The notes below the pieces were generated by a model that was not told the origin of the DNA, did not search any database, and saw only the letters and a program-made list of their open reading frames with translations. Made by a program: the position numbers and the translations under genes. Shown piece by piece: positions 1 to 64,000 of a stretch of DNA of 64,000 nucleotides (position 1 is its first letter; every line of letters starts with the position of its first letter). Origin of the DNA: a virus; the IMG/VR virus record IMGVR_UViG_3300042691_008788, positions 62,001 through 126,000 of that record; one strand, 5' to 3'.

Positions 1-2168
<2,168 letters not shown>

Positions 2169-2387
2169 CTAGAAAAGTCCACCGTCCAGCACAGATGGAA
2201 ATGATCCTGTCGCACCTGTTGCTCCCTGTGGTCCTGTAGCACCCGTTGATCCTTGGGGTCCAGTTGCACCAAGGTATCCAGTAGCAGTTGATACTTTGTC
2301 CCAAGCAGAGCCATTCCATGCCCATGTGATGTTTCCATACACATAGGTCTGATTGAGTGAGGGGCTGTTGGGAAAGTTTATCGACAT
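2169..2387 (-). CDS. Small collagen-like fibre-associated protein (72 aa)
   Basis: The product begins MSINFPNSPSLNQTYVYG and continues with an ITWAWNGSAWDKV segment. This short N-terminal module often precedes collagen-like repeats in marine phage fibre proteins. It is followed by about seven Gly-X-Y triplets of the GATGPQG type and a short tail. The start ATG overlaps the stop of the 411-residue gene (TAATG), suggesting translational coupling. It could be a complete mini-fibre or a fibre N-terminal domain separated from its C-terminal part. The upstream neighbour and the large fibre downstream are both structural. Confidence 0.7.
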   Translation of the reverse strand: MSINFPNSPSLNQTYVYGNITWAWNGSAWDKVSTATGYLGATGPQGSTGATGPQGATGATGSFPSVLDGGLF

Positions 2388-3622
2388 TAGACTAATTCAA
2401 ACCATGAGAGATCGCAATAAGCATTCAATCCGTCTTCAGTTGGTGTCAATGTGAGAACAAATGTATCGGATACTCCTGTTTGAGTTCTCCCGAGTTGGAA
2501 GTTGAAATCATTTATATTCGAAATATCAAGTGATCCGCTGCTGCTGATGTATCCGCCGATGATATCGGTTCCACCAGTGACTTCTGTTGCTGTTACATTA
2601 TAATCAACATTTCCATTGAAATGTGTTGACCAGGTATTTCCCGTCAAAGTTGGATTCAGAAGAATCCTGTATTGAACCGTGACTGGCTTGTTGTTTGTTC
2701 CTGGCTCAAGGACCACGCTTATATTTGAAGGAATGATCACCGAATCAATACGATTTGGATTCAGCCTTATCGCCATCATGGGATACTGAACATCCTGAGT
2801 TGTAAGGGTGGTGGGATTTGAACCATTCTTGGTGATGTTATATCGTCTGCTGAATCCTTCGTATCCACCTTCACTCATGACCGTGGTGCATATTTGGTGC
2901 AATGTACTTCCACTTGCCTGTGCCGTCTTGTTCTCAAGTTCATATCTGCAAGGAAGGACTGCCGTTGTCATGTATGTCGTTGGATGCACATTGTCGTTGT
3001 GGAATGTGTGTGCCACCACAGGTTTTCCATCAACGAAGAATCCTGTACGCACATCACCAACACCGAGCCATTCAATGTCCGTCCAGAAGATGTTTCCCTT
3101 GGTGATATCAATCGTTCTACCCGATGTTCCGCTTCCATCGAACACATCTCCATTCCAAGATGATTGCTCCACTTTTGTGATCGTATTCAATGACTGACTT
3201 GCAAGGCATATGGATAGGGTTAGTCCATCCTGCTGCAAGTAGACTCCATTGGCAGGAGTTCCAAATGTTGCTCCACCAGAGATGCCAAAGTATCCAACTC
3301 TCTGTAGCAATCCATCCTTTGGTTGGTTCATTGCGAATGTGTTGATCACCAACAGGGACTTTCCTGGCTGATATGCAAATACGCGCTTAGTCTCTCTAGT
3401 GACTTTGCTACCCGCCGTTGTCCCAACAGAAAGAAGTACAGCACTTTCATTCACCGCATATGTGGCAGTTCCACCAGTGACACCAAAGGTATCCCACTTG
3501 TCATTCGCCTGATATCTGTGCTGTGAATCGAAGAGTGTGAATGGCTGAGACACCTTGAGGCGATTGAAGCCATCTACCGCATTCGGAACGAATCCAACCT
3601 GATTGTTGAAAAGATAACTCAT
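2387..3622 (-). CDS. Putative virion surface protein, 411 aa
   Basis: I do not recognise a named family. I chose ATG 3622, which overlaps the stop of the preceding gene as ATGA and has GGAG eight bases upstream. An ATG at 3634 would add four residues (MENH) and lacks a good ribosome site. The sequence is beta-rich with many Gly, Thr and Asn residues and few charged helices. A stretch near the middle (GNIFWTDIEWLGVGDVR, then FFVDGKPVVAHTFHND) resembles a concanavalin-like jelly-roll sandwich of the type that binds sugars; this is inference only. Position inside the fibre and adhesin cluster supports a structural role. Confidence 0.6.
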   Translation of the reverse strand: MSYLFNNQVGFVPNAVDGFNRLKVSQPFTLFDSQHRYQANDKWDTFGVTGGTATYAVNESAVLLSVGTTAGSKVTRETKRVFAYQPGKSLLVINTFAMNQPKDGLLQRVGYFGISGGATFGTPANGVYLQQDGLTLSICLASQSLNTITKVEQSSWNGDVFDGSGTSGRTIDITKGNIFWTDIEWLGVGDVRTGFFVDGKPVVAHTFHNDNVHPTTYMTTAVLPCRYELENKTAQASGSTLHQICTTVMSEGGYEGFSRRYNITKNGSNPTTLTTQDVQYPMMAIRLNPNRIDSVIIPSNISVVLEPGTNNKPVTVQYRILLNPTLTGNTWSTHFNGNVDYNVTATEVTGGTDIIGGYISSSGSLDISNINDFNFQLGRTQTGVSDTFVLTLTPTEDGLNAYCDLSWFELV

Positions 3623-5214
3623 ATGATTCTCCATCCATTCCTATAGATCATCTGTATGGCTCCATTGTTCAGATTGAGTATCGCGCTGCTCTGATTGTCG
3701 ATGTAGTGCCCAGTAGAACCTTGTATCGTGATTTGCCTATGCACTCCATCACCAGCATGACCGCTCTCGTCTTTCACCACCATCTCCTTGCCGTTGACTA
3801 TGTTGCCAGGAAGTATGACAGTCACAGGACCAGCATAACTCACACCGATGTAGTAGTCATTTGGAGAGGCATAATAGGTAGCACCCGTGATTCCTGTGGT
3901 GTTGTAGACCGCATTCAATGCACCATTGCCTATGAAGTCAACCCATATGATTCCAGAGTCGTCTGTAACGGCATGGTAGAGAAGACCAGCATCGGTATCG
4001 AACCACATGTCTCCTGCGGACATGCCAGTGGGAGCATTGTCCTGCTCATAGAAGTGAACGGTTCCCGATCCACCACCACCCGTGATGTTGACGATGACAC
4101 CGCCACCAGACTGAGTTACTGACACCCCGCTACCACGGAAGTCGATGTCATTGATGGTGGAGCGAATGTACTTGCCATTCAACTTTACACCAACGCCACC
4201 ACCCGATGCAGCAAGCCAATCCAACTTGGACAAGTCGAAGTTCTTGTTTGCAAGCGGAGCAAAGATGTGCTGCAACTTCTCAAGAAGGTTCTTGCTGTCA
4301 AGGGTGACTATCTTCTTTGTCTTGTCATAGACAAGTGGGTATTGAACATCGATGATGGCATCTTCACCAGCATCACCCTTTTCACCCTTGTCGCCTTTGT
4401 CTCCCTTAAGACCTTGAGTACCGACATCACCACGAAGACCCTGCGGACCTACTTCGCCCCTCTCGCCTTTCTCGCCCTTTGGACCTTGGAGTCCCTGCGG
4501 ACCCCTTTCTCCTTTTTGACCTTTGATGCCGCGTTCGCCCCGTTCTCCTTGGAGTCCTCTTTCTCCCCGCTCTCCTTGGAGTCCTTGCGGTCCTTGTGGA
4601 CCGACTTCTCCTTGGTCGCCCTTTTCGCCTTTTTGACCTTGGTCGCCTTTTGGTCCTTGTTCTCCTCTTTCTCCTTGGAGTCCTTGTTCCCCCCGCTCAC
4701 CTCTTGGACCAGGCTCGCCAGTATCTCCCTTTTCGCCTTTCTCGCCGCGTTCTCCCTGCGGCCCCTGTTGTCCCTGCGGCCCAACTGGACCTCTTTCTCC
4801 AGGGAAGCCAGTATAGCCTCGTTCTCCGCGCTCACCTTTTTCCCCCTTTGTACTCGGTATTCCACCAGTTGCTTTACTTTGTTCCGTAATCGCTTCAGGC
4901 TTTTCTTTCCGAGTCTTCTGCTCATGGGGCTTCTCCTTTGGAATACTCCTCTCCACAAGTGAGAACATCATGTCTATCTTCAGGGGATCTCCCTTGAGGA
5001 TAACATGTCCGACATCTTCATTGAAGAGACAGAGTCTACAACTGCCTTCACCTTTTTTGTAGATCGCGGGGAACACGGCTTCCGATTCGGAAACCACGGA
5101 GAACTGCATTCCACGCGGGACATCCTTTAGGTTGGCTGTCAACGAGAAAACATCGCCAAGTTGTCCCTTGGAGATGCTTCCTGAGCCAATGAAGCCGCTA
5201 AAGTTGTCTTGCAT
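3619..5214 (-). CDS. Long collagen-like fibre protein (531 aa)
   Basis: Residues 1-90 form a globular beta-rich head. Residues 91-123 are a charged Lys/Glu linker. Residues 124-285 are 54 uninterrupted Gly-X-Y triplets rich in GER, GEK, GPQ and GDK, the ion-pair type used by bacterial collagens to stabilise a triple helix without hydroxyproline. The C-terminal 240 residues hold a [13 protein letters not shown] segment, a Gly-rich [11 protein letters not shown] region, and a [13 protein letters not shown] segment that resembles phage head-fibre and adhesin tips. It is probably a trimeric fibre on the virion surface. A late-type promoter box lies just upstream and the stop is coupled to the 411-residue gene. 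Confidence 0.75.
4360..4845 (-). repeat. 54-triplet collagen-like repeat array
   Basis: Perfect Gly in every third position for 162 residues. The DNA is low complexity, with recurring CTCCTTGGAGTCC and TTCTCCCCG motifs on the plus strand, and keeps long shadow frames open on both strands. Confidence 0.9.
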
Positions 5215-5236
5215 CCTATGGAAAACCCTCTCGTCC

Positions 5237-5244
5237 TATTTATG
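5237..5244 (-). promoter_or_regulatory. Candidate late promoter box CATAAATA
   Basis: CATAAATA lies 23 bases upstream of the collagen-like gene start at 5214 and includes the TAA stop of thyX. It matches the T4 late box TATAAATA in seven of eight positions. Confidence 0.5.
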
Positions 5245-5929
5245 AAAACTCACGAAGAGCCTTCCAAGAATAGGGGAAGAAGGGTTCCACAATGTCAGAA
5301 ATGGCCTTGGCATACTCCCTGACCTCCCATTGGGCATGGGAATCCGATCTCAACTTGCAGACACGGGCATAGGCAGATAGAGATCCCGTCCACCACCACT
5401 CCGTATAGGTTCCCTGTGGGAGGGCAAACCTTGCCTGTTCTGGTGCCACTCCCGCGCTCAGAAGATCCCTGTAGGTATCAAGGGCATCATCACAGGCATT
5501 TCTGTAAGTCTCATCCTGCATGGTCGTGCCTACCATGAAATCAGAACTTCCCTGCTTGGCTCCATCGGTCGGAGCGGATCTCCATGTCGGCACATAGTAC
5601 TCAGGATCGTCCTTCACATAACGGCGGGACACTTCATTCTCAACGAATCCAACCTTGTGCTTGAAAAGTTGGGTGCGGATTGAGATGGGTGCCTTGATAT
5701 GGAGACATATCTGAGGATGGGCGAACGGAGTCCAGTGCTTGTGTTTGGAAAGGTAGTTTATAAGTTTCTCATCTTTGTCTGTGAACTGAGAAACTTCCTT
5801 GGCAAAGGACACTCGCGCTGCATTGACCACCATGAGATCACTTCCCATGTGGTCGATGTACCTCACGAATCCCTTGTCGAGGACATCAATCTTCTTGTCC
5901 GTCTGCCGTACATCCTGTGTTGTCAACAT
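5240..5929 (-). CDS. thyX: Flavin-dependent thymidylate synthase ThyX
   Basis: It converts dUMP to dTMP using FAD and methylene-tetrahydrofolate. The signature region at residues 90-104 reads KHKVGFVENEVSRRY. It keeps the His and the N-E-x-S-x-R-Y part of the ThyX motif RHRxxSxNExSxRY but has Lys in place of both Arg residues and one extra residue, a form I associate with phage ThyX. HWTPFAHPQ near residue 65 and ALPQGTYTEWWWTGSL near 175 are also family features. I chose ATG 5929 (229 aa) because GGGAGTGG lies about ten bases upstream. A start at 5977 would add 16 residues and increase overlap with the small gene upstream. With dCMP deaminase and dUTPase in this window it completes a dTMP-supplying route. 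Confidence 0.93.
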   Translation of the reverse strand: MLTTQDVRQTDKKIDVLDKGFVRYIDHMGSDLMVVNAARVSFAKEVSQFTDKDEKLINYLSKHKHWTPFAHPQICLHIKAPISIRTQLFKHKVGFVENEVSRRYVKDDPEYYVPTWRSAPTDGAKQGSSDFMVGTTMQDETYRNACDDALDTYRDLLSAGVAPEQARFALPQGTYTEWWWTGSLSAYARVCKLRSDSHAQWEVREYAKAISDIVEPFFPYSWKALREFS

Positions 5930-6113
5930 ATGTAAATTCCACTCCCTCCACATCTGTGAATGTCTTTGAATAATCAACAGCCCTCTTCCAAAGTTCAGGA
6001 TTCATCTCACGAATATATTCCTGAAAATGATGTGTGAACTGGAGGAATGCCTGAGTTATCTTCTCGGCTTCCTCATGGTCGATGTCATCATCTAGATCGT
6101 CACTTTCTTCCAT
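5886..6113 (-). CDS. Small acidic protein of unknown function (75 aa)
   Basis: Starts MEESDDLDDDIDHEEAEK, then a predicted amphipathic helix (ITQAFLQFTHHFQEYIREM) and a NPELWKRAVDYSKTF segment. A GAGG ribosome site lies eight bases before the ATG. The gene overlaps the primase 3' end by 22 bases and the thyX start by about 44 bases. I do not recognise the family. A small acidic phage protein next to replication genes could be a transcription co-activator of the gp33 type, but no motif proves this. Confidence 0.55.
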   Translation of the reverse strand: MEESDDLDDDIDHEEAEKITQAFLQFTHHFQEYIREMNPELWKRAVDYSKTFTDVEGVEFTYVDNTGCTADGQED

Positions 6114-7150
6114 TTAGCAAACCTCAGTTTCGCTTCAGCACCGCTGCATGTGCCTTGTTTGATGGCCTTCATGATGGAAGGGATGTCTATTCCCGCCATC
6201 ACCATGTCATTGATGTCCTTGTGTGTCATGGATGAATCCCATATCACCACATCGTGTCCAAGATCGATGTGCTTCTTCAACTGAGTGATGACAGCGACAT
6301 TCCTCGGCTCGTTATCTATGCAGAAAATCAGTTTTCTTCCCTGCAAAGGCTTTGGAATATTTGAACCATCATTGATTCCGATCATTGCAACTGCATTTGG
6401 AATGAATAGTGAATCAAGCGGACCTTCAAAGACATAGACAACTCCATCCTTGTCCAATCGCTCCATTCCATACCACAACTTCTCAATGGTCTTGTCTCCC
6501 TTGAGAGTGATGTAACGGGCTGTCCTTCGTGCATTCCTGTCATCCTGAACTGACAATGCTCGACCCTGAGCCGCTACCATGTTTCCATGCTTGTCAAAGA
6601 TAGGAATGACAAGGCGCGGTACAGCCTCAAGTCTAACATCGGGATCAACCAATCTTGACCATTGACCAAAGTCCTGAGCATAATAGAGTATGTCCCAATG
6701 CTTCTGTGGAATCTTTCTGAGTTCAATGAACTGGCGACACTTGTGGTTATCTGGTAGTTCAGAGACTTTCTGTAGTTCATCTAGTGGTGAACCTTTCTTT
6801 GCTTCGAAGGGCTTCTTGAATAGCCCGAACATCTCATCCTCCTTGGGTTTGGTGTAGTTGCAATGGCCTGTGTCTCCATTCCTCCACCGCTCAAGGGAGT
6901 ATTCCTTGCACATTGCGGGGGCGAACATCTCAAGAAACTTGTACATCGTGTGACTCGCACCACAGTTGTGACATCTGTAGTACATGTCGTTCTGCTTCTG
7001 ATAGAAATACCCACGCGCCTTTGCCTTGTTTTTCTTGGAGTCTCCGCACAGGGGACACCGAAAATTCGCAAGATCTTGTTTCTTCCAAGCGAATCTTTCG
7101 AGTCTAGGGGAGAGCAAGTTTATGTACTTCTTGTCGATGAATAGAGACAT
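6092..7150 (-). CDS. 61: DNA primase (T4 gp61-like)
   Basis: Synthesises RNA primers for lagging strands together with the gp41 helicase. The N-terminal zinc-binding motif is CPLC at residues 32-35 with CHNC at 60-63. A Toprim-like core follows, with VYVFEGPLDSLF near residue 233 and LIFCIDNEP near 270. The chosen ATG at 7150 shares one base with the gp41 TGA stop (TGATG). An ATG 15 bases upstream would give five extra residues. The 352-residue length is close to T4 gp61 (342). Placement directly after the helicase gene matches their joint primosome role. Confidence 0.9.
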   Translation of the reverse strand: MSLFIDKKYINLLSPRLERFAWKKQDLANFRCPLCGDSKKNKAKARGYFYQKQNDMYYRCHNCGASHTMYKFLEMFAPAMCKEYSLERWRNGDTGHCNYTKPKEDEMFGLFKKPFEAKKGSPLDELQKVSELPDNHKCRQFIELRKIPQKHWDILYYAQDFGQWSRLVDPDVRLEAVPRLVIPIFDKHGNMVAAQGRALSVQDDRNARRTARYITLKGDKTIEKLWYGMERLDKDGVVYVFEGPLDSLFIPNAVAMIGINDGSNIPKPLQGRKLIFCIDNEPRNVAVITQLKKHIDLGHDVVIWDSSMTHKDINDMVMAGIDIPSIMKAIKQGTCSGAEAKLRFAKWKKVTI

Positions 7151-8544
7151 CAGTCGAAGTTCCAATCGTCATATTTATCTGCTGCGGAAGGTACTCCGTT
7201 TCGCTTTCCGCCATTCTTAACATTGTCTTCACTATCGTTGAAACCCCTGTCATCCACGACATCGCTGCCGACATCAATGAGTTTCATCTTTGATCTGTCA
7301 ATGCCAATCACGAACTTCTTGTTCCTTGAGACATCATTGTAGCGATTCTTCAACTGCTTGACCATGACCTGACCCTGTTCCTCAAGTTCCTCTGTGGAGA
7401 TGAGGGCAAACATAAGATCGGCTGTGGCGGGAAGACCGAATGATTCTGATGTATTCTCAAGACCAACATCTGAGTTGTTGAACCCACCGCGATTGACCTG
7501 AGTCGCTGAAAAGATGGGAACCTCAAACTCCTGAGCAAGACTACGAATTTCTTCAGCGATTGCCTTGATGAAAGTATAGGAATTCACACTTGCAGACATC
7601 TTCAATCTTGCGGATGCACAGATGTTCAGATAGTCGATGAAGATGATATCTGGTTCAAAGTTCTTCTTGGTCTTGAGATCATTCAACAATGCTCGGAAAT
7701 GGTTTGCATTTGCCGTTGCCGTTGGATACTCCTTGATGATGAGTCTACCCGTGTACTTCTTACGAATCTGCTGCATCTTCTTGTTGTACAAGTCCGCTGG
7801 CAGTGCCTTGAGATCATCCATGGCTAGATCCATGAGGTTTGCATCGATGCGTTCCGCGATCCTCTCCTCTGCCATCTCACAGGTGATGTAGAGAACATCA
7901 AGATTCTGTGTCAAACAGGCAGATGCATGGTGACACATGAATAGAGACTTGCCGACACCCGTACCCGCCATCACGATATTCAAGGTTTTGCGAGGAACAC
8001 CACCATTGGTGATGGTATTGAACTGCTCAATGTCAAATGGAATCTTGTTTTCAACGCGATGATAGAACTCGTACCGCTTGCCGTAGTCTTCGATGTAATC
8101 GTGACCGATGTTGGTATCGAATGACACCGCAAGGGCATCGGATAGCATCTTTGGTAAAGATCCAACATCCTTGTCCTTCGACTTTCCGTCGATGATATGG
8201 ATTGATTCAAGAATTGCATTGTAGAGTGCCTTGTCCTTGCAGAACTTCTCAGTCTGCTCCACAAGCCATTCAAGATCTGGACTCTTTATGTCTTCGAACA
8301 TCTTGTCTAGATTCACGATGCATTGCTTCATCGTCTCGGGTTCGATGTTCGTCTTGGCATCTAGGAGGATTTCCAAGGCACCGCGAGTCGGCATGGAGTT
8401 GTATCGCTGAATATAGTCAGACACCATTCTGAACAAAATCTTGGTGTCCCTATCAGCGAAATAGTCCTCCTTGAGGAAGGGGAGGACTTTTCGGAAGTAC
8501 TGGTCGTTGCGCGTCAGTTCACGCAGGATGGTCAGTTCGATCAT
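7150..8544 (-). CDS. 41: Replicative DNA helicase (T4 gp41, DnaB-like)
   Basis: Hexameric 5'-3' helicase of the phage replisome. Walker A is AGTGVGKS at residues 193-200, Walker B is DIIFIDYLN near residue 298, and a DnaB-type FSATQVNR segment lies near 345. The N-terminal 150 residues are the helical primase-interaction domain. The 464-residue length fits the family (T4 gp41, 475). There is no good ribosome site before ATG 8544; instead a clear host-type promoter ends seven bases upstream, so the transcript may have almost no leader. It is coupled to primase downstream. Confidence 0.95.
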   Translation of the reverse strand: MIELTILRELTRNDQYFRKVLPFLKEDYFADRDTKILFRMVSDYIQRYNSMPTRGALEILLDAKTNIEPETMKQCIVNLDKMFEDIKSPDLEWLVEQTEKFCKDKALYNAILESIHIIDGKSKDKDVGSLPKMLSDALAVSFDTNIGHDYIEDYGKRYEFYHRVENKIPFDIEQFNTITNGGVPRKTLNIVMAGTGVGKSLFMCHHASACLTQNLDVLYITCEMAEERIAERIDANLMDLAMDDLKALPADLYNKKMQQIRKKYTGRLIIKEYPTATANANHFRALLNDLKTKKNFEPDIIFIDYLNICASARLKMSASVNSYTFIKAIAEEIRSLAQEFEVPIFSATQVNRGGFNNSDVGLENTSESFGLPATADLMFALISTEELEEQGQVMVKQLKNRYNDVSRNKKFVIGIDRSKMKLIDVGSDVVDDRGFNDSEDNVKNGGKRNGVPSAADKYDDWNFD

Positions 8545-8551
8545 GTAGGTA

Positions 8552-8579
8552 AGTATAGTGTGAGATCAAGTGATGTCAA
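8552..8579 (-). promoter_or_regulatory. Sigma70-type promoter for gp41 (TTGACA-N16-TATACT)
   Basis: A perfect -35 box TTGACA at 8579-8574 and a -10 box TATACT at 8557-8552 are separated by 16 bases. The -35 overlaps the last codons of the epimerase gene. The -10 ends seven bases from the gp41 ATG, implying a very short or absent leader. Confidence 0.75.
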
Positions 8580-9495
8580 GATTCTTTATCCATTCCTCTA
8601 CAGATATTTTTGGTTCCCACTTAAGTTTGGATGTTATTCTTTGAATGTTTGCCTCTGTGATCTTTGCCTCACCCTGTCTTGGCGGTAGGAATACAAATGG
8701 TTCATTGCTATCCCATCGTTCTTGCATGAGTTCCGCAATCTTTCTGATTGTTATGCTCTTTCCCGTACCAACATTATAAACAGTTCCATTTTGTGGTTCA
8801 TTTGATTCAGCACCAGCAATCAATGCCCTACAAACATCCTCAACATGGATGAAGTCCCTGCTTTGGTGTCCATTGCCCGTGATAGTAAGTGGCTTGCCCT
8901 CTTTTAGAAGTCGCTGAAAGATTCCCATCACAAGAGCATACTGACCCTTCTTTGGCATTCGGTTTCCATAGATGTTGAATCCTCGGAAGCACACAGTGTC
9001 AAGTCCATAGTTCGTAGAGTACATCTTGCAAAGTTGTTCACCGAAATACTTGGAATATGAATATGCATTCAGACAATCAGGAACATCCCATTCGAGATTT
9101 GGAGGTTCGCAGAGTCCATAGATCGCAGAGGTACTCATGAACACCATGCGAGAAGCACACCCATTATCATGTTTTCTACACAAAGAAAGCATTGTTTGTG
9201 TACCCATGACATTTGTTTCCATGCAGCGACTAGGGTCATTCATGCAGTTCTGTATACGAGCCTCTGCTGCAAGATGAAAGACCACATCGGGTCTGTGTCT
9301 TTCAAATACCTCGCTGCACATAACATAATCAGTTATGTCATAGTGGTAGTACATTACATTGGGATTGAAGTAGAACTCATCGTGAGCATCGGATGAAAGA
9401 TTATCGATGCCTACGACTTCATGTCCCTGCTCGACAAGCATATCGACAAGATTGGAGCCGATGAATCCGCAGGAGCCTGTTACTAGGTATTTCAT
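8566..9495 (-). CDS. NAD-dependent sugar epimerase/dehydratase (extended SDR)
   Basis: Acts on a nucleotide-diphosphate sugar, probably as UDP-glucose/glucuronate 4-epimerase or 4,6-dehydratase. The NAD-binding GSCGFIG lies at residues 7-13, the acidic partner D31 follows at the end of strand 2, the catalytic Ser region is STSAIYG at 121-127 and YxxxK is Y145-K149. A C-terminal substrate-binding region includes FRGFNIYG and SRDFIHVEDVCRA. Its 309-residue length is typical. It is the last gene of the glycan island and has its own promoter, so it may be expressed apart from the glycosyltransferases upstream. The exact substrate cannot be told from sequence alone. Confidence 0.88.
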   Translation of the reverse strand: MKYLVTGSCGFIGSNLVDMLVEQGHEVVGIDNLSSDAHDEFYFNPNVMYYHYDITDYVMCSEVFERHRPDVVFHLAAEARIQNCMNDPSRCMETNVMGTQTMLSLCRKHDNGCASRMVFMSTSAIYGLCEPPNLEWDVPDCLNAYSYSKYFGEQLCKMYSTNYGLDTVCFRGFNIYGNRMPKKGQYALVMGIFQRLLKEGKPLTITGNGHQSRDFIHVEDVCRALIAGAESNEPQNGTVYNVGTGKSITIRKIAELMQERWDSNEPFVFLPPRQGEAKITEANIQRITSKLKWEPKISVEEWIKNLDIT

Positions 9496-9501
9496 AAAGC
9501 A

Positions 9502-9529
9502 AGTATAGCGCGGGATCAGCGAGAGTCAA
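9502..9529 (-). promoter_or_regulatory. Sigma70-type promoter for the epimerase gene (TTGACT-N16-TATACT)
   Basis: The -35 TTGACT at 9529-9524 and -10 TATACT at 9507-9502 have the same 16-base spacing and the same short distance to the start codon as the gp41 promoter. The -35 overlaps the stop codon of the FkbM-type gene. No strong ribosome site follows. Confidence 0.7.
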
Positions 9530-10146
9530 GACTTCCTTACAAGAACAATATTTTCAGCGTTCAGAGCGGCAGCATCATACTTGTCTTTAAATTTATCGTA
9601 GATAGCCTGATACTTTCCATCATGTTCTATAACGATTGCATCAACATCAAATCGTTCAAAATCAAACTTCATGGAAAGATCAAAACTGGTTCCTTCAACA
9701 TCAATGGACACCAAATGCAACTTTTGTGGTAGGAAAGTATATAATTCTTCCAATGATATTGTTGATGCCACATAAGGAACATGCTTTCTTCCAAGATGGT
9801 TCAGGTAGCCAGCCCACTTATCCTTATGCCATCCCTCAGTAGTAGTTAGCGCACCATCAGTTCTATCATCCTTCGGTACCAACCAAGACTTGATGGGCGG
9901 TGTCTTTTCAAGCGTGACTGCTGCACCAACTATCAGAATCTTGTCGTTGGTCTTGTATTCATTCACAAGATCAACAAGACTATAGGGAGACATGTCCACC
10001 ATGACTCCACCCCAACCCTTCTCGACCAATGCACGGGTGTTGGATAGATTCTTTGGGTGAAATGCTCCGATTTCAAGGAAAGAGCCATTTGGAATATTTG
10101 AGAAAAATGTTGCAAGAATATCATCTTCATTATTTTGAGCGTACAT
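9526..10146 (-). CDS. FkbM-family methyltransferase
   Basis: SAM-dependent methyltransferase of the FkbM type, often acting on sugars. It begins MYAQNNEDDILATFF; the SAM motif I is FLEIGAFHP at residues 23-31, and VSIDVEGTSFD and AIVIEHDG are later family-typical strands. I chose ATG 10146 (206 aa), which has GGAG six bases upstream, over an upstream start that would add 44 residues overlapping the neighbouring gene. The gene overlaps the phosphodiesterase-like gene by 17 bases, so the two are co-transcribed. Likely role: O-methylation of a phage-directed glycan. Confidence 0.8.
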   Translation of the reverse strand: MYAQNNEDDILATFFSNIPNGSFLEIGAFHPKNLSNTRALVEKGWGGVMVDMSPYSLVDLVNEYKTNDKILIVGAAVTLEKTPPIKSWLVPKDDRTDGALTTTEGWHKDKWAGYLNHLGRKHVPYVASTISLEELYTFLPQKLHLVSIDVEGTSFDLSMKFDFERFDVDAIVIEHDGKYQAIYDKFKDKYDAAALNAENIVLVRKS

Positions 10147-10576
10147 GCGTTCTCCATTCTTTTGCGTAATCAGTGCATACTCCCCACATTTGAGGAATGT
10201 CACCTTCGGGCTTTCCCAACCACACCGTGACACCAAGACGAGAGTGGTTGTCAGGATACATCCACAACAATCCATCACTCGTCAGGGTCATCTTGTCCGT
10301 TTCATGCCAGAAACAAGTTATGCCATATGACGAAACGATCATTTCCTCAAAGGCTTCCTTGTTCTTTGCATGACACCACAAAGACTTTCCACGAAACCAC
10401 CAAGGATCAACAAAGTATGTCGGAGCATCATGCCCAAGAAAGAACTGACCATCGACATACCAAACATCCACTTCTACATCGAACCCAAGATCCAAAGCCT
10501 GTTGGATATAGGTTGGATTGTTCTCACACTCAGGTTTCCTACCATCTAGATTGCCACGATGAGATATAATTTTCAT
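10130..10576 (-). CDS. Short glycerophosphodiester phosphodiesterase-like protein (148 aa)
   Basis: The N-terminal half carries the GDPD fold signature: H6-R7-G8, an EN pair at 18-19, E35 and D37 in VEVDV, and H49-D50 in FLGHD. These are the catalytic and metal-binding positions of the family. The protein is much shorter than usual GDPD enzymes (about 240 residues or more), so the second half of the barrel is reduced. Similar short versions occur in polysaccharide gene clusters. It may cleave a glycerophosphate-type substituent or act on a nucleotide sugar; the substrate is not known. Start ATG 10576 overlaps the nucleotidyltransferase stop by one base. Confidence 0.7.
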   Translation of the reverse strand: MKIISHRGNLDGRKPECENNPTYIQQALDLGFDVEVDVWYVDGQFFLGHDAPTYFVDPWWFRGKSLWCHAKNKEAFEEMIVSSYGITCFWHETDKMTLTSDGLLWMYPDNHSRLGVTVWLGKPEGDIPQMWGVCTDYAKEWRTHVRSK

Positions 10577-11289
10577 TACTTTCTACCGAGGAAAGAATTC
10601 AAATCTTCGGGGGTTCCTATTCCATGCATCCTGTGTACAAAGAAAGGAATCAGTGTCTTTCCAGACTGAATCAGTTCATTGTAGACAGGGGCGATATAGA
10701 ACTCGTTGTTCACCCGTATGTTCTTCTGAATCATTGTCTCAGCACAAGAAACAAACTCAGAACCCCTGCGATACCAGTAGATGCCACAGGTTGCAATGTC
10801 TGATATCGGATTCTTTTCGGCAACCTCAGTGACAACTCCCCGTGAATTTGTCTTCACGAAAGACCACTTGGGATGTACGGCATGAAAGGTGAATACTATC
10901 GCATCGGCGGCAGTAAAGTTCTTGAGATAGTTGAAGTTCTCAGGACTATATTCGATTATCTGATCCGAATTTGCTATTAACAGATCCTCGTCGTTGTTGA
11001 TGTATTCCTTGGCGAGCAATGCCGTACATGCCGCACCTTCAGTTAAACCATCCACCTCGACAACCTTGTATCTCCCATTAGTAATCCTCGCAAGGGTTGT
11101 CTCCAACCCAGCGTACTTATCAAGATGCTCCTTGCGAACAAGGAAGATATACTCTGCATCGAAGTCGAGATTCTCGACAACGCGCTGAATCATCGGTTTG
11201 CCTTCCACATCAATGAGAGGTTTTGGGAAGGTATATCCTTCCTTTGCGAACCTACTACCTTCCCCAGCCATTGGTATTAAAATCTGCAT
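10576..11289 (-). CDS. Sugar-phosphate nucleotidyltransferase
   Basis: Makes an NDP-sugar from a sugar phosphate and NTP. The N-terminus contains the nucleotide-binding loop GEGSRF at residues 9-14, KPL at 23-25, and ANSDQIIEY near residue 105 in place of the usual metal-binding Asp segment. The 237-residue length fits the NTP_transferase family. It overlaps the HAD gene by 13 bases. Together with the phosphatase-like and epimerase genes it would supply activated sugars for the island's glycosyltransferases. Base and sugar specificity are not resolved. Confidence 0.88.
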   Translation of the reverse strand: MQILIPMAGEGSRFAKEGYTFPKPLIDVEGKPMIQRVVENLDFDAEYIFLVRKEHLDKYAGLETTLARITNGRYKVVEVDGLTEGAACTALLAKEYINNDEDLLIANSDQIIEYSPENFNYLKNFTAADAIVFTFHAVHPKWSFVKTNSRGVVTEVAEKNPISDIATCGIYWYRRGSEFVSCAETMIQKNIRVNNEFYIAPVYNELIQSGKTLIPFFVHRMHGIGTPEDLNSFLGRK

Positions 11290-11918
11290 AGTTCTTTGTA
11301 ATAATAAAGCCCATCAACAAAATTTGTGTAACTCTCTCTAGTCACTTTTGTTGAGTTATCAACTTTCCAAATATATTCTGCTAGGCTGCTCTTTGCAGAT
11401 TGCAAACCAAACATAGAGTCCTCAACACAAATGCACTTTTTAGGATTTGCGTTCATCTTTCCGATTGCCAAATTATAACAGTCTGGATGAGGCTTGTTTC
11501 TATTCACCATTTCGTTACTAACGATAAGATCAATAAATGGAATTTGTCCAGTGGCAGTAAGCATCTCTATTGCGGTGTCTCGTATTGAGTTTGTGACACA
11601 TGCTATTTTGATATCCAAAGACTTCAAATGCTGATGTAGTTCGATCTTCTCTGGCATAAGAGTAGCATTTTTCCTGATGACATCAATAGTGTGTCTTTGC
11701 TTTTCCTCATTAATCTTTTCAGCGATTTCTTTTGGCACATTCATCATTTGTAACTTTATCCGCGTTGGTAATCCATTATATGTCGATTCATGAGCATTCC
11801 TGCTGATTTCAGGATAGCCATGTTCTTTTAGGGCCATATTCAACGCCTCGTAGTGCCATTCGCAGGCGTCCACAAGAACTCCATCCAAATCAAAAAGAAC
11901 AAAATCAATATCTACCAT
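11277..11918 (-). CDS. HAD-superfamily sugar phosphatase or phosphomutase
   Basis: Motif I is DLDGV at residues 10-14, with the nucleophile Asp. The cap contains LPTRIKLQMM. Motif II is VTNS, motif III includes NKPHPDCY, and motif IV is ICVEDSMFG. This pattern fits the beta-phosphoglucomutase/phosphatase subgroup. At 213 residues it is complete. It most likely converts a sugar phosphate for the adjacent nucleotidyltransferase. Genes on both sides overlap or lie within one base, so it is in the same operon. Confidence 0.85.
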   Translation of the reverse strand: MVDIDFVLFDLDGVLVDACEWHYEALNMALKEHGYPEISRNAHESTYNGLPTRIKLQMMNVPKEIAEKINEEKQRHTIDVIRKNATLMPEKIELHQHLKSLDIKIACVTNSIRDTAIEMLTATGQIPFIDLIVSNEMVNRNKPHPDCYNLAIGKMNANPKKCICVEDSMFGLQSAKSSLAEYIWKVDNSTKVTRESYTNFVDGLYYYKELCRF

Positions 11919-11919
11919 T

Positions 11920-12630
11920 TCAGTATTGCCTCATGTTTGGACTATTAGCATAATAAAAAGACTCATCTAGTCTAACTATCTCAGAATCGAATAGCGTCTG
12001 ACATATGTCAAATAGATTTTTGTGTGTGTCTACGAAAGAGCGGGTGTTATACACTTCATGTGAAAAGAGACGAAGTAGATGAGAAGATTTCCCAATCATG
12101 ACTCCATCATGAAGATGATCCTTCATCTGAGAAAAAACTAGCAGATCTTTGTCTGTTTTGCTGAATCTACTAATTGAGTCATTTATGTAATCTATCGAAG
12201 AGGGCTTGTGCGGAAATATATCTGGTCTTGTGAGTATCACTATATCATCCGACAAAGATGGTTGTGTTGACAAGAACTGATTCAATGCCATGTAACGATG
12301 CAAAATTTGCATCTTGTAACTAGACTCTCTGTAATATGGTCTTTCTTTACAAACGGGCAGGGTCTTATATTGAGATAACAGAAGATCTCGCGTCGATAGA
12401 TCTATAAAATCTACGGCATCAAAAAACTCAAGATCCATCAGTTTTTGTAGATTTACCTTAGAAGTGTCCGCAGACATAGTTTTATCCATGTCTCCTGTCC
12501 ACCATCCGAGTTCTTCGTGCGTAAAAATAACTCTTTTTTGACAAAGAAACCTTGATAGATGTCTCTCTATGAATGGTGTGGGGTTGGAATAAAAGTTTCT
12601 CAGATGTCCAGTGACGAAAAGAGTAGGCAT
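11920..12630 (-). CDS. Unrecognised glycan-island protein (236 aa)
   Basis: No family assigned with confidence. The product starts MPTLFVTGHLRNFY, and ILTRPDIFP near residue 153 resembles the acidic segment of glycosyltransferase-like capsule proteins (WavE type). GGAG lies seven bases before the ATG. One base separates it from the HAD gene downstream and one from the methyltransferase upstream. Context suggests a glycosyltransferase or glycan-modifying enzyme. Confidence 0.5.
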   Translation of the reverse strand: MPTLFVTGHLRNFYSNPTPFIERHLSRFLCQKRVIFTHEELGWWTGDMDKTMSADTSKVNLQKLMDLEFFDAVDFIDLSTRDLLLSQYKTLPVCKERPYYRESSYKMQILHRYMALNQFLSTQPSLSDDIVILTRPDIFPHKPSSIDYINDSISRFSKTDKDLLVFSQMKDHLHDGVMIGKSSHLLRLFSHEVYNTRSFVDTHKNLFDICQTLFDSEIVRLDESFYYANSPNMRQY

Positions 12631-12631
12631 G

Positions 12632-13210
12632 TCATTTTCTCCGCACTATGAACATCAAGTCATCGTAACGACCCTTTGTTGCTCGCAGATCAACTATATC
12701 GAACTCATCTGTCTCTTGTTTTACTTTCTCAAATGCATTACAAAGAACTGGCATCCAATCGATTGACTGTACATCTTCTATTGCAAGAACTCCACCACTG
12801 TTAAGTTTACGAAGATAGATGTTAATACAAGATACCATAGAGTCTAGGGTGTGTGGTCCATCATCTATAATGATGTCGAAATTTGGCAATCCATCTGAAA
12901 CTCTAGAGTTGTATGCGTCATCTATTGTGATAACTATGTTATCGTTTTGCAATGCTTCTTGGACAATCTTCCCACCATAATTGTCAAGTCCATAAACCCC
13001 AGTGTGATTAGAAAAATACTTGTCCCACAAGAGCAGCGAATGACCAGAAGCGATTCCAATCTCAAGGATTTTTACTGCCTTGTCCCTATATTTGGAAAAC
13101 TCCTGCTCATAAAAGCCGTCAATGTAGTTGTGTGTGGTATTTTTGTCGGTGGCAACTCCACATTCCCCCGACCACTTGCTTTCATTCAATATTTCGTTCA
13201 AAGTTTTCAT
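12632..13210 (-). CDS. Class I SAM-dependent methyltransferase (192 aa)
   Basis: Motif I is ILEIGIASGHS near residues 43-53, followed by acidic motif VYGLDNY and the strand DIIIDDGPHTLDSM. That pattern is characteristic of the Methyltransf_24 / cephalosporin-hydroxylase-like group often found in glycan loci. The ATG at 13210 is preferred over a TTG at 13228 because the domain starts at once from MKTLNEIL. Neighbours are another methyltransferase and sugar enzymes, so a sugar substrate is likely but unproven. Confidence 0.8.
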   Translation of the reverse strand: MKTLNEILNESKWSGECGVATDKNTTHNYIDGFYEQEFSKYRDKAVKILEIGIASGHSLLLWDKYFSNHTGVYGLDNYGGKIVQEALQNDNIVITIDDAYNSRVSDGLPNFDIIIDDGPHTLDSMVSCINIYLRKLNSGGVLAIEDVQSIDWMPVLCNAFEKVKQETDEFDIVDLRATKGRYDDLMFIVRRK

Positions 13211-13233
13211 AGTTATTTTCTCAATCAAAATTT

Positions 13234-14397
13234 TTAAGAGTAAATCTGTATCTCAGGGAGCAGAACCACTATCTTTCCTCCAAATGATTGCCTGAGAGAG
13301 TGTATTATGTGATCTTTGAAGTTGTGTATCAGCACTATGATGTAGTCTGGTTTGTCTGTATTTATACGAGTTCTATCAACAACTTCTAACTTTGTTCCTG
13401 GAATAAACTTTCCTTGCTTACCTGGAGTGTCATCAACAACATAGAGAAATTGATCAACAAGAGATTTATCTATGCAATTTAAATAGACACAACTCTTAGC
13501 CCCAGCACCGAAACAGGCAACCCTGCCACCATTCAATAGACTTTGGATGAATATCTCATCGGATTCTATTTTATTCCTAACAGACTTTCCCCACGAAGCA
13601 AAATCAAAATCTTTCTCTATTTGAATATAGTTTTGAACTTCGTCAATATGACCTCTACCTCTGTTTGTAGACACCACTCGGATAGTTCCTCCGTGGATAG
13701 GATGTTCTGTTATAGAAACTATACTCAACCCATATTCAGAAAACAACTTGGCTAAAGGGGTTATTAGCCAGTAAAAGTAATGCTCATGATATATCTGATC
13801 AAATTGATTCGTCTGTGCGGTTCTTAAAAAATACGGAAATTCTAAAACCCAAACCCCATCTAAGTTTGATTTTATAGACCTCAAAAACCCATGGACATCC
13901 GAGTTGTGTTGAAACACATTAGTAGACACAATGAGATTTGCTTTTCCATCAATTTTGCAATCTGCCCAGAACTTTCTCTCATAGATGATGCCCGATGCTA
14001 TGTTTTCTTCCACAAAAGAAACGCTTGGATCAACATTGATAAGTCTTGTCTCAACTCCATCTGGCATCCTCTCCTTAAACACCTTAAGAAGAGTTCCATC
14101 ATTTCCTCCTATATCTACAATCGTAGAAATCTCTTTAGCATACATCGAAAGATGCTTTTTAATGTCGTTCCACATTGCTCGGCAATGTTGCTTATACGGC
14201 TCGTTCACAGAAGACCTATAGAGATATTCGTGAAACATCTCTGTTGGGTCAACCTGTGTGTCCAAGCGAAATATCATGTCTTCCTCAACCATTTTCAATG
14301 AATATCTTTTGGCAGAAATGGAAGATTCAGCAGTTGTTTTCAGGTTATTTGCCAAAGGTATTGTGTTCAGATCAAGTATAGTTCGTTCGTTGCTCAT
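13234..14397 (-). CDS. NDP-sugar C-methyltransferase-like protein
   Basis: Two-domain architecture. The SAM domain has motif I IVDIGGNDGTLL near residue 93. The C-terminal domain has ACFGAGAKSCVYLN and VVDDTPGKQGKFIPGT, the pattern of the C-3/C-methyltransferase family acting on deoxysugars. HEHYFYW near residue 205 is the conserved His-rich segment of this family. The N-terminal part keeps LDLNTIPLAN but lacks the Cys-rich zinc site that usually precedes it, so it appears shortened at the N-terminus. A strong CGAGGAGA ribosome site precedes ATG 14397, so the shorter form looks genuine. Likely role: making a branched or methylated sugar. Confidence 0.8.
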   Translation of the reverse strand: MSNERTILDLNTIPLANNLKTTAESSISAKRYSLKMVEEDMIFRLDTQVDPTEMFHEYLYRSSVNEPYKQHCRAMWNDIKKHLSMYAKEISTIVDIGGNDGTLLKVFKERMPDGVETRLINVDPSVSFVEENIASGIIYERKFWADCKIDGKANLIVSTNVFQHNSDVHGFLRSIKSNLDGVWVLEFPYFLRTAQTNQFDQIYHEHYFYWLITPLAKLFSEYGLSIVSITEHPIHGGTIRVVSTNRGRGHIDEVQNYIQIEKDFDFASWGKSVRNKIESDEIFIQSLLNGGRVACFGAGAKSCVYLNCIDKSLVDQFLYVVDDTPGKQGKFIPGTKLEVVDRTRINTDKPDYIIVLIHNFKDHIIHSLRQSFGGKIVVLLPEIQIYS

Positions 14398-14415
14398 TTC
14401 TGTTCTCCTCGAAAA

Positions 14416-15099
14416 TTAATGAATCTCTTCATTTCCATGTACTGCTATCTTTCCCTTTATTCCAATTGGAGAATCAAAGAACTGATAGCGAGAAGGGTTC
14501 AATGTAGTCACATAGTTGTATACCATTTTTTCCATCGAAGTCTGATCACCAGAAGCGTATCTGTTCGTGGCATAGTTCAAAAAATCCATGTATTTCTCTC
14601 TGCATGATACCCGATAAAGTGATGGAATCGATGTAGAACCCTCCCAAGGAGTATTGTACATCACACGGACATTGAAGTCTTTATTCATGTCAAATCTTTC
14701 TAGTTTAAAACTAGAATCAATGATATATCTTCCACTGATCTTATAGATGTCGTTGGAAAAATCAATCTTTGATACTACTTCACGCAGGATAAAAGCCTCC
14801 CCAGCACTCTTATTTGGAGAGTGTACCCACTTAGCCACCTCTTGAGTTGAAGACAAATCTACAAACTTGTCTTCATAACCAAGAACTTTTCTTATTTTAA
14901 AACTATTAGCCGAACTCCAATCAAATGCACTACAGTCTGCAAGGATAATCTTAAATTGAGGTAACATATTCTTGATCGACAGAATAGTTTCGATAGTCTG
15001 CTTTAGTCTAGAATCAACATCAAAAACACTTCGTGTAGCAGTGTAATTCAAAGGACTATTAGTCGGGTGTATAACTGATGTTATTATGATGGTACTCAA
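14416..15099 (-). CDS. Unrecognised glycan-island protein (227 aa), TTG start
   Basis: No firm family. The start codon is TTG at 15099; AGGAG lies nine bases upstream and overlaps the stop codon of the preceding gene, so TTG is well supported. The product has a Rossmann-like beginning, STIIITSVIHP, and later FKIILADCSAFDW and IYKISGRYIIDS, where an acidic/Arg loop follows a strand as in nucleotide-sugar-binding folds. The size fits a small glycosyltransferase, but I cannot identify a DxD motif with certainty. Confidence 0.5.
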   Translation of the reverse strand: MSTIIITSVIHPTNSPLNYTATRSVFDVDSRLKQTIETILSIKNMLPQFKIILADCSAFDWSSANSFKIRKVLGYEDKFVDLSSTQEVAKWVHSPNKSAGEAFILREVVSKIDFSNDIYKISGRYIIDSSFKLERFDMNKDFNVRVMYNTPWEGSTSIPSLYRVSCREKYMDFLNYATNRYASGDQTSMEKMVYNYVTTLNPSRYQFFDSPIGIKGKIAVHGNEEIH

Positions 15100-15111
15100 A
15101 ATTTAGAACTC

Positions 15112-15861
15112 CTAAAATGAATAGTGCTTCTTGTAGTGATGTAGAATTGAATACTTTTCTCTTAATGTATCTTCTACCCCATCGTAGTTTTTTTTGCTAT
15201 GATCTTCTCCCCATCTACCAAGTTCATAAACTTCTGCATTAAACTGATGTTTCTTTCCTGCTAGCATGAAGGCAATTGAATTCATACAGTCAGTCCATCC
15301 TATTGTTGGATAAATCTTCTGTATAGCATCAAAGTTCTTGTCAACAAATGATATCAGATATGGATATATCATCTGAAATGTTTCTCGCTTAAATATCCCC
15401 CCACCACCAAGACCATAGTGATTGTCTGAATTTTCTCCACTAACATTTCTTATAAACTCTAGTAACGACGGGTGAATGTAGTTCTGTTTGCAGTTTTCTG
15501 TTACATACATCTCAACATCTATCGGAACATTGATAGAGTTTATTACACACACATCATCTTCCATTATCAGAATATGAGATGATTTGCACAAAGAAACAGC
15601 CGCAGAAAATCTCCTCAGATATTCCATCATCTGTGATTTCTTGTAACCAAATACTTTTTCGGGATATCCGATGTTCTCTTGGGCGTGAATATAAATGCAA
15701 TTGTGGTTACGACAAATATCGGAAAAATCATCACCGCCATCACATACAACCACATAGGTAGAATCTGGATTATACTTACGAAAACTTGATATCGCAGCAT
15801 CACTGGCTACTTTGTTTTTATAAACTAAGTGAAGTGCATCGATACTCAAAACACACCCCAC
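15112..15861 (-). CDS. GT-A-type glycosyltransferase (249 aa)
   Basis: IMEDDVCVINS near residue 98 has the acidic DxD-like motif of GT-A enzymes. YGLGGGGIFKRETF near 150 is an acceptor-side pattern, and GWTDCMNSIAF near 188 follows. The start is uncertain: GTG 15861 gives the full frame, while TTG 15849 overlaps the stop of the previous gene and has GGGG upstream. Either way it overlaps or abuts its neighbour. Donor and acceptor cannot be deduced. Confidence 0.65.
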   Translation of the reverse strand: MGCVLSIDALHLVYKNKVASDAAISSFRKYNPDSTYVVVCDGGDDFSDICRNHNCIYIHAQENIGYPEKVFGYKKSQMMEYLRRFSAAVSLCKSSHILIMEDDVCVINSINVPIDVEMYVTENCKQNYIHPSLLEFIRNVSGENSDNHYGLGGGGIFKRETFQMIYPYLISFVDKNFDAIQKIYPTIGWTDCMNSIAFMLAGKKHQFNAEVYELGRWGEDHSKKNYDGVEDTLREKYSILHHYKKHYSF

Positions 15862-16628
15862 TTGCTAGTATCTACTCTATCATACTGATGTATAATTGGT
15901 ATTACACTTCCACCGACAGATGGGAGTTTGCTTTCATCCCATGTAGGCTTCTCAATCAACTTGTCACGGAACTTCTGAACTCCAACTGTCCCAAGGTGAA
16001 CCATAAGTCCATCGGATGGCCGAACCATTCGTATTGACCTTCTTCCAAACTCAGTACCCATGAGGATGTTGAAAGACGATTGATCTGAAACGCTTGCAGG
16101 ATTGTGGTAGCACATGGTGAAGATCATCAGACACAATTCAGCAACTGCTTCTACAGTTCCACAGAGAACGCCGACATTGCATATCTCCTGTTCCTTGTAC
16201 TCGTCATAGACATAGCCAAATCCCTCACGAAGATTTCCGTTCCCCCAATGCTCATCTTGATAAGCAATACATTCGCTGCCACAGACTATATTTCTACTAC
16301 CTAGAAGTTGAATCAAGCGGGGAAATGGATCTCCATGAAAATAGACATCCCTGCTATCTGTTAGAACAACATATGAGTATATGTGCTTCACAGACATCAG
16401 GTACTTGTATTGAAGTAAAAAGCGTAGGTTGTGTGGAGGCTTGTTCATCGGTGGAAGATGATATGGAACAACCATAACTCTGTTATCTGTACAATCCTTT
16501 ACAAGTTGATCATTTGAATTAATAAGGATATTACAAACATCATGCCCCGTCTTTTTTGCAGACAAGTTCCAAGTCTTTATTTGATCCCAACCATAACCTG
16601 AAGATGATGATAGAAATAAATTTTTCAC
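15846..16628 (-). CDS. Glycosyltransferase-like protein (260 aa)
   Basis: The segment YSYVVLTDSRDVYFHGDP near residues 84-101 resembles the metal-binding region of eukaryote-type nucleotide-diphospho-sugar transferases. ICNVGVLCGTVEAV near 150 and the terminal IIHQYDRVD add to the resemblance. The start overlaps the fucosyltransferase stop (ATGA). It is probably a GT-A enzyme; linkage is unknown. Confidence 0.65.
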   Translation of the reverse strand: MKNLFLSSSSGYGWDQIKTWNLSAKKTGHDVCNILINSNDQLVKDCTDNRVMVVPYHLPPMNKPPHNLRFLLQYKYLMSVKHIYSYVVLTDSRDVYFHGDPFPRLIQLLGSRNIVCGSECIAYQDEHWGNGNLREGFGYVYDEYKEQEICNVGVLCGTVEAVAELCLMIFTMCYHNPASVSDQSSFNILMGTEFGRRSIRMVRPSDGLMVHLGTVGVQKFRDKLIEKPTWDESKLPSVGGSVIPIIHQYDRVDTSKWGVF

Positions 16629-17527
16629 TTGGTATCCATTACCTTCATAATAAAGTTCTTGAATATCTGTCGCCCATTGCGAATGTACTCATCTGCACGA
16701 TATCCTGTGATTGGATCAACAAAGGACATCGTCTGTAGTCTGTCTTGATCGGATAGCAAAGAGAATATATCTTGTACAGATCTAGTTACAGACTCTTGGT
16801 TGGTAGAATCAAATCTGATATACGATTTAGGATTAAACTCAAGCGCAATATCTTCGGCTCCCCAATAAATCGGAACTGAGTTGACAATAAATGCCTCATA
16901 GATCTTTTCTGTAATATATGACTTTTTTGCAAGATTTTCAAATGCAATAGCAGCCGAATACTTTGAAGTGAACTCCAACTTGTCAGAAACTTCACCAACA
17001 TTATTGCATACCCTTCCACCAGAGTCACATACACCACTCTGAACAAGATACTGAATCAATGTTGTTCTCAAGCCATTGCTTGGATTAGAAACAACTGCTG
17101 ATATCTTTCGCGTCTTATCCTTACGAAACTTTTCTCGCAGTTCTTCAAATGAATCACAGCCGTGCTTGTCAAGATAGTCCTGATGGTAGATCGCATATAG
17201 AGGAAACCTAAGTGCCATCATACCATTCGGCATATCCTCTTCAAGATCAAATCCAATGTATGCATCACATCCTGGTGTCGTGGAGACGATATCATAACTT
17301 TCTCCAGTAAAAGCAATTTTTTTACAGTTAATCTTGTTCATATCTGCATATGACGGAGAACCAACCATCGGTCGATATATTGAAATGACCAAATCAACAT
17401 TAGTATTCACTCCAAGTTGTATTTCACATTTTGGAAATATCTCCTTAAGCAATCTACTGATAATAAAACTATCTGTCGTACAATTATTGTCAAATCCACC
17501 CCAAGTATTGACATAAGCAATCTTCAT
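16625..17527 (-). CDS. Family 10 glycosyltransferase (fucosyltransferase-like)
   Basis: The GT10 hallmark is present at residues 196-223: FEN, then YITEKIYEAF, then VPIYWGAEDI, with FNPKSYI just after. In alpha-1,3/1,4-fucosyltransferases this segment binds GDP-fucose. An N-terminal acceptor domain occupies about 130 residues. The 300-residue length is normal for bacterial members. It overlaps both neighbours by four bases, so it belongs to the same operon as the galactosyltransferase. A fucose donor is implied by family, not shown; no GDP-fucose synthesis gene is obvious in the window. Confidence 0.85.
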   Translation of the reverse strand: MKIAYVNTWGGFDNNCTTDSFIISRLLKEIFPKCEIQLGVNTNVDLVISIYRPMVGSPSYADMNKINCKKIAFTGESYDIVSTTPGCDAYIGFDLEEDMPNGMMALRFPLYAIYHQDYLDKHGCDSFEELREKFRKDKTRKISAVVSNPSNGLRTTLIQYLVQSGVCDSGGRVCNNVGEVSDKLEFTSKYSAAIAFENLAKKSYITEKIYEAFIVNSVPIYWGAEDIALEFNPKSYIRFDSTNQESVTRSVQDIFSLLSDQDRLQTMSFVDPITGYRADEYIRNGRQIFKNFIMKVMDTK

Positions 17528-18183
17528 ATACTCACCTTTATCAATATTCTTTCTGGTGTTTCGTTGCGATCAAGAACAGAATACTTGCAGGAATTGATTC
17601 CTTCATTCTCCCAATCCAACTTCTTCAACCACATCTCTCTAATACGCTCTATGTTCTTCTTGTAATCTTGCTCATCAATCTTCCTGTCATGGTTCAATGA
17701 CTTCAGGATACCAGGCGACTGCCTTTGAACCTTCAACCCTGCGAGGTGGCAACGATAGAGGATGTCATCATCTTCTGCTCCCCAACCCCAATACTCGTTG
17801 CTGTATCCATTCACCTTGTTGAATGAGTTCCTACTGAACATAGTGACTCCACCAAAGTATCCTTCGTATGGAAGCCCATAGTTGAACTGACTTGCGGATG
17901 CAGCAAGGTGTGTTGGTAGTTCCTCATAGTTGTAACTTACATTCTGAGGAAGCATGTCAACATCATGAAACACAAAGTAATCGCAGTCCGTGTCTGCCTC
18001 AAGAAAACCAATATTCAACAACTTGGCTCTATTGAATGGCTTTCCAACTTCCTGCTCTATGATATAGATGTTGTGCAGTACATTCTGCTTGTCCAAGTAA
18101 CTCTTCATGTGAGGAAGGAACACCCGAAGGTGTTCCTCACGATCACGATATGGAACTACTATAGCAAGTTTATGTGTGGTCAA
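17524..18183 (-). CDS. Beta-1,4-galactosyltransferase-like enzyme (GT7), animal-type motifs
   Basis: Motifs in order are VPYRDREEHL at residues 10-19, FNRAKLLNIGF at 50-60, FHDVDMLP at 72-79 (metal-binding DVD), YFGGV at 109-113 and YWGWGAEDDD at 131-140. These match the catalytic core of animal beta-1,4-galactosyltransferases almost block for block. There is no signal anchor, so it would act in the host cytoplasm. At 219 residues it is the catalytic domain only. It sits between a fucosyltransferase and a sugar reductase. The likely reaction is UDP-Gal (or UDP-GalNAc) transfer to a terminal sugar. Confidence 0.88.
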   Translation of the reverse strand: MTTHKLAIVVPYRDREEHLRVFLPHMKSYLDKQNVLHNIYIIEQEVGKPFNRAKLLNIGFLEADTDCDYFVFHDVDMLPQNVSYNYEELPTHLAASASQFNYGLPYEGYFGGVTMFSRNSFNKVNGYSNEYWGWGAEDDDILYRCHLAGLKVQRQSPGILKSLNHDRKIDEQDYKKNIERIREMWLKKLDWENEGINSCKYSVLDRNETPERILIKVSI

Positions 18184-19034
18184 AAAGCACCACCAGACAT
18201 TTTTTTCAAAGAATATCTCAAAGCATCCAACTCAGTTCTACAATGCATCATCGGATTTTCTTTTTGTATTGTTTCTAGACAGATATTTGCTCTTGGAGCA
18301 GAAAGAGAAAGTTGTTCTAAAGTCTTCAACTTCCAATTTGGATTCCCAAATCCAAATTTTTGCATTTCCGTAATGAACTCCTCGGTGTTAAGTGGATTTG
18401 GATTTATCATGTGATAAACCCCACATGCATCTACGAGAATACCACTTACAAGCATTTGCTCTATCGCAGAACACAAATCATCCATACAAGTTTTTGAATT
18501 TCTATAATTAAGAATATTGTCATAATTAACCAACTTACAAATCAAATTTCTTTGAGTAGTTTCTGAGTTAAAAGGAAGTCTGATCCTTAAATTTGAGTTC
18601 GGGAGATGTTTAGATGACAACTCATAAGCATGTTTAGTTTTTGTATAAAATGATGGTTCATTGAACATTCCAAAATTTGGAGTGTCTGATTCATTCCAAA
18701 CTTTATTATAACCATCGAACAAACAACCAGTGGAGATATGAACATAAGAAATGTTCCTATTAGCACACAAAGTATTGACCATAAGAGGAACACTGACATT
18801 CAAATTCCAACATTCTTCTTTTTTTGACTCGGCTTCGTCTATGTTTGGTCTGCCTGTGAATCCAAAGCACCCAAAGACAATATCTGGTCTAAACGACTGC
18901 AAATGACTATCCAAAATAGATTTGTTATGATAATCAAGAATATTTCTAGGAAAAACCAAGGTTTCGTGGGTTTTCACCAATTGCTTGTATAAGTTGCCAC
19001 CAACATATCCATTTCCCAGTATAGTTATTTTCAT
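18180..19034 (-). CDS. NAD(P)-dependent sugar reductase (RmlD-like SDR)
   Basis: The N-terminal Rossmann motif is ILGNGYVGG at residues 5-13, followed by HISTGCLFDG and YTKTKHAYE as the catalytic Ser and YxxxK elements. The length and order resemble dTDP-4-dehydrorhamnose reductase and GDP-fucose synthase relatives. I chose ATG 19034 since MKITILG starts the fold directly; ATG 19046 would add four residues. This is the first gene of the glycan island, 37 bases after uvsX. The local DNA looks AT-richer than the replication genes, judged by eye only. Confidence 0.78.
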   Translation of the reverse strand: MKITILGNGYVGGNLYKQLVKTHETLVFPRNILDYHNKSILDSHLQSFRPDIVFGCFGFTGRPNIDEAESKKEECWNLNVSVPLMVNTLCANRNISYVHISTGCLFDGYNKVWNESDTPNFGMFNEPSFYTKTKHAYELSSKHLPNSNLRIRLPFNSETTQRNLICKLVNYDNILNYRNSKTCMDDLCSAIEQMLVSGILVDACGVYHMINPNPLNTEEFITEMQKFGFGNPNWKLKTLEQLSLSAPRANICLETIQKENPMMHCRTELDALRYSLKKMSGGAF

Positions 19035-19070
19035 AGTGATTAACATCCCCTACTGATTTTATTATCCAAT

Positions 19071-20090
19071 TCAAGCACTTCCATACTTAAACTCCTTTGC
19101 CACAGCATCCTCAAGCCGCTTCATCACATCATCGGTGAAGTACTTCTGTGGATTCTCATTGATGTTCTTCTCAAATGCCGTGGTGCCATCGGGAAGTTCG
19201 ATGCGAGTCGATACCTTCTTGAAGATTCCATGGTTGAGAGCGATCTCGGTAAGACCATAGTAGCGGTTCAGACCAGTATCATAGTTCAACTGAACATCGA
19301 CCTGTTGATTCTCTTTGGTCAAACGAGATTTGTACAACTTGCAATGAATGATGTTTCCCACCACATCCCCATCTGCATTCTTTTCCTTCTTCTTTGAGAG
19401 ATAGACGATGGTGGATGCGGCGTACTTCAAACCGCTGCCACCACCCATCTCCTTCGTCGGAACATACGCGCCAATGACATCGTATGTGTGATTGGTCATC
19501 ACAAGAGGAATCCTTGCCTTACCCAACTTCATGGTAAGGACACGGAATGTTGCCTTGACTCCCTGCGAACGAGTCATGTCGCGGACATTCTTACCCTCTG
19601 CTGAATCGTTGACTTCCTTCTCGGTTGACAACATTCCAAGTGAGTCAAGGACGATCATCATCGGCTTGCGATCTGATTCATCCATCTCAAGAACCTTGTC
19701 AACGATTGTCACACATTGAGTCTTGAACTCCTCAATCGTGGCAACGGGAAACACAGCGACTCGCTTGGCATCAACACCACGACCTTCGAACATGTCGGAT
19801 GTCACCGCTTGCTCTGAGTCAAAGTAGAGAACCATGCCCTCGGGATTGTTCTTGAGGAACTGCGCGACAATCCCAAGGGTAAAGTAGGTCTTTCCCGTGG
19901 CAGACTCACCCGCAAGGGCGATGATCTTGTTGTCGGCAACTCCACCATACAACGATCCTGAAAGGAGCGCATTGAAAGCATAGGAGCCTGTGTCAACGAA
20001 TCCCGCGACATCGGCACCTTCGATTCCATCCTCAACGATACTGGCAAACTTGTTGCCAGATTCCTTCACAATCTGCTTTAGAAAATTCAA
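19071..20090 (-). CDS. uvsX: UvsX recombinase (RecA-like)
   Basis: Strand-exchange ATPase for recombination-dependent replication. Walker A is GESATGKT at residues 61-68, Walker B is MIVLDSLG near 148, and MTNHTYDVIG and MGGGSGLKYAAS correspond to the L1/L2 region. At 339 residues it is somewhat shorter than T4 UvsX (391). The frame begins with TTG at 20090, preceded by AGGAGAG at a normal distance, so a TTG start is likely. The four-base gap to the LSm-like gene shows co-transcription from the promoter at 20433-20460. In T4 this gene is followed closely by gene 41; here the glycan island intervenes. Confidence 0.95.
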   Translation of the reverse strand: MNFLKQIVKESGNKFASIVEDGIEGADVAGFVDTGSYAFNALLSGSLYGGVADNKIIALAGESATGKTYFTLGIVAQFLKNNPEGMVLYFDSEQAVTSDMFEGRGVDAKRVAVFPVATIEEFKTQCVTIVDKVLEMDESDRKPMMIVLDSLGMLSTEKEVNDSAEGKNVRDMTRSQGVKATFRVLTMKLGKARIPLVMTNHTYDVIGAYVPTKEMGGGSGLKYAASTIVYLSKKKEKNADGDVVGNIIHCKLYKSRLTKENQQVDVQLNYDTGLNRYYGLTEIALNHGIFKKVSTRIELPDGTTAFEKNINENPQKYFTDDVMKRLEDAVAKEFKYGSA

Positions 20091-20094
20091 TGTA

Positions 20095-20400
20095 TTACTC
20101 TCCTGACAACTTGAGGCTTACTGGCTTGACTCCACCCGTTGGCATCACAAGACCCGAACCGAATCCCGTGCTGTACTCGTTTGCCGTATTGTCCTCTGCA
20201 TCGACGCAGTACAGAACCTTATCTGCTGCAATCGTGACCGACTCTTCCTTCGCAAATGGAATCCAAGGAACAAGACCAACCTCGCCCTTGTTGATCATCA
20301 CGATCATTGCTGGCTTCTTGAGAGTATAAGAAGTGCCATTGTCCGTCGTGTTTGCGAGAAGATTCTCACCCGTAACCAATCTAATCAACTTTGTAGCCAT
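20095..20400 (-). CDS. Small LSm-like/beta-barrel protein (101 aa), unknown function
   Basis: The N-terminus reads TKLIRLVTGENLLAN, then KKPAMIVMINKGEVGL, VPWIPFAKEESVTIA and ADKVLY. The order (strand with GE, then KPxMI, a W-containing strand, and a V-I strand) parallels the N-terminal domain of the 248-residue product at 43373-44119. The pattern is like a small Sm/LSm-type barrel seen in cyanophage hypothetical proteins. AAGGAG precedes the ATG. Being the first gene of the uvsX transcript suggests an early regulatory or RNA-related role, but this is inference. Confidence 0.65.
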   Translation of the reverse strand: MATKLIRLVTGENLLANTTDNGTSYTLKKPAMIVMINKGEVGLVPWIPFAKEESVTIAADKVLYCVDAEDNTANEYSTGFGSGLVMPTGGVKPVSLKLSGE

Positions 20401-20432
20401 GATATATCTCCTTTTGTTAGGCTTTCACTTCA

Positions 20433-20460
20433 AGTGTACTGTATTTATGACCATTGTCAA
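20433..20460 (-). promoter_or_regulatory. Promoter for the LSm-like gene and uvsX (TTGACA-N16-TACACT)
   Basis: The -35 TTGACA at 20460-20455 and -10 TACACT at 20438-20433 have a 16-base spacer. The spacer also contains a late-type CATAAATA (20449-20442), so the same 28 bases could in principle serve both sigma types. Confidence 0.65.
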
Positions 20461-20469
20461 TGACTTCAA

Positions 20470-21135
20470 TCAAGATTCTTCATCGTAGTTGAACTTAGTT
20501 GCCTTCGATGCACTCCACCTGTCCTGATTCTCGCAGTACCAATTCCGCGTCGAGAATCTGAAGTATGGAGTCTGTAGTTGCGATGTTGGAGTCTGTGACT
20601 GATGCTTCCAAATGATTCTATTGTTGGGCTGTGCAGCGAACTGTCCATTGTCTAACTTTATGATGTTGAAAGACTTGTGTTCATTTGGTGTTTCTGCCCA
20701 TGTCACATTCACCTCATTGGGATCAGATGCACAGGTATCCACGGTGAACAAATAGTAACCAGGTTCCTTCGTTCTATCTTTCATCACAACTTCACATCGT
20801 GCATTTCTCAAACGCTCTTTGCGAATAACAGAAATATTGTATGACATTCCATCCCAAAGTTGCAACCAATCCAAGGGATACAACTTGCTTGGATCAACAT
20901 TCTTGCGCCACACATAGGCATGTAGTGGCAACTTGTCATACACAGCACCGTATTCATGAATCAATGATTCAAAGTACAATGCCTGATTCGGAATAGACTT
21001 CACCGTAAGCCAGTGAGCAGATTCATATTCACCAACACCACAGATTTTTCCATCTTTGTCTGTAAGAAAATCATATAGGAATTCCTTACGAACAAATACC
21101 TCAATTGGTGGAATGTTTGCTATCAAATATGCCAT
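20470..21135 (-). CDS. Conserved hypothetical protein next to DNA polymerase (221 aa)
   Basis: I chose ATG 21135, one base after the polymerase stop, with AAGGA about 13 bases upstream. Longer starts inside the polymerase gene give an implausible low-complexity N-terminus. The protein is rich in Trp and Tyr (LPLHAYVWRKN, LDWLQLWDGMSY, FRFSTRNWYCENQDRW) and contains EVVMKDRTKEPGYYLFTVD. I do not recognise the family. Tight coupling to gp43 suggests a replication-time role. Confidence 0.65.
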   Translation of the reverse strand: MAYLIANIPPIEVFVRKEFLYDFLTDKDGKICGVGEYESAHWLTVKSIPNQALYFESLIHEYGAVYDKLPLHAYVWRKNVDPSKLYPLDWLQLWDGMSYNISVIRKERLRNARCEVVMKDRTKEPGYYLFTVDTCASDPNEVNVTWAETPNEHKSFNIIKLDNGQFAAQPNNRIIWKHQSQTPTSQLQTPYFRFSTRNWYCENQDRWSASKATKFNYDEES

Positions 21136-21136
21136 A

Positions 21137-23677
21137 TCAGCAGAATAGTCCTTCCAATGTCTGTACTGGTTCTTCCTTCCATCCAAGTACGCCAAGGATG
21201 GTGCGGAGAGGTTCGATGAATGACTTGTCAAACTGCAAATCGTAATCAATGAATCCATCAAGATCAAACTCGGTTGGGATCTTTGATCCGAAGGCAACAA
21301 CCTTCTCATGCAAGGGATTGGGAGTCTTGAGATAGATGAACTTGATCTTGTCTCCCTCGCGGATCTCCCGATACTTACCCGTCAACTTGTTCTTGCGAAG
21401 ATGGTGGTTGAACAGAAGAGAACCCTTCGTGGCGATTGGTGTTCCCTTCTTGTAGACCATCGTGCTGTCCCCATACTCCTTGAGGCCGTTGCAACTTCTT
21501 GGGAATGCAACCTTCTCGGGGGGAAGGCTCTTGAAAACATTCCTGAACGATGCCACAAACTCTTGCACATGACCTTCGTCCTTGTTCATGATGATTGAGA
21601 TTGTTTCCTTGAGGGCGTTCCTGACCACCTCTGGCGTGGACGAACGAGCAGTCTCAATGCCCATGATCTTGAGTTCGGGAACCTTTAGATAAACATTCTC
21701 CTCGCCCATGCGTACATTGAGCATATACCGCTTCTTTGCAGTCCATATACCGCTTGAGGCAATAGACTCCCGCTTCATACGCATCTTATTGTCATAGGCA
21801 TTCATGTACTCAGCAAGAGAATCATATGACTTGTTTATGACTTTCTGAATGGCCTCGTTCGATGCCTTGTCGATGAACTTGGTGATCTTCTCCTCGTCCT
21901 TCTCGTTTGGCATGATCTTTGCCACAAGAGGACCAAGATTCAAATACACAGAGTCTGTATCGATTGCAATCACATAATCGACACCATCAGTCTCCATTGC
22001 CTTGTTAAGATAATCATTGATGGATTTCTCAACCCATCGAACGGACAACTGACCCGACAGAGTGATGGCCTCTGCAATCTCCTCGTCATAGTAACGGAAC
22101 CACTCGTTGCCAACAGCACCGAAAGCAGAGTTCAACTGAATCTTCCGAACCAACTGAAAGTTGTGGTACTTGGAGATCAAGTCAGAAAGATTTTTCCTGT
22201 CTTCGGGTGGCGCGTCAGATGGAAGGTTTTTGAGAGCCGCCTTTGTCTCAAGCATGAGTTTCTTGTAGTGACTTCGTTCACTATACATACGCTCCATGAG
22301 GTGCGGAAGAAATCCCCTAACATCCTTTCGATAAGTTGTACCATTGGCAGCAAGACACAATCCATGCTTGATGGCCTTTTCTCTCTCCCCCATCGCAACT
22401 GGTCTGCCCTGTAGGAGCGTATCAGGCGTAGCCGATCTGCGTATACCGTGCTTGGTCTTCGTCTCGGGGGATAGATTGTACTGCATGATGAGATGGGGGT
22501 ATAGTGAGTCGAGGTCGAACGACACCACCCACTTGTGCATCCCAGTTTTCGGATCTTTGACATACGCACCTTCGAATGAAGCATCCTTCTTTCCTTTCTT
22601 CTTCGGTGGAATGACCACCTTCTTTTCGTGCAAATGATGATAGATGATCTGCTCCCAAGTCCTTACCTGAGAGAAAACATCGTTGAGATTCACCTTGGCA
22701 GAGTAGGCAAGCGACACCGCAAGTTCCATGAGGCGCAACTTGGCCTCAAGTTTCTGCACAAGGATGGTGTCTTGAATGTTGTAGAGTACGAACTTCGTGA
22801 AATCATTCTTGTAGAAGTCAGAGAAGTTGTCATATTCAACATATGCAATCTTAGTTTCGCCAAGTTCTACCTGAGCGATATGCCCCAACTTGTAAGTCTC
22901 GCGGGTGACATATGTGAACTTCTTGTATAGATCATAGTAGTCCAAGGTATTGATGCCCACGATCTCGTAGGTAATGCTATCCTTGCCCATGATCTCGACC
23001 TTGCGTTCCTTGAGTTTACCCCAAGGTGAAAGTTTCTTGGCAAACTTCTCGCCAAAGAGACTAGTCAATCTGTTCACAATGTATGGAATGTCGAAGAACT
23101 GAACATTCCACCCCGTGATGACATCGATGTTGAGGCTTTGCCAAGTCAACACGAAGTCTCCTAGCATCTGCTCTTCGTTGTCGTACAGATTGACAAGCAC
23201 ATCACCTGGCATTTGTGACTTGTCAACCTTGCCAAGAGCATAGGTGTACTTCTTGTGTCCTACGATCAGAGTGATGACATTGATCTTCTCATTGGCTGTT
23301 TCGATGTTGGGAAATCCCTCCTCCGATTCAGTCTCAATGTCAAGATATGCGATCTTCATCGCACTCATGTCATAGTTGATGTCGCCTTGATACTCGTTCC
23401 CAATGAACTGATAGATGTAGTCTGTGTTTCCGTAGATTGGATAATCATTCACATCCTTGTACTTGTCGGAGAACTCTCGCGCAGAATCAATGTCATCAAA
23501 GACAATCGGTTCCACAGTCTTGCCGTCCAAGGTTGTCCACACAGAACTTCTCTTGCTCAAAACGAACAGCGTGGGCTGAAAGGAAGCCTCCTCCGAAAAG
23601 GCGACTCCGTTTTCATACCCACGATGCAGAATGCGATTGCCACGAATGGCGACATTCGTATAGAACTTCTTGCTCAT
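21137..23677 (-). CDS. 43: DNA polymerase (family B, T4 gp43-like)
   Basis: Replicative polymerase with proofreading exonuclease. Counting from ATG 23677, Exo I is YLDIETE near residues 111-117, Exo II GWNVQFFDIPYI near 189-200, Exo III YNIQDT near 299-304, polymerase motif A FDLDSLYP near 387-394, motif B KIQLNSAFGAVGN near 512-524 and motif C DTDS at 573-576. All catalytic acids are present. The C-terminus has no obvious clamp-binding peptide that I can assert. A TTG at 23695 extends the frame by six residues; ATG 23677 is preferred. The 846-residue length is slightly below T4 gp43 (898). Confidence 0.96.
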   Translation of the reverse strand: MSKKFYTNVAIRGNRILHRGYENGVAFSEEASFQPTLFVLSKRSSVWTTLDGKTVEPIVFDDIDSAREFSDKYKDVNDYPIYGNTDYIYQFIGNEYQGDINYDMSAMKIAYLDIETESEEGFPNIETANEKINVITLIVGHKKYTYALGKVDKSQMPGDVLVNLYDNEEQMLGDFVLTWQSLNIDVITGWNVQFFDIPYIVNRLTSLFGEKFAKKLSPWGKLKERKVEIMGKDSITYEIVGINTLDYYDLYKKFTYVTRETYKLGHIAQVELGETKIAYVEYDNFSDFYKNDFTKFVLYNIQDTILVQKLEAKLRLMELAVSLAYSAKVNLNDVFSQVRTWEQIIYHHLHEKKVVIPPKKKGKKDASFEGAYVKDPKTGMHKWVVSFDLDSLYPHLIMQYNLSPETKTKHGIRRSATPDTLLQGRPVAMGEREKAIKHGLCLAANGTTYRKDVRGFLPHLMERMYSERSHYKKLMLETKAALKNLPSDAPPEDRKNLSDLISKYHNFQLVRKIQLNSAFGAVGNEWFRYYDEEIAEAITLSGQLSVRWVEKSINDYLNKAMETDGVDYVIAIDTDSVYLNLGPLVAKIMPNEKDEEKITKFIDKASNEAIQKVINKSYDSLAEYMNAYDNKMRMKRESIASSGIWTAKKRYMLNVRMGEENVYLKVPELKIMGIETARSSTPEVVRNALKETISIIMNKDEGHVQEFVASFRNVFKSLPPEKVAFPRSCNGLKEYGDSTMVYKKGTPIATKGSLLFNHHLRKNKLTGKYREIREGDKIKFIYLKTPNPLHEKVVAFGSKIPTEFDLDGFIDYDLQFDKSFIEPLRTILGVLGWKEEPVQTLEGLFC

Positions 23678-23683
23678 GTTGTA

Positions 23684-23711
23684 AGTATACCTCAATGCAT
23701 CAGAGATGCAA
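23684..23711 (-). promoter_or_regulatory. Weak promoter for gp43 (TTGCAT-N16-TATACT)
   Basis: The -10 box TATACT at 23689-23684 matches exactly the other early promoters of the window and has the same distance to the start codon. The 16-base spacer leads to TTGCAT, a poor -35. GAGG inside the spacer would serve read-through transcripts as a ribosome site. Confidence 0.45.
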
Positions 23712-24633
23712 GGGTCGTTGGGATTTCTTCTTTGATTCTATTCTCTGCCAACTGAATGTATTCGGGATTCAGTTCTGTCCCAACAAAGTTTCTATTGTTC
23801 TCAAGTGCAACAATAGCCGTGGTTCCCGATCCCGTGAATGGATCAAGGACGGTTCCGCCTTCGGGACATCCCGCAAGTATGCATGGAAGAATAAGATTCT
23901 TTGGATAGACTGCGAAATGTGCGCCCTTGTAACCACGGGTGTTCACCGTCCACACGGAACGCTTGTTCTTCAGCGGATTGTCCTCATCGGGTTTTCCCTT
24001 GAGTCCGTGGTGCTTCAACTTCGGATCAGTTGTTCCGTCACGCATCTCATCGCGATTGCGAGTTCCCCAGTTTCGTGCTGGCTCCTTGATCGCCTCATGG
24101 TCATAGTAGTAGTGCGACTTCTTGGAGAGCAGGAAGATGTACTCATGACTCTTCGTACAGCGATCAGTCACCGACTCAGGCATGGGATTGGGCTTCGACC
24201 AGATGATATCCTGACGCAGCCACCACCCATCTGCCTGTAGGGCAAATGCCACTCGCCAAGGGATGCCGATGAGATCCTTGTGCTTCAGACCCTTCTGTTT
24301 TTTTCGATTGCCTGGAATGAAATCGCTAGGCATTCCACGCTGACCACCAATTGTTTGTGGAGGAGGAGCAACATTATATTGAGCGATATACGAATCACCA
24401 AGATTCAGCCACAGAGTGCCATCAGGACGAAGACAGCGGCGAACTTCGCGAAAGACATCAACCATTGCCTTGACATATTCTTCGACTTCCTGTTCTGATC
24501 CAATCTCACCTTCTCCTCCTCCGTAGTCACGAAGTCCGAAATACGGAGGTGAGGTAACGCAAGTATGAACAGAGTCTGAATCAACTTGCTTGAGTGCTTC
24601 ACGACAATCTCCCTGAATGATTTTGTAGTTCAC
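23692..24633 (-). CDS. DNA methyltransferase, N4-cytosine/N6-adenine type (beta class)
   Basis: Transfers a methyl group from SAM to an exocyclic amino group in DNA. Catalytic motif IV is TSPPYFG at residues 27-33, and the SAM motif I DPFTGSGTT lies at 264-272. Motif IV before motif I marks the beta class. SPPY is more usual for cytosine-N4 enzymes. The start is GTG 24633, one base after the speD stop, with AAGGGA upstream. A longer ATG start would add 56 residues of speD antiframe sequence lacking homology. No restriction partner is visible, so it may protect phage DNA from host restriction or mark it. Confidence 0.88.
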   Translation of the reverse strand: MNYKIIQGDCREALKQVDSDSVHTCVTSPPYFGLRDYGGGEGEIGSEQEVEEYVKAMVDVFREVRRCLRPDGTLWLNLGDSYIAQYNVAPPPQTIGGQRGMPSDFIPGNRKKQKGLKHKDLIGIPWRVAFALQADGWWLRQDIIWSKPNPMPESVTDRCTKSHEYIFLLSKKSHYYYDHEAIKEPARNWGTRNRDEMRDGTTDPKLKHHGLKGKPDEDNPLKNKRSVWTVNTRGYKGAHFAVYPKNLILPCILAGCPEGGTVLDPFTGSGTTAIVALENNRNFVGTELNPEYIQLAENRIKEEIPTTLASLMH

Positions 24634-24634
24634 T

Positions 24635-25012
24635 TTAGTATCCCTTGCCTCGGACGAAGTAATGTTCTTCAAACGATGCGAAACCAAAGCATTCCCGCGC
24701 ATAATCAAAGATGATCTTCTTGTCGAAGTTGTTGCAGGAATATACATCCAGCGTGATGAAGTGGGTGGGTTCGATTGAGTGGATTTGAATACCACTTTCA
24801 ATCAGAGGAACCCACCCACTTACACCAGCCTTTGCTGGATAGAGTTCCCTGCCAAGGTGAGTCGGACCATGTATGACAATAGGTTGGCTCATGCGGGTCA
24901 TGCCGATCTTATCGACAACCCGCTCAAGGAAACGATAGGTGAGTTCCATATCGTCTGCTGTGCCAGACCTACAGTTGTACATGTCAAGATAGTATGAATA
25001 TCCAAATGCCAT
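24635..25012 (-). CDS. speD: S-adenosylmethionine decarboxylase-like protein (SpeD)
   Basis: It would make decarboxylated SAM for spermidine synthesis. The self-processing site ES is at residues 72-73 (IESGIQIHS), His78 corresponds to the conserved catalytic His and Cys93 (LDVYSC) to the proton-donor Cys of prokaryotic SpeD. The 125-residue length matches the bacterial class. SpeD is known as an auxiliary gene in cyanomyoviruses. The usual HTWPE following the His is replaced by HSIEPTH, so the substrate pocket differs. The neighbour is a SAM-using methyltransferase, and spermidine could also help package DNA. Confidence 0.8.
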   Translation of the reverse strand: MAFGYSYYLDMYNCRSGTADDMELTYRFLERVVDKIGMTRMSQPIVIHGPTHLGRELYPAKAGVSGWVPLIESGIQIHSIEPTHFITLDVYSCNNFDKKIIFDYARECFGFASFEEHYFVRGKGY

Positions 25013-25279
25013 TTACTCGCGCTCCACCATGTAGATGTGATCCTGATGAACTATGTCAAACTCCTTGTAGTGATTTCCCTTTATCTTGGTGATATCCCAC
25101 AAGGCACGATCTCCAACCTTAATGTCCTCTGTGACTCCCTCACCGACCGCAATCACCTTCGACCACACAAGACGAGAAGTCACCTTCTCGTTGTAGATGA
25201 TTCCCGCATCGGTTGTCTTCTGACCACCGAAGTCCTTGAGCAACATCACATTCTTGCCAACGGGCTTGAGTCCACTCAT
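25013..25279 (-). CDS. GroES-like co-chaperonin (gp31 analogue)
   Basis: The 88-residue product starts LKPVGKNVMLLKDFGG, has TTDAGIIYNEKV (mobile-loop region), AVGEGVTEDIKVGDRALWD and ends with HQDHIYMVERE. This is the order of GroES: first strand, mobile loop, VGxG turn, VGD strand and a C-terminal pseudo-substrate strand. Phage versions pair with host GroEL to fold the capsid protein gp23. It is somewhat shorter than host GroES (95-97). Stop and start junctions with both neighbours overlap or abut. Confidence 0.82.
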   Translation of the reverse strand: MSGLKPVGKNVMLLKDFGGQKTTDAGIIYNEKVTSRLVWSKVIAVGEGVTEDIKVGDRALWDITKIKGNHYKEFDIVHQDHIYMVERE

Positions 25280-25644
25280 GAAAGTTCCCTTGTGGTGCAG
25301 TTGAATAGAGAATCGCCATACTGCTTCTTGAGTTGCTTCTCCTGACGATACGCAGAAAGAAGAACGATATAGTTAATGACATCCACAAGCGTGTCATCGA
25401 ATGTCTCATTTGTTACATTCGTCTTTCCTGATTGAAGAATGGATGATAGACGGCTCATCTTATCCGTGAGACGAACCATAAAACCTTGTTCAGTCGAGCA
25501 AATGCCCATGGCCTCAACTCGCGTGAAGTTTGCAAATGGTTCCTTACCGTCGTTACCAGCATAGTCGCGGTTCTTCTTGTCCATCAGATCCCTTGCTTGT
25601 TTGCAAAGGACTTCGTGGTGCTTCAACAGTTCTTCGCGTGTCAT
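25276..25644 (-). CDS. Nucleotide-modification-associated / MazG-like protein (DUF1599, Nmad1 type)
   Basis: An all-alpha 122-residue protein with KKNRDYAGNDGKEPFANF near residue 23, VRLTDKMSRL near 55, and DDTLVDVINYIVLLSAY near 80. These acidic helices match the Nmad1/all-alpha NTP pyrophosphatase superfamily. I chose ATG 25644, which has a perfect GGAGGTGAC leader, over ATG 25659. Neighbouring dUTPase and ThyX point to nucleotide pool control. It could hydrolyse a specific dNTP or help modified-base synthesis; the substrate is unknown. Confidence 0.72.
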   Translation of the reverse strand: MTREELLKHHEVLCKQARDLMDKKNRDYAGNDGKEPFANFTRVEAMGICSTEQGFMVRLTDKMSRLSSILQSGKTNVTNETFDDTLVDVINYIVLLSAYRQEKQLKKQYGDSLFNCTTRELS

Positions 25645-25658
25645 GTCACCTCCGTACA

Positions 25659-26156
25659 TTATTTCACTCCTGTGCTTCCGAATCCACCATTTCTGGTAGT
25701 CTTCTTACCTGGTTTTTCCAAGGATTCGAAGATTACATACTCCAAGTTCTTGACCATCTCTGCCTGAGCAATCCTCATGCCATGCTCAATCGTGATTCTG
25801 TTTAGAGAATCATTCTTGAGCATCACAAAGCACTCCTCGACATAGTCGGAGTCGATTATACCTTCGGCATTCTGAGTTACAAGTCCATTCTTGAAAGAAA
25901 GTCCAGATCGTGGATGAACTCGTACAGAATGATTTTCAGGAATATCGAAGATAAGACCAGTTGGAATCAATACGCGAAACTCAGCGGGGATCTCAACCCT
26001 ATCCGTGCAGTAAAGTTCCATTGGTTCGTTTGTCCGCGTGTATGCCTTGATCTTCTCAACTCCAAGCAAACATGCTGTTAGATCAAAACAAGCAGACTGC
26101 TCGGTGGCAAAAGATGGAATGACAGCATTGGGGTTCACCTTGAACGCTTTCAGCAT
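25659..26156 (-). CDS. dut: dUTPase (trimeric dUTP pyrophosphatase)
   Basis: Hydrolyses dUTP to dUMP, the ThyX substrate. Conserved motifs are RVHPRSGLSFKNG (motif 2), GIIDSDYVEE (motif 3), RIAQAEMV (motif 4) and NGGFGSTG near the C-terminus (motif 5). At 165 residues it is slightly longer than average because of an insertion with ACLLGVEKIKAYT between the first strands. A GGGAG ribosome site lies eight bases before ATG 26156. Confidence 0.93.
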   Translation of the reverse strand: MLKAFKVNPNAVIPSFATEQSACFDLTACLLGVEKIKAYTRTNEPMELYCTDRVEIPAEFRVLIPTGLIFDIPENHSVRVHPRSGLSFKNGLVTQNAEGIIDSDYVEECFVMLKNDSLNRITIEHGMRIAQAEMVKNLEYVIFESLEKPGKKTTRNGGFGSTGVK

Positions 26157-26174
26157 AATATAGACTCCCTTGTT

Positions 26175-27452
26175 TTAACGACGGGCTTTCTTCTTATTCT
26201 TATTACGATTCATCAGCATGTCAAGACGCTTGCGCTTTGCGGCATCATCTTCCTGCTGCTGAAGCATCTTTTCAGTTGGGCTTTGTTGTGGAGCAACAAC
26301 TTTTTGCCCTTCCATATCTCGCATGGCTTGTACCACCCCACCCATTTCCTGCATCTTTACCTTGTACTGATTGAGGTTTACTTCCATGCGCTGACGCTCT
26401 GTATCGGGGAATGATGGGTTCTTAAGAAGAGATTCACATGCTGCAATACCTTCATCAAACTTATGGAGGAAGAATGCAGTTGCTGCAATCTCATCATCAC
26501 ATTGCCACCTGTAGATGTCCTCATCAATAAAGAGAATATCAAACTTTGGATATGGCATTGTCTTTGCCATTGAAGCATACAGATATGCTAGTCGTGGCTG
26601 ATTTACCATTCTATACATCTTTGCAATCTGATATAAGGGTTCTGCGCGGATGGGGCGATAGTTCCATGACATCAAGAACTTCTCTTTGATTTCCCCAAAT
26701 GTCTTGTTTGTGATGGCCGCAATCATGGCGATTCTGTACAGTGAATAGAAGACTTCTTCTTCCCATCCACCCATCTCAACACGCTTGCGATAAGATGCAT
26801 CTGCCTTATCCCATTGCTGAGAGTCAAAATAAGACTGTGCAAGATAGAATTGGTGGCGGGTATTTGTTGGATCTTCCAACATTGCCTTTTCAAGGACTTC
26901 TGCATCTCTACTGTACTTCTCGACTGGAGAGATACCAACATTTCTTGCTCCACCCATGGTACGAGCGCAGATGTTGTACTTACCTTCCAACTTTACGATC
27001 TTTGGATTTGGCTTTTGGCAAGCCGCATATTCGTGCAGAACGCCCTTGTATTCCCACTTGGCATCCAACTTGAATACTTGATTGCGCCACCAGAAGAAGG
27101 ATCCCCGCTTGATGCGTAGAGCATAACTGTCAATCTCTGTTGTCTGCGGTAGGATCAGTTCGCCTTCAAGATAATCATCGGCATCAATGACCCATGCATA
27201 ATCTGCCTTGCCCTCTGCCGCCTTGAATGCAAGACTTCTATTGTGTCCGAAATCCTTCCATTCATGGTCGTGGATCTCGCCAGGAATACCCTTCTCCTTG
27301 AAGAAGTTGGTGATGATTTCTTTTGTATTGTCCGTGGAACCCGTATCACAAATAACCCAATAGTCGATGTACTTGTATACGGAGTTAAGGCATTCAAGAA
27401 TGATGTGTGATTCATTCTTGACGATCATGCACAGCGTAAGCGTTGGCTTCAT
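26175..27452 (-). CDS. Family 2 glycosyltransferase with TPR-like C-terminus
   Basis: Residues 1-110 are a GT2 domain: TLCMIVKNESHIILECL, CDTGSTDNT and WVIDADDYL with the DxD. Residues 150-400 are helical and repeat-like (MLEDPTNTRHQFYLAQSYFD), resembling TPR motifs; such GT2-TPR fusions occur in bacteria and phages. The terminal 40 residues are Gln- and Lys/Arg-rich. The gene lies between regA and dUTPase, outside the main glycan island. A strong AAGGAGA ribosome site is present. Target may be a virion protein, DNA base or surface glycan. Confidence 0.83.
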   Translation of the reverse strand: MKPTLTLCMIVKNESHIILECLNSVYKYIDYWVICDTGSTDNTKEIITNFFKEKGIPGEIHDHEWKDFGHNRSLAFKAAEGKADYAWVIDADDYLEGELILPQTTEIDSYALRIKRGSFFWWRNQVFKLDAKWEYKGVLHEYAACQKPNPKIVKLEGKYNICARTMGGARNVGISPVEKYSRDAEVLEKAMLEDPTNTRHQFYLAQSYFDSQQWDKADASYRKRVEMGGWEEEVFYSLYRIAMIAAITNKTFGEIKEKFLMSWNYRPIRAEPLYQIAKMYRMVNQPRLAYLYASMAKTMPYPKFDILFIDEDIYRWQCDDEIAATAFFLHKFDEGIAACESLLKNPSFPDTERQRMEVNLNQYKVKMQEMGGVVQAMRDMEGQKVVAPQQSPTEKMLQQQEDDAAKRKRLDMLMNRNKNKKKARR

Positions 27453-27485
27453 AACGAAAAATCTCCTTGTTGGTTCACTTATGTA

Positions 27486-27902
27486 TTAGGGTTTCTTGCG
27501 ACCGATATGGTATTTCGGAACCAGTTCCCAATTGCTCTTGTCCTTGTGTGGGATTATCTTCATCTGAGCAAGGGAAACTATTGGATCTCCAGCCTTCTTC
27601 TTGTCAACCACATCGACAAGACCCCACTCCTCAAGAAGATTGGCAATGGTGTTCCGTCTGCCAATGTCTGTATCATCAATGTCTGTAGGCAGACCATCAA
27701 GAGCAAATAGTTCCTTGAAATGAACAATATAGAACTTGCCTCTCTTGTGGAGTATATGGCAACTCTGATACAACTTGTTTTCTTTCTTAGAGGAAACTCC
27801 TATGCGGGTAAGTGTTTCTCTTACTTTTAGGAAATCGTCCTCTGCCTTTAGTGTCACCTCAAGCAAGTCCTCTGCATTGAGGGAAAGTATTCTTTTTTCC
27901 AT
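27486..27902 (-). CDS. regA: RegA translational repressor
   Basis: RNA-binding protein that shuts off early mRNA translation. The sequence MEKRILSLNAEDLLEV, then VRETLTRIG, YQSCHILHKRGKFYIVHFK and DIGRRNTIANLLEEWG follows the RegA fold and its 5' to 3' position after gp62. I chose ATG 27902, which has GCGAGG six bases upstream, giving 138 residues (T4 RegA is 122). Upstream lies a 53-base gap carrying a late-type box. Confidence 0.9.
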   Translation of the reverse strand: MEKRILSLNAEDLLEVTLKAEDDFLKVRETLTRIGVSSKKENKLYQSCHILHKRGKFYIVHFKELFALDGLPTDIDDTDIGRRNTIANLLEEWGLVDVVDKKKAGDPIVSLAQMKIIPHKDKSNWELVPKYHIGRKKP

Positions 27903-27944
27903 ATCGACCTCGCCAATCAATCAAGCATGTGTGAATAACTGAAA

Positions 27945-27952
27945 TATTTAGC
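27945..27952 (-). promoter_or_regulatory. Possible late-type box GCTAAATA before regA
   Basis: GCTAAATA lies about 43 bases upstream of regA in an AT-rich gap. It matches TATAAATA in six of eight positions, so it is a weak call. Confidence 0.25.
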
Positions 27953-27955
27953 ATT

Positions 27956-28345
27956 TCAGATTCCTCCACGCATCTCGGATCCCCTTTTGAGGATCTTGGC
28001 TACGGTCTTCTTGTCCAAGGTCGCCTTTATCTCTTCTGCTTTCCTAACGGAACACCCAAAGATATCCATAATCTTTTGGGTAGTCTCTGCATCGTCTTTC
28101 TTTGCCCACTTTGCGAATCTTTTTCTTGGCCTCAGAGAGTGAAGCAGATACTCATACTGCATCTGCTTGTCCAAGTGGCAATGAAGATTCATCTCATTTG
28201 CATACATGATGGAGTCTGCAAACTGCGACAGACCTTTGTTCATGAGATAGGGGGCATATTCAGATGCCCCCCTCCCCTCATCACGGATAAGATTTACCTT
28301 GGTCTGGTTGATGCTGTTGAGAAAGTCGAATGGACTGTCGTTCAT
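27956..28345 (-). CDS. 62: Clamp loader small subunit (gp62)
   Basis: Partner of gp44 in loading the gp45 clamp. Matches to gp62 are FDFLNSINQTKVNL at the N-terminus, YAPYLMNKGLSQFADSIMYANEMN in the middle (positions 29-52) and MQYEYLLHSLRPRKR. At 129 residues it is shorter than T4 gp62 (187), as in cyanophage versions. Start overlaps gp44 stop by four bases. A GC-rich palindrome (28250-28271) lies inside the coding sequence. Confidence 0.9.
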   Translation of the reverse strand: MNDSPFDFLNSINQTKVNLIRDEGRGASEYAPYLMNKGLSQFADSIMYANEMNLHCHLDKQMQYEYLLHSLRPRKRFAKWAKKDDAETTQKIMDIFGCSVRKAEEIKATLDKKTVAKILKRGSEMRGGI

Positions 28346-29289
28346 TTCTTGAACTCGCAGGAAACCATCAGTTCGCTTAGACAGGCCATTGTGTTGATCT
28401 CCTGATCAGCCACGAATGCTGCCTTGTATTGATATTCAGCAATGGTAAGAATGGCCTGTGGGATCGACTGTGGCTCTAGGATGTCATGTAGACCATCATA
28501 GACGGAGCGGAACAAACCCACATGGTCATTGTCGATGTTGCTTGCCACCCACTTGCGAATCGATCCAAACTCCTTCTTCTTCATGAAGGCAATAAGATCG
28601 TTGATCTTGTCCGAAGCACTTGTGCCAAGTATGCCAACATCGATCTTTCCACCCAAGGAATACTTCTGAAGGTCATTGATGAGTCTGCGGAAGTCGGGGA
28701 ACCTACGCATGACAAGTTCAGCAACCACCTTCTGATCATACTCAATGTCCTCAGCATCAAGAATGGCACACACCCGCTTCAGCATCTGCTTGGCGAGTTT
28801 TGGCTTGTCTGATGATGGGATCTTGAAGTCGATGACCGTGCATCGTGAATGCAGAGGCTGAATGATTCGATTCTTGTAGTTGCAAGTCAGAATGAATCGA
28901 CAGTTCTTGGAGAACTCCTCCATAAAACCACGAAGTGCTGGTTGCATAGATTGTGGGTTGGAGTAGTCGAACTCGTCAAGGATGACCACCTTGGCCCCAC
29001 CGCTGAAAGAAACCGCACTTGCAAACTCGCGGATTCTTGTACGCAGGGTGTCGATATTTCCATCTTCAGAGCAGTTGATGAGGATGTAATCACACCTAAG
29101 TTCCTCACACAATGCCTTGGCAACGGTGGTCTTGCCTACACCAGGCCCACCCGACAGAAGCATGTTCTGAATCTGTCCTTGTTTGATTGTTTCCTCAAAT
29201 GTATTCAGAAGTTCAGGAGTAAGGACACAATCTGCAATCCTCTTTGGCCTGTACTTCTCTGACCACAGATATTCATCTGTAGCAAGCAT
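28342..29289 (-). CDS. 44: Clamp loader ATPase (gp44)
   Basis: AAA+ ATPase that opens the sliding clamp. Walker A is GGPGVGKT at residues 47-54, Walker B VVILDEFDY near 107, and the arginine-finger motif LHSRC near 148 is followed by a helical collar. The N-terminus WSEKYRPKRIADCVLTP is typical of clamp loaders. The 315-residue length equals the family norm (T4, 319). Confidence 0.95.
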   Translation of the reverse strand: MLATDEYLWSEKYRPKRIADCVLTPELLNTFEETIKQGQIQNMLLSGGPGVGKTTVAKALCEELRCDYILINCSEDGNIDTLRTRIREFASAVSFSGGAKVVILDEFDYSNPQSMQPALRGFMEEFSKNCRFILTCNYKNRIIQPLHSRCTVIDFKIPSSDKPKLAKQMLKRVCAILDAEDIEYDQKVVAELVMRRFPDFRRLINDLQKYSLGGKIDVGILGTSASDKINDLIAFMKKKEFGSIRKWVASNIDNDHVGLFRSVYDGLHDILEPQSIPQAILTIAEYQYKAAFVADQEINTMACLSELMVSCEFKK

Positions 29290-29297
29290 CTTTCACC

Positions 29298-29975
29298 TCA
29301 CTTGGTTTCTGGACGAAGAGCAATCCAATAGGTAACGCCGTTCTTTGCACCAGTCAACTTTGCAACTGCCGATCCGCCGATTTGGAACAAGTAGTCATCG
29401 GGAATCATCTTCAAAAGTTCAATGTCAAGATACACCGCAAAGGTTGATGGAGATTCATTGGTCTTAACCACCATGCTGTATTGATTTGACGAACCGTTGA
29501 TACCGATCTTACGGTCAAATGCAACGATCTTAATATCTGCACCATTGTTCTGAATGCAGATGGTGTCAAGTTGAAGAACGGATGCAGACCTCTGAATCTC
29601 CGTGATCTGATTTGCCGTTAGCACAAACTCTGCGGTCAGGGTTGGCATCTTGATGGTCTTGTCTGCCTTCTCCACCAACTTGGAGTCTGCATAGCAGTAA
29701 CGAACCGTGCTTCCATTTGGAGAATTCACCACAACAAACTTATCGCTGAAATTGAAGTCATAGTCTGGTTCCGAGAACAGACTTGTAGTCGCAATGAACT
29801 TGCCAAGATCGAAGATGGCAAAAGGAGAAGGAAAAGATTCATCGACCTTTGCCTCTGCCATTATGTTCTTGGCTGTAGAGACCGTGCGGATGACATTTCC
29901 CTTGTCCACATAGATGGATGAGCGAATGCCTGAAAAGTTCTTAAGGATGTCAAATGTCTTCTTGCTGATCTTCAT
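29298..29975 (-). CDS. 45: Sliding clamp (gp45)
   Basis: Trimeric DNA clamp for the polymerase and, in T4, the activator of late transcription through gp55/gp33. At 225 residues it matches T4 gp45 (228). MKISKKTFDILKNFSGI, FAIFDLGKFIATTSLF and YLDIELLKMIPDDY correspond to the clamp strands. A strong GGAGGAC ribosome site precedes ATG 29975. Confidence 0.93.
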   Translation of the reverse strand: MKISKKTFDILKNFSGIRSSIYVDKGNVIRTVSTAKNIMAEAKVDESFPSPFAIFDLGKFIATTSLFSEPDYDFNFSDKFVVVNSPNGSTVRYCYADSKLVEKADKTIKMPTLTAEFVLTANQITEIQRSASVLQLDTICIQNNGADIKIVAFDRKIGINGSSNQYSMVVKTNESPSTFAVYLDIELLKMIPDDYLFQIGGSAVAKLTGAKNGVTYWIALRPETK

Positions 29976-29978
29976 GAT

Positions 29979-30173
29979 TTAGTCCTCCTCCTCAAGGTCG
30001 TCCATGAGGTCTTCGTCAATGTCTTCACCACCATTTACCATGTCTTTTACATCGCGCAGATGATGCTTGCTTTCATGTCTGTGTCCTCTGCGTTCGTGCT
30101 TTCGACCGCGAGAGGATGAGCGTCCACCCGCAAATGGGTCGTGATCTCCGTTGTCCTTCCAGTTCCTGCTCAC
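29979..30173 (-). CDS. Small basic/acidic protein of unknown function (64 aa)
   Basis: The N-terminal half is rich in Arg, His and Ser (RGRKHERRGHRHESKHH). The last 18 residues are almost all Asp and Glu. The ATG overlaps the stop of the previous gene (ATGA) and the gene lies four bases before gp45. Its position matches the small RNA-polymerase-binding gene rpbA region of T4, but no sequence similarity can be asserted. Confidence 0.55.
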   Translation of the reverse strand: MSRNWKDNGDHDPFAGGRSSSRGRKHERRGHRHESKHHLRDVKDMVNGGEDIDEDLMDDLEEED

Positions 30174-30604
30174 TTCTCATTCTCCTTCTCAATCAGTAGT
30201 TGAGACAAGTAGTCTACACCAAATGTGTTCTCAATCAACCTCTTTCTCTCGTTATTCTCCGAGATTGTCAGAGGAATATAGTTGCTGAATCCTGGCATTT
30301 GTTTCGGGCAATGAACTCTAGGATAGTCCAATTTTGAATAATGCCCATCATCAACATTAGTCAGTTGTGTCTGTCCAAAATCTCCACAGTTGCAAGCACG
30401 ACATATGAATGATTTTGGATATTTCTTGCTTTCTTCTCGCTCTTCACATGGCGATAAGCCCATCTCTGATGATCCATGACAGGATATCTCACGAATGTCT
30501 TTTATCTCTTCCGACACAGTTGCTCCTGCAAGTCCACGCGAGATCAGAGAATCTGCAAACTGCCAAGCCTTGGTGAATCTATTTCTGAGAAAGTAGTCTT
30601 TCAT
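30170..30604 (-). CDS. Cys-rich conserved phage protein (144 aa)
   Basis: Contains FICRACNCGDFGQTQLT near residue 66 and YPRVHCPKQMPGFSNYIPL near 94. Together with earlier Cys residues these could bind zinc or an iron-sulphur centre. Starts ATGA-coupled to gp46 and ends coupled to the 64-residue gene. The motif combination resembles cyanophage hypothetical proteins in the gp46-gp45 interval. Function unknown. Confidence 0.6.
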   Translation of the reverse strand: MKDYFLRNRFTKAWQFADSLISRGLAGATVSEEIKDIREISCHGSSEMGLSPCEEREESKKYPKSFICRACNCGDFGQTQLTNVDDGHYSKLDYPRVHCPKQMPGFSNYIPLTISENNERKRLIENTFGVDYLSQLLIEKENEK

Positions 30605-32328
30605 TGGTTTATCCTGCTGAAGTTGTTCTTCTTGCTGAATGTAAGCACATCTTGAAACTTATCTACAAGTTGATCAGTCTTGTGCGAAATGACAAACACA
30701 TTGCATCTCTTACCAAGGGTTCTGATCAGTTTCATAAACTCGTCCATGCCTGTACTATCAAGGCTTGAATCAAACACTTCATCAAGAACCAAGATATTGC
30801 AGTTGGTGCTATTCTTCAATCGTGCGATCTCTCTCCATGCAAGAAGAAGAGAAAGATCGATACGCATCTTTTCTCCTTCGCTGAAAGAAGCATAGGTAAA
30901 CTCATCCCTATGTCGTGACTTGATTGTTTCATTGAAACTCTCATCAAGATTGAACTGTACGAAGAAGTCCATACAAGCGAGATAGTGATTGATCAACTTA
31001 TTCATGATTGGCAAATAGTGCTTGATCACTCTCGTCTTGATTCCGCTATCCTTGAGTATACCCTGTGCTGATGAGAGAAGTTTTTGCTCATCCTGTTTTT
31101 CATCGTAGTGCTTCTTGGCATCATCACACTTGTTCTCAAGTTGGTCTAGTGTGTCTTGTTCTGTTTGAAGATTCTGCTGCGATTTTTTGATCTTGTCGGC
31201 ATCAGAAGATAGACGCTCAATCATTTTCTCTGCTACGGCTAGTTTCTGTCTATGTTCGTTCAATATTGTCTGAAACTTATCGTAGTCCTGTTCCACATTG
31301 GTCAACTTATTGTCAGTAATGAATTTTTCCTCAACCGCTATTCTTTTCTCAACATCAAGAACCGCAATACGCATCTCTTCGCGCTTTGTCTTCTTGCTGT
31401 CTATCTCTCTGTTCCTATGCTGCTCTGTAAGAGGCTGTCCACATGACGGACAAGGAACTTCCTCGGTTGTCATTATCATAGACAACTCCATATCAATGGT
31501 GTTCAACTTGTTGTCAAGAGTGGAACGGATCCTCTTCAAGTCTGTGATGGTCTGTTCCTTCTTGCGCTTCAAGTCCCTGTTTTTTGATAGATTACTCAGA
31601 GTGTTTCCACCCTTGACAACAACAGAAGATAGAGAATCCCGAACTACTTCATTTTTCTTTATCTCTTCATCGATACCTTCAAGGGACGAGCGACTCTTTT
31701 CCTCAAGAGCATCAAGATACTTTTTCTGAGTATCCTTCTTGCTCTCAAGAATCTCCATTGTGGTTTCACAGGTGCGAAGGTCTTCCTTGTTGGAGGAGAC
31801 TCTGTCCTTCAAAACAGTATTCATTGAAGAAAATACGCTGATGTCAAGCAAAGACTCAACGATGGCGCGTCGGTCTGCGGCGGGTAGACGCATGAAAGGC
31901 ACATAGTTGGTAGATCCAAGAATGACAACTTGACAGAATGCCTTGTATGACATCTTGAGAATCTGTTCCTCAAGCATCTTCTGATAGTCCTTGGACTTGG
32001 AGTCCTGATCTATCATCTTGTCATCTTTATGGATCTCAAATAACTTTGGAGCAAGTCCTCGTCGGATAAGATACTTCGTGCCACCGATCTTAAAGATGCA
32101 TTCAACCACACAGTCCTTGGTGTTGATGCTGTTGGCGAGTTGCGGAATGTTTATGTTGCGGAACGGCTTGCCGAATAGACAGAAGGTCAAGGCATCAAGG
32201 AAAGTCGTCTTTCCCGCACCATTTTCTCCACAGATCAGAGTCATCTCTGACTTGTCGAGTTTTAGTTCAGTCCAATAGTTACCGTATGAAAGAAAGTTCT
32301 TCCAGCGAATGGATTCAAAGACGATCAT
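30601..32328 (-). CDS. 46: Recombination nuclease subunit gp46 (SbcC/Rad50-like)
   Basis: ATPase subunit of the exonuclease that resects DNA ends. Walker A is GENGAGKTT at residues 34-42, the long coiled coil spans about 180-400 with the zinc hook CPSC at 293-296, the ABC signature is FSEGEKMRIDLSLL near 480 and Walker B NILVLDEVFDSSLD near 515. Length 575 (T4, 560). Its partner gp47 lies more than 9 kb upstream here, separated by structural genes. Confidence 0.95.
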   Translation of the reverse strand: MIVFESIRWKNFLSYGNYWTELKLDKSEMTLICGENGAGKTTFLDALTFCLFGKPFRNINIPQLANSINTKDCVVECIFKIGGTKYLIRRGLAPKLFEIHKDDKMIDQDSKSKDYQKMLEEQILKMSYKAFCQVVILGSTNYVPFMRLPAADRRAIVESLLDISVFSSMNTVLKDRVSSNKEDLRTCETTMEILESKKDTQKKYLDALEEKSRSSLEGIDEEIKKNEVVRDSLSSVVVKGGNTLSNLSKNRDLKRKKEQTITDLKRIRSTLDNKLNTIDMELSMIMTTEEVPCPSCGQPLTEQHRNREIDSKKTKREEMRIAVLDVEKRIAVEEKFITDNKLTNVEQDYDKFQTILNEHRQKLAVAEKMIERLSSDADKIKKSQQNLQTEQDTLDQLENKCDDAKKHYDEKQDEQKLLSSAQGILKDSGIKTRVIKHYLPIMNKLINHYLACMDFFVQFNLDESFNETIKSRHRDEFTYASFSEGEKMRIDLSLLLAWREIARLKNSTNCNILVLDEVFDSSLDSTGMDEFMKLIRTLGKRCNVFVISHKTDQLVDKFQDVLTFSKKNNFSRINQ

Positions 32329-32343
32329 TGGTCACTCCACCTG

Positions 32344-32351
32344 TATTTATC
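32344..32351 (-). promoter_or_regulatory. Possible late-type box GATAAATA before gp46
   Basis: GATAAATA includes the TAA stop of the preceding gene and lies 16 bases from the gp46 ATG, with GGTGGAG between. In T4 gene 46 is early, so this may be chance. Confidence 0.3.
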
Positions 32352-32841
32352 GGGTGGACTCTAGATCAAGGTAAGGATTTTTTGAAGAAAACCAAAGAGG
32401 AGTTGTGCTATTCTTCCAAGCCGCAAATCGCGACTTTTCTCCGATGTAATACTTTCTATATGCTACCACAGCATCAACATCCTTGTATTGTTCTGGCATT
32501 GCCTGTGCAAAAGGAGTCAGTTCCTTGATTGGAATATTTGGTGGGTAGTTGGCATGACACCACCGAATGATGTCTTCGCTCTTATGAATCTTGCCATATC
32601 TCTTTGTGTATTCGTCACATAGAGCAAGACCATGCAGACACAGCCAATTGTAGTTGGCTATGCTTGCTGATGCCCACAGAGTGCATGGATGCTTTCTATG
32701 GGTTGGTTTGTATGTCGCAGTCCCCTCTGGGTGTGCAGAACAAAGCATCTGCGCTGTTTCCAAAATCATCTTGACAATATGCTTATCGCACATGTCTTGT
32801 GCTGCCTTGCGTGGATTGCTGTTTACTACAAAGATGTTCAT
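32347..32841 (-). CDS. Conserved phage protein, possible DNA-repair type (164 aa)
   Basis: Typical features are MNIFVVNSNPRKAAQDMCDK, HIVKMILETAQMLC, THRKHPCTLWAS and NYNWLCLHGLALCDEY. This widespread phage family is, as I recall, sometimes annotated as pyrimidine-dimer glycosylase-like; I cannot confirm that here. Conserved His, Lys and Trp residues suggest an enzyme. It has its own sigma70-type promoter within the end of the giant gene, so it is probably early. The end overlaps a late-type box. Confidence 0.65.
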   Translation of the reverse strand: MNIFVVNSNPRKAAQDMCDKHIVKMILETAQMLCSAHPEGTATYKPTHRKHPCTLWASASIANYNWLCLHGLALCDEYTKRYGKIHKSEDIIRWCHANYPPNIPIKELTPFAQAMPEQYKDVDAVVAYRKYYIGEKSRFAAWKNSTTPLWFSSKNPYLDLESTR

Positions 32842-32847
32842 GGCGAG

Positions 32848-32876
32848 AGCATAACCTAATAAGTGAGTGGTGTCAA
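32848..32876 (-). promoter_or_regulatory. Promoter for the 164-residue gene (TTGACA-N17-TATGCT)
   Basis: The perfect -35 TTGACA at 32876-32871 lies just after the stop codon of the giant gene. The -10 TATGCT at 32853-32848 is 17 bases away and seven bases before the ATG. It restarts early transcription downstream of the structural insert. Confidence 0.65.
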
Positions 32877-35800
32877 CTATGAGTAGATCGGAATATTTTC
32901 AAAGGCTATGTCTGCAAACTGCGGTAGGCTTTGCTTGATTGCCTGTAGACCAGATGAAGAAAGTTTGAAGTCTTTGTTTCCATAATTTAAGAACCATCCA
33001 GATCCTCCAGCCACACTTGCAAAAGTTATACCACCAATAGTAAACCCACCATAAAGAGTTCCACTTGCAGAATATACCTTCTCAAAGAAAGCATATGTTG
33101 CCCCCGTTGTCGTACCTATACAAACATTGTTGTTTGCTATCACAAGATTAGATGGATTGTTTATCTGAGATAGATTTAGTTGAATGTTTGTTCCATCAAA
33201 AGACATTATGCTGGTTAGATGAGGATATTGACTCACCCAAGGCAAATTTCTGATGTCAACCTTGTTGTATAAACCGAAATAATCGCTATTACCTTGCTGC
33301 ATGGTGGCTTCACCATAATTTGTTTCATAGTACGAGTACGGAGTATATCCATATCTACGATCCGTTGTTGGAATTGTACTAGACCTTTCAAGCCACTCAT
33401 CTCCATCAATGTTAAATGTGGAATACTTGAGTCCATTTGCTTTCCATAGACTGTTCCAGTTTCCTTCATTGAATTTCACAAATGTTGATGGTCTAGTACA
33501 TTCTATGAAAATATTGTTATTGATTTTGATGTTTGTTCCGCCGATGAAGATGGCGTTGTCAACATCAGACATTGTGCTACCGCATCGATAGAACACATTT
33601 CTTATGATGTTGTCGCCACCACCGCTGTAATCGAAATATATTGCACAAGCATTGTGTAGAGAATCAACTCCGCATATTCCATAATAAGGTCCACCTGGCA
33701 AGCGGGATCCGATGTTGTTAAAGAAGTTTCCACGAATGACATTTCCCACATGAGATGGGTCTGCATACTTGTAGACAGCACCCATGTCATCGTTGTAGAA
33801 ATTTAGATTTGTGAAGTTGTTTGACTCTATTATATTGTTGTTACCAGAGTAGTCTATTCCCTTTCCATTTCCATCAGCAATCAATGTCTTTTGTATGATG
33901 TTTCCGACACCAGACATTTGAATTGCAGCACCGTTTGAACTGGAAAGTCTACCGAAAGACTTTATAACACAGTTGCTTACTACATTGCCAGATCCCGATA
34001 GTGTTTGTCTATTTCCACCAGTTAGAATTATTCCCTTGAGTCCAATGTTTCTTATATCGCAATTATCAACCGTGGCGGTAGTTCCATCAAGAATGACAAC
34101 GCCATTTTTTCTCATATTCCGAATCTTGCAATTTTTCACCACTACATTGTTGCACTGATTTATCTCAACCGCAGAACCAGAGCATGTATCAAATATCAAA
34201 CCATCTATAACAATATTGTCACTTCTGTATAGTTTGAACAAAGATGCCAATGTATCTCGCGTGTTACTCGGATCCTTTGTTTGTATAACCTTAGATGCAT
34301 CATATTCAGGTGTTCCATCGCTCCAATCAACACCACTAGATGTTCTTGAAGAGGACACCCGAATCTTTGTTCCAGAAGTTATTCCAACTGGAGGTATAAA
34401 ATACAGAGTATCTGATAGACCAGAGGTGAGAGAACCAGAGTTCAATCTGTTTCTGCTGATGTAATACTCACCAGCAGTGTCGAGTTCTTCAGGGACATTA
34501 AGAGCAAACCATCTTCTTGGTGAGGGATTTGCTGGAACATATGATGTACATGATGTAACGCCAGCGATTCCATATGCCGAATCAGACGAGCGAACCGTGA
34601 TATTTCTTGTTGCTGTGTTTATAGAATCGATTCTATAGGCTTCATCATTCCAATCAAATCGCCAGAAGCCATGAACATAGATGTCACTGTTTGGCCCAAC
34701 TCTATCAGACCATCTTGTTATTCCACTATAGTCTATTCCATAGCACACACCAGAAGGATATCTAAACACCCCGAAAGTAAATCCTGGTGATGTAAAGGCA
34801 GATCCAGAACCAGATTCAATAACGCTTTCGATTATTGCACTTGAATCAAAACTAAATTCCGATGATTCCGCTCCAGTTGCTATGCTTGGGAATCTTGCTA
34901 GTGTGAGTGGTTCACCATTGAATGATATTTCAGGAAGTGTTGGTATGTCTTTGAAGCCAAGTCTTCTTCCGTTATAGACATCAACAGTAACACCAGCAAT
35001 AGGATATATTGGCTGTGTATATCTTATGTTTCCGAAAACGCCGACATCTATCATGCCGAAACCATTTCCATCATTCAAGTTGACCTTGTATATGCTTCCG
35101 CGAACAGATGGCTTGAACCTTTCGTACATAGGATCAGCACTGTTTATCAAGGTCACACCAGCAACATCTAGAGTCTTTGCACCAGTGATTATTACTGAAT
35201 CTTGTTGAGTAGCACGAATCGTCAATGGTTTGTCCGCTTCGCCACTGTGAGTAGAATTAAATTCCACAGTTTCCCCAAACAACTCGTAAACACCAGGCAT
35301 CATATCAATAATGATTGGCAAAGTACCAGTATAGGATGCAGCAATATTCAACGCTCTTCCTATTGTTTGAACTGGCGACGAAACACCATCAGAGGCATCA
35401 TCTCCGCTCATGGAAGAAACACTTATTGTGTAGTAATCTGGAGTTGCATTAAACTGGCTTTGATATACAGGAACGCCATAGGATGCAGGAGCCTCCAACC
35501 AAACTCCTCTCTCACCAGATGCAATTGCAATAGTATCAGGAAGATTTGGTTGACTTGTTCCTTGCTTTACAAACACATTCTTTCCTGCTGGTGCCGTGAG
35601 TCTCCATAGTCTCTTATTTGGATCGTTTGTATATGCACCACTTACAAGTATATTTGTACCAGCCTGATGCAGATCGATTCTGTCCACAAGACCCGAGGTA
35701 GAACCAGTAGAGTCACAAGGAGCAGCAACCTTATTTCCACTTATTTCTCTCCATTCTACAAGTGCAGAATTTACTCTACTTAGATCTTTACCAGCAGGGT

Positions 35801-38800
35801 CTCTTGTATTGAATACGATAAACTGATTTGTTCCAGCAAGACAACTGTGGAAAATATCTTCTTTATAGTATTCTTCAGAAAGTGGTCCCGTGAATCCAAC
35901 AGAATTGTTGAAGACATTATGTGGACCAGAAATTATAAGGAAATTCAATCCCTCTGATGGTGCCTGTGGCCTTGATCTCAGAATTGCTCTTACTTTCTTT
36001 TGATTGTGTATCAATCCTTGATATGCCTTATTTCCAAATGTTATTCCTCCCTCTGATACAGGGTGAAATCCAAATCTTTTTCCAAACCTAATAGATTCAT
36101 CAGATGACACAGATGGAGGATATCCATAATCTCTTATGAGATAATCTGCCATTTCAGCATACAAGTGATGTGAATGTCCATAGCCAGGAAGTTTTATTGC
36201 TACCCTAGACAATCCACCTGGGTCAACACCATATCTTGCTTCTGCTGGTGTCATTTCATGTACTTCAGATGAAGTCACTATAGTGTTCTGAAATCCAGGA
36301 GTTTCTCTCAATGAATCTCCTATTATCTTTGATTTCAAATCACCTTGTGTAAACACATAAAGTGCTGTAGACCAAGCAAATGCAGTTTGTCTAGTTTCAT
36401 CACTTTGATATGCATTTTTGAAGTCTTGTCTGCTTGCCACATTCGTGAAGTAAGACAATAATGCTTCGGCACTTGCTCCACAAGCACCAGCAAATCCATT
36501 TGGATCCATATAGGTCAATCCATCATACCAATGCTTAAACTCCTGAGCAAATGTTCTATTTGTAATGCTTGATGTGATACCATTGAATCTGGCATCGTTC
36601 ACTATTGCATATGTCTGACGAGCATCTGGTATAACTTTGAAGCCATTGTTTGGATCATTTGCCCAATTCAATAGTGCTGCTGTGCTTCCAAGATCTGTTC
36701 TTGACAAATAAGGACCAGCAACTGCAAACTGATCTCCCCATGCTTCTGAATCATCGTGAAGATATTTGAATAACATTTCATCATTTTTGGCTTGACTCAA
36801 GAAGTTCAAGAATGACTGTTTTGCTACAGATCTATTTTCATATGCCCATGGAGTCAAGAACCTGATTGGGTTTGTGTCTGTAAATGCACCCCATGTTCCG
36901 CCAAACTCTGTACTTAGGAATGTGAGTCCACCAGCGGCACCAGTGTATGTCGTTCCATCTGTAAGTTTCTTAAAGTAATAGTGTGGTTCACGATGGAATC
37001 CAGGAGGTCCATCAAGAAGCCAGTACTGTGGTTTAAGCATTCTTCTTTCATATGGTATCTGAGCAGCCAATCTCTTATGTGCGCCAAAAATGTCCGAATA
37101 TGTGTCTGAAGTAAATGTCATTCCCGCAGTTGAACCTGGTCCATCTCTATATCTGAAATAGTTCAAATCTACACCAGGTGTATTATCAACATGAAGCATT
37201 GGGACTATAGAAGGATAAAGCGATTGACCGTCTGGTCCTGTTGCTGCTGGTGTCCACGAAACTCCCCATACCGCAAAATCCAATGCTCTAAAGAATCCAG
37301 TTCTTGAAGTGTCGGGAGGATCAATCAATCCGTTTACAAGTTCTTCATGTAGTTCGTTGAAGTACAACGAATCAAGACCAGTTGTAATCCCACCTTTCAT
37401 GCAAGCATACAGCAACTCAAACTCGGATGTCCTCGCAAACCCAGTCCAGAAATTCTGTGGTGGTTTTGTTGGTGTCTTTCTATTTGGAAATGGGAAGTTT
37501 GAAACAACTGCCGCATTTCCAATCATTTCCATATTTGGTCTAAACTTATTGTTTAGTGTCTTGTCAAACCATCCAGACTTATTGAGATGATTGTAATAAC
37601 CAACGCCATCATGGAAGTAATCAACTATACTCATGTTGAGTGCCAACATGGTTGGATACAAATAGAACAATCTAAATCGTCTGTCGTTTATCCATGGTAC
37701 TTGTTGTTCGAAATCTCCATTAAATATTGTTCCAGTTACACCTTTCCATGAGATATCACCGTTGTTTTCCACCTCTGTGAAAACATTGTAAAAGAATGGA
37801 TACGCACTCATCACTGATTTGTTGCTATCAGAGGAATCTTCTGGTGTGCATACTGCCATTATCTCGCCAAGTTCACTTGTTCCACAGATACCCATACCCC
37901 AAATCGAATTAGAATAGGTAAGACCCCATTTTCTCTGTCCAAGCAACATGTCATGACCTGATGTAAACAAGTCGTTGGCTTTGTCGCTATCCAAACACCA
38001 GTGTCTTGGATTTGTGTCTCCATTGAATCTTCTCTGATCATTTCGCGTTGGATCAATTAGCCCAACATCATCCTTGAACATGTATTGAGCAAATCGCTCA
38101 ACACCAAGAACAACACCACCAGTTGCATCTGGACCAGAGTCACCGAATGTATAGTTGTATTGATCCCTTGCCCATTCTACTGGAATATTCTCGACATAAC
38201 TTGCACCAGAACTTGCGATGTTTGTCCACAAGGTATAACCAGGTGCTTGCCATTGATGGAATGTTCTTTCTATAACTGCACTTGCATCCATGATGACATG
38301 TGCAAATCCATCATTTGGTGACTTGAATTTTTCCTTCCAATGTGATACTGATGCATCAAGTCTCCACTTGAAGTAATCTTTATTTCCTTCTACTGTTGGA
38401 TCTTTGTAAAGACCAAAAGGAATACGCATCTCAAAGCCAGTTCCATATGGAAGGCATCCAAGATAAGCGATGAACTCCATTGAGTTTCCCCATGCTGCGG
38501 ACAAATCATTCAAGGATTGGAGAAGTCTGTTGCCGTAACCATAGGAGATGCCAACAACATCAGTCATCGGAGGTTTGAAAGTAAGTTCCGTCAAGTCTTG
38601 TGGACTATCGGGAAAAGTCATTCCATTGAATAGAATCAGAGTTTCATAAGCAAAGCAAAGTCCCGCTCTTTCGTTTACTTGCCCCCACCAAGTTGAATAA
38701 GTCAGTGCTTCGGGATATCGAATCCACGGAGAACCAACCAGCACTTGATCAGCAGAGTATCCACCACCAGTTCTTCCGTAATCATTAAATCTAACTCGCG

Positions 38801-39695
38801 ATACTAAACCAGCAGGAAAACAGAGTCCGCTATACGCTGTATTCAAGTTTGCATCAGTAACACCATTCACAATAACACCAAGTTCTGCTGATCTTCCACC
38901 AAACACATCTACATTCAACAGATCGCTAACTGTTGTGTTTTCCCGTAATAGCAAATACATGTCAAACTGAAATGATTCAGCCGTATATCTGTCGGACAAC
39001 CAAGGATATCTTCTCCAGTTGCCAACGAGTGAATTCATCGGACTGGAAAAGTTTCCGTATGGACTATGGATTACAGAACGACGAATACAGTTGTCATAGT
39101 TTGCACTTAAGCCCATGTATAGTTGCGACGGGAGAGAGTTGCCAGGATACCAATCAAACTTTGGATGATAACCAAAGAAAGCGTTGCCACCATCAAACAA
39201 GAAATCCTGTGCATATATTCCATTCAAATTATACTGAACAAATTTATTCGACGCTCTCTGTGGACTTCTTGCTCTATCAAACTTTTTGTATGCAGTTCTA
39301 ACAGCAGATGCAAAATCCCTTGGGTGAGTCAATATATCAAACCAACCATCATCACCATTTGTAGTATAGTTGAACGATGCCTCAACAGTTCCACCCAGTA
39401 TTAGCGGGTTGACAGGAGCAGATATTCCAAGCAATTCCATGGTTGCTGCTTTACCTAAATCAGCAGTAGCAGCAGACCAACCTGGCTCGTATCTATTGAT
39501 CAAATAATTGAATACACGATTAAACTTTTCCTGAAACTCTGGATCTGGTGGAGTTGTTATAATCGTGGGAAAATCACTTGGTGGTCTTGTGCCTTGATCG
39601 TTGAATGCGGACTCAAAAGGATTAACGCCAGAAAACTTTGCGTTTATCAACTTTACCTTGTAGTTGTTCAATACCCGTATATTAGTTATTCTCAT
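32877..39695 (-). CDS. Giant virion protein with C-terminal parallel beta-helix (2272 aa)
   Basis: The first ~1400 residues are not recognised. They are Trp/Tyr/Gly-rich with enzyme-like segments such as MLKPQYWLLDGPPGFHREP, PGVDLNYFRYRDGPG and GYGHSHHLYAEMADYL, suggesting a very large beta/alpha or glycosidase-like region. From about residue 1418 a lyase-like start, TISVSSMSGDDASDG then SPVQTIGRALNIAA, leads into a right-handed parallel beta-helix. Its rungs are clear near 1820-2060 (NIVIDGLIFDTCSGSAVEI, VVVKNCKIRNMRKNGVVIL, NNIIESNNFTNLNF). Such helices form polysaccharide-degrading tailspikes. Coupled to two small paralogous proteins by ATGA overlap. Probable role: tail-associated depolymerase or adhesin. 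Confidence 0.75.
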   Translation of the reverse strand: MRITNIRVLNNYKVKLINAKFSGVNPFESAFNDQGTRPPSDFPTIITTPPDPEFQEKFNRVFNYLINRYEPGWSAATADLGKAATMELLGISAPVNPLILGGTVEASFNYTTNGDDGWFDILTHPRDFASAVRTAYKKFDRARSPQRASNKFVQYNLNGIYAQDFLFDGGNAFFGYHPKFDWYPGNSLPSQLYMGLSANYDNCIRRSVIHSPYGNFSSPMNSLVGNWRRYPWLSDRYTAESFQFDMYLLLRENTTVSDLLNVDVFGGRSAELGVIVNGVTDANLNTAYSGLCFPAGLVSRVRFNDYGRTGGGYSADQVLVGSPWIRYPEALTYSTWWGQVNERAGLCFAYETLILFNGMTFPDSPQDLTELTFKPPMTDVVGISYGYGNRLLQSLNDLSAAWGNSMEFIAYLGCLPYGTGFEMRIPFGLYKDPTVEGNKDYFKWRLDASVSHWKEKFKSPNDGFAHVIMDASAVIERTFHQWQAPGYTLWTNIASSGASYVENIPVEWARDQYNYTFGDSGPDATGGVVLGVERFAQYMFKDDVGLIDPTRNDQRRFNGDTNPRHWCLDSDKANDLFTSGHDMLLGQRKWGLTYSNSIWGMGICGTSELGEIMAVCTPEDSSDSNKSVMSAYPFFYNVFTEVENNGDISWKGVTGTIFNGDFEQQVPWINDRRFRLFYLYPTMLALNMSIVDYFHDGVGYYNHLNKSGWFDKTLNNKFRPNMEMIGNAAVVSNFPFPNRKTPTKPPQNFWTGFARTSEFELLYACMKGGITTGLDSLYFNELHEELVNGLIDPPDTSRTGFFRALDFAVWGVSWTPAATGPDGQSLYPSIVPMLHVDNTPGVDLNYFRYRDGPGSTAGMTFTSDTYSDIFGAHKRLAAQIPYERRMLKPQYWLLDGPPGFHREPHYYFKKLTDGTTYTGAAGGLTFLSTEFGGTWGAFTDTNPIRFLTPWAYENRSVAKQSFLNFLSQAKNDEMLFKYLHDDSEAWGDQFAVAGPYLSRTDLGSTAALLNWANDPNNGFKVIPDARQTYAIVNDARFNGITSSITNRTFAQEFKHWYDGLTYMDPNGFAGACGASAEALLSYFTNVASRQDFKNAYQSDETRQTAFAWSTALYVFTQGDLKSKIIGDSLRETPGFQNTIVTSSEVHEMTPAEARYGVDPGGLSRVAIKLPGYGHSHHLYAEMADYLIRDYGYPPSVSSDESIRFGKRFGFHPVSEGGITFGNKAYQGLIHNQKKVRAILRSRPQAPSEGLNFLIISGPHNVFNNSVGFTGPLSEEYYKEDIFHSCLAGTNQFIVFNTRDPAGKDLSRVNSALVEWREISGNKVAAPCDSTGSTSGLVDRIDLHQAGTNILVSGAYTNDPNKRLWRLTAPAGKNVFVKQGTSQPNLPDTIAIASGERGVWLEAPASYGVPVYQSQFNATPDYYTISVSSMSGDDASDGVSSPVQTIGRALNIAASYTGTLPIIIDMMPGVYELFGETVEFNSTHSGEADKPLTIRATQQDSVIITGAKTLDVAGVTLINSADPMYERFKPSVRGSIYKVNLNDGNGFGMIDVGVFGNIRYTQPIYPIAGVTVDVYNGRRLGFKDIPTLPEISFNGEPLTLARFPSIATGAESSEFSFDSSAIIESVIESGSGSAFTSPGFTFGVFRYPSGVCYGIDYSGITRWSDRVGPNSDIYVHGFWRFDWNDEAYRIDSINTATRNITVRSSDSAYGIAGVTSCTSYVPANPSPRRWFALNVPEELDTAGEYYISRNRLNSGSLTSGLSDTLYFIPPVGITSGTKIRVSSSRTSSGVDWSDGTPEYDASKVIQTKDPSNTRDTLASLFKLYRSDNIVIDGLIFDTCSGSAVEINQCNNVVVKNCKIRNMRKNGVVILDGTTATVDNCDIRNIGLKGIILTGGNRQTLSGSGNVVSNCVIKSFGRLSSSNGAAIQMSGVGNIIQKTLIADGNGKGIDYSGNNNIIESNNFTNLNFYNDDMGAVYKYADPSHVGNVIRGNFFNNIGSRLPGGPYYGICGVDSLHNACAIYFDYSGGGDNIIRNVFYRCGSTMSDVDNAIFIGGTNIKINNNIFIECTRPSTFVKFNEGNWNSLWKANGLKYSTFNIDGDEWLERSSTIPTTDRRYGYTPYSYYETNYGEATMQQGNSDYFGLYNKVDIRNLPWVSQYPHLTSIMSFDGTNIQLNLSQINNPSNLVIANNNVCIGTTTGATYAFFEKVYSASGTLYGGFTIGGITFASVAGGSGWFLNYGNKDFKLSSSGLQAIKQSLPQFADIAFENIPIYS

Positions 39696-40141
39696 GTAGT
39701 TGACTCCGCTTCAATCTCAAACTTACCCGCCATCAACTTGCTGACTATCTCTCCACCATCAACCAACTGTACAAGTTCAACATCATAAAAATAACGACCA
39801 GCCTTAAAAGTCGTTGTTGTATCCGAACTTATCACCATACGCATGAAACCCGTATTACCACCAAGGAAAAATATCCCATCCTGTACAAAGCCCTGTGTGC
39901 TTCCAGGCTGAAATACTTGAGTGGCTGTGCTTCCAAGTGTGAATAAAACGGGATCTCTGTACTTAGACTTCTTGATCTTCATTCTTGCTCTGTAATCATC
40001 TAATGAGTAGACAAGTGTACCGAACTCATTTATAGATGAGTTTAATATAGACAATGGCTGAAGATCATCTGTAAAAACTTGAAATTCAAGAACGAAAGTA
40101 GAACCTTGCTCAAGTGAAAGATCGTTGTTTAGTGCTGGCAT
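39692..40141 (-). CDS. Small structural protein, paralogue B (149 aa)
   Basis: It shares a common pattern with the adjacent 148-residue product: LEQGSTFVLEFQV, RMKIKKSKYRDP, MRMVISSDTTTTFKAGRYFYDVELV and a C-terminal strand ending in E-A-E. The EQGSTF beginning is reminiscent of baseplate or fibre attachment domains that start with a QG strand. Stop overlaps the giant gene start (ATGA), so the three are probably made together. It may link the giant protein to the tail. Confidence 0.65.
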   Translation of the reverse strand: MPALNNDLSLEQGSTFVLEFQVFTDDLQPLSILNSSINEFGTLVYSLDDYRARMKIKKSKYRDPVLFTLGSTATQVFQPGSTQGFVQDGIFFLGGNTGFMRMVISSDTTTTFKAGRYFYDVELVQLVDGGEIVSKLMAGKFEIEAESTT

Positions 40142-40587
40142 CAGTTAGTTACCTCCGCTTGAACATCTAATCTTCCGCTTAATGCTTTTGTAACTTCAAC
40201 TCCACCACTTGTCTTTGTATCTACAACTTCTATGTCATAGAAATATTTTCCATGCTTCAATGCAGCAGTTGTCGTGGATGATATAATGAACTTCACTCTA
40301 CCTTGATTTTCAGCATCAAAATAGAACCCATCTATGGTATTGCCTTCAGTTGATTCTGTATTTGCTTGCAAAACACTGTTTGCAGTTATACCAAGAACTG
40401 CTGCCGCTGTCCCATACTTGCTCTTCTTTACCTTCATTCGCAATGAAATATTAGCGGCAGATGAGGTGGCTGTATATTGATTTGTCGTGGTGGTTGTTAG
40501 TGTACTGTTATCATCATTTCTGAGATCAAACTGTAACACAAAGGTTGAACCTTGCTCAACAATAAAATCCTGATCAACAAGTGCCAT
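40141..40587 (-). CDS. Small structural protein, paralogue A (148 aa)
   Basis: Features shared with paralogue B are VEQGSTFVLQFDL, RMKVKKSKYG, VKFIISSTTTAALKHGKYFYDIEVV and LSGRLDVQAE. Identity by eye is about a third overall and much higher in these blocks, so tandem duplication is likely. Start and stop both share one base with neighbours. The beta-rich composition fits a small immunoglobulin-like or baseplate domain. Function inferred from position before the giant protein. Confidence 0.65.
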   Translation of the reverse strand: MALVDQDFIVEQGSTFVLQFDLRNDDNSTLTTTTTNQYTATSSAANISLRMKVKKSKYGTAAAVLGITANSVLQANTESTEGNTIDGFYFDAENQGRVKFIISSTTTAALKHGKYFYDIEVVDTKTSGGVEVTKALSGRLDVQAEVTN

Positions 40588-41618
40588 TAGTCCCCCTTCG
40601 TGAGGTCAGTAACGCTCTTGTCCTTGCGCCACATCTGACACGACCAGTACTTTGGCGTATCTCGCGAAAGACCACCTTTGTCACAGCCATGTCGAGCGCG
40701 GAAGTTCTTCAAACGACCTGGTTGATCACGCTTGATCGAAAGACCAGGATCACCGAATCTAACGATCTTGTTGTCAACGCACACAGCGAACTTCTTACGC
40801 TCACCAGGTGTTCTCCAAGGCTTACCAGTGGCTCGTCCCTCGCACTCATTAGCCTCGTTCATGCCCTTGCCCGTTAGAGCCTTTAGGAATGAATCTGCTG
40901 AACCTTCATCATCAAATACAAACTCGGTTGTCTCGTCATTTGATTTGACTTTTGCTCCATACTTCTTGGCGTGTGAACGAATGCTGCTTGCACCAACTCC
41001 CGTCTTGAGATTTCCCTGTACGATGTACTTCTCCAAGATGACAGGCCCATCCCTTGAAATAACATCATTGAATGAAGACAGTGCTGAAAGTATTTCCTGC
41101 CTATCAATAAACGCATTAAGATTGTATCTGCCTTCTTTGATAGTCTTCCAATCACCACCAAGTTCCTTATACTTTGCAGACGCCCAGCCATTACTATAGG
41201 CCGATGGGTGTACCCGAAAACCCTTTCCGTTGTTCGGTCCATCAACGGTCTTACCGTTGTATTCTATACTTGCAACTTTACCAGACACAAGGCTTTGAAT
41301 CTTGCTCCAAAGTTCCTTATTTGTTGGCTCATTTTTCTCATTTATCTTGCCTTTGCCGAAGTTGGACACCATGATGGGTTCACCCTTTCTTTCAGGATTT
41401 GGATCGTGCTTTCTCTTAACGCGAACAGCGGCGGCTCTCTTTTTCTTGGAGAGCATCGCTCGCTTTTCGTTAGACATGCACTTTGGCTTGGGTTCACCAG
41501 TCTCCCTTGCACAGGGACCGATGGCCTCACCTTTGGCATTGATCCTCTTCCAACCACCCTCGGGGTGAGATGGGCTGAACCAATTTCTCAAATCCTCAAA
41601 TGTAAGAACCTTTCCCAT
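40587..41618 (-). CDS. Multi-domain conserved phage protein (343 aa)
   Basis: The N-terminal 65 residues hold FSPSHPEGGWKRINAKGEA, GPCARETGEPKPKCMS and KRAMLSKKKRAAAVRVKRK, a Lys/Arg-rich motif of the DUF5872 type found in phage and giant-virus proteins. The middle (110-250) has an SPTNKELWSK-like helical stretch and VDGPNNGKGFRVHPSAYSNG. The C-terminus has VRFGDPGLSIKRDQPGR then FRARHGCD and YWSCQMW, a separate conserved phage module. The basic character suggests nucleic-acid or virion binding. AGGAGA precedes ATG 41618 and a late-type box lies just upstream. Confidence 0.65.
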   Translation of the reverse strand: MGKVLTFEDLRNWFSPSHPEGGWKRINAKGEAIGPCARETGEPKPKCMSNEKRAMLSKKKRAAAVRVKRKHDPNPERKGEPIMVSNFGKGKINEKNEPTNKELWSKIQSLVSGKVASIEYNGKTVDGPNNGKGFRVHPSAYSNGWASAKYKELGGDWKTIKEGRYNLNAFIDRQEILSALSSFNDVISRDGPVILEKYIVQGNLKTGVGASSIRSHAKKYGAKVKSNDETTEFVFDDEGSADSFLKALTGKGMNEANECEGRATGKPWRTPGERKKFAVCVDNKIVRFGDPGLSIKRDQPGRLKNFRARHGCDKGGLSRDTPKYWSCQMWRKDKSVTDLTKGD

Positions 41619-41638
41619 GCATGTCTCCTAGTTCCCAA

Positions 41639-41646
41639 TATTTAGG
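41639..41646 (-). promoter_or_regulatory. Candidate late box CCTAAATA
   Basis: CCTAAATA is 21 bases upstream of ATG 41618 and directly downstream of the gp47 stop. The match to the late consensus is six of eight; position is favourable for the structural insert. Confidence 0.4.
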
Positions 41647-41650
41647 AAAA

Positions 41651-42703
41651 CTACAGAGACAAACTTTCAGCATAAAGTTCACGCATGAGGGATTTCAGGG
41701 CAGTTCCGCTGTCGATTTTTAGTTCATCAATATAGCCATCTATCAGTTCCACGGTGTTCTTGGAAAGTTCCTTTTCAGAGACATATTCCTCTTCCGTGGC
41801 GGCTTCTTCCTCAAGTTTTTCAACAATCTGTAGGTCGTACACACCAGCATCAAACAACTTGTCGCAGAACATATCGAACTTGGCAGTGTTCTTCTTGGAG
41901 GTAACTACAACCTTTACAAAGCATTCCTTGTACTTTGAGAAGTTGAAGTTTCCATGTCCTACCTCATCAAGGTTGGTATCGTAGGAAATCTTGCGATACA
42001 ACTTTCGCGGATTCTCCACAAACTCAAGAGTCCCATCTTCCGTGTCTAGGATATGGAATCCCTTTGTCTCGGTTGCCTCTGAATAGAACATCTCATAGGC
42101 TGTTCCGAGATAGTGGATGTTTCCATTCTGCTGCTTGCAATGGAAGTGACCCGAATAGACCTGTTTGAAGCGGGATAGGGCGATTGGATTCAAGCCACCT
42201 TCGTGCTTAACTCCACGAACAACCTCATATCCCGTAAGTTCAAAGTGACCAAAAAGGACATCAGCATTGCTCTTTGCAAGATATTCCTGAACAACCTGTG
42301 CATTGTCCTTGGATATCCACGGAACAAATCCACAGATCATTCCGCCAATCATGACATCGCTTGGCTTCTCATAGACATGGAAGGCATCACCGAATATCTC
42401 GACAACAGAGTTGACCTCATTGGTGTTTTTCCAATAGCAATCATGGTTCCCGATGACACAATGAACATCTATGTCGTTCTTTCTGAACCACTCCGTGAAT
42501 CTTCTGCGGACATTGTAAAGAGTATTGAAGTTTATGTACTTTCTGCGATCAAGGACATCTCCCGTATGGATGACTGTCTTGATGTTGTGCTTCAGTAGAT
42601 ACGGAAACACCTGTTCTTCGAAATATGAAAGATATGCCTCAAGGAAAATCGGTGAGTCGTTTTTCACCCCGAAATGTGTATCGGTGATTATTGCAATCTT
42701 CAT
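41651..42703 (-). CDS. 47: Recombination nuclease subunit gp47 (SbcD/Mre11-like)
   Basis: Metallophosphoesterase motifs in order are ITDTHFG (residues 6-12), HTGDVLDRR near 46, VIGNHDCYW near 83, FGHFELTGYE near 151 and YSGHFHCKQ near 184. The C-terminal capping domain contains an acidic stretch with EEEAATEEEYVSEKEL. At 350 residues it is like T4 gp47 (339). Start overlaps the gp55 stop (ATGA), linking late sigma and nuclease expression. Confidence 0.95.
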   Translation of the reverse strand: MKIAIITDTHFGVKNDSPIFLEAYLSYFEEQVFPYLLKHNIKTVIHTGDVLDRRKYINFNTLYNVRRRFTEWFRKNDIDVHCVIGNHDCYWKNTNEVNSVVEIFGDAFHVYEKPSDVMIGGMICGFVPWISKDNAQVVQEYLAKSNADVLFGHFELTGYEVVRGVKHEGGLNPIALSRFKQVYSGHFHCKQQNGNIHYLGTAYEMFYSEATETKGFHILDTEDGTLEFVENPRKLYRKISYDTNLDEVGHGNFNFSKYKECFVKVVVTSKKNTAKFDMFCDKLFDAGVYDLQIVEKLEEEAATEEEYVSEKELSKNTVELIDGYIDELKIDSGTALKSLMRELYAESLSL

Positions 42704-43218
42704 TTCTTGCTCTTCTTGGGTTCCTTCTTCGTAACCTCAAAGTTCTTGAGATCAGTCTCAGACAATGCCAATGACTTGAAGAACTCTTCGACCTTGTTTT
42801 CGTCATAGCACATGTTCTTCAGCCAGTTCGGAATCTTCCCGTTGACTTGTGCTATCTCTATACTCTTATATTTGATATAGTTCTGCTTCTTTTCTTTCTG
42901 TATCCTACGAACGAAGGCATAGTAGATTATCTGTGTGAAATATGAGAATGGATTCTTTGACTTCTTTGGATTGAAGTTGGCAGCATACATCAGGCAGTTC
43001 TCAATGCCGTCCCCGACCATTTCCTCGCGATATGGATAGTTGATGAAGTTTGGTCTATATGAGAGTCTTTCAGCAATAGCCAGAAAGCATCTTCCGATAT
43101 AGTCAGTCACAGGAGGCTGAGGTTCCTTCTTCCTCTTTGCCTTATTGCACTCCCGCTTCCACTTTATCATCTCTTGATAGAAAACTTTATTATCAACATA
43201 GTGACCTTCTTCGTTCAT
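42700..43218 (-). CDS. 55: Late sigma factor gp55
   Basis: Directs host RNA polymerase to late promoters. Matches to gp55 are IGRCFLAIAERLSYRPNF, YREEMVGDGIENCLMYAANF and NPFSYFTQIIYYAFVRRIQK, equivalent to sigma region 2. The C-terminus, ending in Lys-rich KKEPKKSKK, is basic, unlike the acidic end in T4. Length 172 (T4, 185). A promoter with the 16-base spacer precedes it, consistent with an early/middle class. Confidence 0.93.
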   Translation of the reverse strand: MNEEGHYVDNKVFYQEMIKWKRECNKAKRKKEPQPPVTDYIGRCFLAIAERLSYRPNFINYPYREEMVGDGIENCLMYAANFNPKKSKNPFSYFTQIIYYAFVRRIQKEKKQNYIKYKSIEIAQVNGKIPNWLKNMCYDENKVEEFFKSLALSETDLKNFEVTKKEPKKSKK

Positions 43219-43243
43219 GTAGTATCCCTTTCATAGTGTAGTA

Positions 43244-43271
43244 ATCATACACCAGTTATCGTCAAAGACAA
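43244..43271 (-). promoter_or_regulatory. Promoter for gp55/gp47 (TTGTCT-N16-TATGAT)
   Basis: The -35 TTGTCT at 43271-43266 and -10 TATGAT at 43249-43244 are 16 bases apart, 26 bases before the gp55 ATG. It lies in the 154-base gap before gp55 (43219-43372), the longest gap in the window, which otherwise shows only a duplicated CTGTAAGTA near 43373. Confidence 0.55.
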
Positions 43272-43372
43272 GTGCCTTGATTTAGATTTATTTGAAAGGG
43301 TCTTGACAGATGAAAACGAGAATGGTAACTTGACTGTGTCGTGTTTAATCAAGAAATGTACTTACAGATTAC

Positions 43373-44119
43373 TTACAGGTAATCATTGGGATCTGGACTC
43401 CAGTCCTTGAGACTGTTGCCCCACTTCTCGTCTCCAGTATCCTTGATGGTTTCATGGTCATCCTTGGGCTTCTTGGGTAGGCTCGGATCGACATCATCTT
43501 CCAAATCATCGTCATCATCGATGTCATGCATACCAGCAGTCATCATATCTTCGATCAGACCTTCTTCCATTAGGTTCTTGAAGATCTTTGCAGGGATCAT
43601 AAAGTTCACAACAACCATTTCCTTCTCTGGATCTTTTGGGTCAAGTTTTGACTGCATCATTGAATCGAAATCGGCCATGCTGTTTATCATTGGAGAAATA
43701 CCAGCATCAGCGGCCATTTCCTTTAACAAACGACTCATCTCTCCTTCCATTTCTGCTAGTTCTTTCTTCTTTGCTTCATCGACTTCTTCTCTGATGGTCT
43801 TTGCTTCTTCCTTGATGGGAGGTAGGGATGGATTGTCCTCGCGGTTTTTATACTTTTCATAAGCATCTACTATTTCTTGGGCAGGAGTCATCTTTATTCC
43901 AACCCAACTATTAGGAATGGTGACTTCGTTTTCATTTGTCCTACCAATCCAATTTTCCATGACAGACGCTGCCTTCAATGCACCACTTGATGGATCCATG
44001 AATGGAACCTGTCGAATAAGCATCGGTCTAGACACCTTGATGCCATTTCGATTCTTGGAGAGGATGCTGGCTACTATCTCCTCACCCGATCTCAACTTAA
44101 TCAAGATGTATTGATTCAT
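43373..44119 (-). CDS. LSm-like N-terminal domain protein with acidic tail (248 aa)
   Basis: ATG 44119 overlaps the UvsW stop (ATGA) with GGAG upstream; a longer frame start inside uvsW is less likely. Residues 1-80 show NQYILIKLRSGEEIVASIL, SRPMLIRQVPF, and EVTIPNSWVGIKMTP, the same layout as the 101-residue product at 20095-20400. The rest is helical and acidic (EAKTIREEVDEAKKKELAEM, DDDDDLEDDVD) and ends WGNSLKDWSPDPNDYL. Function unknown; the position between uvsW and gp55 suggests a regulatory or RNA-binding role. Confidence 0.65.
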   Translation of the reverse strand: MNQYILIKLRSGEEIVASILSKNRNGIKVSRPMLIRQVPFMDPSSGALKAASVMENWIGRTNENEVTIPNSWVGIKMTPAQEIVDAYEKYKNREDNPSLPPIKEEAKTIREEVDEAKKKELAEMEGEMSRLLKEMAADAGISPMINSMADFDSMMQSKLDPKDPEKEMVVVNFMIPAKIFKNLMEEGLIEDMMTAGMHDIDDDDDLEDDVDPSLPKKPKDDHETIKDTGDEKWGNSLKDWSPDPNDYL

Positions 44120-45603
44120 GGTAGATTCTCCATCTTTAGTAACACTGGTCTGAAGTCGAAGTTTTCTGATCGATAGATCTTTATTCGTTCCGCAAAGTGA
44201 CGAAGCGTGTGATTCTTTTTGCTCTTCCATGATAAATCATCCCCAATATCGTATAGTTTCGCGTATTCCTTGTGTTCAGATACTCGCAGTTGTCTTCCTA
44301 TCGATTGCAGCACCCGAATCCTTGACTTGCTAGGTGATGCAAATATGATGTTGTGTAGCCTCTTGATTGAGATGCCTGTTGAGAATGTTCCGTATGATGC
44401 AACAACTATGCAGGAATCGTTCTCTTCAAGTATCTTTCTTACTTTCTCTCTGTCCTCCGCTTCCGTTCCGCCATGCACGAAGAAGGTCTTTCTTCCCGTC
44501 TTTTCTGCAAGATGATTGAGATACTTTCCATGCTTCTCAACAAACTGAAACAGAATCAAAGTATTTCCCTTTAGTTTGTCTGCAAGATCTACTATGAATC
44601 TGTTTCTCTTGTCGTTGTGGATAAGCCACAACATCTCGTCACTATAGTTATACTTGCTGACAGCGCGTCTTTCGTCTTCTCCGTATTGAAGTAGTATTGT
44701 GTCGATTTTCAGATGCGAAAGTATGTTCTTGTCGATGAGTTTCTTCGTGGTTGTGACATGATAGGAAGGTCCGAACAGACCTTCGATGATCAACTTGTGG
44801 CATTGCATTCCATCAAGTGTTCCCGTGGTGCCAATCCTATAGTTGCAATCAGTCAATTTTTCCATGATGCCAGTGAGAGACTTTGCCTTGAACATATGGC
44901 ATTCATCACCGAAAACAACCTTGAACTGGTCGAAGTAAGCGCGTGGTTGCTTGAACACTGATTGCCATGTGGTGATGACAACTCGTTTGTTTGTTTCTTT
45001 GTCTTGTCCCGCATAAATCGGGTGGCAGTTCTTTGAAACTTTCCAATCCGTTCCCTTGGCATAGGCTTCGAAATCACTTGCCATCTGTGTAACAAGACCT
45101 ATGGTTGGAACAACTATGAGAATCTTGCCATCGACATTTTCAAGTAAATGCCTGAGCAGAAGGTAGATGATCATGGATTTGCCACTGCCTGTCGGAGAGA
45201 CGAGCAGAAGCCTTGATGCCTCGGTAGCCTTGATGATGGCTTCCCGCTGATGGTCGTGTAATGAAGGTATTCCAGATGCCTTGCCTACGCATCTGTTGAA
45301 GAGATCATCCAAGCCCTCGTTGTCTAGAGGAATGGATTGATTCTGTGAAAGACTGCTCTCCACATGATAACCACGATCACAGGCGAACTTTGTGACATAG
45401 TTCTTCAGACCTCTGTAGATCGTTGCCTTGCCTATGTTGTAGAGTTTGATGTCGCCACTCCACCGCGACTTGCGGAAACGCGACATGTACTTGTGGTTTG
45501 GAACCTTGAAGGAGAAGCAATCGCTCAACTCCTTTGCGGTGCCGCGTTCACAACGCACACGGATGAATACTGAATCAACATCTTCCAGAACCAATGTATC
45601 CAT
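44116..45603 (-). CDS. uvsW: UvsW helicase
   Basis: Superfamily 2 helicase that unwinds R-loops and branched DNA and, in T4, ends origin-dependent initiation. Walker A is LVSPTGSGKS near residue 140, the DECH box VVFGDECHMFK near 231, and motif VI SIGRQLRVSEH near 433. The N-terminal 90 residues are the UvsW substrate-binding domain. Length 495 (T4, 503). There is no ribosome site; a CATAAATA box lies five bases from the ATG, so late leaderless expression is possible. Confidence 0.93.
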   Translation of the reverse strand: MDTLVLEDVDSVFIRVRCERGTAKELSDCFSFKVPNHKYMSRFRKSRWSGDIKLYNIGKATIYRGLKNYVTKFACDRGYHVESSLSQNQSIPLDNEGLDDLFNRCVGKASGIPSLHDHQREAIIKATEASRLLLVSPTGSGKSMIIYLLLRHLLENVDGKILIVVPTIGLVTQMASDFEAYAKGTDWKVSKNCHPIYAGQDKETNKRVVITTWQSVFKQPRAYFDQFKVVFGDECHMFKAKSLTGIMEKLTDCNYRIGTTGTLDGMQCHKLIIEGLFGPSYHVTTTKKLIDKNILSHLKIDTILLQYGEDERRAVSKYNYSDEMLWLIHNDKRNRFIVDLADKLKGNTLILFQFVEKHGKYLNHLAEKTGRKTFFVHGGTEAEDREKVRKILEENDSCIVVASYGTFSTGISIKRLHNIIFASPSKSRIRVLQSIGRQLRVSEHKEYAKLYDIGDDLSWKSKKNHTLRHFAERIKIYRSENFDFRPVLLKMENLP

Positions 45604-45608
45604 GCAGA

Positions 45609-45616
45609 TATTTATG
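45609..45616 (-). promoter_or_regulatory. Late box CATAAATA at the uvsW start
   Basis: CATAAATA includes the TAA stop of the deaminase gene and lies five bases upstream of the uvsW ATG. T4 uvsW is known to be a late gene, which supports the call, though the spacing would place the start site on the ATG. Confidence 0.45.
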
Positions 45617-46112
45617 GTTCTATATCTCTCCCATCAAAATGAATCTTAAACTCTCCTTCGTTTAGGACTTTTCCCTCATAGAGCAGGACTTCTACCCCCG
45701 CAGACTCAAGGATTGACACTCCGATATCGCACTTTGTTTTCCACCTGTCGGGGATGATGTCCCATAGAGTCTTGTGTCCAACCACCCTCTTTATGCCAGA
45801 TAGAACGATTGCCCTCGCACAATCGGGACAACTGATGAATGGGCAATACATGTGCGTATTGAGGGTTGTAAGACCCTTGGAAACACACCTGTATATCACA
45901 GATCTCTCAGCGTGTTCGATGTAATCGTATTTCGGTTGTTCGTTTGGTTGTCGTATGGATGGGTAGCGGTTTACATCTGCTGCTATGATTCCCGATGAAG
46001 GAAATACAATCAAGGCACCAACCTGTGTGTTTGTGTCTTCGCTACGAGCCTGAGCATGAATGTAGGCTTGTCTGAGATAGACTCTGTGAATGCCTTCGGT
46101 TACTATCTTCAT
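45612..46112 (-). CDS. cd: dCMP deaminase
   Basis: Converts dCMP to dUMP for ThyX. Zinc site: HAE at residues 67-69 (EHAERSVIY) and CPDC at 95-98 (FISCPDCARAIV). I chose ATG 46112, which overlaps the UvsY stop as ATGA and has GAGTGG upstream; this gives 166 residues. A longer frame would add 16 residues overlapping uvsY. The usual Pro before the first zinc Cys is replaced by Ser. Confidence 0.9.
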   Translation of the reverse strand: MKIVTEGIHRVYLRQAYIHAQARSEDTNTQVGALIVFPSSGIIAADVNRYPSIRQPNEQPKYDYIEHAERSVIYRCVSKGLTTLNTHMYCPFISCPDCARAIVLSGIKRVVGHKTLWDIIPDRWKTKCDIGVSILESAGVEVLLYEGKVLNEGEFKIHFDGRDIEP

Positions 46113-46543
46113 GATCCACTCATGAACTTCTTCCATTCTATTGCAGACTTGATGTCCCAACCACGGCGACCAATGGATTGTAATACGGATTCGATGTACT
46201 TCACCTTTTCCTTGAGGTAGTATACACGGGCTTCCAACCTTAGTAGATCCTTGTCAGATTCAAGGTAAACATCGATGTCTGTTCTGAGGATCTTCAGGCC
46301 AAAAGGTTGCCATCCCTTTTCATCAAGCGTCTCTTGATCCAACTTGCCAAGGTAATATTCCCACTTGAGTCTACGAAGTTCCTTCTGCTCAATCGTGGCC
46401 TTGTGTAGAACAAGAGACTCATCGTGCAGTATGTTCAGATACTTGCTGTGTAGTTGTGGTGTCTTGAGAGATTCAAGGTCGAGATTGAGGTCATCAATCT
46501 CCATGTCCTCTGCGACCATCTTCTTGATTGTTTCTATATCCAT
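46109..46543 (-). CDS. uvsY: UvsY recombination mediator
   Basis: Loads UvsX on gp32-covered ssDNA. The product, 144 residues (T4, 137), is highly helical with KATIEQKELRRLKWEYYLGK and LRLEARVYYLKEKVKYIESV and ends in GRRGWDIKSAIEWKKFMSG, family-typical. A sigma70-type promoter lies immediately upstream with its -10 seven bases from the ATG. Confidence 0.92.
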   Translation of the reverse strand: MDIETIKKMVAEDMEIDDLNLDLESLKTPQLHSKYLNILHDESLVLHKATIEQKELRRLKWEYYLGKLDQETLDEKGWQPFGLKILRTDIDVYLESDKDLLRLEARVYYLKEKVKYIESVLQSIGRRGWDIKSAIEWKKFMSGS

Positions 46544-46549
46544 GGTTAA

Positions 46550-46577
46550 AGAATATCACAAAATCAAATCAAGTCAA
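46550..46577 (-). promoter_or_regulatory. Promoter for uvsY (TTGACT-N16-TATTCT)
   Basis: The -35 TTGACT at 46577-46572 and -10 TATTCT at 46555-46550 have the 16-base spacer seen elsewhere. The -35 box overlaps the stop of the preceding tail gene by a few bases. Confidence 0.65.
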
Positions 46578-47140
46578 GTCACATCTTCAAGTTCAAATGA
46601 ATGGAATGTGAATGTTGCGCTGACTTGTACTGGCTCTGGTTCGTTTAGGGCAACATTTAGATCAAATCCATCTATACTGACAGGAAATACTTGCTTGAAA
46701 ACAAATCTCTTATTAGGATTCTTTGCACTATTCAGCATGTGTACTGTGGCATCTGAATAATAGTTGTTCTCATTTGCAAGAATAGATTCAAAATCTTCGA
46801 AAGGGACAATGCCTTTCATCCATCGATATACCTCATACCAGTTCGCAAAATCTTCATCAACTTCAAATGTGACTCGCAACTGATCAAACTGAACAGATGA
46901 CCCAGGCACATGATGTGTTAGCAGTCTATTCGGTATGCTTATCTCACCAACCGAAATTGATGGTATATTTACCGATGTACACCAGAAGGTGACATTTGGG
47001 AGTCTTGTGAAAGACAACTTAAAGTTTGTATTCTGATATGCATTTACATTTGTCGGCTGACGAAGAAGTGCATTGTAACTAGTGCCTTCTTCGTTTATGG
47101 CAGCGGCATTTATCAATGATGAATCGTATTCGTCGCTCAT
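46574..47140 (-). CDS. Tail-tube-fold structural protein, gp3 position (188 aa)
   Basis: Between gp23 and uvsY, the place of the tail completion protein gp3 in cyanophage genomes. NTNFKLSFTRLPNVTFWCTS, VNIPSISVGEI and QFDQLRVTFEVDEDFANWY show the tube-protein fold (strand, long loop, strand, DED helix) shared by gp19, gp54 and gp3. By synteny a tail terminator or baseplate-tube initiator is likely; I cannot choose with certainty. It follows the gp23 terminator, so it depends on read-through or an unseen promoter. The ribosome site is weak (AGG). Confidence 0.65.
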   Translation of the reverse strand: MSDEYDSSLINAAAINEEGTSYNALLRQPTNVNAYQNTNFKLSFTRLPNVTFWCTSVNIPSISVGEISIPNRLLTHHVPGSSVQFDQLRVTFEVDEDFANWYEVYRWMKGIVPFEDFESILANENNYYSDATVHMLNSAKNPNKRFVFKQVFPVSIDGFDLNVALNEPEPVQVSATFTFHSFELEDVT

Positions 47141-47156
47141 GCCTATATGTATCCTT

Positions 47157-47188
47157 AAAAAAGAAATCGGGGGGATTTCTCCCCCCGA
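47157..47188 (-). terminator. Rho-independent terminator after gp23
   Basis: On the minus strand an 8-bp perfect stem TCGGGGGG/CCCCCCGA with a six-base loop is followed by TTTCTTTTTT. It lies 28 bases after the gp23 stop. No other equally strong terminator is visible in the window. Confidence 0.92.
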
Positions 47189-47215
47189 CCTCTACTGATT
47201 ATTTTCAGTCAACTA

Positions 47216-48688
47216 TCAGGACTGTGAAACTACACCCTGAACGCCATGGAGGTTGTCCACGCGGAAGATGCGGTAGTACTGATTTGCGCGATAGTTGCTA
47301 GAAACTGCAACATTGGTTGTGTTGACGAATGGATTGACTGCCATGCCGTAACGGGTCTTGAAACCAATCTTTGGCTGGAAGGTCGCATCGTTGATTGCAC
47401 GAACCATCTGTAGTGGGATGTATGGGCAGTAGAAGAGTCCTGCATCATATGGCGAGGTTCCCTTGTATCCGACGCAGACGAAGTCGCGAGCGTTTGCGCT
47501 GATACCAACTGAGGAGTAAGGATCAACATAGACCTTGATCTTACCATTGAGAACACCGACGAAGGTGTTGCCCGTGTCATCAACATCAAGGTTAACATTG
47601 AGTGCTGGGCTGATGTTAAGGAATCCACCCATTGCGAGGGCTGATGCAACATCCGCAGAGCAGATGATGAAGTTGCCCTTACCACGGCGGGTATCCTTAG
47701 CGATCACATTGGCTTCGCGCTCAATTTGGAACATGAGGCCGCGGAACTTCTCAGCAGACCAACGACCGTCTGAGTCGCGGATTAGGTCATAGACACCACC
47801 TGGAGCAGCAAGACCAGTGCTTTGAGATGGATTTGATGCGCCTGGAACGAACGAGTAAGTGCTTCCAGAGGTCTTGTAGAAAAGATCGCTGTGCTGTGCG
47901 CCGAGTTTGGCTGTGGTGTAGATCGAACGAACGACTTCGCGGTTGATTTCAGCAAGGATTTCGGTGCTGAGAATGTTGGCGAGTTCTGTCTCAGCGTCGA
48001 GGCCATGGATAGCCTTGAGGTCTTGAGCGAGTTCGATTGTATACTCTGCCTTGAGTGCGCGAGTCTTTGCAGTGACTGATGCACGATCAATCGTGAATGC
48101 CATGGTGTTGAAGTCGCCATTTGCTCCACCTTCACCAAGACCTTCACCGAGTTCGCGGGACATTCCGCTAGATGGTTCCCAACCAGAGGCACCCGAAATG
48201 GCAGAACCAGTGGTTCCGAGAATACCATAAAGTGGATCACCAACAAATGTTGATTCGGCAGTGCCGCCACCAGCAGACGAAGCAGATCCCGAAACACCCG
48301 AGAACTTAGTGAATGCTTCATTGAAGAGGGCTTCTGATCCACTGCGGTTGACATAAGTGGACTTCATTGCGAAGATGAGTCCAGTTGGCGAGGTCATTGG
48401 CTGAACTGATGCAACATCGTATGCCATGAGGTTTGGCATTGCGCGGCGAACGAGCGAGATGAGGATTGGATCATATCCTGCAAGACCAGATCCAGTTGCA
48501 TAATCAAGACCCGCTGCTCCGATTGCACTTGCTGGTGCTGCTGCTTCGCGAAGTGCTTGCTCTTGGTTCTCCAAGAGGATTGCCGTGACTGCACGGCGGT
48601 AGTTGTCCTTGATTGGCGAGAGGCTGTTATGTTCCATAACTGGCTCCCACTTGCGCTCAAGTTGTTCGACTAGTGTGAAAGTACCCAT
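47216..48688 (-). CDS. 23: Major capsid protein gp23
   Basis: HK97-fold capsid subunit, 490 residues (T4, 521). It contains GLAGYDPILISLVRRAMPNL, YDVASVQPMTSPTGLIFAM, a KTRALKAEYTIELAQDLKA helix and IPLQMVRAINDATFQPKIGF. ALREA near residues 45-49 may be the gp21 processing site, since T4-type cleavage follows a Leu/Ile-x-Glu motif; this is tentative. A strong AAGGAG ribosome site and the terminator downstream fit very high expression. Confidence 0.96.
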   Translation of the reverse strand: MGTFTLVEQLERKWEPVMEHNSLSPIKDNYRRAVTAILLENQEQALREAAAPASAIGAAGLDYATGSGLAGYDPILISLVRRAMPNLMAYDVASVQPMTSPTGLIFAMKSTYVNRSGSEALFNEAFTKFSGVSGSASSAGGGTAESTFVGDPLYGILGTTGSAISGASGWEPSSGMSRELGEGLGEGGANGDFNTMAFTIDRASVTAKTRALKAEYTIELAQDLKAIHGLDAETELANILSTEILAEINREVVRSIYTTAKLGAQHSDLFYKTSGSTYSFVPGASNPSQSTGLAAPGGVYDLIRDSDGRWSAEKFRGLMFQIEREANVIAKDTRRGKGNFIICSADVASALAMGGFLNISPALNVNLDVDDTGNTFVGVLNGKIKVYVDPYSSVGISANARDFVCVGYKGTSPYDAGLFYCPYIPLQMVRAINDATFQPKIGFKTRYGMAVNPFVNTTNVAVSSNYRANQYYRIFRVDNLHGVQGVVSQS

Positions 48689-48714
48689 TTCTATTCTCCT
48701 TGATTTGACAGGGA

Positions 48715-49839
48715 TTACCTGTTCTTTAGACCTTTGCGTGACAATGCAGATGTGTAGTGCTGCATGATTGGATTGATTGGTGCTGTTTCTTCTGCGAGTT
48801 CCTGCTCCTCGTCGCCTGAGTCGAGGACTACTTCCTCAATAAGATTCTCGGTGACAGGTGCTGGTGCCTTTACGCGACGAGCATTGCCGAAGTATGATTC
48901 CTTGAGGACTGCCAACTTGTCTTCAAACATATCCTCTGAGTCGAACTCAATACCCTCTGCGAGAGTGCGGAGTTTCTCAACTTGGGTGTCTGCAAGACCG
49001 TCGCAATATGATTCAAAGATATCGTCGCAGCGGAGAGCAAGGATTTCCTTACGGAGTTCCATGTTCTCGTTGACTTGATTGTTTACTTCGTCGCGGAGTT
49101 CTTCGTTCTCATCGGAGAGTTCATCCATGAGATCAACCTTCTCTTCAGGAACCTGAATGAAGTTCTCTTCGAAGATACCCTTCATGCCGTTGAGGAAGTT
49201 CTCTGCGATCTCTACCTTGATACCGCTTTCAAGAACGAGACGATTTTCTTCGACCCATTCTTCAGCGATGTAGGAGATATAGTCATTGACGCGGCTTGAG
49301 AGTTCATCAAGAATCTTCTCGGTGTTCTCAGCGATAGTCTGCTCATATGCCTCTTCAAGGCGAGTAACGATTGCGTCGTAACGCTCGTTGATTGCTGCCT
49401 CAAATACTGCAATCGCCTTGTTCTTGAAGTCTTCGGAGAGATCCTCGCCTTCGAACATTGCACCGATATGCTCCTGCATGGTGAAGTCCGAACGATCTGG
49501 AATCTTTGCCTTGCCCTTGAATGGAACCTTGGAGGCAATGGTTGCCTTGTTCTGAGCAGACTTGTCTTCTGGCTCGGGGAACCTCTTGGTCTTGCCACCG
49601 CCGAAGTCAGTATTGGTGTCGCTTGTTGCAACCACCTCGTACTCCTCAGAGACATCTTCCTCGTCCTCGTCTTCTTCGTCTTCATCGATGAAGTCGTCTT
49701 CATCAAATTCTTCTTCGCCATCTTCAACGAGTTCATCGTCGGTTGGCTCTTCATCATCGATGGTATCGTCCTCATCAACATCGTTGTCAATGTCTTCAAG
49801 GATCTCTTCTTCTTCGTAGAACTCTTCTGGCTGAGGCAT
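48715..49839 (-). CDS. 22: Prohead scaffold/core protein gp22 with long acidic N-terminus
   Basis: Residues 1-75 are almost entirely Asp and Glu with runs of six or more. Residues 110-330 are strongly helical and coiled-coil-like (AIAVFEAAINERYDAIVTRL, QVNENMELRKEILAL). Position between gp21 and gp23 assigns it to gp22, the internal scaffold removed during maturation. At 374 residues it exceeds T4 gp22 (269), mostly through the acidic head. AAGGAG precedes the ATG. Confidence 0.85.
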   Translation of the reverse strand: MPQPEEFYEEEEILEDIDNDVDEDDTIDDEEPTDDELVEDGEEEFDEDDFIDEDEEDEDEEDVSEEYEVVATSDTNTDFGGGKTKRFPEPEDKSAQNKATIASKVPFKGKAKIPDRSDFTMQEHIGAMFEGEDLSEDFKNKAIAVFEAAINERYDAIVTRLEEAYEQTIAENTEKILDELSSRVNDYISYIAEEWVEENRLVLESGIKVEIAENFLNGMKGIFEENFIQVPEEKVDLMDELSDENEELRDEVNNQVNENMELRKEILALRCDDIFESYCDGLADTQVEKLRTLAEGIEFDSEDMFEDKLAVLKESYFGNARRVKAPAPVTENLIEEVVLDSGDEEQELAEETAPINPIMQHYTSALSRKGLKNR

Positions 49840-49862
49840 TAGAAATCTCCTTTATCTTCCCT

Positions 49863-49870
49863 TATGTATA
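49863..49870 (-). promoter_or_regulatory. Candidate late box TATACATA before gp22
   Basis: TATACATA differs from TATAAATA at one position and lies 23 bases upstream of ATG 49839, leaving room for the AAGGAG leader. It would drive scaffold and capsid genes. Confidence 0.45.
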
Positions 49871-49874
49871 AAAA

Positions 49875-50522
49875 TCAGAGTTTTGATAAGAAGTCCTTGA
49901 AGACTTCCAACTTTGCTTCTTCTAGTTCGCGTGAACTGGCTTTTGTGATGGTCTTCTTGTATGAGGCAATAGCCTTCTCCTGAAGAATACCATTGTTCCA
50001 GACCCACTCCTTGCCTTCCATGATGCCATTGACAAAGGCATTTGGGGCTGATGGATCTGCAACGATGTCTACTGTTGCAAGACTAAAATCGTCCTGAACC
50101 TCGTTCACGCCGTTTACTTGCTTTAAAGAACCCATTCCACGGGATGAAACGCCAAGGCGCACACCCTCATCAATGAGGTTCTTAACAATGTTTCCGAATG
50201 GTGTATCAAGAATCTTTGCCTTTCCATAAACGACAGTTCCATCCATATTCATCTCCTTGATGATATGGGAAACTCTGTCGAGGTTTAGGCTTGGTCCCTG
50301 TGGGTGGCCTAGTTCGCCAAGCGAACGGCTGCTCTTGATGTAGTTGTCGTTGTACTTACCAACCTCACGCTCCATGATGGATTGTGGGTAGATTCGACCA
50401 TTCTTGTTAATCTGCTCGGATTCCATGAACACACCACGAATGTAGTAGTTCTTCTTTCCGTTGCCAGCATCTTCAGCAATGGTCTGAATGTTTGTTTCGT
50501 TGTGTTCTGTGATTAGTAGCAT
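49875..50522 (-). CDS. 21: Prohead protease gp21
   Basis: Serine protease that matures the prohead. Catalytic His73 lies in GELGHPQG and Ser126/127 in VSSRGMG; NGRIYPQSIMEREV and AKILDTPFGNIVKNLI are conserved. Length 215 (T4, 212). AAGGA lies nine bases before the ATG. Confidence 0.93.
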   Translation of the reverse strand: MLLITEHNETNIQTIAEDAGNGKKNYYIRGVFMESEQINKNGRIYPQSIMEREVGKYNDNYIKSSRSLGELGHPQGPSLNLDRVSHIIKEMNMDGTVVYGKAKILDTPFGNIVKNLIDEGVRLGVSSRGMGSLKQVNGVNEVQDDFSLATVDIVADPSAPNAFVNGIMEGKEWVWNNGILQEKAIASYKKTITKASSRELEEAKLEVFKDFLSKL

Positions 50523-50531
50523 AGAAAATCC

Positions 50532-50828
50532 TTAGCGGTACATGCCCTTGTTCTTGGTCTTTGCTGCCTGTTGTGGTGAGAGTTTACCAGACTTGACTGC
50601 GGCATTGATGCGTGAACCAAGGACTTCATCCTTTGGAGATTCAATCGTGCCGTCCTTATCATAATCCTTACCTTCCTCAAGTTCATCGAAAAGGTTCATT
50701 CCAACTTCAGCCTTTACATCATCAATGTGATCGGCAACGGTGGAGAAAAGAAGGCCATTTGTGATTTCTTTGGCAGAGACGAAATCTTCGTCCATGATTG
50801 CCCTGATGAGTTCTCTTGAATCGGACAT
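50532..50828 (-). CDS. Prohead core protein (gp67/gp68 position)
   Basis: The 98-residue helical acidic product starts SDSRELIRAIMDEDFVSA and contains TVADHIDDVKAEVGMNLFDE, then a charged linker and a Gln/Lys-rich end. Its location between portal and protease is that of T4 genes 67/68. The family is inferred by position and by the helix with VKAEV then NLFDE. Strong AGGAGA ribosome site. Confidence 0.65.
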   Translation of the reverse strand: MSDSRELIRAIMDEDFVSAKEITNGLLFSTVADHIDDVKAEVGMNLFDELEEGKDYDKDGTIESPKDEVLGSRINAAVKSGKLSPQQAAKTKNKGMYR

Positions 50829-50855
50829 TTTATTATCTCCTGATTTGATTATCTA

Positions 50856-52532
50856 TTATTTCTTGGAGTTTGGTTGTTCTTGGGGCTGTGGCATTTGTGC
50901 TTGCATCTGCATTTGAGCCTGTTGCTGTTGCAACTGCTGCTGCATCTGTATATCACCAGTCATCTGCTGAGTGGTGACTTGGGTCGCTATCTGCGTTGGA
51001 ATGGCAGTATCGGGATTCTCTTGCTTCTCTTGCTCGACTTCCTGCGTGATATCCGCGATTTCTTCCTCAGAAAGACGCAGAATATGCTTCTGAACATAAG
51101 CCTTAGAGAAGTACTTGCCGAGATATGGATCTGCACTATTGACGAGATTCAGTCTGTTTGTTAGGATCTCGTTCTCCTTTGCTTCCGTGAAGTATGAATC
51201 CTTGCGGAAGTCGAAGCGAATCATGGGCTGAATGTATTCCCAATCTTCCTTCGTGATGACTCCTTTGAGAAGCAACTGAGTCTTCATGATGTCCATGAAT
51301 AGTTCACCGAACTTCTTGCGAAGTCTTTCGATGAATCTGAAGAACTTGAGTTCGTCGCGGGTGATTTCTGCCTGACGGCCCATATTGAAGCCGTTCTGAT
51401 CAGTCTCAAGTCTTGATGTGGGAACATTCAATGACTTGTATAGTTTCTTCTGAAAGTACAGGACATCGTCCATCTGTCCAAGATTCTGTCCACCTGGTAG
51501 CGTTGAGACTTCGGTTCCCTTGCCACCTTCGCGGCGAGGCATCCAAAAGTCCTCAAGCATTGTCATGTGCCTACGCTCGTCCTTGAGTTCTCCAGTCGAT
51601 GCATCATAAACCAACTTATTGCGATAGCGGTTCATGATGTCCTTGAGATACTGCTCGGCCTTGTTCTTTGGAAGATTGCCGACATCGATGTAGAAAACTC
51701 TTCGCTCTGGAGCGCGAGACAACCGATAGATCACAACGGCATCCTCGACCATCTTCAACTGATTGAGTGGCTTGAGTGCCTTGTGAACATAGGATAGGAC
51801 GCGCTTCTTACCTGAATCAAACAAACCGCTGTGTGTGTAACAGATCGAATCTGTGGCAATCTTCACACCCTTGGTTGGTGTGGCGGGAGTGAATGCCGCA
51901 GTGGTTGTGGATGTTTCCTCGCGCTCGCTGTAGACAAAGAACTCGTCAACCTTTGTGACAAGATCAGCATTGGTTGCCTTGTCCTTCTTCTTCTGAACAT
52001 TTCGAACCTTCCTGATGTGGGTTGATTCGATTGGACGAAGTTCGACAAGACCCTTCTTTGGGTTTTCCTTGTCTATGATCTTGTGATAATAGAGTCTTCC
52101 GTCAATGTACCACTTTCGAAAGATTTCGTATCCTTTATCTTGAAACTTCAGCAGACGAAGGATCTCATCAAACTCTTCTTGGATCTTTGCCTTAATCTTT
52201 GGAGAAAGTTTCCTGTCATCAACAACGATCTCGACTGGCCTCTTTGTGTCATCGTAGACGATTGCTTCGTTGCAGATGTCATCGATTGCCATTTCAACTT
52301 CAGGATACAGGGCCATTTCCCTGTACTTGCGAATCATGTCGGCTGTTGACTTGATTCCCCCATCGAAATCCATGTAGGAACTAAAGTATACACCAGACGA
52401 AATAGGCATAGCCCCGTCCTCAAGATCAGGAGGGGCAAATGATGCATTTGCCTTAATCTCTTCCTGCTCAAGTTTCGGGGCTGTCCTATCGCCTGATCTA
52501 CCCAGGCTCCATCCAAAAAGTTCAAAAGCCAT
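50856..52532 (-). CDS. 20: Portal protein gp20
   Basis: Forms the dodecameric vertex for DNA entry and scaffold initiation. Characteristic segments are YREMALYPEVEMAIDDICNE, EGGKGTEVSTLPGGQNLGQM and VPTSRLETDQNGFNMGR. Length 558 (T4, 524). The last 60 residues are extremely Gln/Met-rich (a Q-M-Q run), which T4 lacks. GGAG lies nine bases before the ATG. Confidence 0.95.
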   Translation of the reverse strand: MAFELFGWSLGRSGDRTAPKLEQEEIKANASFAPPDLEDGAMPISSGVYFSSYMDFDGGIKSTADMIRKYREMALYPEVEMAIDDICNEAIVYDDTKRPVEIVVDDRKLSPKIKAKIQEEFDEILRLLKFQDKGYEIFRKWYIDGRLYYHKIIDKENPKKGLVELRPIESTHIRKVRNVQKKKDKATNADLVTKVDEFFVYSEREETSTTTAAFTPATPTKGVKIATDSICYTHSGLFDSGKKRVLSYVHKALKPLNQLKMVEDAVVIYRLSRAPERRVFYIDVGNLPKNKAEQYLKDIMNRYRNKLVYDASTGELKDERRHMTMLEDFWMPRREGGKGTEVSTLPGGQNLGQMDDVLYFQKKLYKSLNVPTSRLETDQNGFNMGRQAEITRDELKFFRFIERLRKKFGELFMDIMKTQLLLKGVITKEDWEYIQPMIRFDFRKDSYFTEAKENEILTNRLNLVNSADPYLGKYFSKAYVQKHILRLSEEEIADITQEVEQEKQENPDTAIPTQIATQVTTQQMTGDIQMQQQLQQQQAQMQMQAQMPQPQEQPNSKK

Positions 52533-52555
52533 TCACGATCTCCAAATACTAAAGA

Positions 52556-53125
52556 TTAACCACCTGGGGTGAAGTTGTTCAAGCCAGGTAGCGGTTGTGC
52601 GTCTGGCGTTCCGACATTAGATGTGAAGTAAGAGTATGCAAGAGTGACGCTGAACTCTTCAATCTGATCTGTTGCTTCATATGAAAGATCGATTGGAGAG
52701 ATGTCAGTTGGGAAGCATCCAACCAAAGTATATGCCTTGATTGGCTTTCCTGCACGATCCAACTGATTTACAGTCCAATCTGTGAAGACTGGACCAGCGA
52801 AGTTGATGAACTCGTTGGTAGCAACATTTGTCTGCATCGACTGAATGCTGTTGACCCAAAGTTCAAAAAGATTACGAAGTTGGAACTTATTATCATTGAT
52901 GAGTGTGATTGTCCAATCACCGAAGACGCGGTCGCCAGGTACCTTGATTCTTCTTCCACGGAATGGAATTTCGATGGTTCCTAACGCAGTACCTGGCAAT
53001 GATGCGGACTTGACAAGGAACGGAGTGAGTGGGCTTTCCGTTCCACCGATTCTACCCTGAACTTCGAAGAGAGAAGGCTTGACTCCCGCTCCCTGCATTG
53101 CATTGGCAAAGTTCTTGATGTTCAT
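52556..53125 (-). CDS. 19: Tail tube protein gp19
   Basis: Stacked hexamer forming the inner tube. MNIKNFANAMQGAGVKPSLF, PFRGRRIKVPGDRVFGDW and NLFELWVNSIQSMQTNVA are conserved. Length 189 (T4, 163). It has its own late-type box and AGGGAG ribosome site. Confidence 0.93.
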   Translation of the reverse strand: MNIKNFANAMQGAGVKPSLFEVQGRIGGTESPLTPFLVKSASLPGTALGTIEIPFRGRRIKVPGDRVFGDWTITLINDNKFQLRNLFELWVNSIQSMQTNVATNEFINFAGPVFTDWTVNQLDRAGKPIKAYTLVGCFPTDISPIDLSYEATDQIEEFSVTLAYSYFTSNVGTPDAQPLPGLNNFTPGG

Positions 53126-53146
53126 TCTTGATGCTCCCTATAGGCT

Positions 53147-53154
53147 TATTTATT
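53147..53154 (-). promoter_or_regulatory. Late box AATAAATA before gp19
   Basis: AATAAATA lies 21 bases upstream of the gp19 ATG and includes the TAA stop of the sheath paralogue. Seven of eight positions match TATAAATA. Confidence 0.5.
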
Positions 53155-55900
53155 CGATGGTGGTGAGGTTAAAGTCGCTTCTCACTGCAATGAAGTTCAA
53201 CTGAATGAAGTTGATGGACTTCAATGGCTTGATATAGATGTCTGCAACGAACTGATTCTTATCAATCACTTCAGCAGTATTGTTTGTGTTGTCGCAAACA
53301 ACCTTGAAATCTGCAATACCCCTTTGTGATTGTACACTTGAGAGGAATGGGATTACTAGATTGCGGAACTGAGAACGGGTGAACTCGTCATTGAATTCGA
53401 ACAATGAGAACTTAGCCGCCTTAGAAATGGCCTTCTCAAGAGAGATGAACACTCTGCGGACATTGATGCGATCAAAGGCACTTGGTTTGGTTAGAAGAGT
53501 CTTGTCACCGAACAATGCTGTACCAGATCCATCATTGAACTGAACGAAGAAGTTAATTCCGTTCTTATAAAGTTCGTCGCGATCAGGCTTGGAGAAGTTT
53601 GTCTCCAACTTGATGGCATTGCGGATGATTCCTCTTGCAAATCCCGCTGGCGATTCCCAAGGAATCTCTTGTGCGGAGAGTATTCCAGCAAGATCTGATG
53701 ATAGAGACATTCTACGCAACTGATTATTGAATGTATCAAAGTAGATCTTTCTACCAGCAACAAGCATTGTGTACGAGTTGGAAGGAACTGTTAGATTGGT
53801 CTTCCTGAATCCAATGGCATTTGCTGTTGCTTGTGCAGAATGTTGAGTTGTGCTTGCTGGCTTTGGTGTTGGAATGACAAGGATGGTATCCTTGCGTGGT
53901 TCAATCACCGTATCATAGACGATAGATTCTACTGTTGTTGCTGCGCTTGATGTATCAGTTGCAACTGATGATTCTGGTACAAAGATAATATCAACTGCCG
54001 AATCATCATCAGCAAAGATTGAATATGCATTGCTATACTCAGCGATTGTTGGAGTTGATGCGCTTGATTCACCAAAATAAAGTTGGGATTCATAGAATCC
54101 CTTCCTTGTGTAGGTTGTGCCACCAGGTACATCAACATAAGAATAGAAGATTTCACCGAATGCGGTGGTTGCATCCGATGATGCATTGCCACCACCACTC
54201 AAACCAAACGGCTTGGTACAGTAAACAAATTTAGAGTTATTATTGATGTAGTCTTTATAGTAGATTGACTCACCATCAAGATTCTTTGCATCCTTTGCCT
54301 TTGATAGAAGTTGGAATCTTTCAAGAAGTCCATTCTTTGGACCAAACTTTCCACCCGTATCAATAACTGCAAAACTTACTTCATCATTTGAACCACCAAC
54401 ACTAAGAGCGAATTCTGATGTATTTGGTATCTTATCAAAGATCGCGGTTGATGATGTAAAATCTGCAACAGTTGATGTTGTCTGTGAGTTTACAACTGAT
54501 GTCTTTCCAAACTGCTTCATACCGAATGCAAAGTCTCTTTGGATACCAGTAAGACCACCAACTGTATCAAAGGTAAGACCTATTGCTTGTTGAGTTCCAC
54601 TGACTGTCTGAACAAATGTGATTCCACCAGTCAACCCAACAAGAAGATTCCAACCCTTTATAGAAGTAGATGGAGTCCCCGATACTGTGTTGAATATCTT
54701 GGAGGCTATAGTTGACCATGTGGATCTGTAGGTAACAAATAGATTTGTGCTATCTGTTCCTGTATAGATCAAAGAACCAAAGTTTGATGGAATACCAGAT
54801 GTTTGGAAGTTCTTGAACGCGGCTGGATTTGGTGCTTTTGCGGTTGCTGATGGATTTGCAAATCCAGAGTTCATATTTGTTGAATCTGCATTCAAGAATA
54901 ACAGATCAACAGCCGCACTATTTACAGAATTTACTTTTGCGAATATATTTTTCGAAGGATTCGTTGATGGGTTGAATGTATTGAATGGATTGAACGCTTT
55001 GCCTATGGTTGCTGTTGCATCCTCAAGAACATAATAATTTCCATTATTTCCATCGGGAATGCTACCAGAACTAGTCAAAGAAAGATTGCTTGAAGTTGTT
55101 CCTGTTGCATAGAAGAACTTGATTCCTTCTGCGTTTGATAGAGAATCTATAAACTGTGCTGTAGTTTGACTCGTTGGCGGGACAACCGTGACAAGAGTGT
55201 ATTGATGCGATCCACTTGTAAATCCCAAAGAAACAAGACCATCAACATCAGGCATATCAAGCCCAATAGTAAAAGGATTTCTTTTTACCTCAAATGTATA
55301 TCCGATAGTACCCGTGCTTATACCAGCCATTGTTGCTAGTGCGTATCCGCCAAACAATGTATAATCTGTGTATGCCGTGGTTGTTGTGTTTATTATACCA
55401 TTTTCACTTGTAGCACCATCCCAAACAATGACCTTAAGTGAGTCTCCAAAGTTTCCTGGATATCTACCGCGGAAGTGTGCAATGGATTCGATGCCATCTT
55501 GTCCAGAAAATCCTCCCAATAGTGCAAACTCTGCCTCATTCTTGATGCTACCATGAGTACAGTTTGCAATACTTGTTATTCCCGCTTCCTTAGAGGTAGA
55601 GTTCTTATCCCCACTCTGAAGGATTCTAATGGCCTTTAGATTATTTGAATAACGAAGGAAATTTGCACCCGCAAAGAAATCTGCCTCACTGTCAACATCA
55701 GAAGGATCAAGGGTTGGCTTTCCATAAAGGGCAGCAAGATTGCTTTCCGATGTGACTCGATTTGCAATCAAACATGGACCCCAATTGAATGTTCCCACCA
55801 TACCAGCACTGTTGAGAGACTCTGGCTGAATGAACTGAGAAAGATCGATCTCCGAAACTTTAACGCCTGGGCTTAGTTGTGTTGGGATTGGACTAGCCAT
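53150..55900 (-). CDS. Tail sheath paralogue 2 (916 aa)
   Basis: The N-terminus (PTQLSPGVKVSEIDLSQF) and C-terminus (PSAFDRINVRRVFISLEKAI, FSLFEFNDEFTRSQFRNL, FVADIYIKPLKSINFIQLN) match the adjacent 635-residue sheath protein almost residue for residue. The middle is about 280 residues longer and rich in Ser, Thr, Gly and Asn with phage surface-like segments. It could be a second sheath type, a decorated sheath ring or a tail-terminus variant. It lies between the canonical sheath and tube genes, so it is expressed with them. AGGAGAG precedes ATG 55900. Confidence 0.85.
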   Translation of the reverse strand: MASPIPTQLSPGVKVSEIDLSQFIQPESLNSAGMVGTFNWGPCLIANRVTSESNLAALYGKPTLDPSDVDSEADFFAGANFLRYSNNLKAIRILQSGDKNSTSKEAGITSIANCTHGSIKNEAEFALLGGFSGQDGIESIAHFRGRYPGNFGDSLKVIVWDGATSENGIINTTTTAYTDYTLFGGYALATMAGISTGTIGYTFEVKRNPFTIGLDMPDVDGLVSLGFTSGSHQYTLVTVVPPTSQTTAQFIDSLSNAEGIKFFYATGTTSSNLSLTSSGSIPDGNNGNYYVLEDATATIGKAFNPFNTFNPSTNPSKNIFAKVNSVNSAAVDLLFLNADSTNMNSGFANPSATAKAPNPAAFKNFQTSGIPSNFGSLIYTGTDSTNLFVTYRSTWSTIASKIFNTVSGTPSTSIKGWNLLVGLTGGITFVQTVSGTQQAIGLTFDTVGGLTGIQRDFAFGMKQFGKTSVVNSQTTSTVADFTSSTAIFDKIPNTSEFALSVGGSNDEVSFAVIDTGGKFGPKNGLLERFQLLSKAKDAKNLDGESIYYKDYINNNSKFVYCTKPFGLSGGGNASSDATTAFGEIFYSYVDVPGGTTYTRKGFYESQLYFGESSASTPTIAEYSNAYSIFADDDSAVDIIFVPESSVATDTSSAATTVESIVYDTVIEPRKDTILVIPTPKPASTTQHSAQATANAIGFRKTNLTVPSNSYTMLVAGRKIYFDTFNNQLRRMSLSSDLAGILSAQEIPWESPAGFARGIIRNAIKLETNFSKPDRDELYKNGINFFVQFNDGSGTALFGDKTLLTKPSAFDRINVRRVFISLEKAISKAAKFSLFEFNDEFTRSQFRNLVIPFLSSVQSQRGIADFKVVCDNTNNTAEVIDKNQFVADIYIKPLKSINFIQLNFIAVRSDFNLTTIE

Positions 55901-55911
55901 TTTCTCTCCTG

Positions 55912-57819
55912 TTAGATGATCTCAGTAAAGGTGCTATCTGTTCTTGTTGCAATGAAGTTCAACTGAATGAAGTTGATAGACCGCGCTGGCTTAATGTAAA
56001 TGTCTGCCACGAACTGATTGCGGTCGATGACTTCTCCAGTGTTATTGGTTTCATCACAAATCACTCTGAAGTCGGTGATACCTCTTTGTGCCTGAACATT
56101 ACGGAGATATGGAATGGTAAGGTTCCTGAACTGTGAGCGAGTAAACTCATCATTGAATTCGAACAATGAGTATTTAGCGGCTGTGGAGATTGCTTTTTCA
56201 AGGGTGATGAAAAGCCGCCTGACATTGATGCGGTCAAATGCACTTGGCTTCTTCAACATGGTCTTGTCGCCAAAGAGGATGGTTCCCTCTCCGCTGAATG
56301 TAGCAACTGGATTTACATTTGCGACATAGAGAAGATCTCTTGCTGCTTGGTCTGGATTGAATGCCAACTTGATGACATTCTTGACTGTTCCTCTGTTTAG
56401 ACCCGCTGGAGAAAACCAAGATTGTGTTGCAAACTCTGCACGGGCGCAAATACCAGCAATGTCAGCATTGAGCGGAACATAGCGGAACATGTCATTGTAC
56501 TTGTCGTAGATATATTTCCAACCGCTATCCATCACGACATAGGAGGAATTGATTCCGTATGTTGTGTTTCTTGTGGTAAGAATGTTATTTGTTGCGACTG
56601 ATTGTGTCTTGTTTAGAACATCTGTAAGAAGTGGAGACACAAACAACACGCAATCCTTGCGTTCATTTACAAGATCAGATAGCAACTTTACTGTGGTTGC
56701 ATCAGATCGACCAGAGATAAGAAGAGAAATATCAACATTGTCTCGGTCGATGAACTTGCTGTATCCCTTAGTGTAGATATTTGCTGTCGATGAAGCAGCA
56801 CCAGTGCCTCCGCTAAGGCTATAGCGAGAAACCTTGGCAGCAGCATATCCACCGCTGATATCAGAGAATGTGGTTGTAAGATCTTGTGGAACAGATGCTC
56901 CCCAAAGTGTCTCAAGATTACCAGCCCAAATGTAGTTCGACTGTGAGTTGATCACCGACGAAACATAGTTTGGTGCGCCGTCATTGTCCCGAGCATCATA
57001 TGCCTTGGAGACATTTTGGAATGTCTCAAGAATCGTACCCTTGGTTCCCGTGAATAGACCATCTTCGTCAATGACTACGACATTGAGTTCGTCATTAGAG
57101 CCACCCTTTGCGGAGGCTTGTGTGCTTGTTTCGGCTGTGAGTTGGAATAGATCGGCATACTTACTGCGGAACTTGACATCCGCACTTAGACCGATGACGC
57201 TTGCAACATATGTCTTTGTTGTGACCGTGTTTCCCGCTGCCGAATCGACAAGGAATGTCTGAGAGAACTGATTTGTCTGATAGATCAACTTGTCATTTTC
57301 TTCAAGAGTTCCGCCAAGAACTGTTGAGAATCTGATGGTATTTGTTCCGATTGTTGCTGTTGCTCCAACCACAACAGAAGCCTCACCATTGCCGTCTAGA
57401 ACCACGACTTTGAGTGAATTTCCCAAAACACCAGGATAACGAGCATAGAAGGAAGCAGTTAGACCAGATGCGGCCTCACCACCAAGAACATCCTCATTTA
57501 CATACTGCAAGCCCGTAAAGCCAGAGGAGTTTGCATTTGTTTCATCAGATCCAACAGCACGAACAATCCGAAGGTCACGACCATACTGAAGGAAGTTTGC
57601 TGCACAGTGAAAATCTATTCCGTTTTCATCCCTTAAGGGCTTTCCAAAGATACGGACTAGATCGTCTTCTGAAGTTACGGTTACTATTTTTTCTGCTGGA
57701 CCCCATTGAAAGACTCCCGCGATGGCACCAGTGGCAGTTGCCACATTTGGAACAATCGTCGTAAGATCAATTTCCGAATAATTCACACCAGGGCTAAGTT
57801 GTACAGGTATTCTGCTCAT
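55912..57819 (-). CDS. 18: Tail sheath protein gp18
   Basis: Contractile sheath subunit; 635 residues (T4, 659). It starts MSRIPVQLSPGVNYSEID, has GVFQWGPAEKIVTVTSEDDL and the conserved C-terminal domain PSAFDRINVRRLFITLEKA with SQFRNLTIPYLRNVQAQRG. GGGAGAAC precedes the ATG. It follows gp17 after a 50-base gap. The C-terminal ~110 residues are the best conserved part and form the sheath handshake. Confidence 0.93.
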   Translation of the reverse strand: MSRIPVQLSPGVNYSEIDLTTIVPNVATATGAIAGVFQWGPAEKIVTVTSEDDLVRIFGKPLRDENGIDFHCAANFLQYGRDLRIVRAVGSDETNANSSGFTGLQYVNEDVLGGEAASGLTASFYARYPGVLGNSLKVVVLDGNGEASVVVGATATIGTNTIRFSTVLGGTLEENDKLIYQTNQFSQTFLVDSAAGNTVTTKTYVASVIGLSADVKFRSKYADLFQLTAETSTQASAKGGSNDELNVVVIDEDGLFTGTKGTILETFQNVSKAYDARDNDGAPNYVSSVINSQSNYIWAGNLETLWGASVPQDLTTTFSDISGGYAAAKVSRYSLSGGTGAASSTANIYTKGYSKFIDRDNVDISLLISGRSDATTVKLLSDLVNERKDCVLFVSPLLTDVLNKTQSVATNNILTTRNTTYGINSSYVVMDSGWKYIYDKYNDMFRYVPLNADIAGICARAEFATQSWFSPAGLNRGTVKNVIKLAFNPDQAARDLLYVANVNPVATFSGEGTILFGDKTMLKKPSAFDRINVRRLFITLEKAISTAAKYSLFEFNDEFTRSQFRNLTIPYLRNVQAQRGITDFRVICDETNNTGEVIDRNQFVADIYIKPARSINFIQLNFIATRTDSTFTEII

Positions 57820-57869
57820 TTGGTTCTCCCGATGATTCTACAATGTATGTAGGATTTTTGGTATTTGAA

Positions 57870-59525
57870 TCAGTACCAAGAATTCATTCGAGAATCTCTG
57901 TCCTTGAACCACACAGAACCATCTTCGCTTCGCTCAGGGGTAGAATCGTCAACTCCATCATCGATGAAGCCAAAAGGCGTCATCTCCTCCTCAAGTTTCG
58001 TGATCGTGTCCTGATATATGTCTTTCCTGATATCCATGGAGGAAAGATCCTTGAAGTATGGTTGGGTGGATAGCCACCCAAATAGAACCAAGGTCATCAC
58101 AAGATCGTCATTGTAACCAACCTCTGCCTCAAAAGAGTTCTTCTTGGAGATGAAGGCAAATAGTTCCTTGATGACATCGAAATCCTGTATCTGTAGCCTA
58201 TCAGATTCAATCAGAGACTTGAGGATGGAACACCCCGTGCGCTTTACCACCTCAGTTGTCCTGACTCCAAACTGACTTGTACCCGATCCAAAGCCACCGT
58301 CGAGAACCTGACCCTTTCGGCCACGCATGGTCGAGGACAATAGATTCTCATATTCCATCTCGCCATGGAGGATGTCTGCCACTTGACCACCCATGTCGTT
58401 GATCTCCACAAGCACATGGCAGTTGTTGTACTGCTTGGCTGCAACATGGATGGCATTTGGAAAGACCATGGGTGACATGGTATTGTTCCTGAAGGTAGCC
58501 ACCAACTTATAAGGTGCTGTAGTTATGTCCACTACGGTGAATGCTGAGTAGTCATTTCCTGTTCCGCGAGAGACATCGACGCACATGACATAGATGTGCT
58601 TCTCCTCTGGTTTGCTATAAACCTTAAATCCTTCCCCATTCTTGAATACTGGATCGACATAAGCCAGGGTCTTCAACTTGGATGGAGAAATAAGTGTATG
58701 GATGGAGCCTACAAAGTCGCAATCAAATTCTGTCCTAAACTGCTCCTCTGAAGTATTGGCAATCGTCTCTTCCTTCCACTTCTCGTCTCGGCCAGGTACA
58801 TCCGACCAGTGAACATCGATTGGAATGTAAGAGTTTCTATTGTTCGTAGCATCCGTCCACAACTTGTAGTATAGATTCATTCCGTGGGGAGTTGAAACTA
58901 TGAATACTTTGGTTTCCTGACCCGATGAGATGGTGGGATATACCGACGAGAAGAACTCTTCCGCCACATTCTGAGGAACATATGCAAACTCGTCAAGGAA
59001 GATCATGTTGAACGATCCACCACGAACCGCGCTTGAGGAAGTTGCCGATGCTAGAACCTTTGAGCCATTCTCAAGTTGTATGGAACCCTTATTCCATTCC
59101 AATACACCCTGCTGCAACCACTTCGGTAGATACTCATACGCCAGTTTGAGGCGGGATAGGAGTTCCCGTGCAGTACTCAACTTGTTGGCAAGGATCGCCA
59201 CATTGACGCTTTGGTTGAAGAGAACATAGTGCAAGATATATGCCGTAACAGTGGTAGACTTTCCACTCTGTCTCGGAAGTTTGGCAATGACGAACCTATT
59301 GCTATGAACGGTTCTTACCATCTCTTCCTGAAAGTCGTATAGTTCAAATGGAACAAGACCCTTGTCGAGACTGATGATCTTGACATAGTTCTGTATGAAA
59401 TAGATTGGATCTCTAGCGCACTTGGCATACTCCTCAAGTTGCTGCTGAGTCCATTCGTGTCTGACATCCGATGCCTTTAGGTTCGGATTGCCAAGATAGT
59501 TCTTTGTATTCTTAGTTTCCGCCAT
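57870..59525 (-). CDS. 17: Terminase large subunit gp17
   Basis: Packaging motor with ATPase and nuclease domains. Walker A is PRQSGKST at residues 84-91, Walker B MIFLDEF near 171-177, and the nuclease starts YVMCVDVSRGTGND near 313 and continues to NDDLVMTLVL. The 551-residue length is within range (T4, 610). Start overlaps gp16 by 14 bases. Confidence 0.95.
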   Translation of the reverse strand: MAETKNTKNYLGNPNLKASDVRHEWTQQQLEEYAKCARDPIYFIQNYVKIISLDKGLVPFELYDFQEEMVRTVHSNRFVIAKLPRQSGKSTTVTAYILHYVLFNQSVNVAILANKLSTARELLSRLKLAYEYLPKWLQQGVLEWNKGSIQLENGSKVLASATSSSAVRGGSFNMIFLDEFAYVPQNVAEEFFSSVYPTISSGQETKVFIVSTPHGMNLYYKLWTDATNNRNSYIPIDVHWSDVPGRDEKWKEETIANTSEEQFRTEFDCDFVGSIHTLISPSKLKTLAYVDPVFKNGEGFKVYSKPEEKHIYVMCVDVSRGTGNDYSAFTVVDITTAPYKLVATFRNNTMSPMVFPNAIHVAAKQYNNCHVLVEINDMGGQVADILHGEMEYENLLSSTMRGRKGQVLDGGFGSGTSQFGVRTTEVVKRTGCSILKSLIESDRLQIQDFDVIKELFAFISKKNSFEAEVGYNDDLVMTLVLFGWLSTQPYFKDLSSMDIRKDIYQDTITKLEEEMTPFGFIDDGVDDSTPERSEDGSVWFKDRDSRMNSWY

Positions 59526-59997
59526 CTTCTATGATTTTCTTTGAAGAATCCAGAATCACATCTGTCTCTTTGAGTGCCTTTGCGAAACTTCTCTTTGGAT
59601 TTATGAGTTCTTGTAGTTCTTTCGTAGAACCAAGGAATATGGCATTTGTGGTATTGTTGACCGTCTTCTGCTCGTACTTGTCTTCCTTGATGGTCTTCAT
59701 GCGCTGATGCAGTTCAACAAGATCCTTGTTTGTCTCTGCCACGGCTTTGATCATCTGTGCGACTACCTCGTAAGCGCGGGGAGAATCACCCTCGCTTGCC
59801 ACCTTCAACACACCATCGATGGCTTGAAACCCAAGACCAACAAGTTCCTTGAGGTTCTGTCGCGCCTTTTGAAAGTCTTTTTCAGCATCGTCCATGTCAA
59901 CGATTGCTTCTATTGCTTGTGGTGGTTTTGCCACAATGGCTTTTGGTTCGGGATCCATATTGAGGATCTCCGATAGATTTTCATCCATCTTGCTCAT
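59512..59997 (-). CDS. 16: Terminase small subunit gp16
   Basis: 161 residues (T4, 164), almost entirely helical. The stretch from AIVDMDDAEKDFQKARQNLK to VVAQMIKAVAETNKDLVELH forms the oligomerising coiled coil. It precedes gp17 in the T4 order. Function: recognises DNA and regulates the motor. Confidence 0.88.
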   Translation of the reverse strand: MSKMDENLSEILNMDPEPKAIVAKPPQAIEAIVDMDDAEKDFQKARQNLKELVGLGFQAIDGVLKVASEGDSPRAYEVVAQMIKAVAETNKDLVELHQRMKTIKEDKYEQKTVNNTTNAIFLGSTKELQELINPKRSFAKALKETDVILDSSKKIIEDGGN

Positions 59998-60004
59998 GAT
60001 AAAA

Positions 60005-62464
60005 TCACCTTCCTACGAACTGATCCGTAGATCTATACTCCGCTAGAGTAGTTATCTTATTATCTGAGAAATATTCAGACGCAGCGACTAACTGCTCCTT
60101 TGTTAGTTCGAAATATGCATCTCTCATTATTGAATATGCAACATTTATATTGTTGTTTGTTGTTGTCTGCCATCTATCTCGTAGATTTGTGTTTTTATAA
60201 AGTATTGATTCTTCATTTAGAGGAACCGCATACCACAGAAATTCACCATTGAAACCATAGGGTATCTTTGTATTACCACCCGTCAGACCAGTGTTTGATT
60301 CAAATACTCTATAATCACTAAATCTACCAGATCTAAATGTGTTTAGATAGTTAGAGTGATCTGCTTCAGCAGCAGTAAGCCCAAAATCAAAAAGTTGTTC
60401 TGAAAATGTCATCTGAAATTGCAGTTGCTGTAGATTAAAGAAATATGTCTCCAATCCACGAATGAATGCTGTGATCGGATCAGAACCAGATATACCGCGA
60501 TTAGTCACAACTTTTGTATACTCATCGCTCCCTCTTGCAATATTTCCAAGATAGAAACCTTGATATAGTAAATTATCAACATCGTTCTTCATGATGAATC
60601 CATTTGCTGGAACAACACTATTGAACAGTGGTTTTACTAAGTATTCAACAAAATCTTCTGGTCTATAGGGGACTGACCCGCCGCGAGTAAGATCATAATC
60701 TTCATTTCTACCAGAGAGAACGGGCATGATTCTGTAGTTGAACTTGCCGCGCTCATCAAGGAGGAGTTTCCACATCTTCAATGCTGAATGAATACTTGCC
60801 TTCATCGACTCCTTAAGGTTATACAGTCTTTCAGCGGTATTACCACCAAAGTCTTGGTGAATGGTGCAATCTCTTCTTGAAGTGTGATTTCTTGTTATGC
60901 TATTCTGATAAGAACCCTTCAACTGCATTGGAATATATGGATTGAAGCGGGGATTAAAATCCATGGCAAAGAAATTCATATCCTTATAACCACCATATTG
61001 CAACTGTTCTGCATAGATGTCATAGTAGTATGAATCAAGGAAATTCATCGTTGTTCCAAGTGGACCTCTAGGACCATTGTTGTCTGTAAACAACTTTAGA
61101 ATATTTGCTGGAACAAGTTTTGATGCTTCATATGTGTTTGAGGCAGCAGTTGTAGAACCACCAAGCATAAAATATTCGGGATAGAAAGATGAGTTTCCTG
61201 TGAGAGACTTGTGGTAAGAGTTCCAGCCCGAAGAACCACCAGAACCACCGAATGATGTCGCACCAGTTGATCCAAGATAGTTGTATGTTGATGGTGGTGG
61301 GTAGAAAGTAACACCCGCTATCCTGTTGAGATAAAACGATGCACCAACGCTTGCATATGGTCCCGTGGCATCGGTCGCTGTTCCTGGCGTTGGTATTTTT
61401 GCCGACCAGCCAAACACGGATGTAGTGTATGGATAGTTGTACTGACCAGTATTAAGATCAGTTGCCGTTGTTCTATATCTTCTCGGATAAGTCTTCACTT
61501 CAGAGAAGAATCTTTCATTGAAACTCTTGGCAAGATTGAAGCCATCAAGATTGATGTACGAACCAGTTTTACCAGAGGAACGAACTAATTCAACATTCCA
61601 CCCAGGATTTGCAGAGTTTCCTGCATACTGAGAAATAATATTAGTTGCTGTATCCGTATAGTCATTGTCAGAATATTTGATGAACTGATAGTGAGGCTCA
61701 AATGAAGTCAATATGCCAGAGAATGTAATTCCTCTATCCAACAGTATTGCAAGATTTCTTCTTGTTGAGAAGAAAATATCAGGCGTGAAATACATGGATT
61801 TCACTGATTGTGTTATACCATTGCTTGCAGACAATCCAAAATATAGAGGTGAGTCTAATGTTCCTGTTGGTAGGTTATTTGTGTGGGTCAATCCAAGAAT
61901 AGAGGGACTGAACATTAACTGAAATGGTGTTATTACACCGCCGAAGTTCACAAGTGTATAGGTTCCTGCCGATGCACCTTTAAGAGTAACTCCAGTAAAT
62001 GCTGTGACACCATAGGGCTGATTTGCACCAGTTATGCTATAGAACTGAGGATATTGTAGAAGTATGTTCGTGTTATCTTGCAGAGAGTTGAATGCGCCAT
62101 AGGAGTTGGTTCCTGTGATAATTCCATACTCCGAACTCTCAAGTTGATCCATGTCATAGACCATCTTGTGTTTCAATGATAGCATCTGCGTTACACCAGC
62201 GGTAAATCTGGCGTACTCATATGTCAATCCGTCATCCGCTGCCGATATTCCTTGAGCAAAGATTGTTACATCTTCAGTTGGTGCAAGATATGGAATAACA
62301 TCTCTACTAAAGAATATTACTGGAGTTATTTCTTTCTGCTCGACCGTGATGCGAATTTTTTTGATTGTATTAGCCGTTGTCAAATCAGCAGACTCAGTAG
62401 CCACAGTTATGATGCGGTACTGATCAAGGAATCCGTCTAGGTTTCTCTCTGCTGTTGATGGCAT
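60005..62464 (-). CDS. Large unrecognised virion protein between gp15 and gp16 (819 aa)
   Basis: No T4 counterpart occurs here. The product starts STAERNLDGFLDQYRIITVA with EITPVIFFSRDVIPYLAP. The centre (120-500) is Gly/Ser/Tyr/Asn-rich and beta-like, with FNSLQDNTNILLQYPQFYS and SGGSSGWNSYHKSLTGNS. The C-terminal 250 residues are better structured (ALKMWKLLLDERGKFNYRI, PEDFVEYLVKPLFN, TKEQLVAASEYFSD). Start overlaps the gp15 stop (TAATG). A neck- or tail-associated structural role, such as whisker or fibre, is inferred from position and composition. Confidence 0.7.
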   Translation of the reverse strand: MPSTAERNLDGFLDQYRIITVATESADLTTANTIKKIRITVEQKEITPVIFFSRDVIPYLAPTEDVTIFAQGISAADDGLTYEYARFTAGVTQMLSLKHKMVYDMDQLESSEYGIITGTNSYGAFNSLQDNTNILLQYPQFYSITGANQPYGVTAFTGVTLKGASAGTYTLVNFGGVITPFQLMFSPSILGLTHTNNLPTGTLDSPLYFGLSASNGITQSVKSMYFTPDIFFSTRRNLAILLDRGITFSGILTSFEPHYQFIKYSDNDYTDTATNIISQYAGNSANPGWNVELVRSSGKTGSYINLDGFNLAKSFNERFFSEVKTYPRRYRTTATDLNTGQYNYPYTTSVFGWSAKIPTPGTATDATGPYASVGASFYLNRIAGVTFYPPPSTYNYLGSTGATSFGGSGGSSGWNSYHKSLTGNSSFYPEYFMLGGSTTAASNTYEASKLVPANILKLFTDNNGPRGPLGTTMNFLDSYYYDIYAEQLQYGGYKDMNFFAMDFNPRFNPYIPMQLKGSYQNSITRNHTSRRDCTIHQDFGGNTAERLYNLKESMKASIHSALKMWKLLLDERGKFNYRIMPVLSGRNEDYDLTRGGSVPYRPEDFVEYLVKPLFNSVVPANGFIMKNDVDNLLYQGFYLGNIARGSDEYTKVVTNRGISGSDPITAFIRGLETYFFNLQQLQFQMTFSEQLFDFGLTAAEADHSNYLNTFRSGRFSDYRVFESNTGLTGGNTKIPYGFNGEFLWYAVPLNEESILYKNTNLRDRWQTTTNNNINVAYSIMRDAYFELTKEQLVAASEYFSDNKITTLAEYRSTDQFVGR

Positions 62465-63126
62465 TATTCGTCCGTTAGTTCTCTGAATGTAAGGTCGATT
62501 TCTCTAATGAGTCCAGACTGTCTGATTGGTCCGAAGATGTATGACTTGGTTTGAAAAATCAAAGAATGCGTTATGAGTCTTCTATCATTTAGATCACCCT
62601 CATAATCCTCAACTGTATTGACTGATGACAGTATAACTGGCACATCAACTCTTCTATCTAGTTCTGTGAAATTCATGCTGATAGTGAAGTCTGGTGTGAA
62701 GTATGGCAGTATCTGTTCTATGATCTGATATCCATCATCTATGTTACGATTCATTATATTGAGAGTAAACTCAATGTTGTATGGAACCTCGCTATAAGCA
62801 TATGAGATTGTTCCGTCTGTTTCGTCTCTGGCAGAATAAACCTTGTTAAGACTATTCAATTTTCTATTTGTGTCGTATACCATCGATGATATCTCAAACG
62901 ACATTCGTGGCAATATATTTTCAAAACTGCTTCTGGCTGGATCAGCCTCATCAAGTTCCTTAATCTTTCGGACAAACTTTTCTTTTGGTCCATATGATAT
63001 CGGGACTTTGATTTTCTTCAGTTCAGTTCCAGCAGAGTCTTTGCGGGAGATGTATATCTCGTTGAATAGCGAGCCAAAAGCCACTACAAGTTTTCTTATA
63101 CTACCATGGTAGAAGTATCGAAACAT
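62464..63126 (-). CDS. 15: Tail sheath terminator gp15
   Basis: Caps the contracted tail and joins it to the neck. MFRYFYHGSIRKLVVAFGSL is highly similar to T4 gp15's start; QIIEQILPYFTPDFTISMN and RRLITHSLIFQTKSYIFGP are also conserved. At 220 residues it lacks the ~50-residue C-terminal extension of T4 gp15 (272). Coupled to gp14 by a shared base. Confidence 0.92.
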   Translation of the reverse strand: MFRYFYHGSIRKLVVAFGSLFNEIYISRKDSAGTELKKIKVPISYGPKEKFVRKIKELDEADPARSSFENILPRMSFEISSMVYDTNRKLNSLNKVYSARDETDGTISYAYSEVPYNIEFTLNIMNRNIDDGYQIIEQILPYFTPDFTISMNFTELDRRVDVPVILSSVNTVEDYEGDLNDRRLITHSLIFQTKSYIFGPIRQSGLIREIDLTFRELTDE

Positions 63127-63980
63127 CAGTAGTTGCCCTCTGAGAATGGATCCTTATCGGTGAAATCAATGATGTCTAGAGTTGCTCTTTCTTTCTCTAG
63201 TTCATCCCCATCATCATTGTTAGCATTCACAAACTTCTTTTCAGTAGTAACAAGAGAATCATATGAAGCAAATGCGTTTGATTTTTCTCCGCGTATGAAT
63301 ACAAGAGAAGATGGAGTTCCTGTTTCCGTGTGAACTTGAATTGCATTAGTGAGAGCGTTGAAGTTCAATATCGTTGCAGACCAAGAAGAACTTCCGAGAC
63401 AGATTCCTTGATATATCTTCTCACCCTCAAAGAAGGCACCACACACTCCACTGATTGTGAATTCTCTGACATCTGTGAGAATGTTCTGTTCAATGTCATC
63501 AACTTCCTTGATCTCAGTATCAATCTGCTCACCAGAGTAGCGGAAGAGTTCGCAGGAAATCTCGTAGGCAAAGAATGAATTTCTTGATCCAACATACTTA
63601 ACTTCATAGATTCCGCCATACTCAGGAAAGTAGATTAGATCGCCTTCCTGTGGCTTGGTATCGGTGCCATACTTGGCGGCTTCTTCGCTAAATCTCTTTT
63701 TGGAAACCATTAGAGTCACGGAATCCTGAAGATTGATTCCGAATTTATCCATGATCTTATTCTGCGTTTCAAAGAACTCGTAGTTTGAAACAAACATCTC
63801 TATCTGAAAACTACGATCAAACTTTGATATGGTATCTTCACCAAACAGATTGTCTAGATTCTGAAACTTGCGAAAGATATAATGGACATCGAAGCCATAG
63901 ATCTTTATCTGCTCGACCACAAGTTGTTCGAACAAATCTGACTCGCGTGATGATACCTTAAAGTAGTTGTTGCGAGCCAT
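63126..63980 (-). CDS. 14: Neck protein gp14
   Basis: Neck/connector protein joined to gp13. The product of 284 residues (T4, 256) has FEQLVVEQIKIYGFDVHYIF, NYEFFETQNKIMDKFGINLQ, EGDLIYFPEYGGIYEVKYVG and SFFAYEISCELFRYSG, family-typical. GGTGGGA lies just upstream of ATG 63980. The preceding gene (expected gp13) lies outside the window. Confidence 0.9.
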   Translation of the reverse strand: MARNNYFKVSSRESDLFEQLVVEQIKIYGFDVHYIFRKFQNLDNLFGEDTISKFDRSFQIEMFVSNYEFFETQNKIMDKFGINLQDSVTLMVSKKRFSEEAAKYGTDTKPQEGDLIYFPEYGGIYEVKYVGSRNSFFAYEISCELFRYSGEQIDTEIKEVDDIEQNILTDVREFTISGVCGAFFEGEKIYQGICLGSSSWSATILNFNALTNAIQVHTETGTPSSLVFIRGEKSNAFASYDSLVTTEKKFVNANNDDGDELEKERATLDIIDFTDKDPFSEGNY

Positions 63981-64000
63981 TTATCCCACCATGAAATCTG

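Follow-up and report, generated by a model that had tools for sequence, protein, structure and literature searches.

The sugar genes between uvsX and gp41 of this T4-like virus, whose hosts are uncultured aquatic bacteria, lie at a conserved location with sharp borders; whole alleles are replaced there between near-identical flanks, and no allele encodes a multi-pass membrane protein. Comparison of contigs points to a uvsX-gp41 glycan locus that is old in the clade and whose alleles are exchanged much as those of a bacterial O-antigen locus. The interpretation that we favour, and to which we give close to even chances, is that the island is one allele of an exchangeable glycan locus in a clade of T4-like aquatic phages, that its product is assembled in the cytoplasm and that the likeliest acceptor is a virion protein.

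Location and composition of the island

The window (the whole 64,000-nt stretch that was analysed) contains the glycan island at 8566-19034 on the minus strand. It comprises 14 co-directional ORFs between UvsX and a gp41-like helicase (8566-19034/19046), all of them open and overlapping in an operon-like manner, with intergenic gaps of -149 to +36 nt that are mostly small overlaps or a few bases. A preliminary description had located the island correctly but called it a twelve-gene island, while its own list also gives 14. The gap that it noted between the two replication genes is real, since in T4 the two are separated by gene 40 alone, in S-RIM2 by one gene and in Pelagibacter phage HTVC008M by none. 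A nucleotide-level search of the island DNA against GenBank phages gave no match. In order of transcription, the genes and their flanks are as follows.

19071..20090, minus strand: left flank, UvsX recombinase (PHROG 97, E 4e-87; border alignment)
18180..19034, minus strand: A, RmlD-like SDR, NDP-4-keto-sugar reductase type (PF04321, E 7e-17; TIGR01214, E 6.5e-19, below curated cut-off)
17524..18183, minus strand: B, GT7, beta-1,4-galactosyltransferase type (PF13733, E 5e-27; PF02709, E 1e-25)
16625..17527, minus strand: C, GT10, alpha-1,3-fucosyltransferase type (PF00852, E 1e-11; PF18025, E 4e-5, below cut-off)
15846..16628, minus strand: D, probable glycosyltransferase without Pfam family (PHROG 1579 glycosyltransferase, E 3e-4)
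15112..15861, minus strand: E, probable glycosyltransferase with ExD motif, without Pfam match (E101/D103 invariant, 15 homologues aligned)
14416..15099, minus strand: F, predicted GT-A-fold glycosyltransferase (AlphaFold2 pLDDT 76, pTM 0.80, 4 sequences)
13234..14397, minus strand: G, sugar C-methyltransferase, Methyltransf_14 C-terminal domain (PF08484, E 2e-21; PF13489, E 1e-12)
12632..13228, minus strand: H, class I SAM methyltransferase, Methyltransf_24 (PF13578, E 1e-6; PHROG 21658, E 1e-17)
11920..12630, minus strand: I, orphan without family match, relatives confined to the same allele
11277..11918, minus strand: J, HAD, beta-phosphoglucomutase/phosphatase subfamily (PF13419, E 3e-31; TIGR02009, E 5e-27, below cut-off)
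10576..11289, minus strand: K, sugar-1-phosphate nucleotidyltransferase, RmlA/GlmU-N type (PF00483, E 4e-9; PHROG 3980, E 5e-65; PDB 4evw, E 8e-30)
10130..10576, minus strand: L, short GDPD-like phosphodiesterase (PHROG 34507, E 2e-28; weak profile match to GDPD 7e0v, E 5e-4)
9526..10146, minus strand: M, FkbM methyltransferase (PF05050, E 2e-5; start by start-codon inspection)
8566..9495, minus strand: N, SDR of nucleotide-sugar epimerase/4,6-dehydratase type, last before gp41 (PF01370, E 6e-58)
7150..8544, minus strand: right flank, gp41-like replicative helicase (PHROG 19, E 3e-121)

The GC content was 37-39% in the island and about 45% outside, and GC3 was 0.38 as compared with 0.49 in 28 other genes of the window (Mann-Whitney p = 4e-4). 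Genes K, L, B, M and N were less extreme in composition than the rest, which makes the island mosaic. The earlier proposal of a coherent set of glycan-building genes within the replication block is upheld here, and most of these genes are atypical in composition.

Predicted enzymes and completeness of the pathway

Profile matches bore out the two SDRs, nucleotidyltransferase, HAD enzyme, GDPD-like protein and three methyltransferases initially recognized, and the estimate of at least four glycosyltransferase-like genes held as well, with GT7, GT10 and the families of D and E, which carry conserved acidic motifs. Gene A lies directly after uvsX and was not found at this position in the other alleles; gene B opens the type I start module and is present in 7 of the 12 complete alleles. 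The B protein has the GT7 family domains together with the motifs DVD and WGWGAEDDD (family pattern WGWGxEDD), and C combines a C-terminal GT10 domain above cut-off with the signature FEN..YITEK (FEN..Y.TEK). In D the motifs DxxD and HQYDR are conserved, D91/D94, H247-Q-Y and R251 being invariant across 17 phage homologues, and in a profile search E was distantly similar to GT25-annotated cyanophage proteins of S-SM2 (E 2e-9) and B23 (E 3e-3). Searches of GenBank phages with the B and D proteins gave no match, nor did a PDB sequence search with D and E return anything credible.

Two genes had been singled out as possible new enzyme types. By structure comparison the model of F adopts an ordinary GT-A fold, with BoGT6a (4ayl, E 1e-7), glycogenin and the PBCV-1 capsid glycosyltransferase as PDB matches, which removes 14416-15099 from that category. 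For 11920-12630 the orphan status stands, as gene I has no assignment and was found in this allele only; its single-sequence structure model reached a pLDDT of 33, and no profile match to F was detected. Gene L carries the motif HRGN..EN..EVDVW..GHD (alignment of 20), and N also matched TIGR01181 (E 2e-47) and galE (E 3e-44), both below cut-off. The start of M is probably at 10146 rather than at 10278, the start of the longest ORF, which reduces its overlap from 149 nt to about 17 nt. The start of H is uncertain, with a further ATG 18 nt downstream.

The HAD-nucleotidyltransferase pair is conserved: J was present in 74 of 80 bacterial or archaeal loci with a K-type gene and adjoined K in 63, the module occurring in bacteria and archaea as well as in phages. 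From these assignments, J and K, often with L, would activate a sugar or polyol, and A, N and G would produce a branched or deoxy sugar from an NDP-sugar. The five soluble proteins B, C, D, E and F would then build an oligosaccharide, and H and M would methylate it. Neither an initiating enzyme, flippase, polymerase or ligase nor the GDP-fucose synthesis needed by the GT10 enzyme was recognizable in the island, so that precursors, and possibly the initial sugar as well, must come from the host. What had been called a near-complete pathway thus has precursor enzymes and sugar transferases and lacks these other steps.

The site is conserved while its contents turn over

Among contigs whose UvsX was at least 85% identical, all 18 informative ones had sugar genes in the uvsX-gp41 interval; where UvsX was 75-79% identical, gp41 lay within 2.5 kb of uvsX in 28 of 28 contigs. 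On the UvsX tree the presence of an island changes only twice, whereas the type of start module changes six times. The full occupancy of the site and the two changes on the tree indicate a locus of long standing in this clade. The contents behave differently. Contigs L196 and L198 share 98% nucleotide identity in both uvsX and gp41, and L198 and L202 share 98% and 96%, respectively, yet in both pairs 0% of the island is alignable. The 12 complete alleles, of 6.2-13.1 kb, hold 90 protein families, 63 of them singletons. Individual contigs may owe their allele difference to assembly chimeras; against this as an account of the pattern, both start types recur in many independent contigs, and the complete alleles have the same borders.

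The preliminary description took the genes as inserted, that is, acquired by this phage, and reasoned that if most related phages had the cluster there too, it would be core instead. The place is indeed shared and the contents are not, and a recent acquisition by this phage no longer fits. A single recent horizontal gain of a complete bacterial pathway would be in keeping with the lower GC and GC3 of the island relative to the rest of the window and with the occurrence of the J-K module in bacteria and archaea. The occupied site in relatives and the tree largely refute it, however. In addition, genes B, C and D are common to relatives with graded divergence, the alleles are mosaics, and beyond this allele K is most similar to phage proteins (up to 95%, as compared with at most 73% in a genome collection), so that we consider such a gain very improbable.

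Phage sugar clusters have long been catalogued as 'LPS genes' of unclear use and at times as possible stuffer DNA, a role that Sullivan et al. 2010 (PMC3037559) weighed for the LPS clusters of cyanophages. The variable allele size would suit stuffer DNA or functionless passengers, but the 14 frames are open and overlap in operon fashion, the GT7 and GT10 signature motifs are kept, and every allele examined has retained sugar genes despite near-total turnover; of the explanations considered here, we regard this one as the least credible. The near-identical flanks with wholly different glycan alleles amount to a natural experiment and imply that a glycan made by the phage is under strong diversifying selection. 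Such allele pairs show which phages to compare and what to measure, namely virion, host surface and DNA.

Borders of the cassette

In the border alignment, the alleles lose homology on the left inside the final ~20 nt of uvsX and regain it on the right at a promoter-like box that immediately precedes gp41 and is conserved in the island-clade junctions inspected. The window has one other match to this box.

8552..8579, minus strand: promoter-like box at the right border, TTGACA-16-TATACT, its -10 ending 7 nt before the gp41 ATG (sequence match only)
9502..9529, minus strand: second box of the same kind, 6 nt before gene N

Homologous recombination in the conserved flanks, uvsX and gp41, would exchange whole cassettes, and the gp41-proximal box would allow gp41 to be transcribed whatever the cassette contains. 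These phages appear to switch sugar coats as bacteria switch serotypes. A fuller version, possible if somewhat doubtful, is a phage 'serotype locus', in which T4-like phages recombine whole self-encoded cassettes through their replication genes and alter their own particle coat independently of the host, the border being marked by the conserved promoter-like box, from which a leaderless gp41 transcript would arise.

Candidate acceptors of the glycan

Multi-pass membrane proteins, scored as at least three hydrophobic segments in a simple Kyte-Doolittle scan, numbered 0 of 262 among island proteins and were found in 53 of the 80 bacterial or archaeal loci sharing the nucleotidyltransferase; the comparison is a coarse one, given the simple scan and the flanking genes counted in with the bacterial loci. 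The contrast speaks for glycosylation in the cytoplasm, most probably of proteins of the virion, rather than for LPS synthesis that is self-contained. The oligosaccharide would be assembled in the cytoplasm on an acceptor accessible there, most plausibly a phage virion protein, so that the particle would bear a sugar coat encoded by the phage, specific to the allele and subject to diversifying selection. Were the virion the acceptor, phages would have their own form of serotype switching, which would bear on adsorption, decoy binding and competition between phages. Timing counts against a virion acceptor: virion proteins are late products of infection, whereas a site among replication genes points to early expression. 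The early control put forward in the preliminary description is read from this same position. A scan for T4-type late promoters was uninformative on timing, as the whole window has a single TATAAATA, on the minus strand within gene G.

GT10 and GT25-like families, both seen here, act on LPS in bacteria too, and a host flippase and ligase could serve the island product, making host LPS a conceivable target. The enzymes would then alter LPS or surface polysaccharide through host flippase, polymerase and ligase, blocking superinfection by other phages or the sticking of progeny to debris. This is the usual reading of cyanophage and pelagimyophage clusters (PMC9602691, PMC7029224), and it is compatible with early expression from the replication block; the J-K pair turns up often in the sugar-gene loci of cells, and many such loci encode multi-pass membrane proteins; competition between phages could drive the allele diversity. 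No allele, however, encodes a GtrA-type flippase, Wzx, Wzy, a membrane initiating transferase or any multi-pass protein, so each would rely entirely on the host's machinery to take on a foreign product. We consider a host-surface target unlikely, though a serious alternative.

A third candidate is DNA, with glycans on modified phage bases giving escape from restriction as in T4 and alleles diversifying against glycan-specific nucleases. Such a route would need no membrane machinery, and the site belongs to the replication block; just upstream of uvsX, T4 has its genes for beta-glucosyltransferase (b-gt) and dCMP hydroxymethylase (gp42). T4 attaches one glucose, whereas the island would build an oligosaccharide. 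No hydroxymethylase of the Thymidylat_synt family (PF00303) was found in the 156.6-kb record, which is possibly incomplete, while the T4 gp42 control was positive; judged on this PF00303 half of the pair, T4-type DNA glycosylation is not indicated. Tet_JBP dioxygenase and C5-cytosine methylase, the marks of TET-based DNA hypermodification, were likewise not found. With the known hmC and TET routes to sugared DNA not found in the record, a DNA acceptor is improbable; a base modification route may lie outside the PF00303, Tet_JBP and C5-methylase families.

Comparison with known glycan loci

Bacterial O-antigen and capsule loci share with the island conserved flanks, exchangeable contents and precursor plus transferase genes, including allelic exchange at the same site. 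They also encode an initiating transferase and a flippase/polymerase or ABC exporter, whereas no such membrane enzyme occurs in any allele here; the island works like an O-antigen or capsule locus but is not one. It differs likewise from the GtrABC O-antigen modification of temperate phages, with its GtrA flippase and membrane GtrB/GtrC. Chlorovirus PBCV-1 (PMC7826918) provides a precedent for virus-encoded capsid glycosylation, sharing virus-encoded glycosyltransferases and a conserved core with variants. It is a virus of eukaryotes with other gene families, whose glycan and target are known experimentally.

With several co-directional nucleotide-sugar and glycosyltransferase genes, the island belongs among the glycan or 'LPS' clusters of T4-like phages, although it matches neither published site (near hli03/phoH/tRNAs; vrlC-gp14), the site not being a defining feature. 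The host recognition cluster of pelagimyophages (Zaragoza-Solas et al. 2020, PMC7029224) is a hypervariable island with several glycosyltransferases in related T4-like phages, the UvsX studied here being 63% identical to that of HTVC008M. That cluster sits in the structural module, flanked by vrlC and gp14, and includes tail fibres, and in HTVC008M gp41 directly follows uvsX. The virus is unlikely to be a typical marine cyanophage, since a search for photosystem genes as a host clue found none. The LPS clusters of the marine cyanomyoviruses P-SSM2, S-SSM7 and S-SM2 (PMC3037559) are likewise sets of co-directional sugar-precursor and glycosyltransferase genes in T4-like phages, but they adjoin hli, phoH (hli03/phoH) or tRNA genes, and exact-site allele switching is not described for them. 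Within the literature searched, the position, sharp borders and whole-cassette switching look new, phage sugar clusters themselves being known. Similar clusters with K homologues (54-55% identity), likewise close to hli, phoH or tRNA genes and outside the uvsX-gp41 interval, are carried by S-CAM9, DSL-LC03 and B23, and in DSL-LC03 the K homologue is flanked by HAD- and GDPD-annotated neighbours.

Gene content of the uvsX-gp41 interval

The whole IMG/VR virus record comprises 156,618 bases, of which the window covers positions 62001-126000. Its UvsX is 63% identical to that of Pelagibacter phage HTVC008M and 61-63% identical to those of Methylophilales and Synechococcus T4-like phages; eleven tRNA genes were found elsewhere in the record, and no psbA or psbD. 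The island consists of 14 genes between uvsX and the gp41-like helicase gene, co-oriented with the replication genes and mostly overlapping or separated by a few bases.

Genes of the island (window 8566-19034, all on the minus strand), read from uvsX (19071-20090) towards gp41 (7150-8544)
A, nearest uvsX: RmlD-like SDR
B: GT7
C: GT10
D, E: probable glycosyltransferases
F, 14416-15099: no family assignment by sequence
G: sugar C-methyltransferase
H, 12632-13228: Methyltransf_24 enzyme
I, 11920-12630: orphan
J: HAD enzyme
K, 10576-11289: RmlA-like nucleotidyltransferase
L: short GDPD-like protein
M: FkbM methyltransferase
N, 8566-9495, nearest gp41: epimerase/dehydratase-type SDR

Mean GC3 was 0.38 in the island, below the 0.49 of 28 other genes (p = 4e-4); K and B, unlike the island mean, were near the phage average. 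The function of the island is very probably glycan biosynthesis. In the retrieved contig L005 (10840-11319), otherwise identical here, methyltransferase H is shortened by an in-frame deletion of 117 bp, reflecting either a strain-level variant or an assembly difference.

F and I had been put forward in the preliminary description as possible new enzyme types, which was not borne out for F. An AlphaFold2 model from an alignment with three homologues from other phages (pLDDT 76, pTM 0.80) was placed by Foldseek in the GT-A fold, its best matches (E 1e-7 to 1e-5) including BoGT6a, glycogenin and a PBCV-1 capsid glycosyltransferase, and by this modelled fold F is a predicted glycosyltransferase. 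I is an orphan: family searches gave no match, a search for relatives found none outside the same allele, and its single-sequence structure model was of low confidence (pLDDT 33).

Alleles of the locus in related phages

To survey the locus, we retrieved 80 viral contigs with UvsX and mapped them using the window's genes. At UvsX identities of about 85% or more, sugar genes rather than gp41 directly followed uvsX in all 18 contigs that continued for 2.5 kb or more downstream; at 75-79%, gp41 lay within 2.5 kb of uvsX in 28/28, and at 67-74% it was adjacent in 13, with an island in seven. On a quick UvsX tree, whose many weak forks make the counts approximate, island presence changes twice and the type of the uvsX-proximal start module six times; type I opens with GT7, and type II with the unassigned family c2, usually accompanied by GDP-mannose 4,6-dehydratase-type and GT2 genes. 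Islands also occur in more distant relatives with UvsX identities of 69-75% (L200, L080-L083, L060, L062-L065 and L102), and these fall in two separate places on the tree, which suggests either that this site was colonised independently or that islands were lost in between.

We read the complete uvsX-to-gp41 interval in twelve contigs, including the window. L196 and L198 share 98% nucleotide identity in uvsX, and likewise in gp41, yet nothing beyond the edges of their islands (12.0 and 10.0 kb) could be aligned; identities in uvsX, gp41 and island were 98, 96 and 0% for L198/L202 and 96, 96 and 0% for L197/L201. The twelve islands encode 90 protein families, 63 of them confined to one allele. 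Our confidence is high that this is a locus at which whole alleles are switched. Since other alleles add different enzyme genes (GDP-mannose 4,6-dehydratase, GT15 mannosyltransferase, DegT aminotransferase, a kinase-aldolase fusion, transketolase-like), the sugar made probably differs from allele to allele.

Between alleles, homology stops within the final ~20 nt of uvsX and returns ~35-45 nt before the gp41 ATG. Directly before gp41, a box, TTGAC(A/T)-16 nt-TATA(C/T)T, is kept in all 11 complete island-clade alleles whose flanks are near-identical (window, L193-L199, L201, L202 and L024), among which the last cassette gene before it varies. The strict pattern matched 12 of 45 distinct gp41 upstream sequences, eleven from the island clade and that of a more distant contig, L098, and none in relatives with gp41 adjacent to uvsX. 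We infer from sequence that the box, a putative promoter, would shield gp41 from changes in the cassette. In the whole window, TTGACW-15-18-TATAMT occurred twice against 0.18 expected; one copy precedes gp41 and the other gene N, where it may be a relic of a former border. In both copies the -10 element ends 6-7 nt before the ATG, and a promoter at either would give leaderless transcripts.

Predicted sugar chemistry and acceptor

The J-K pairing is old: of 80 genome loci from bacteria and archaea that were retrieved with K, J was present in 74, adjacent to K in 63, and L in 37; J was also present in 80/80 viral K loci. The best relative of K with a solved structure is a sugar-nucleotide pyrophosphorylase (4evw). 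From family knowledge, we take J-K plausibly to convert a sugar phosphate to an NDP-sugar, which N, G and A could presumably dehydrate, C-methylate and reduce. The pair also occurs in contigs assigned to Lokiarchaeota, Micrarchaeota and many bacteria (L211, L221, L239, L253 and others), with K ~50-59% identical to the window's. A 306-kb contig of the Methylococcaceae MAG TMED69 (L209) has a 73% identical K homologue with J and L homologues nearby; this could result from a recent exchange, or the contig could belong to a phage and have been binned with the MAG.

In 22 contigs, some representing overlapping copies of the same allele, all 262 island proteins had fewer than three hydrophobic segments; proteins with three or more were encoded in 53 of the 80 bacterial and archaeal loci. 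O-antigen and Gtr systems require multi-segment membrane proteins. Because the islands contain none, the acceptor would be accessible from the cytoplasm, or all export machinery would be borrowed from the host; assembly of the glycan in the cytoplasm appears likely, and the host surface ranks second among acceptors. Phage DNA is a possible acceptor, and in T4 the genes for b-gt and the hydroxymethylase lie immediately upstream of uvsX; however, no Thymidylat_synt-family hydroxymethylase was found in the 156,618-base record (T4 control positive), nor any Tet_JBP or C5-methylase. With the membrane proteins absent and the known DNA-sugar enzymes not found, a virion protein is left as the likeliest candidate, which we propose tentatively; the position of the island argues for early expression, and this prediction counts against a virion protein.

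Large cyanomyoviruses have 'LPS' gene clusters near hli03 and phoH (PMC3037559), and pelagimyophages have glycosyltransferases in a host recognition cluster between vrlC and gp14 (PMC7029224); the window's locus is of the same general kind but sits elsewhere, between uvsX and gp41. Same-site cassette switching there was not described in the open-access literature searched. In chloroviruses, glycosylation of the capsid by virus-encoded enzymes is established, with variants around a conserved core (PMC7826918).

Other features of the window and its relatives

26175-27452 (-), 425-aa beta-1,4-glycosyltransferase-like protein (PHROG 13126, PF00535), upstream of DNA polymerase
32877-39695 (-), 2272-aa ORF, the largest gene of the window
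5240-5977 (-), thymidylate synthase (PHROG 85), flanked by gp61 and a collagen-like tail fibre gene (3619-5214)

Similar-sized PF00535 proteins are encoded by relatives with and without a uvsX-gp41 island, so that the first could be a core sugar transferase. The 2272-aa ORF had no PHROG match at E 1e-5. The thymidylate synthase is probably of the ThyX type, because PF00303 does not match. In L024, L025 and L026, DNA polymerase homology is in pieces with extra sequence between them (L024 6295-8642), possibly an intein, an intron or an inserted gene.
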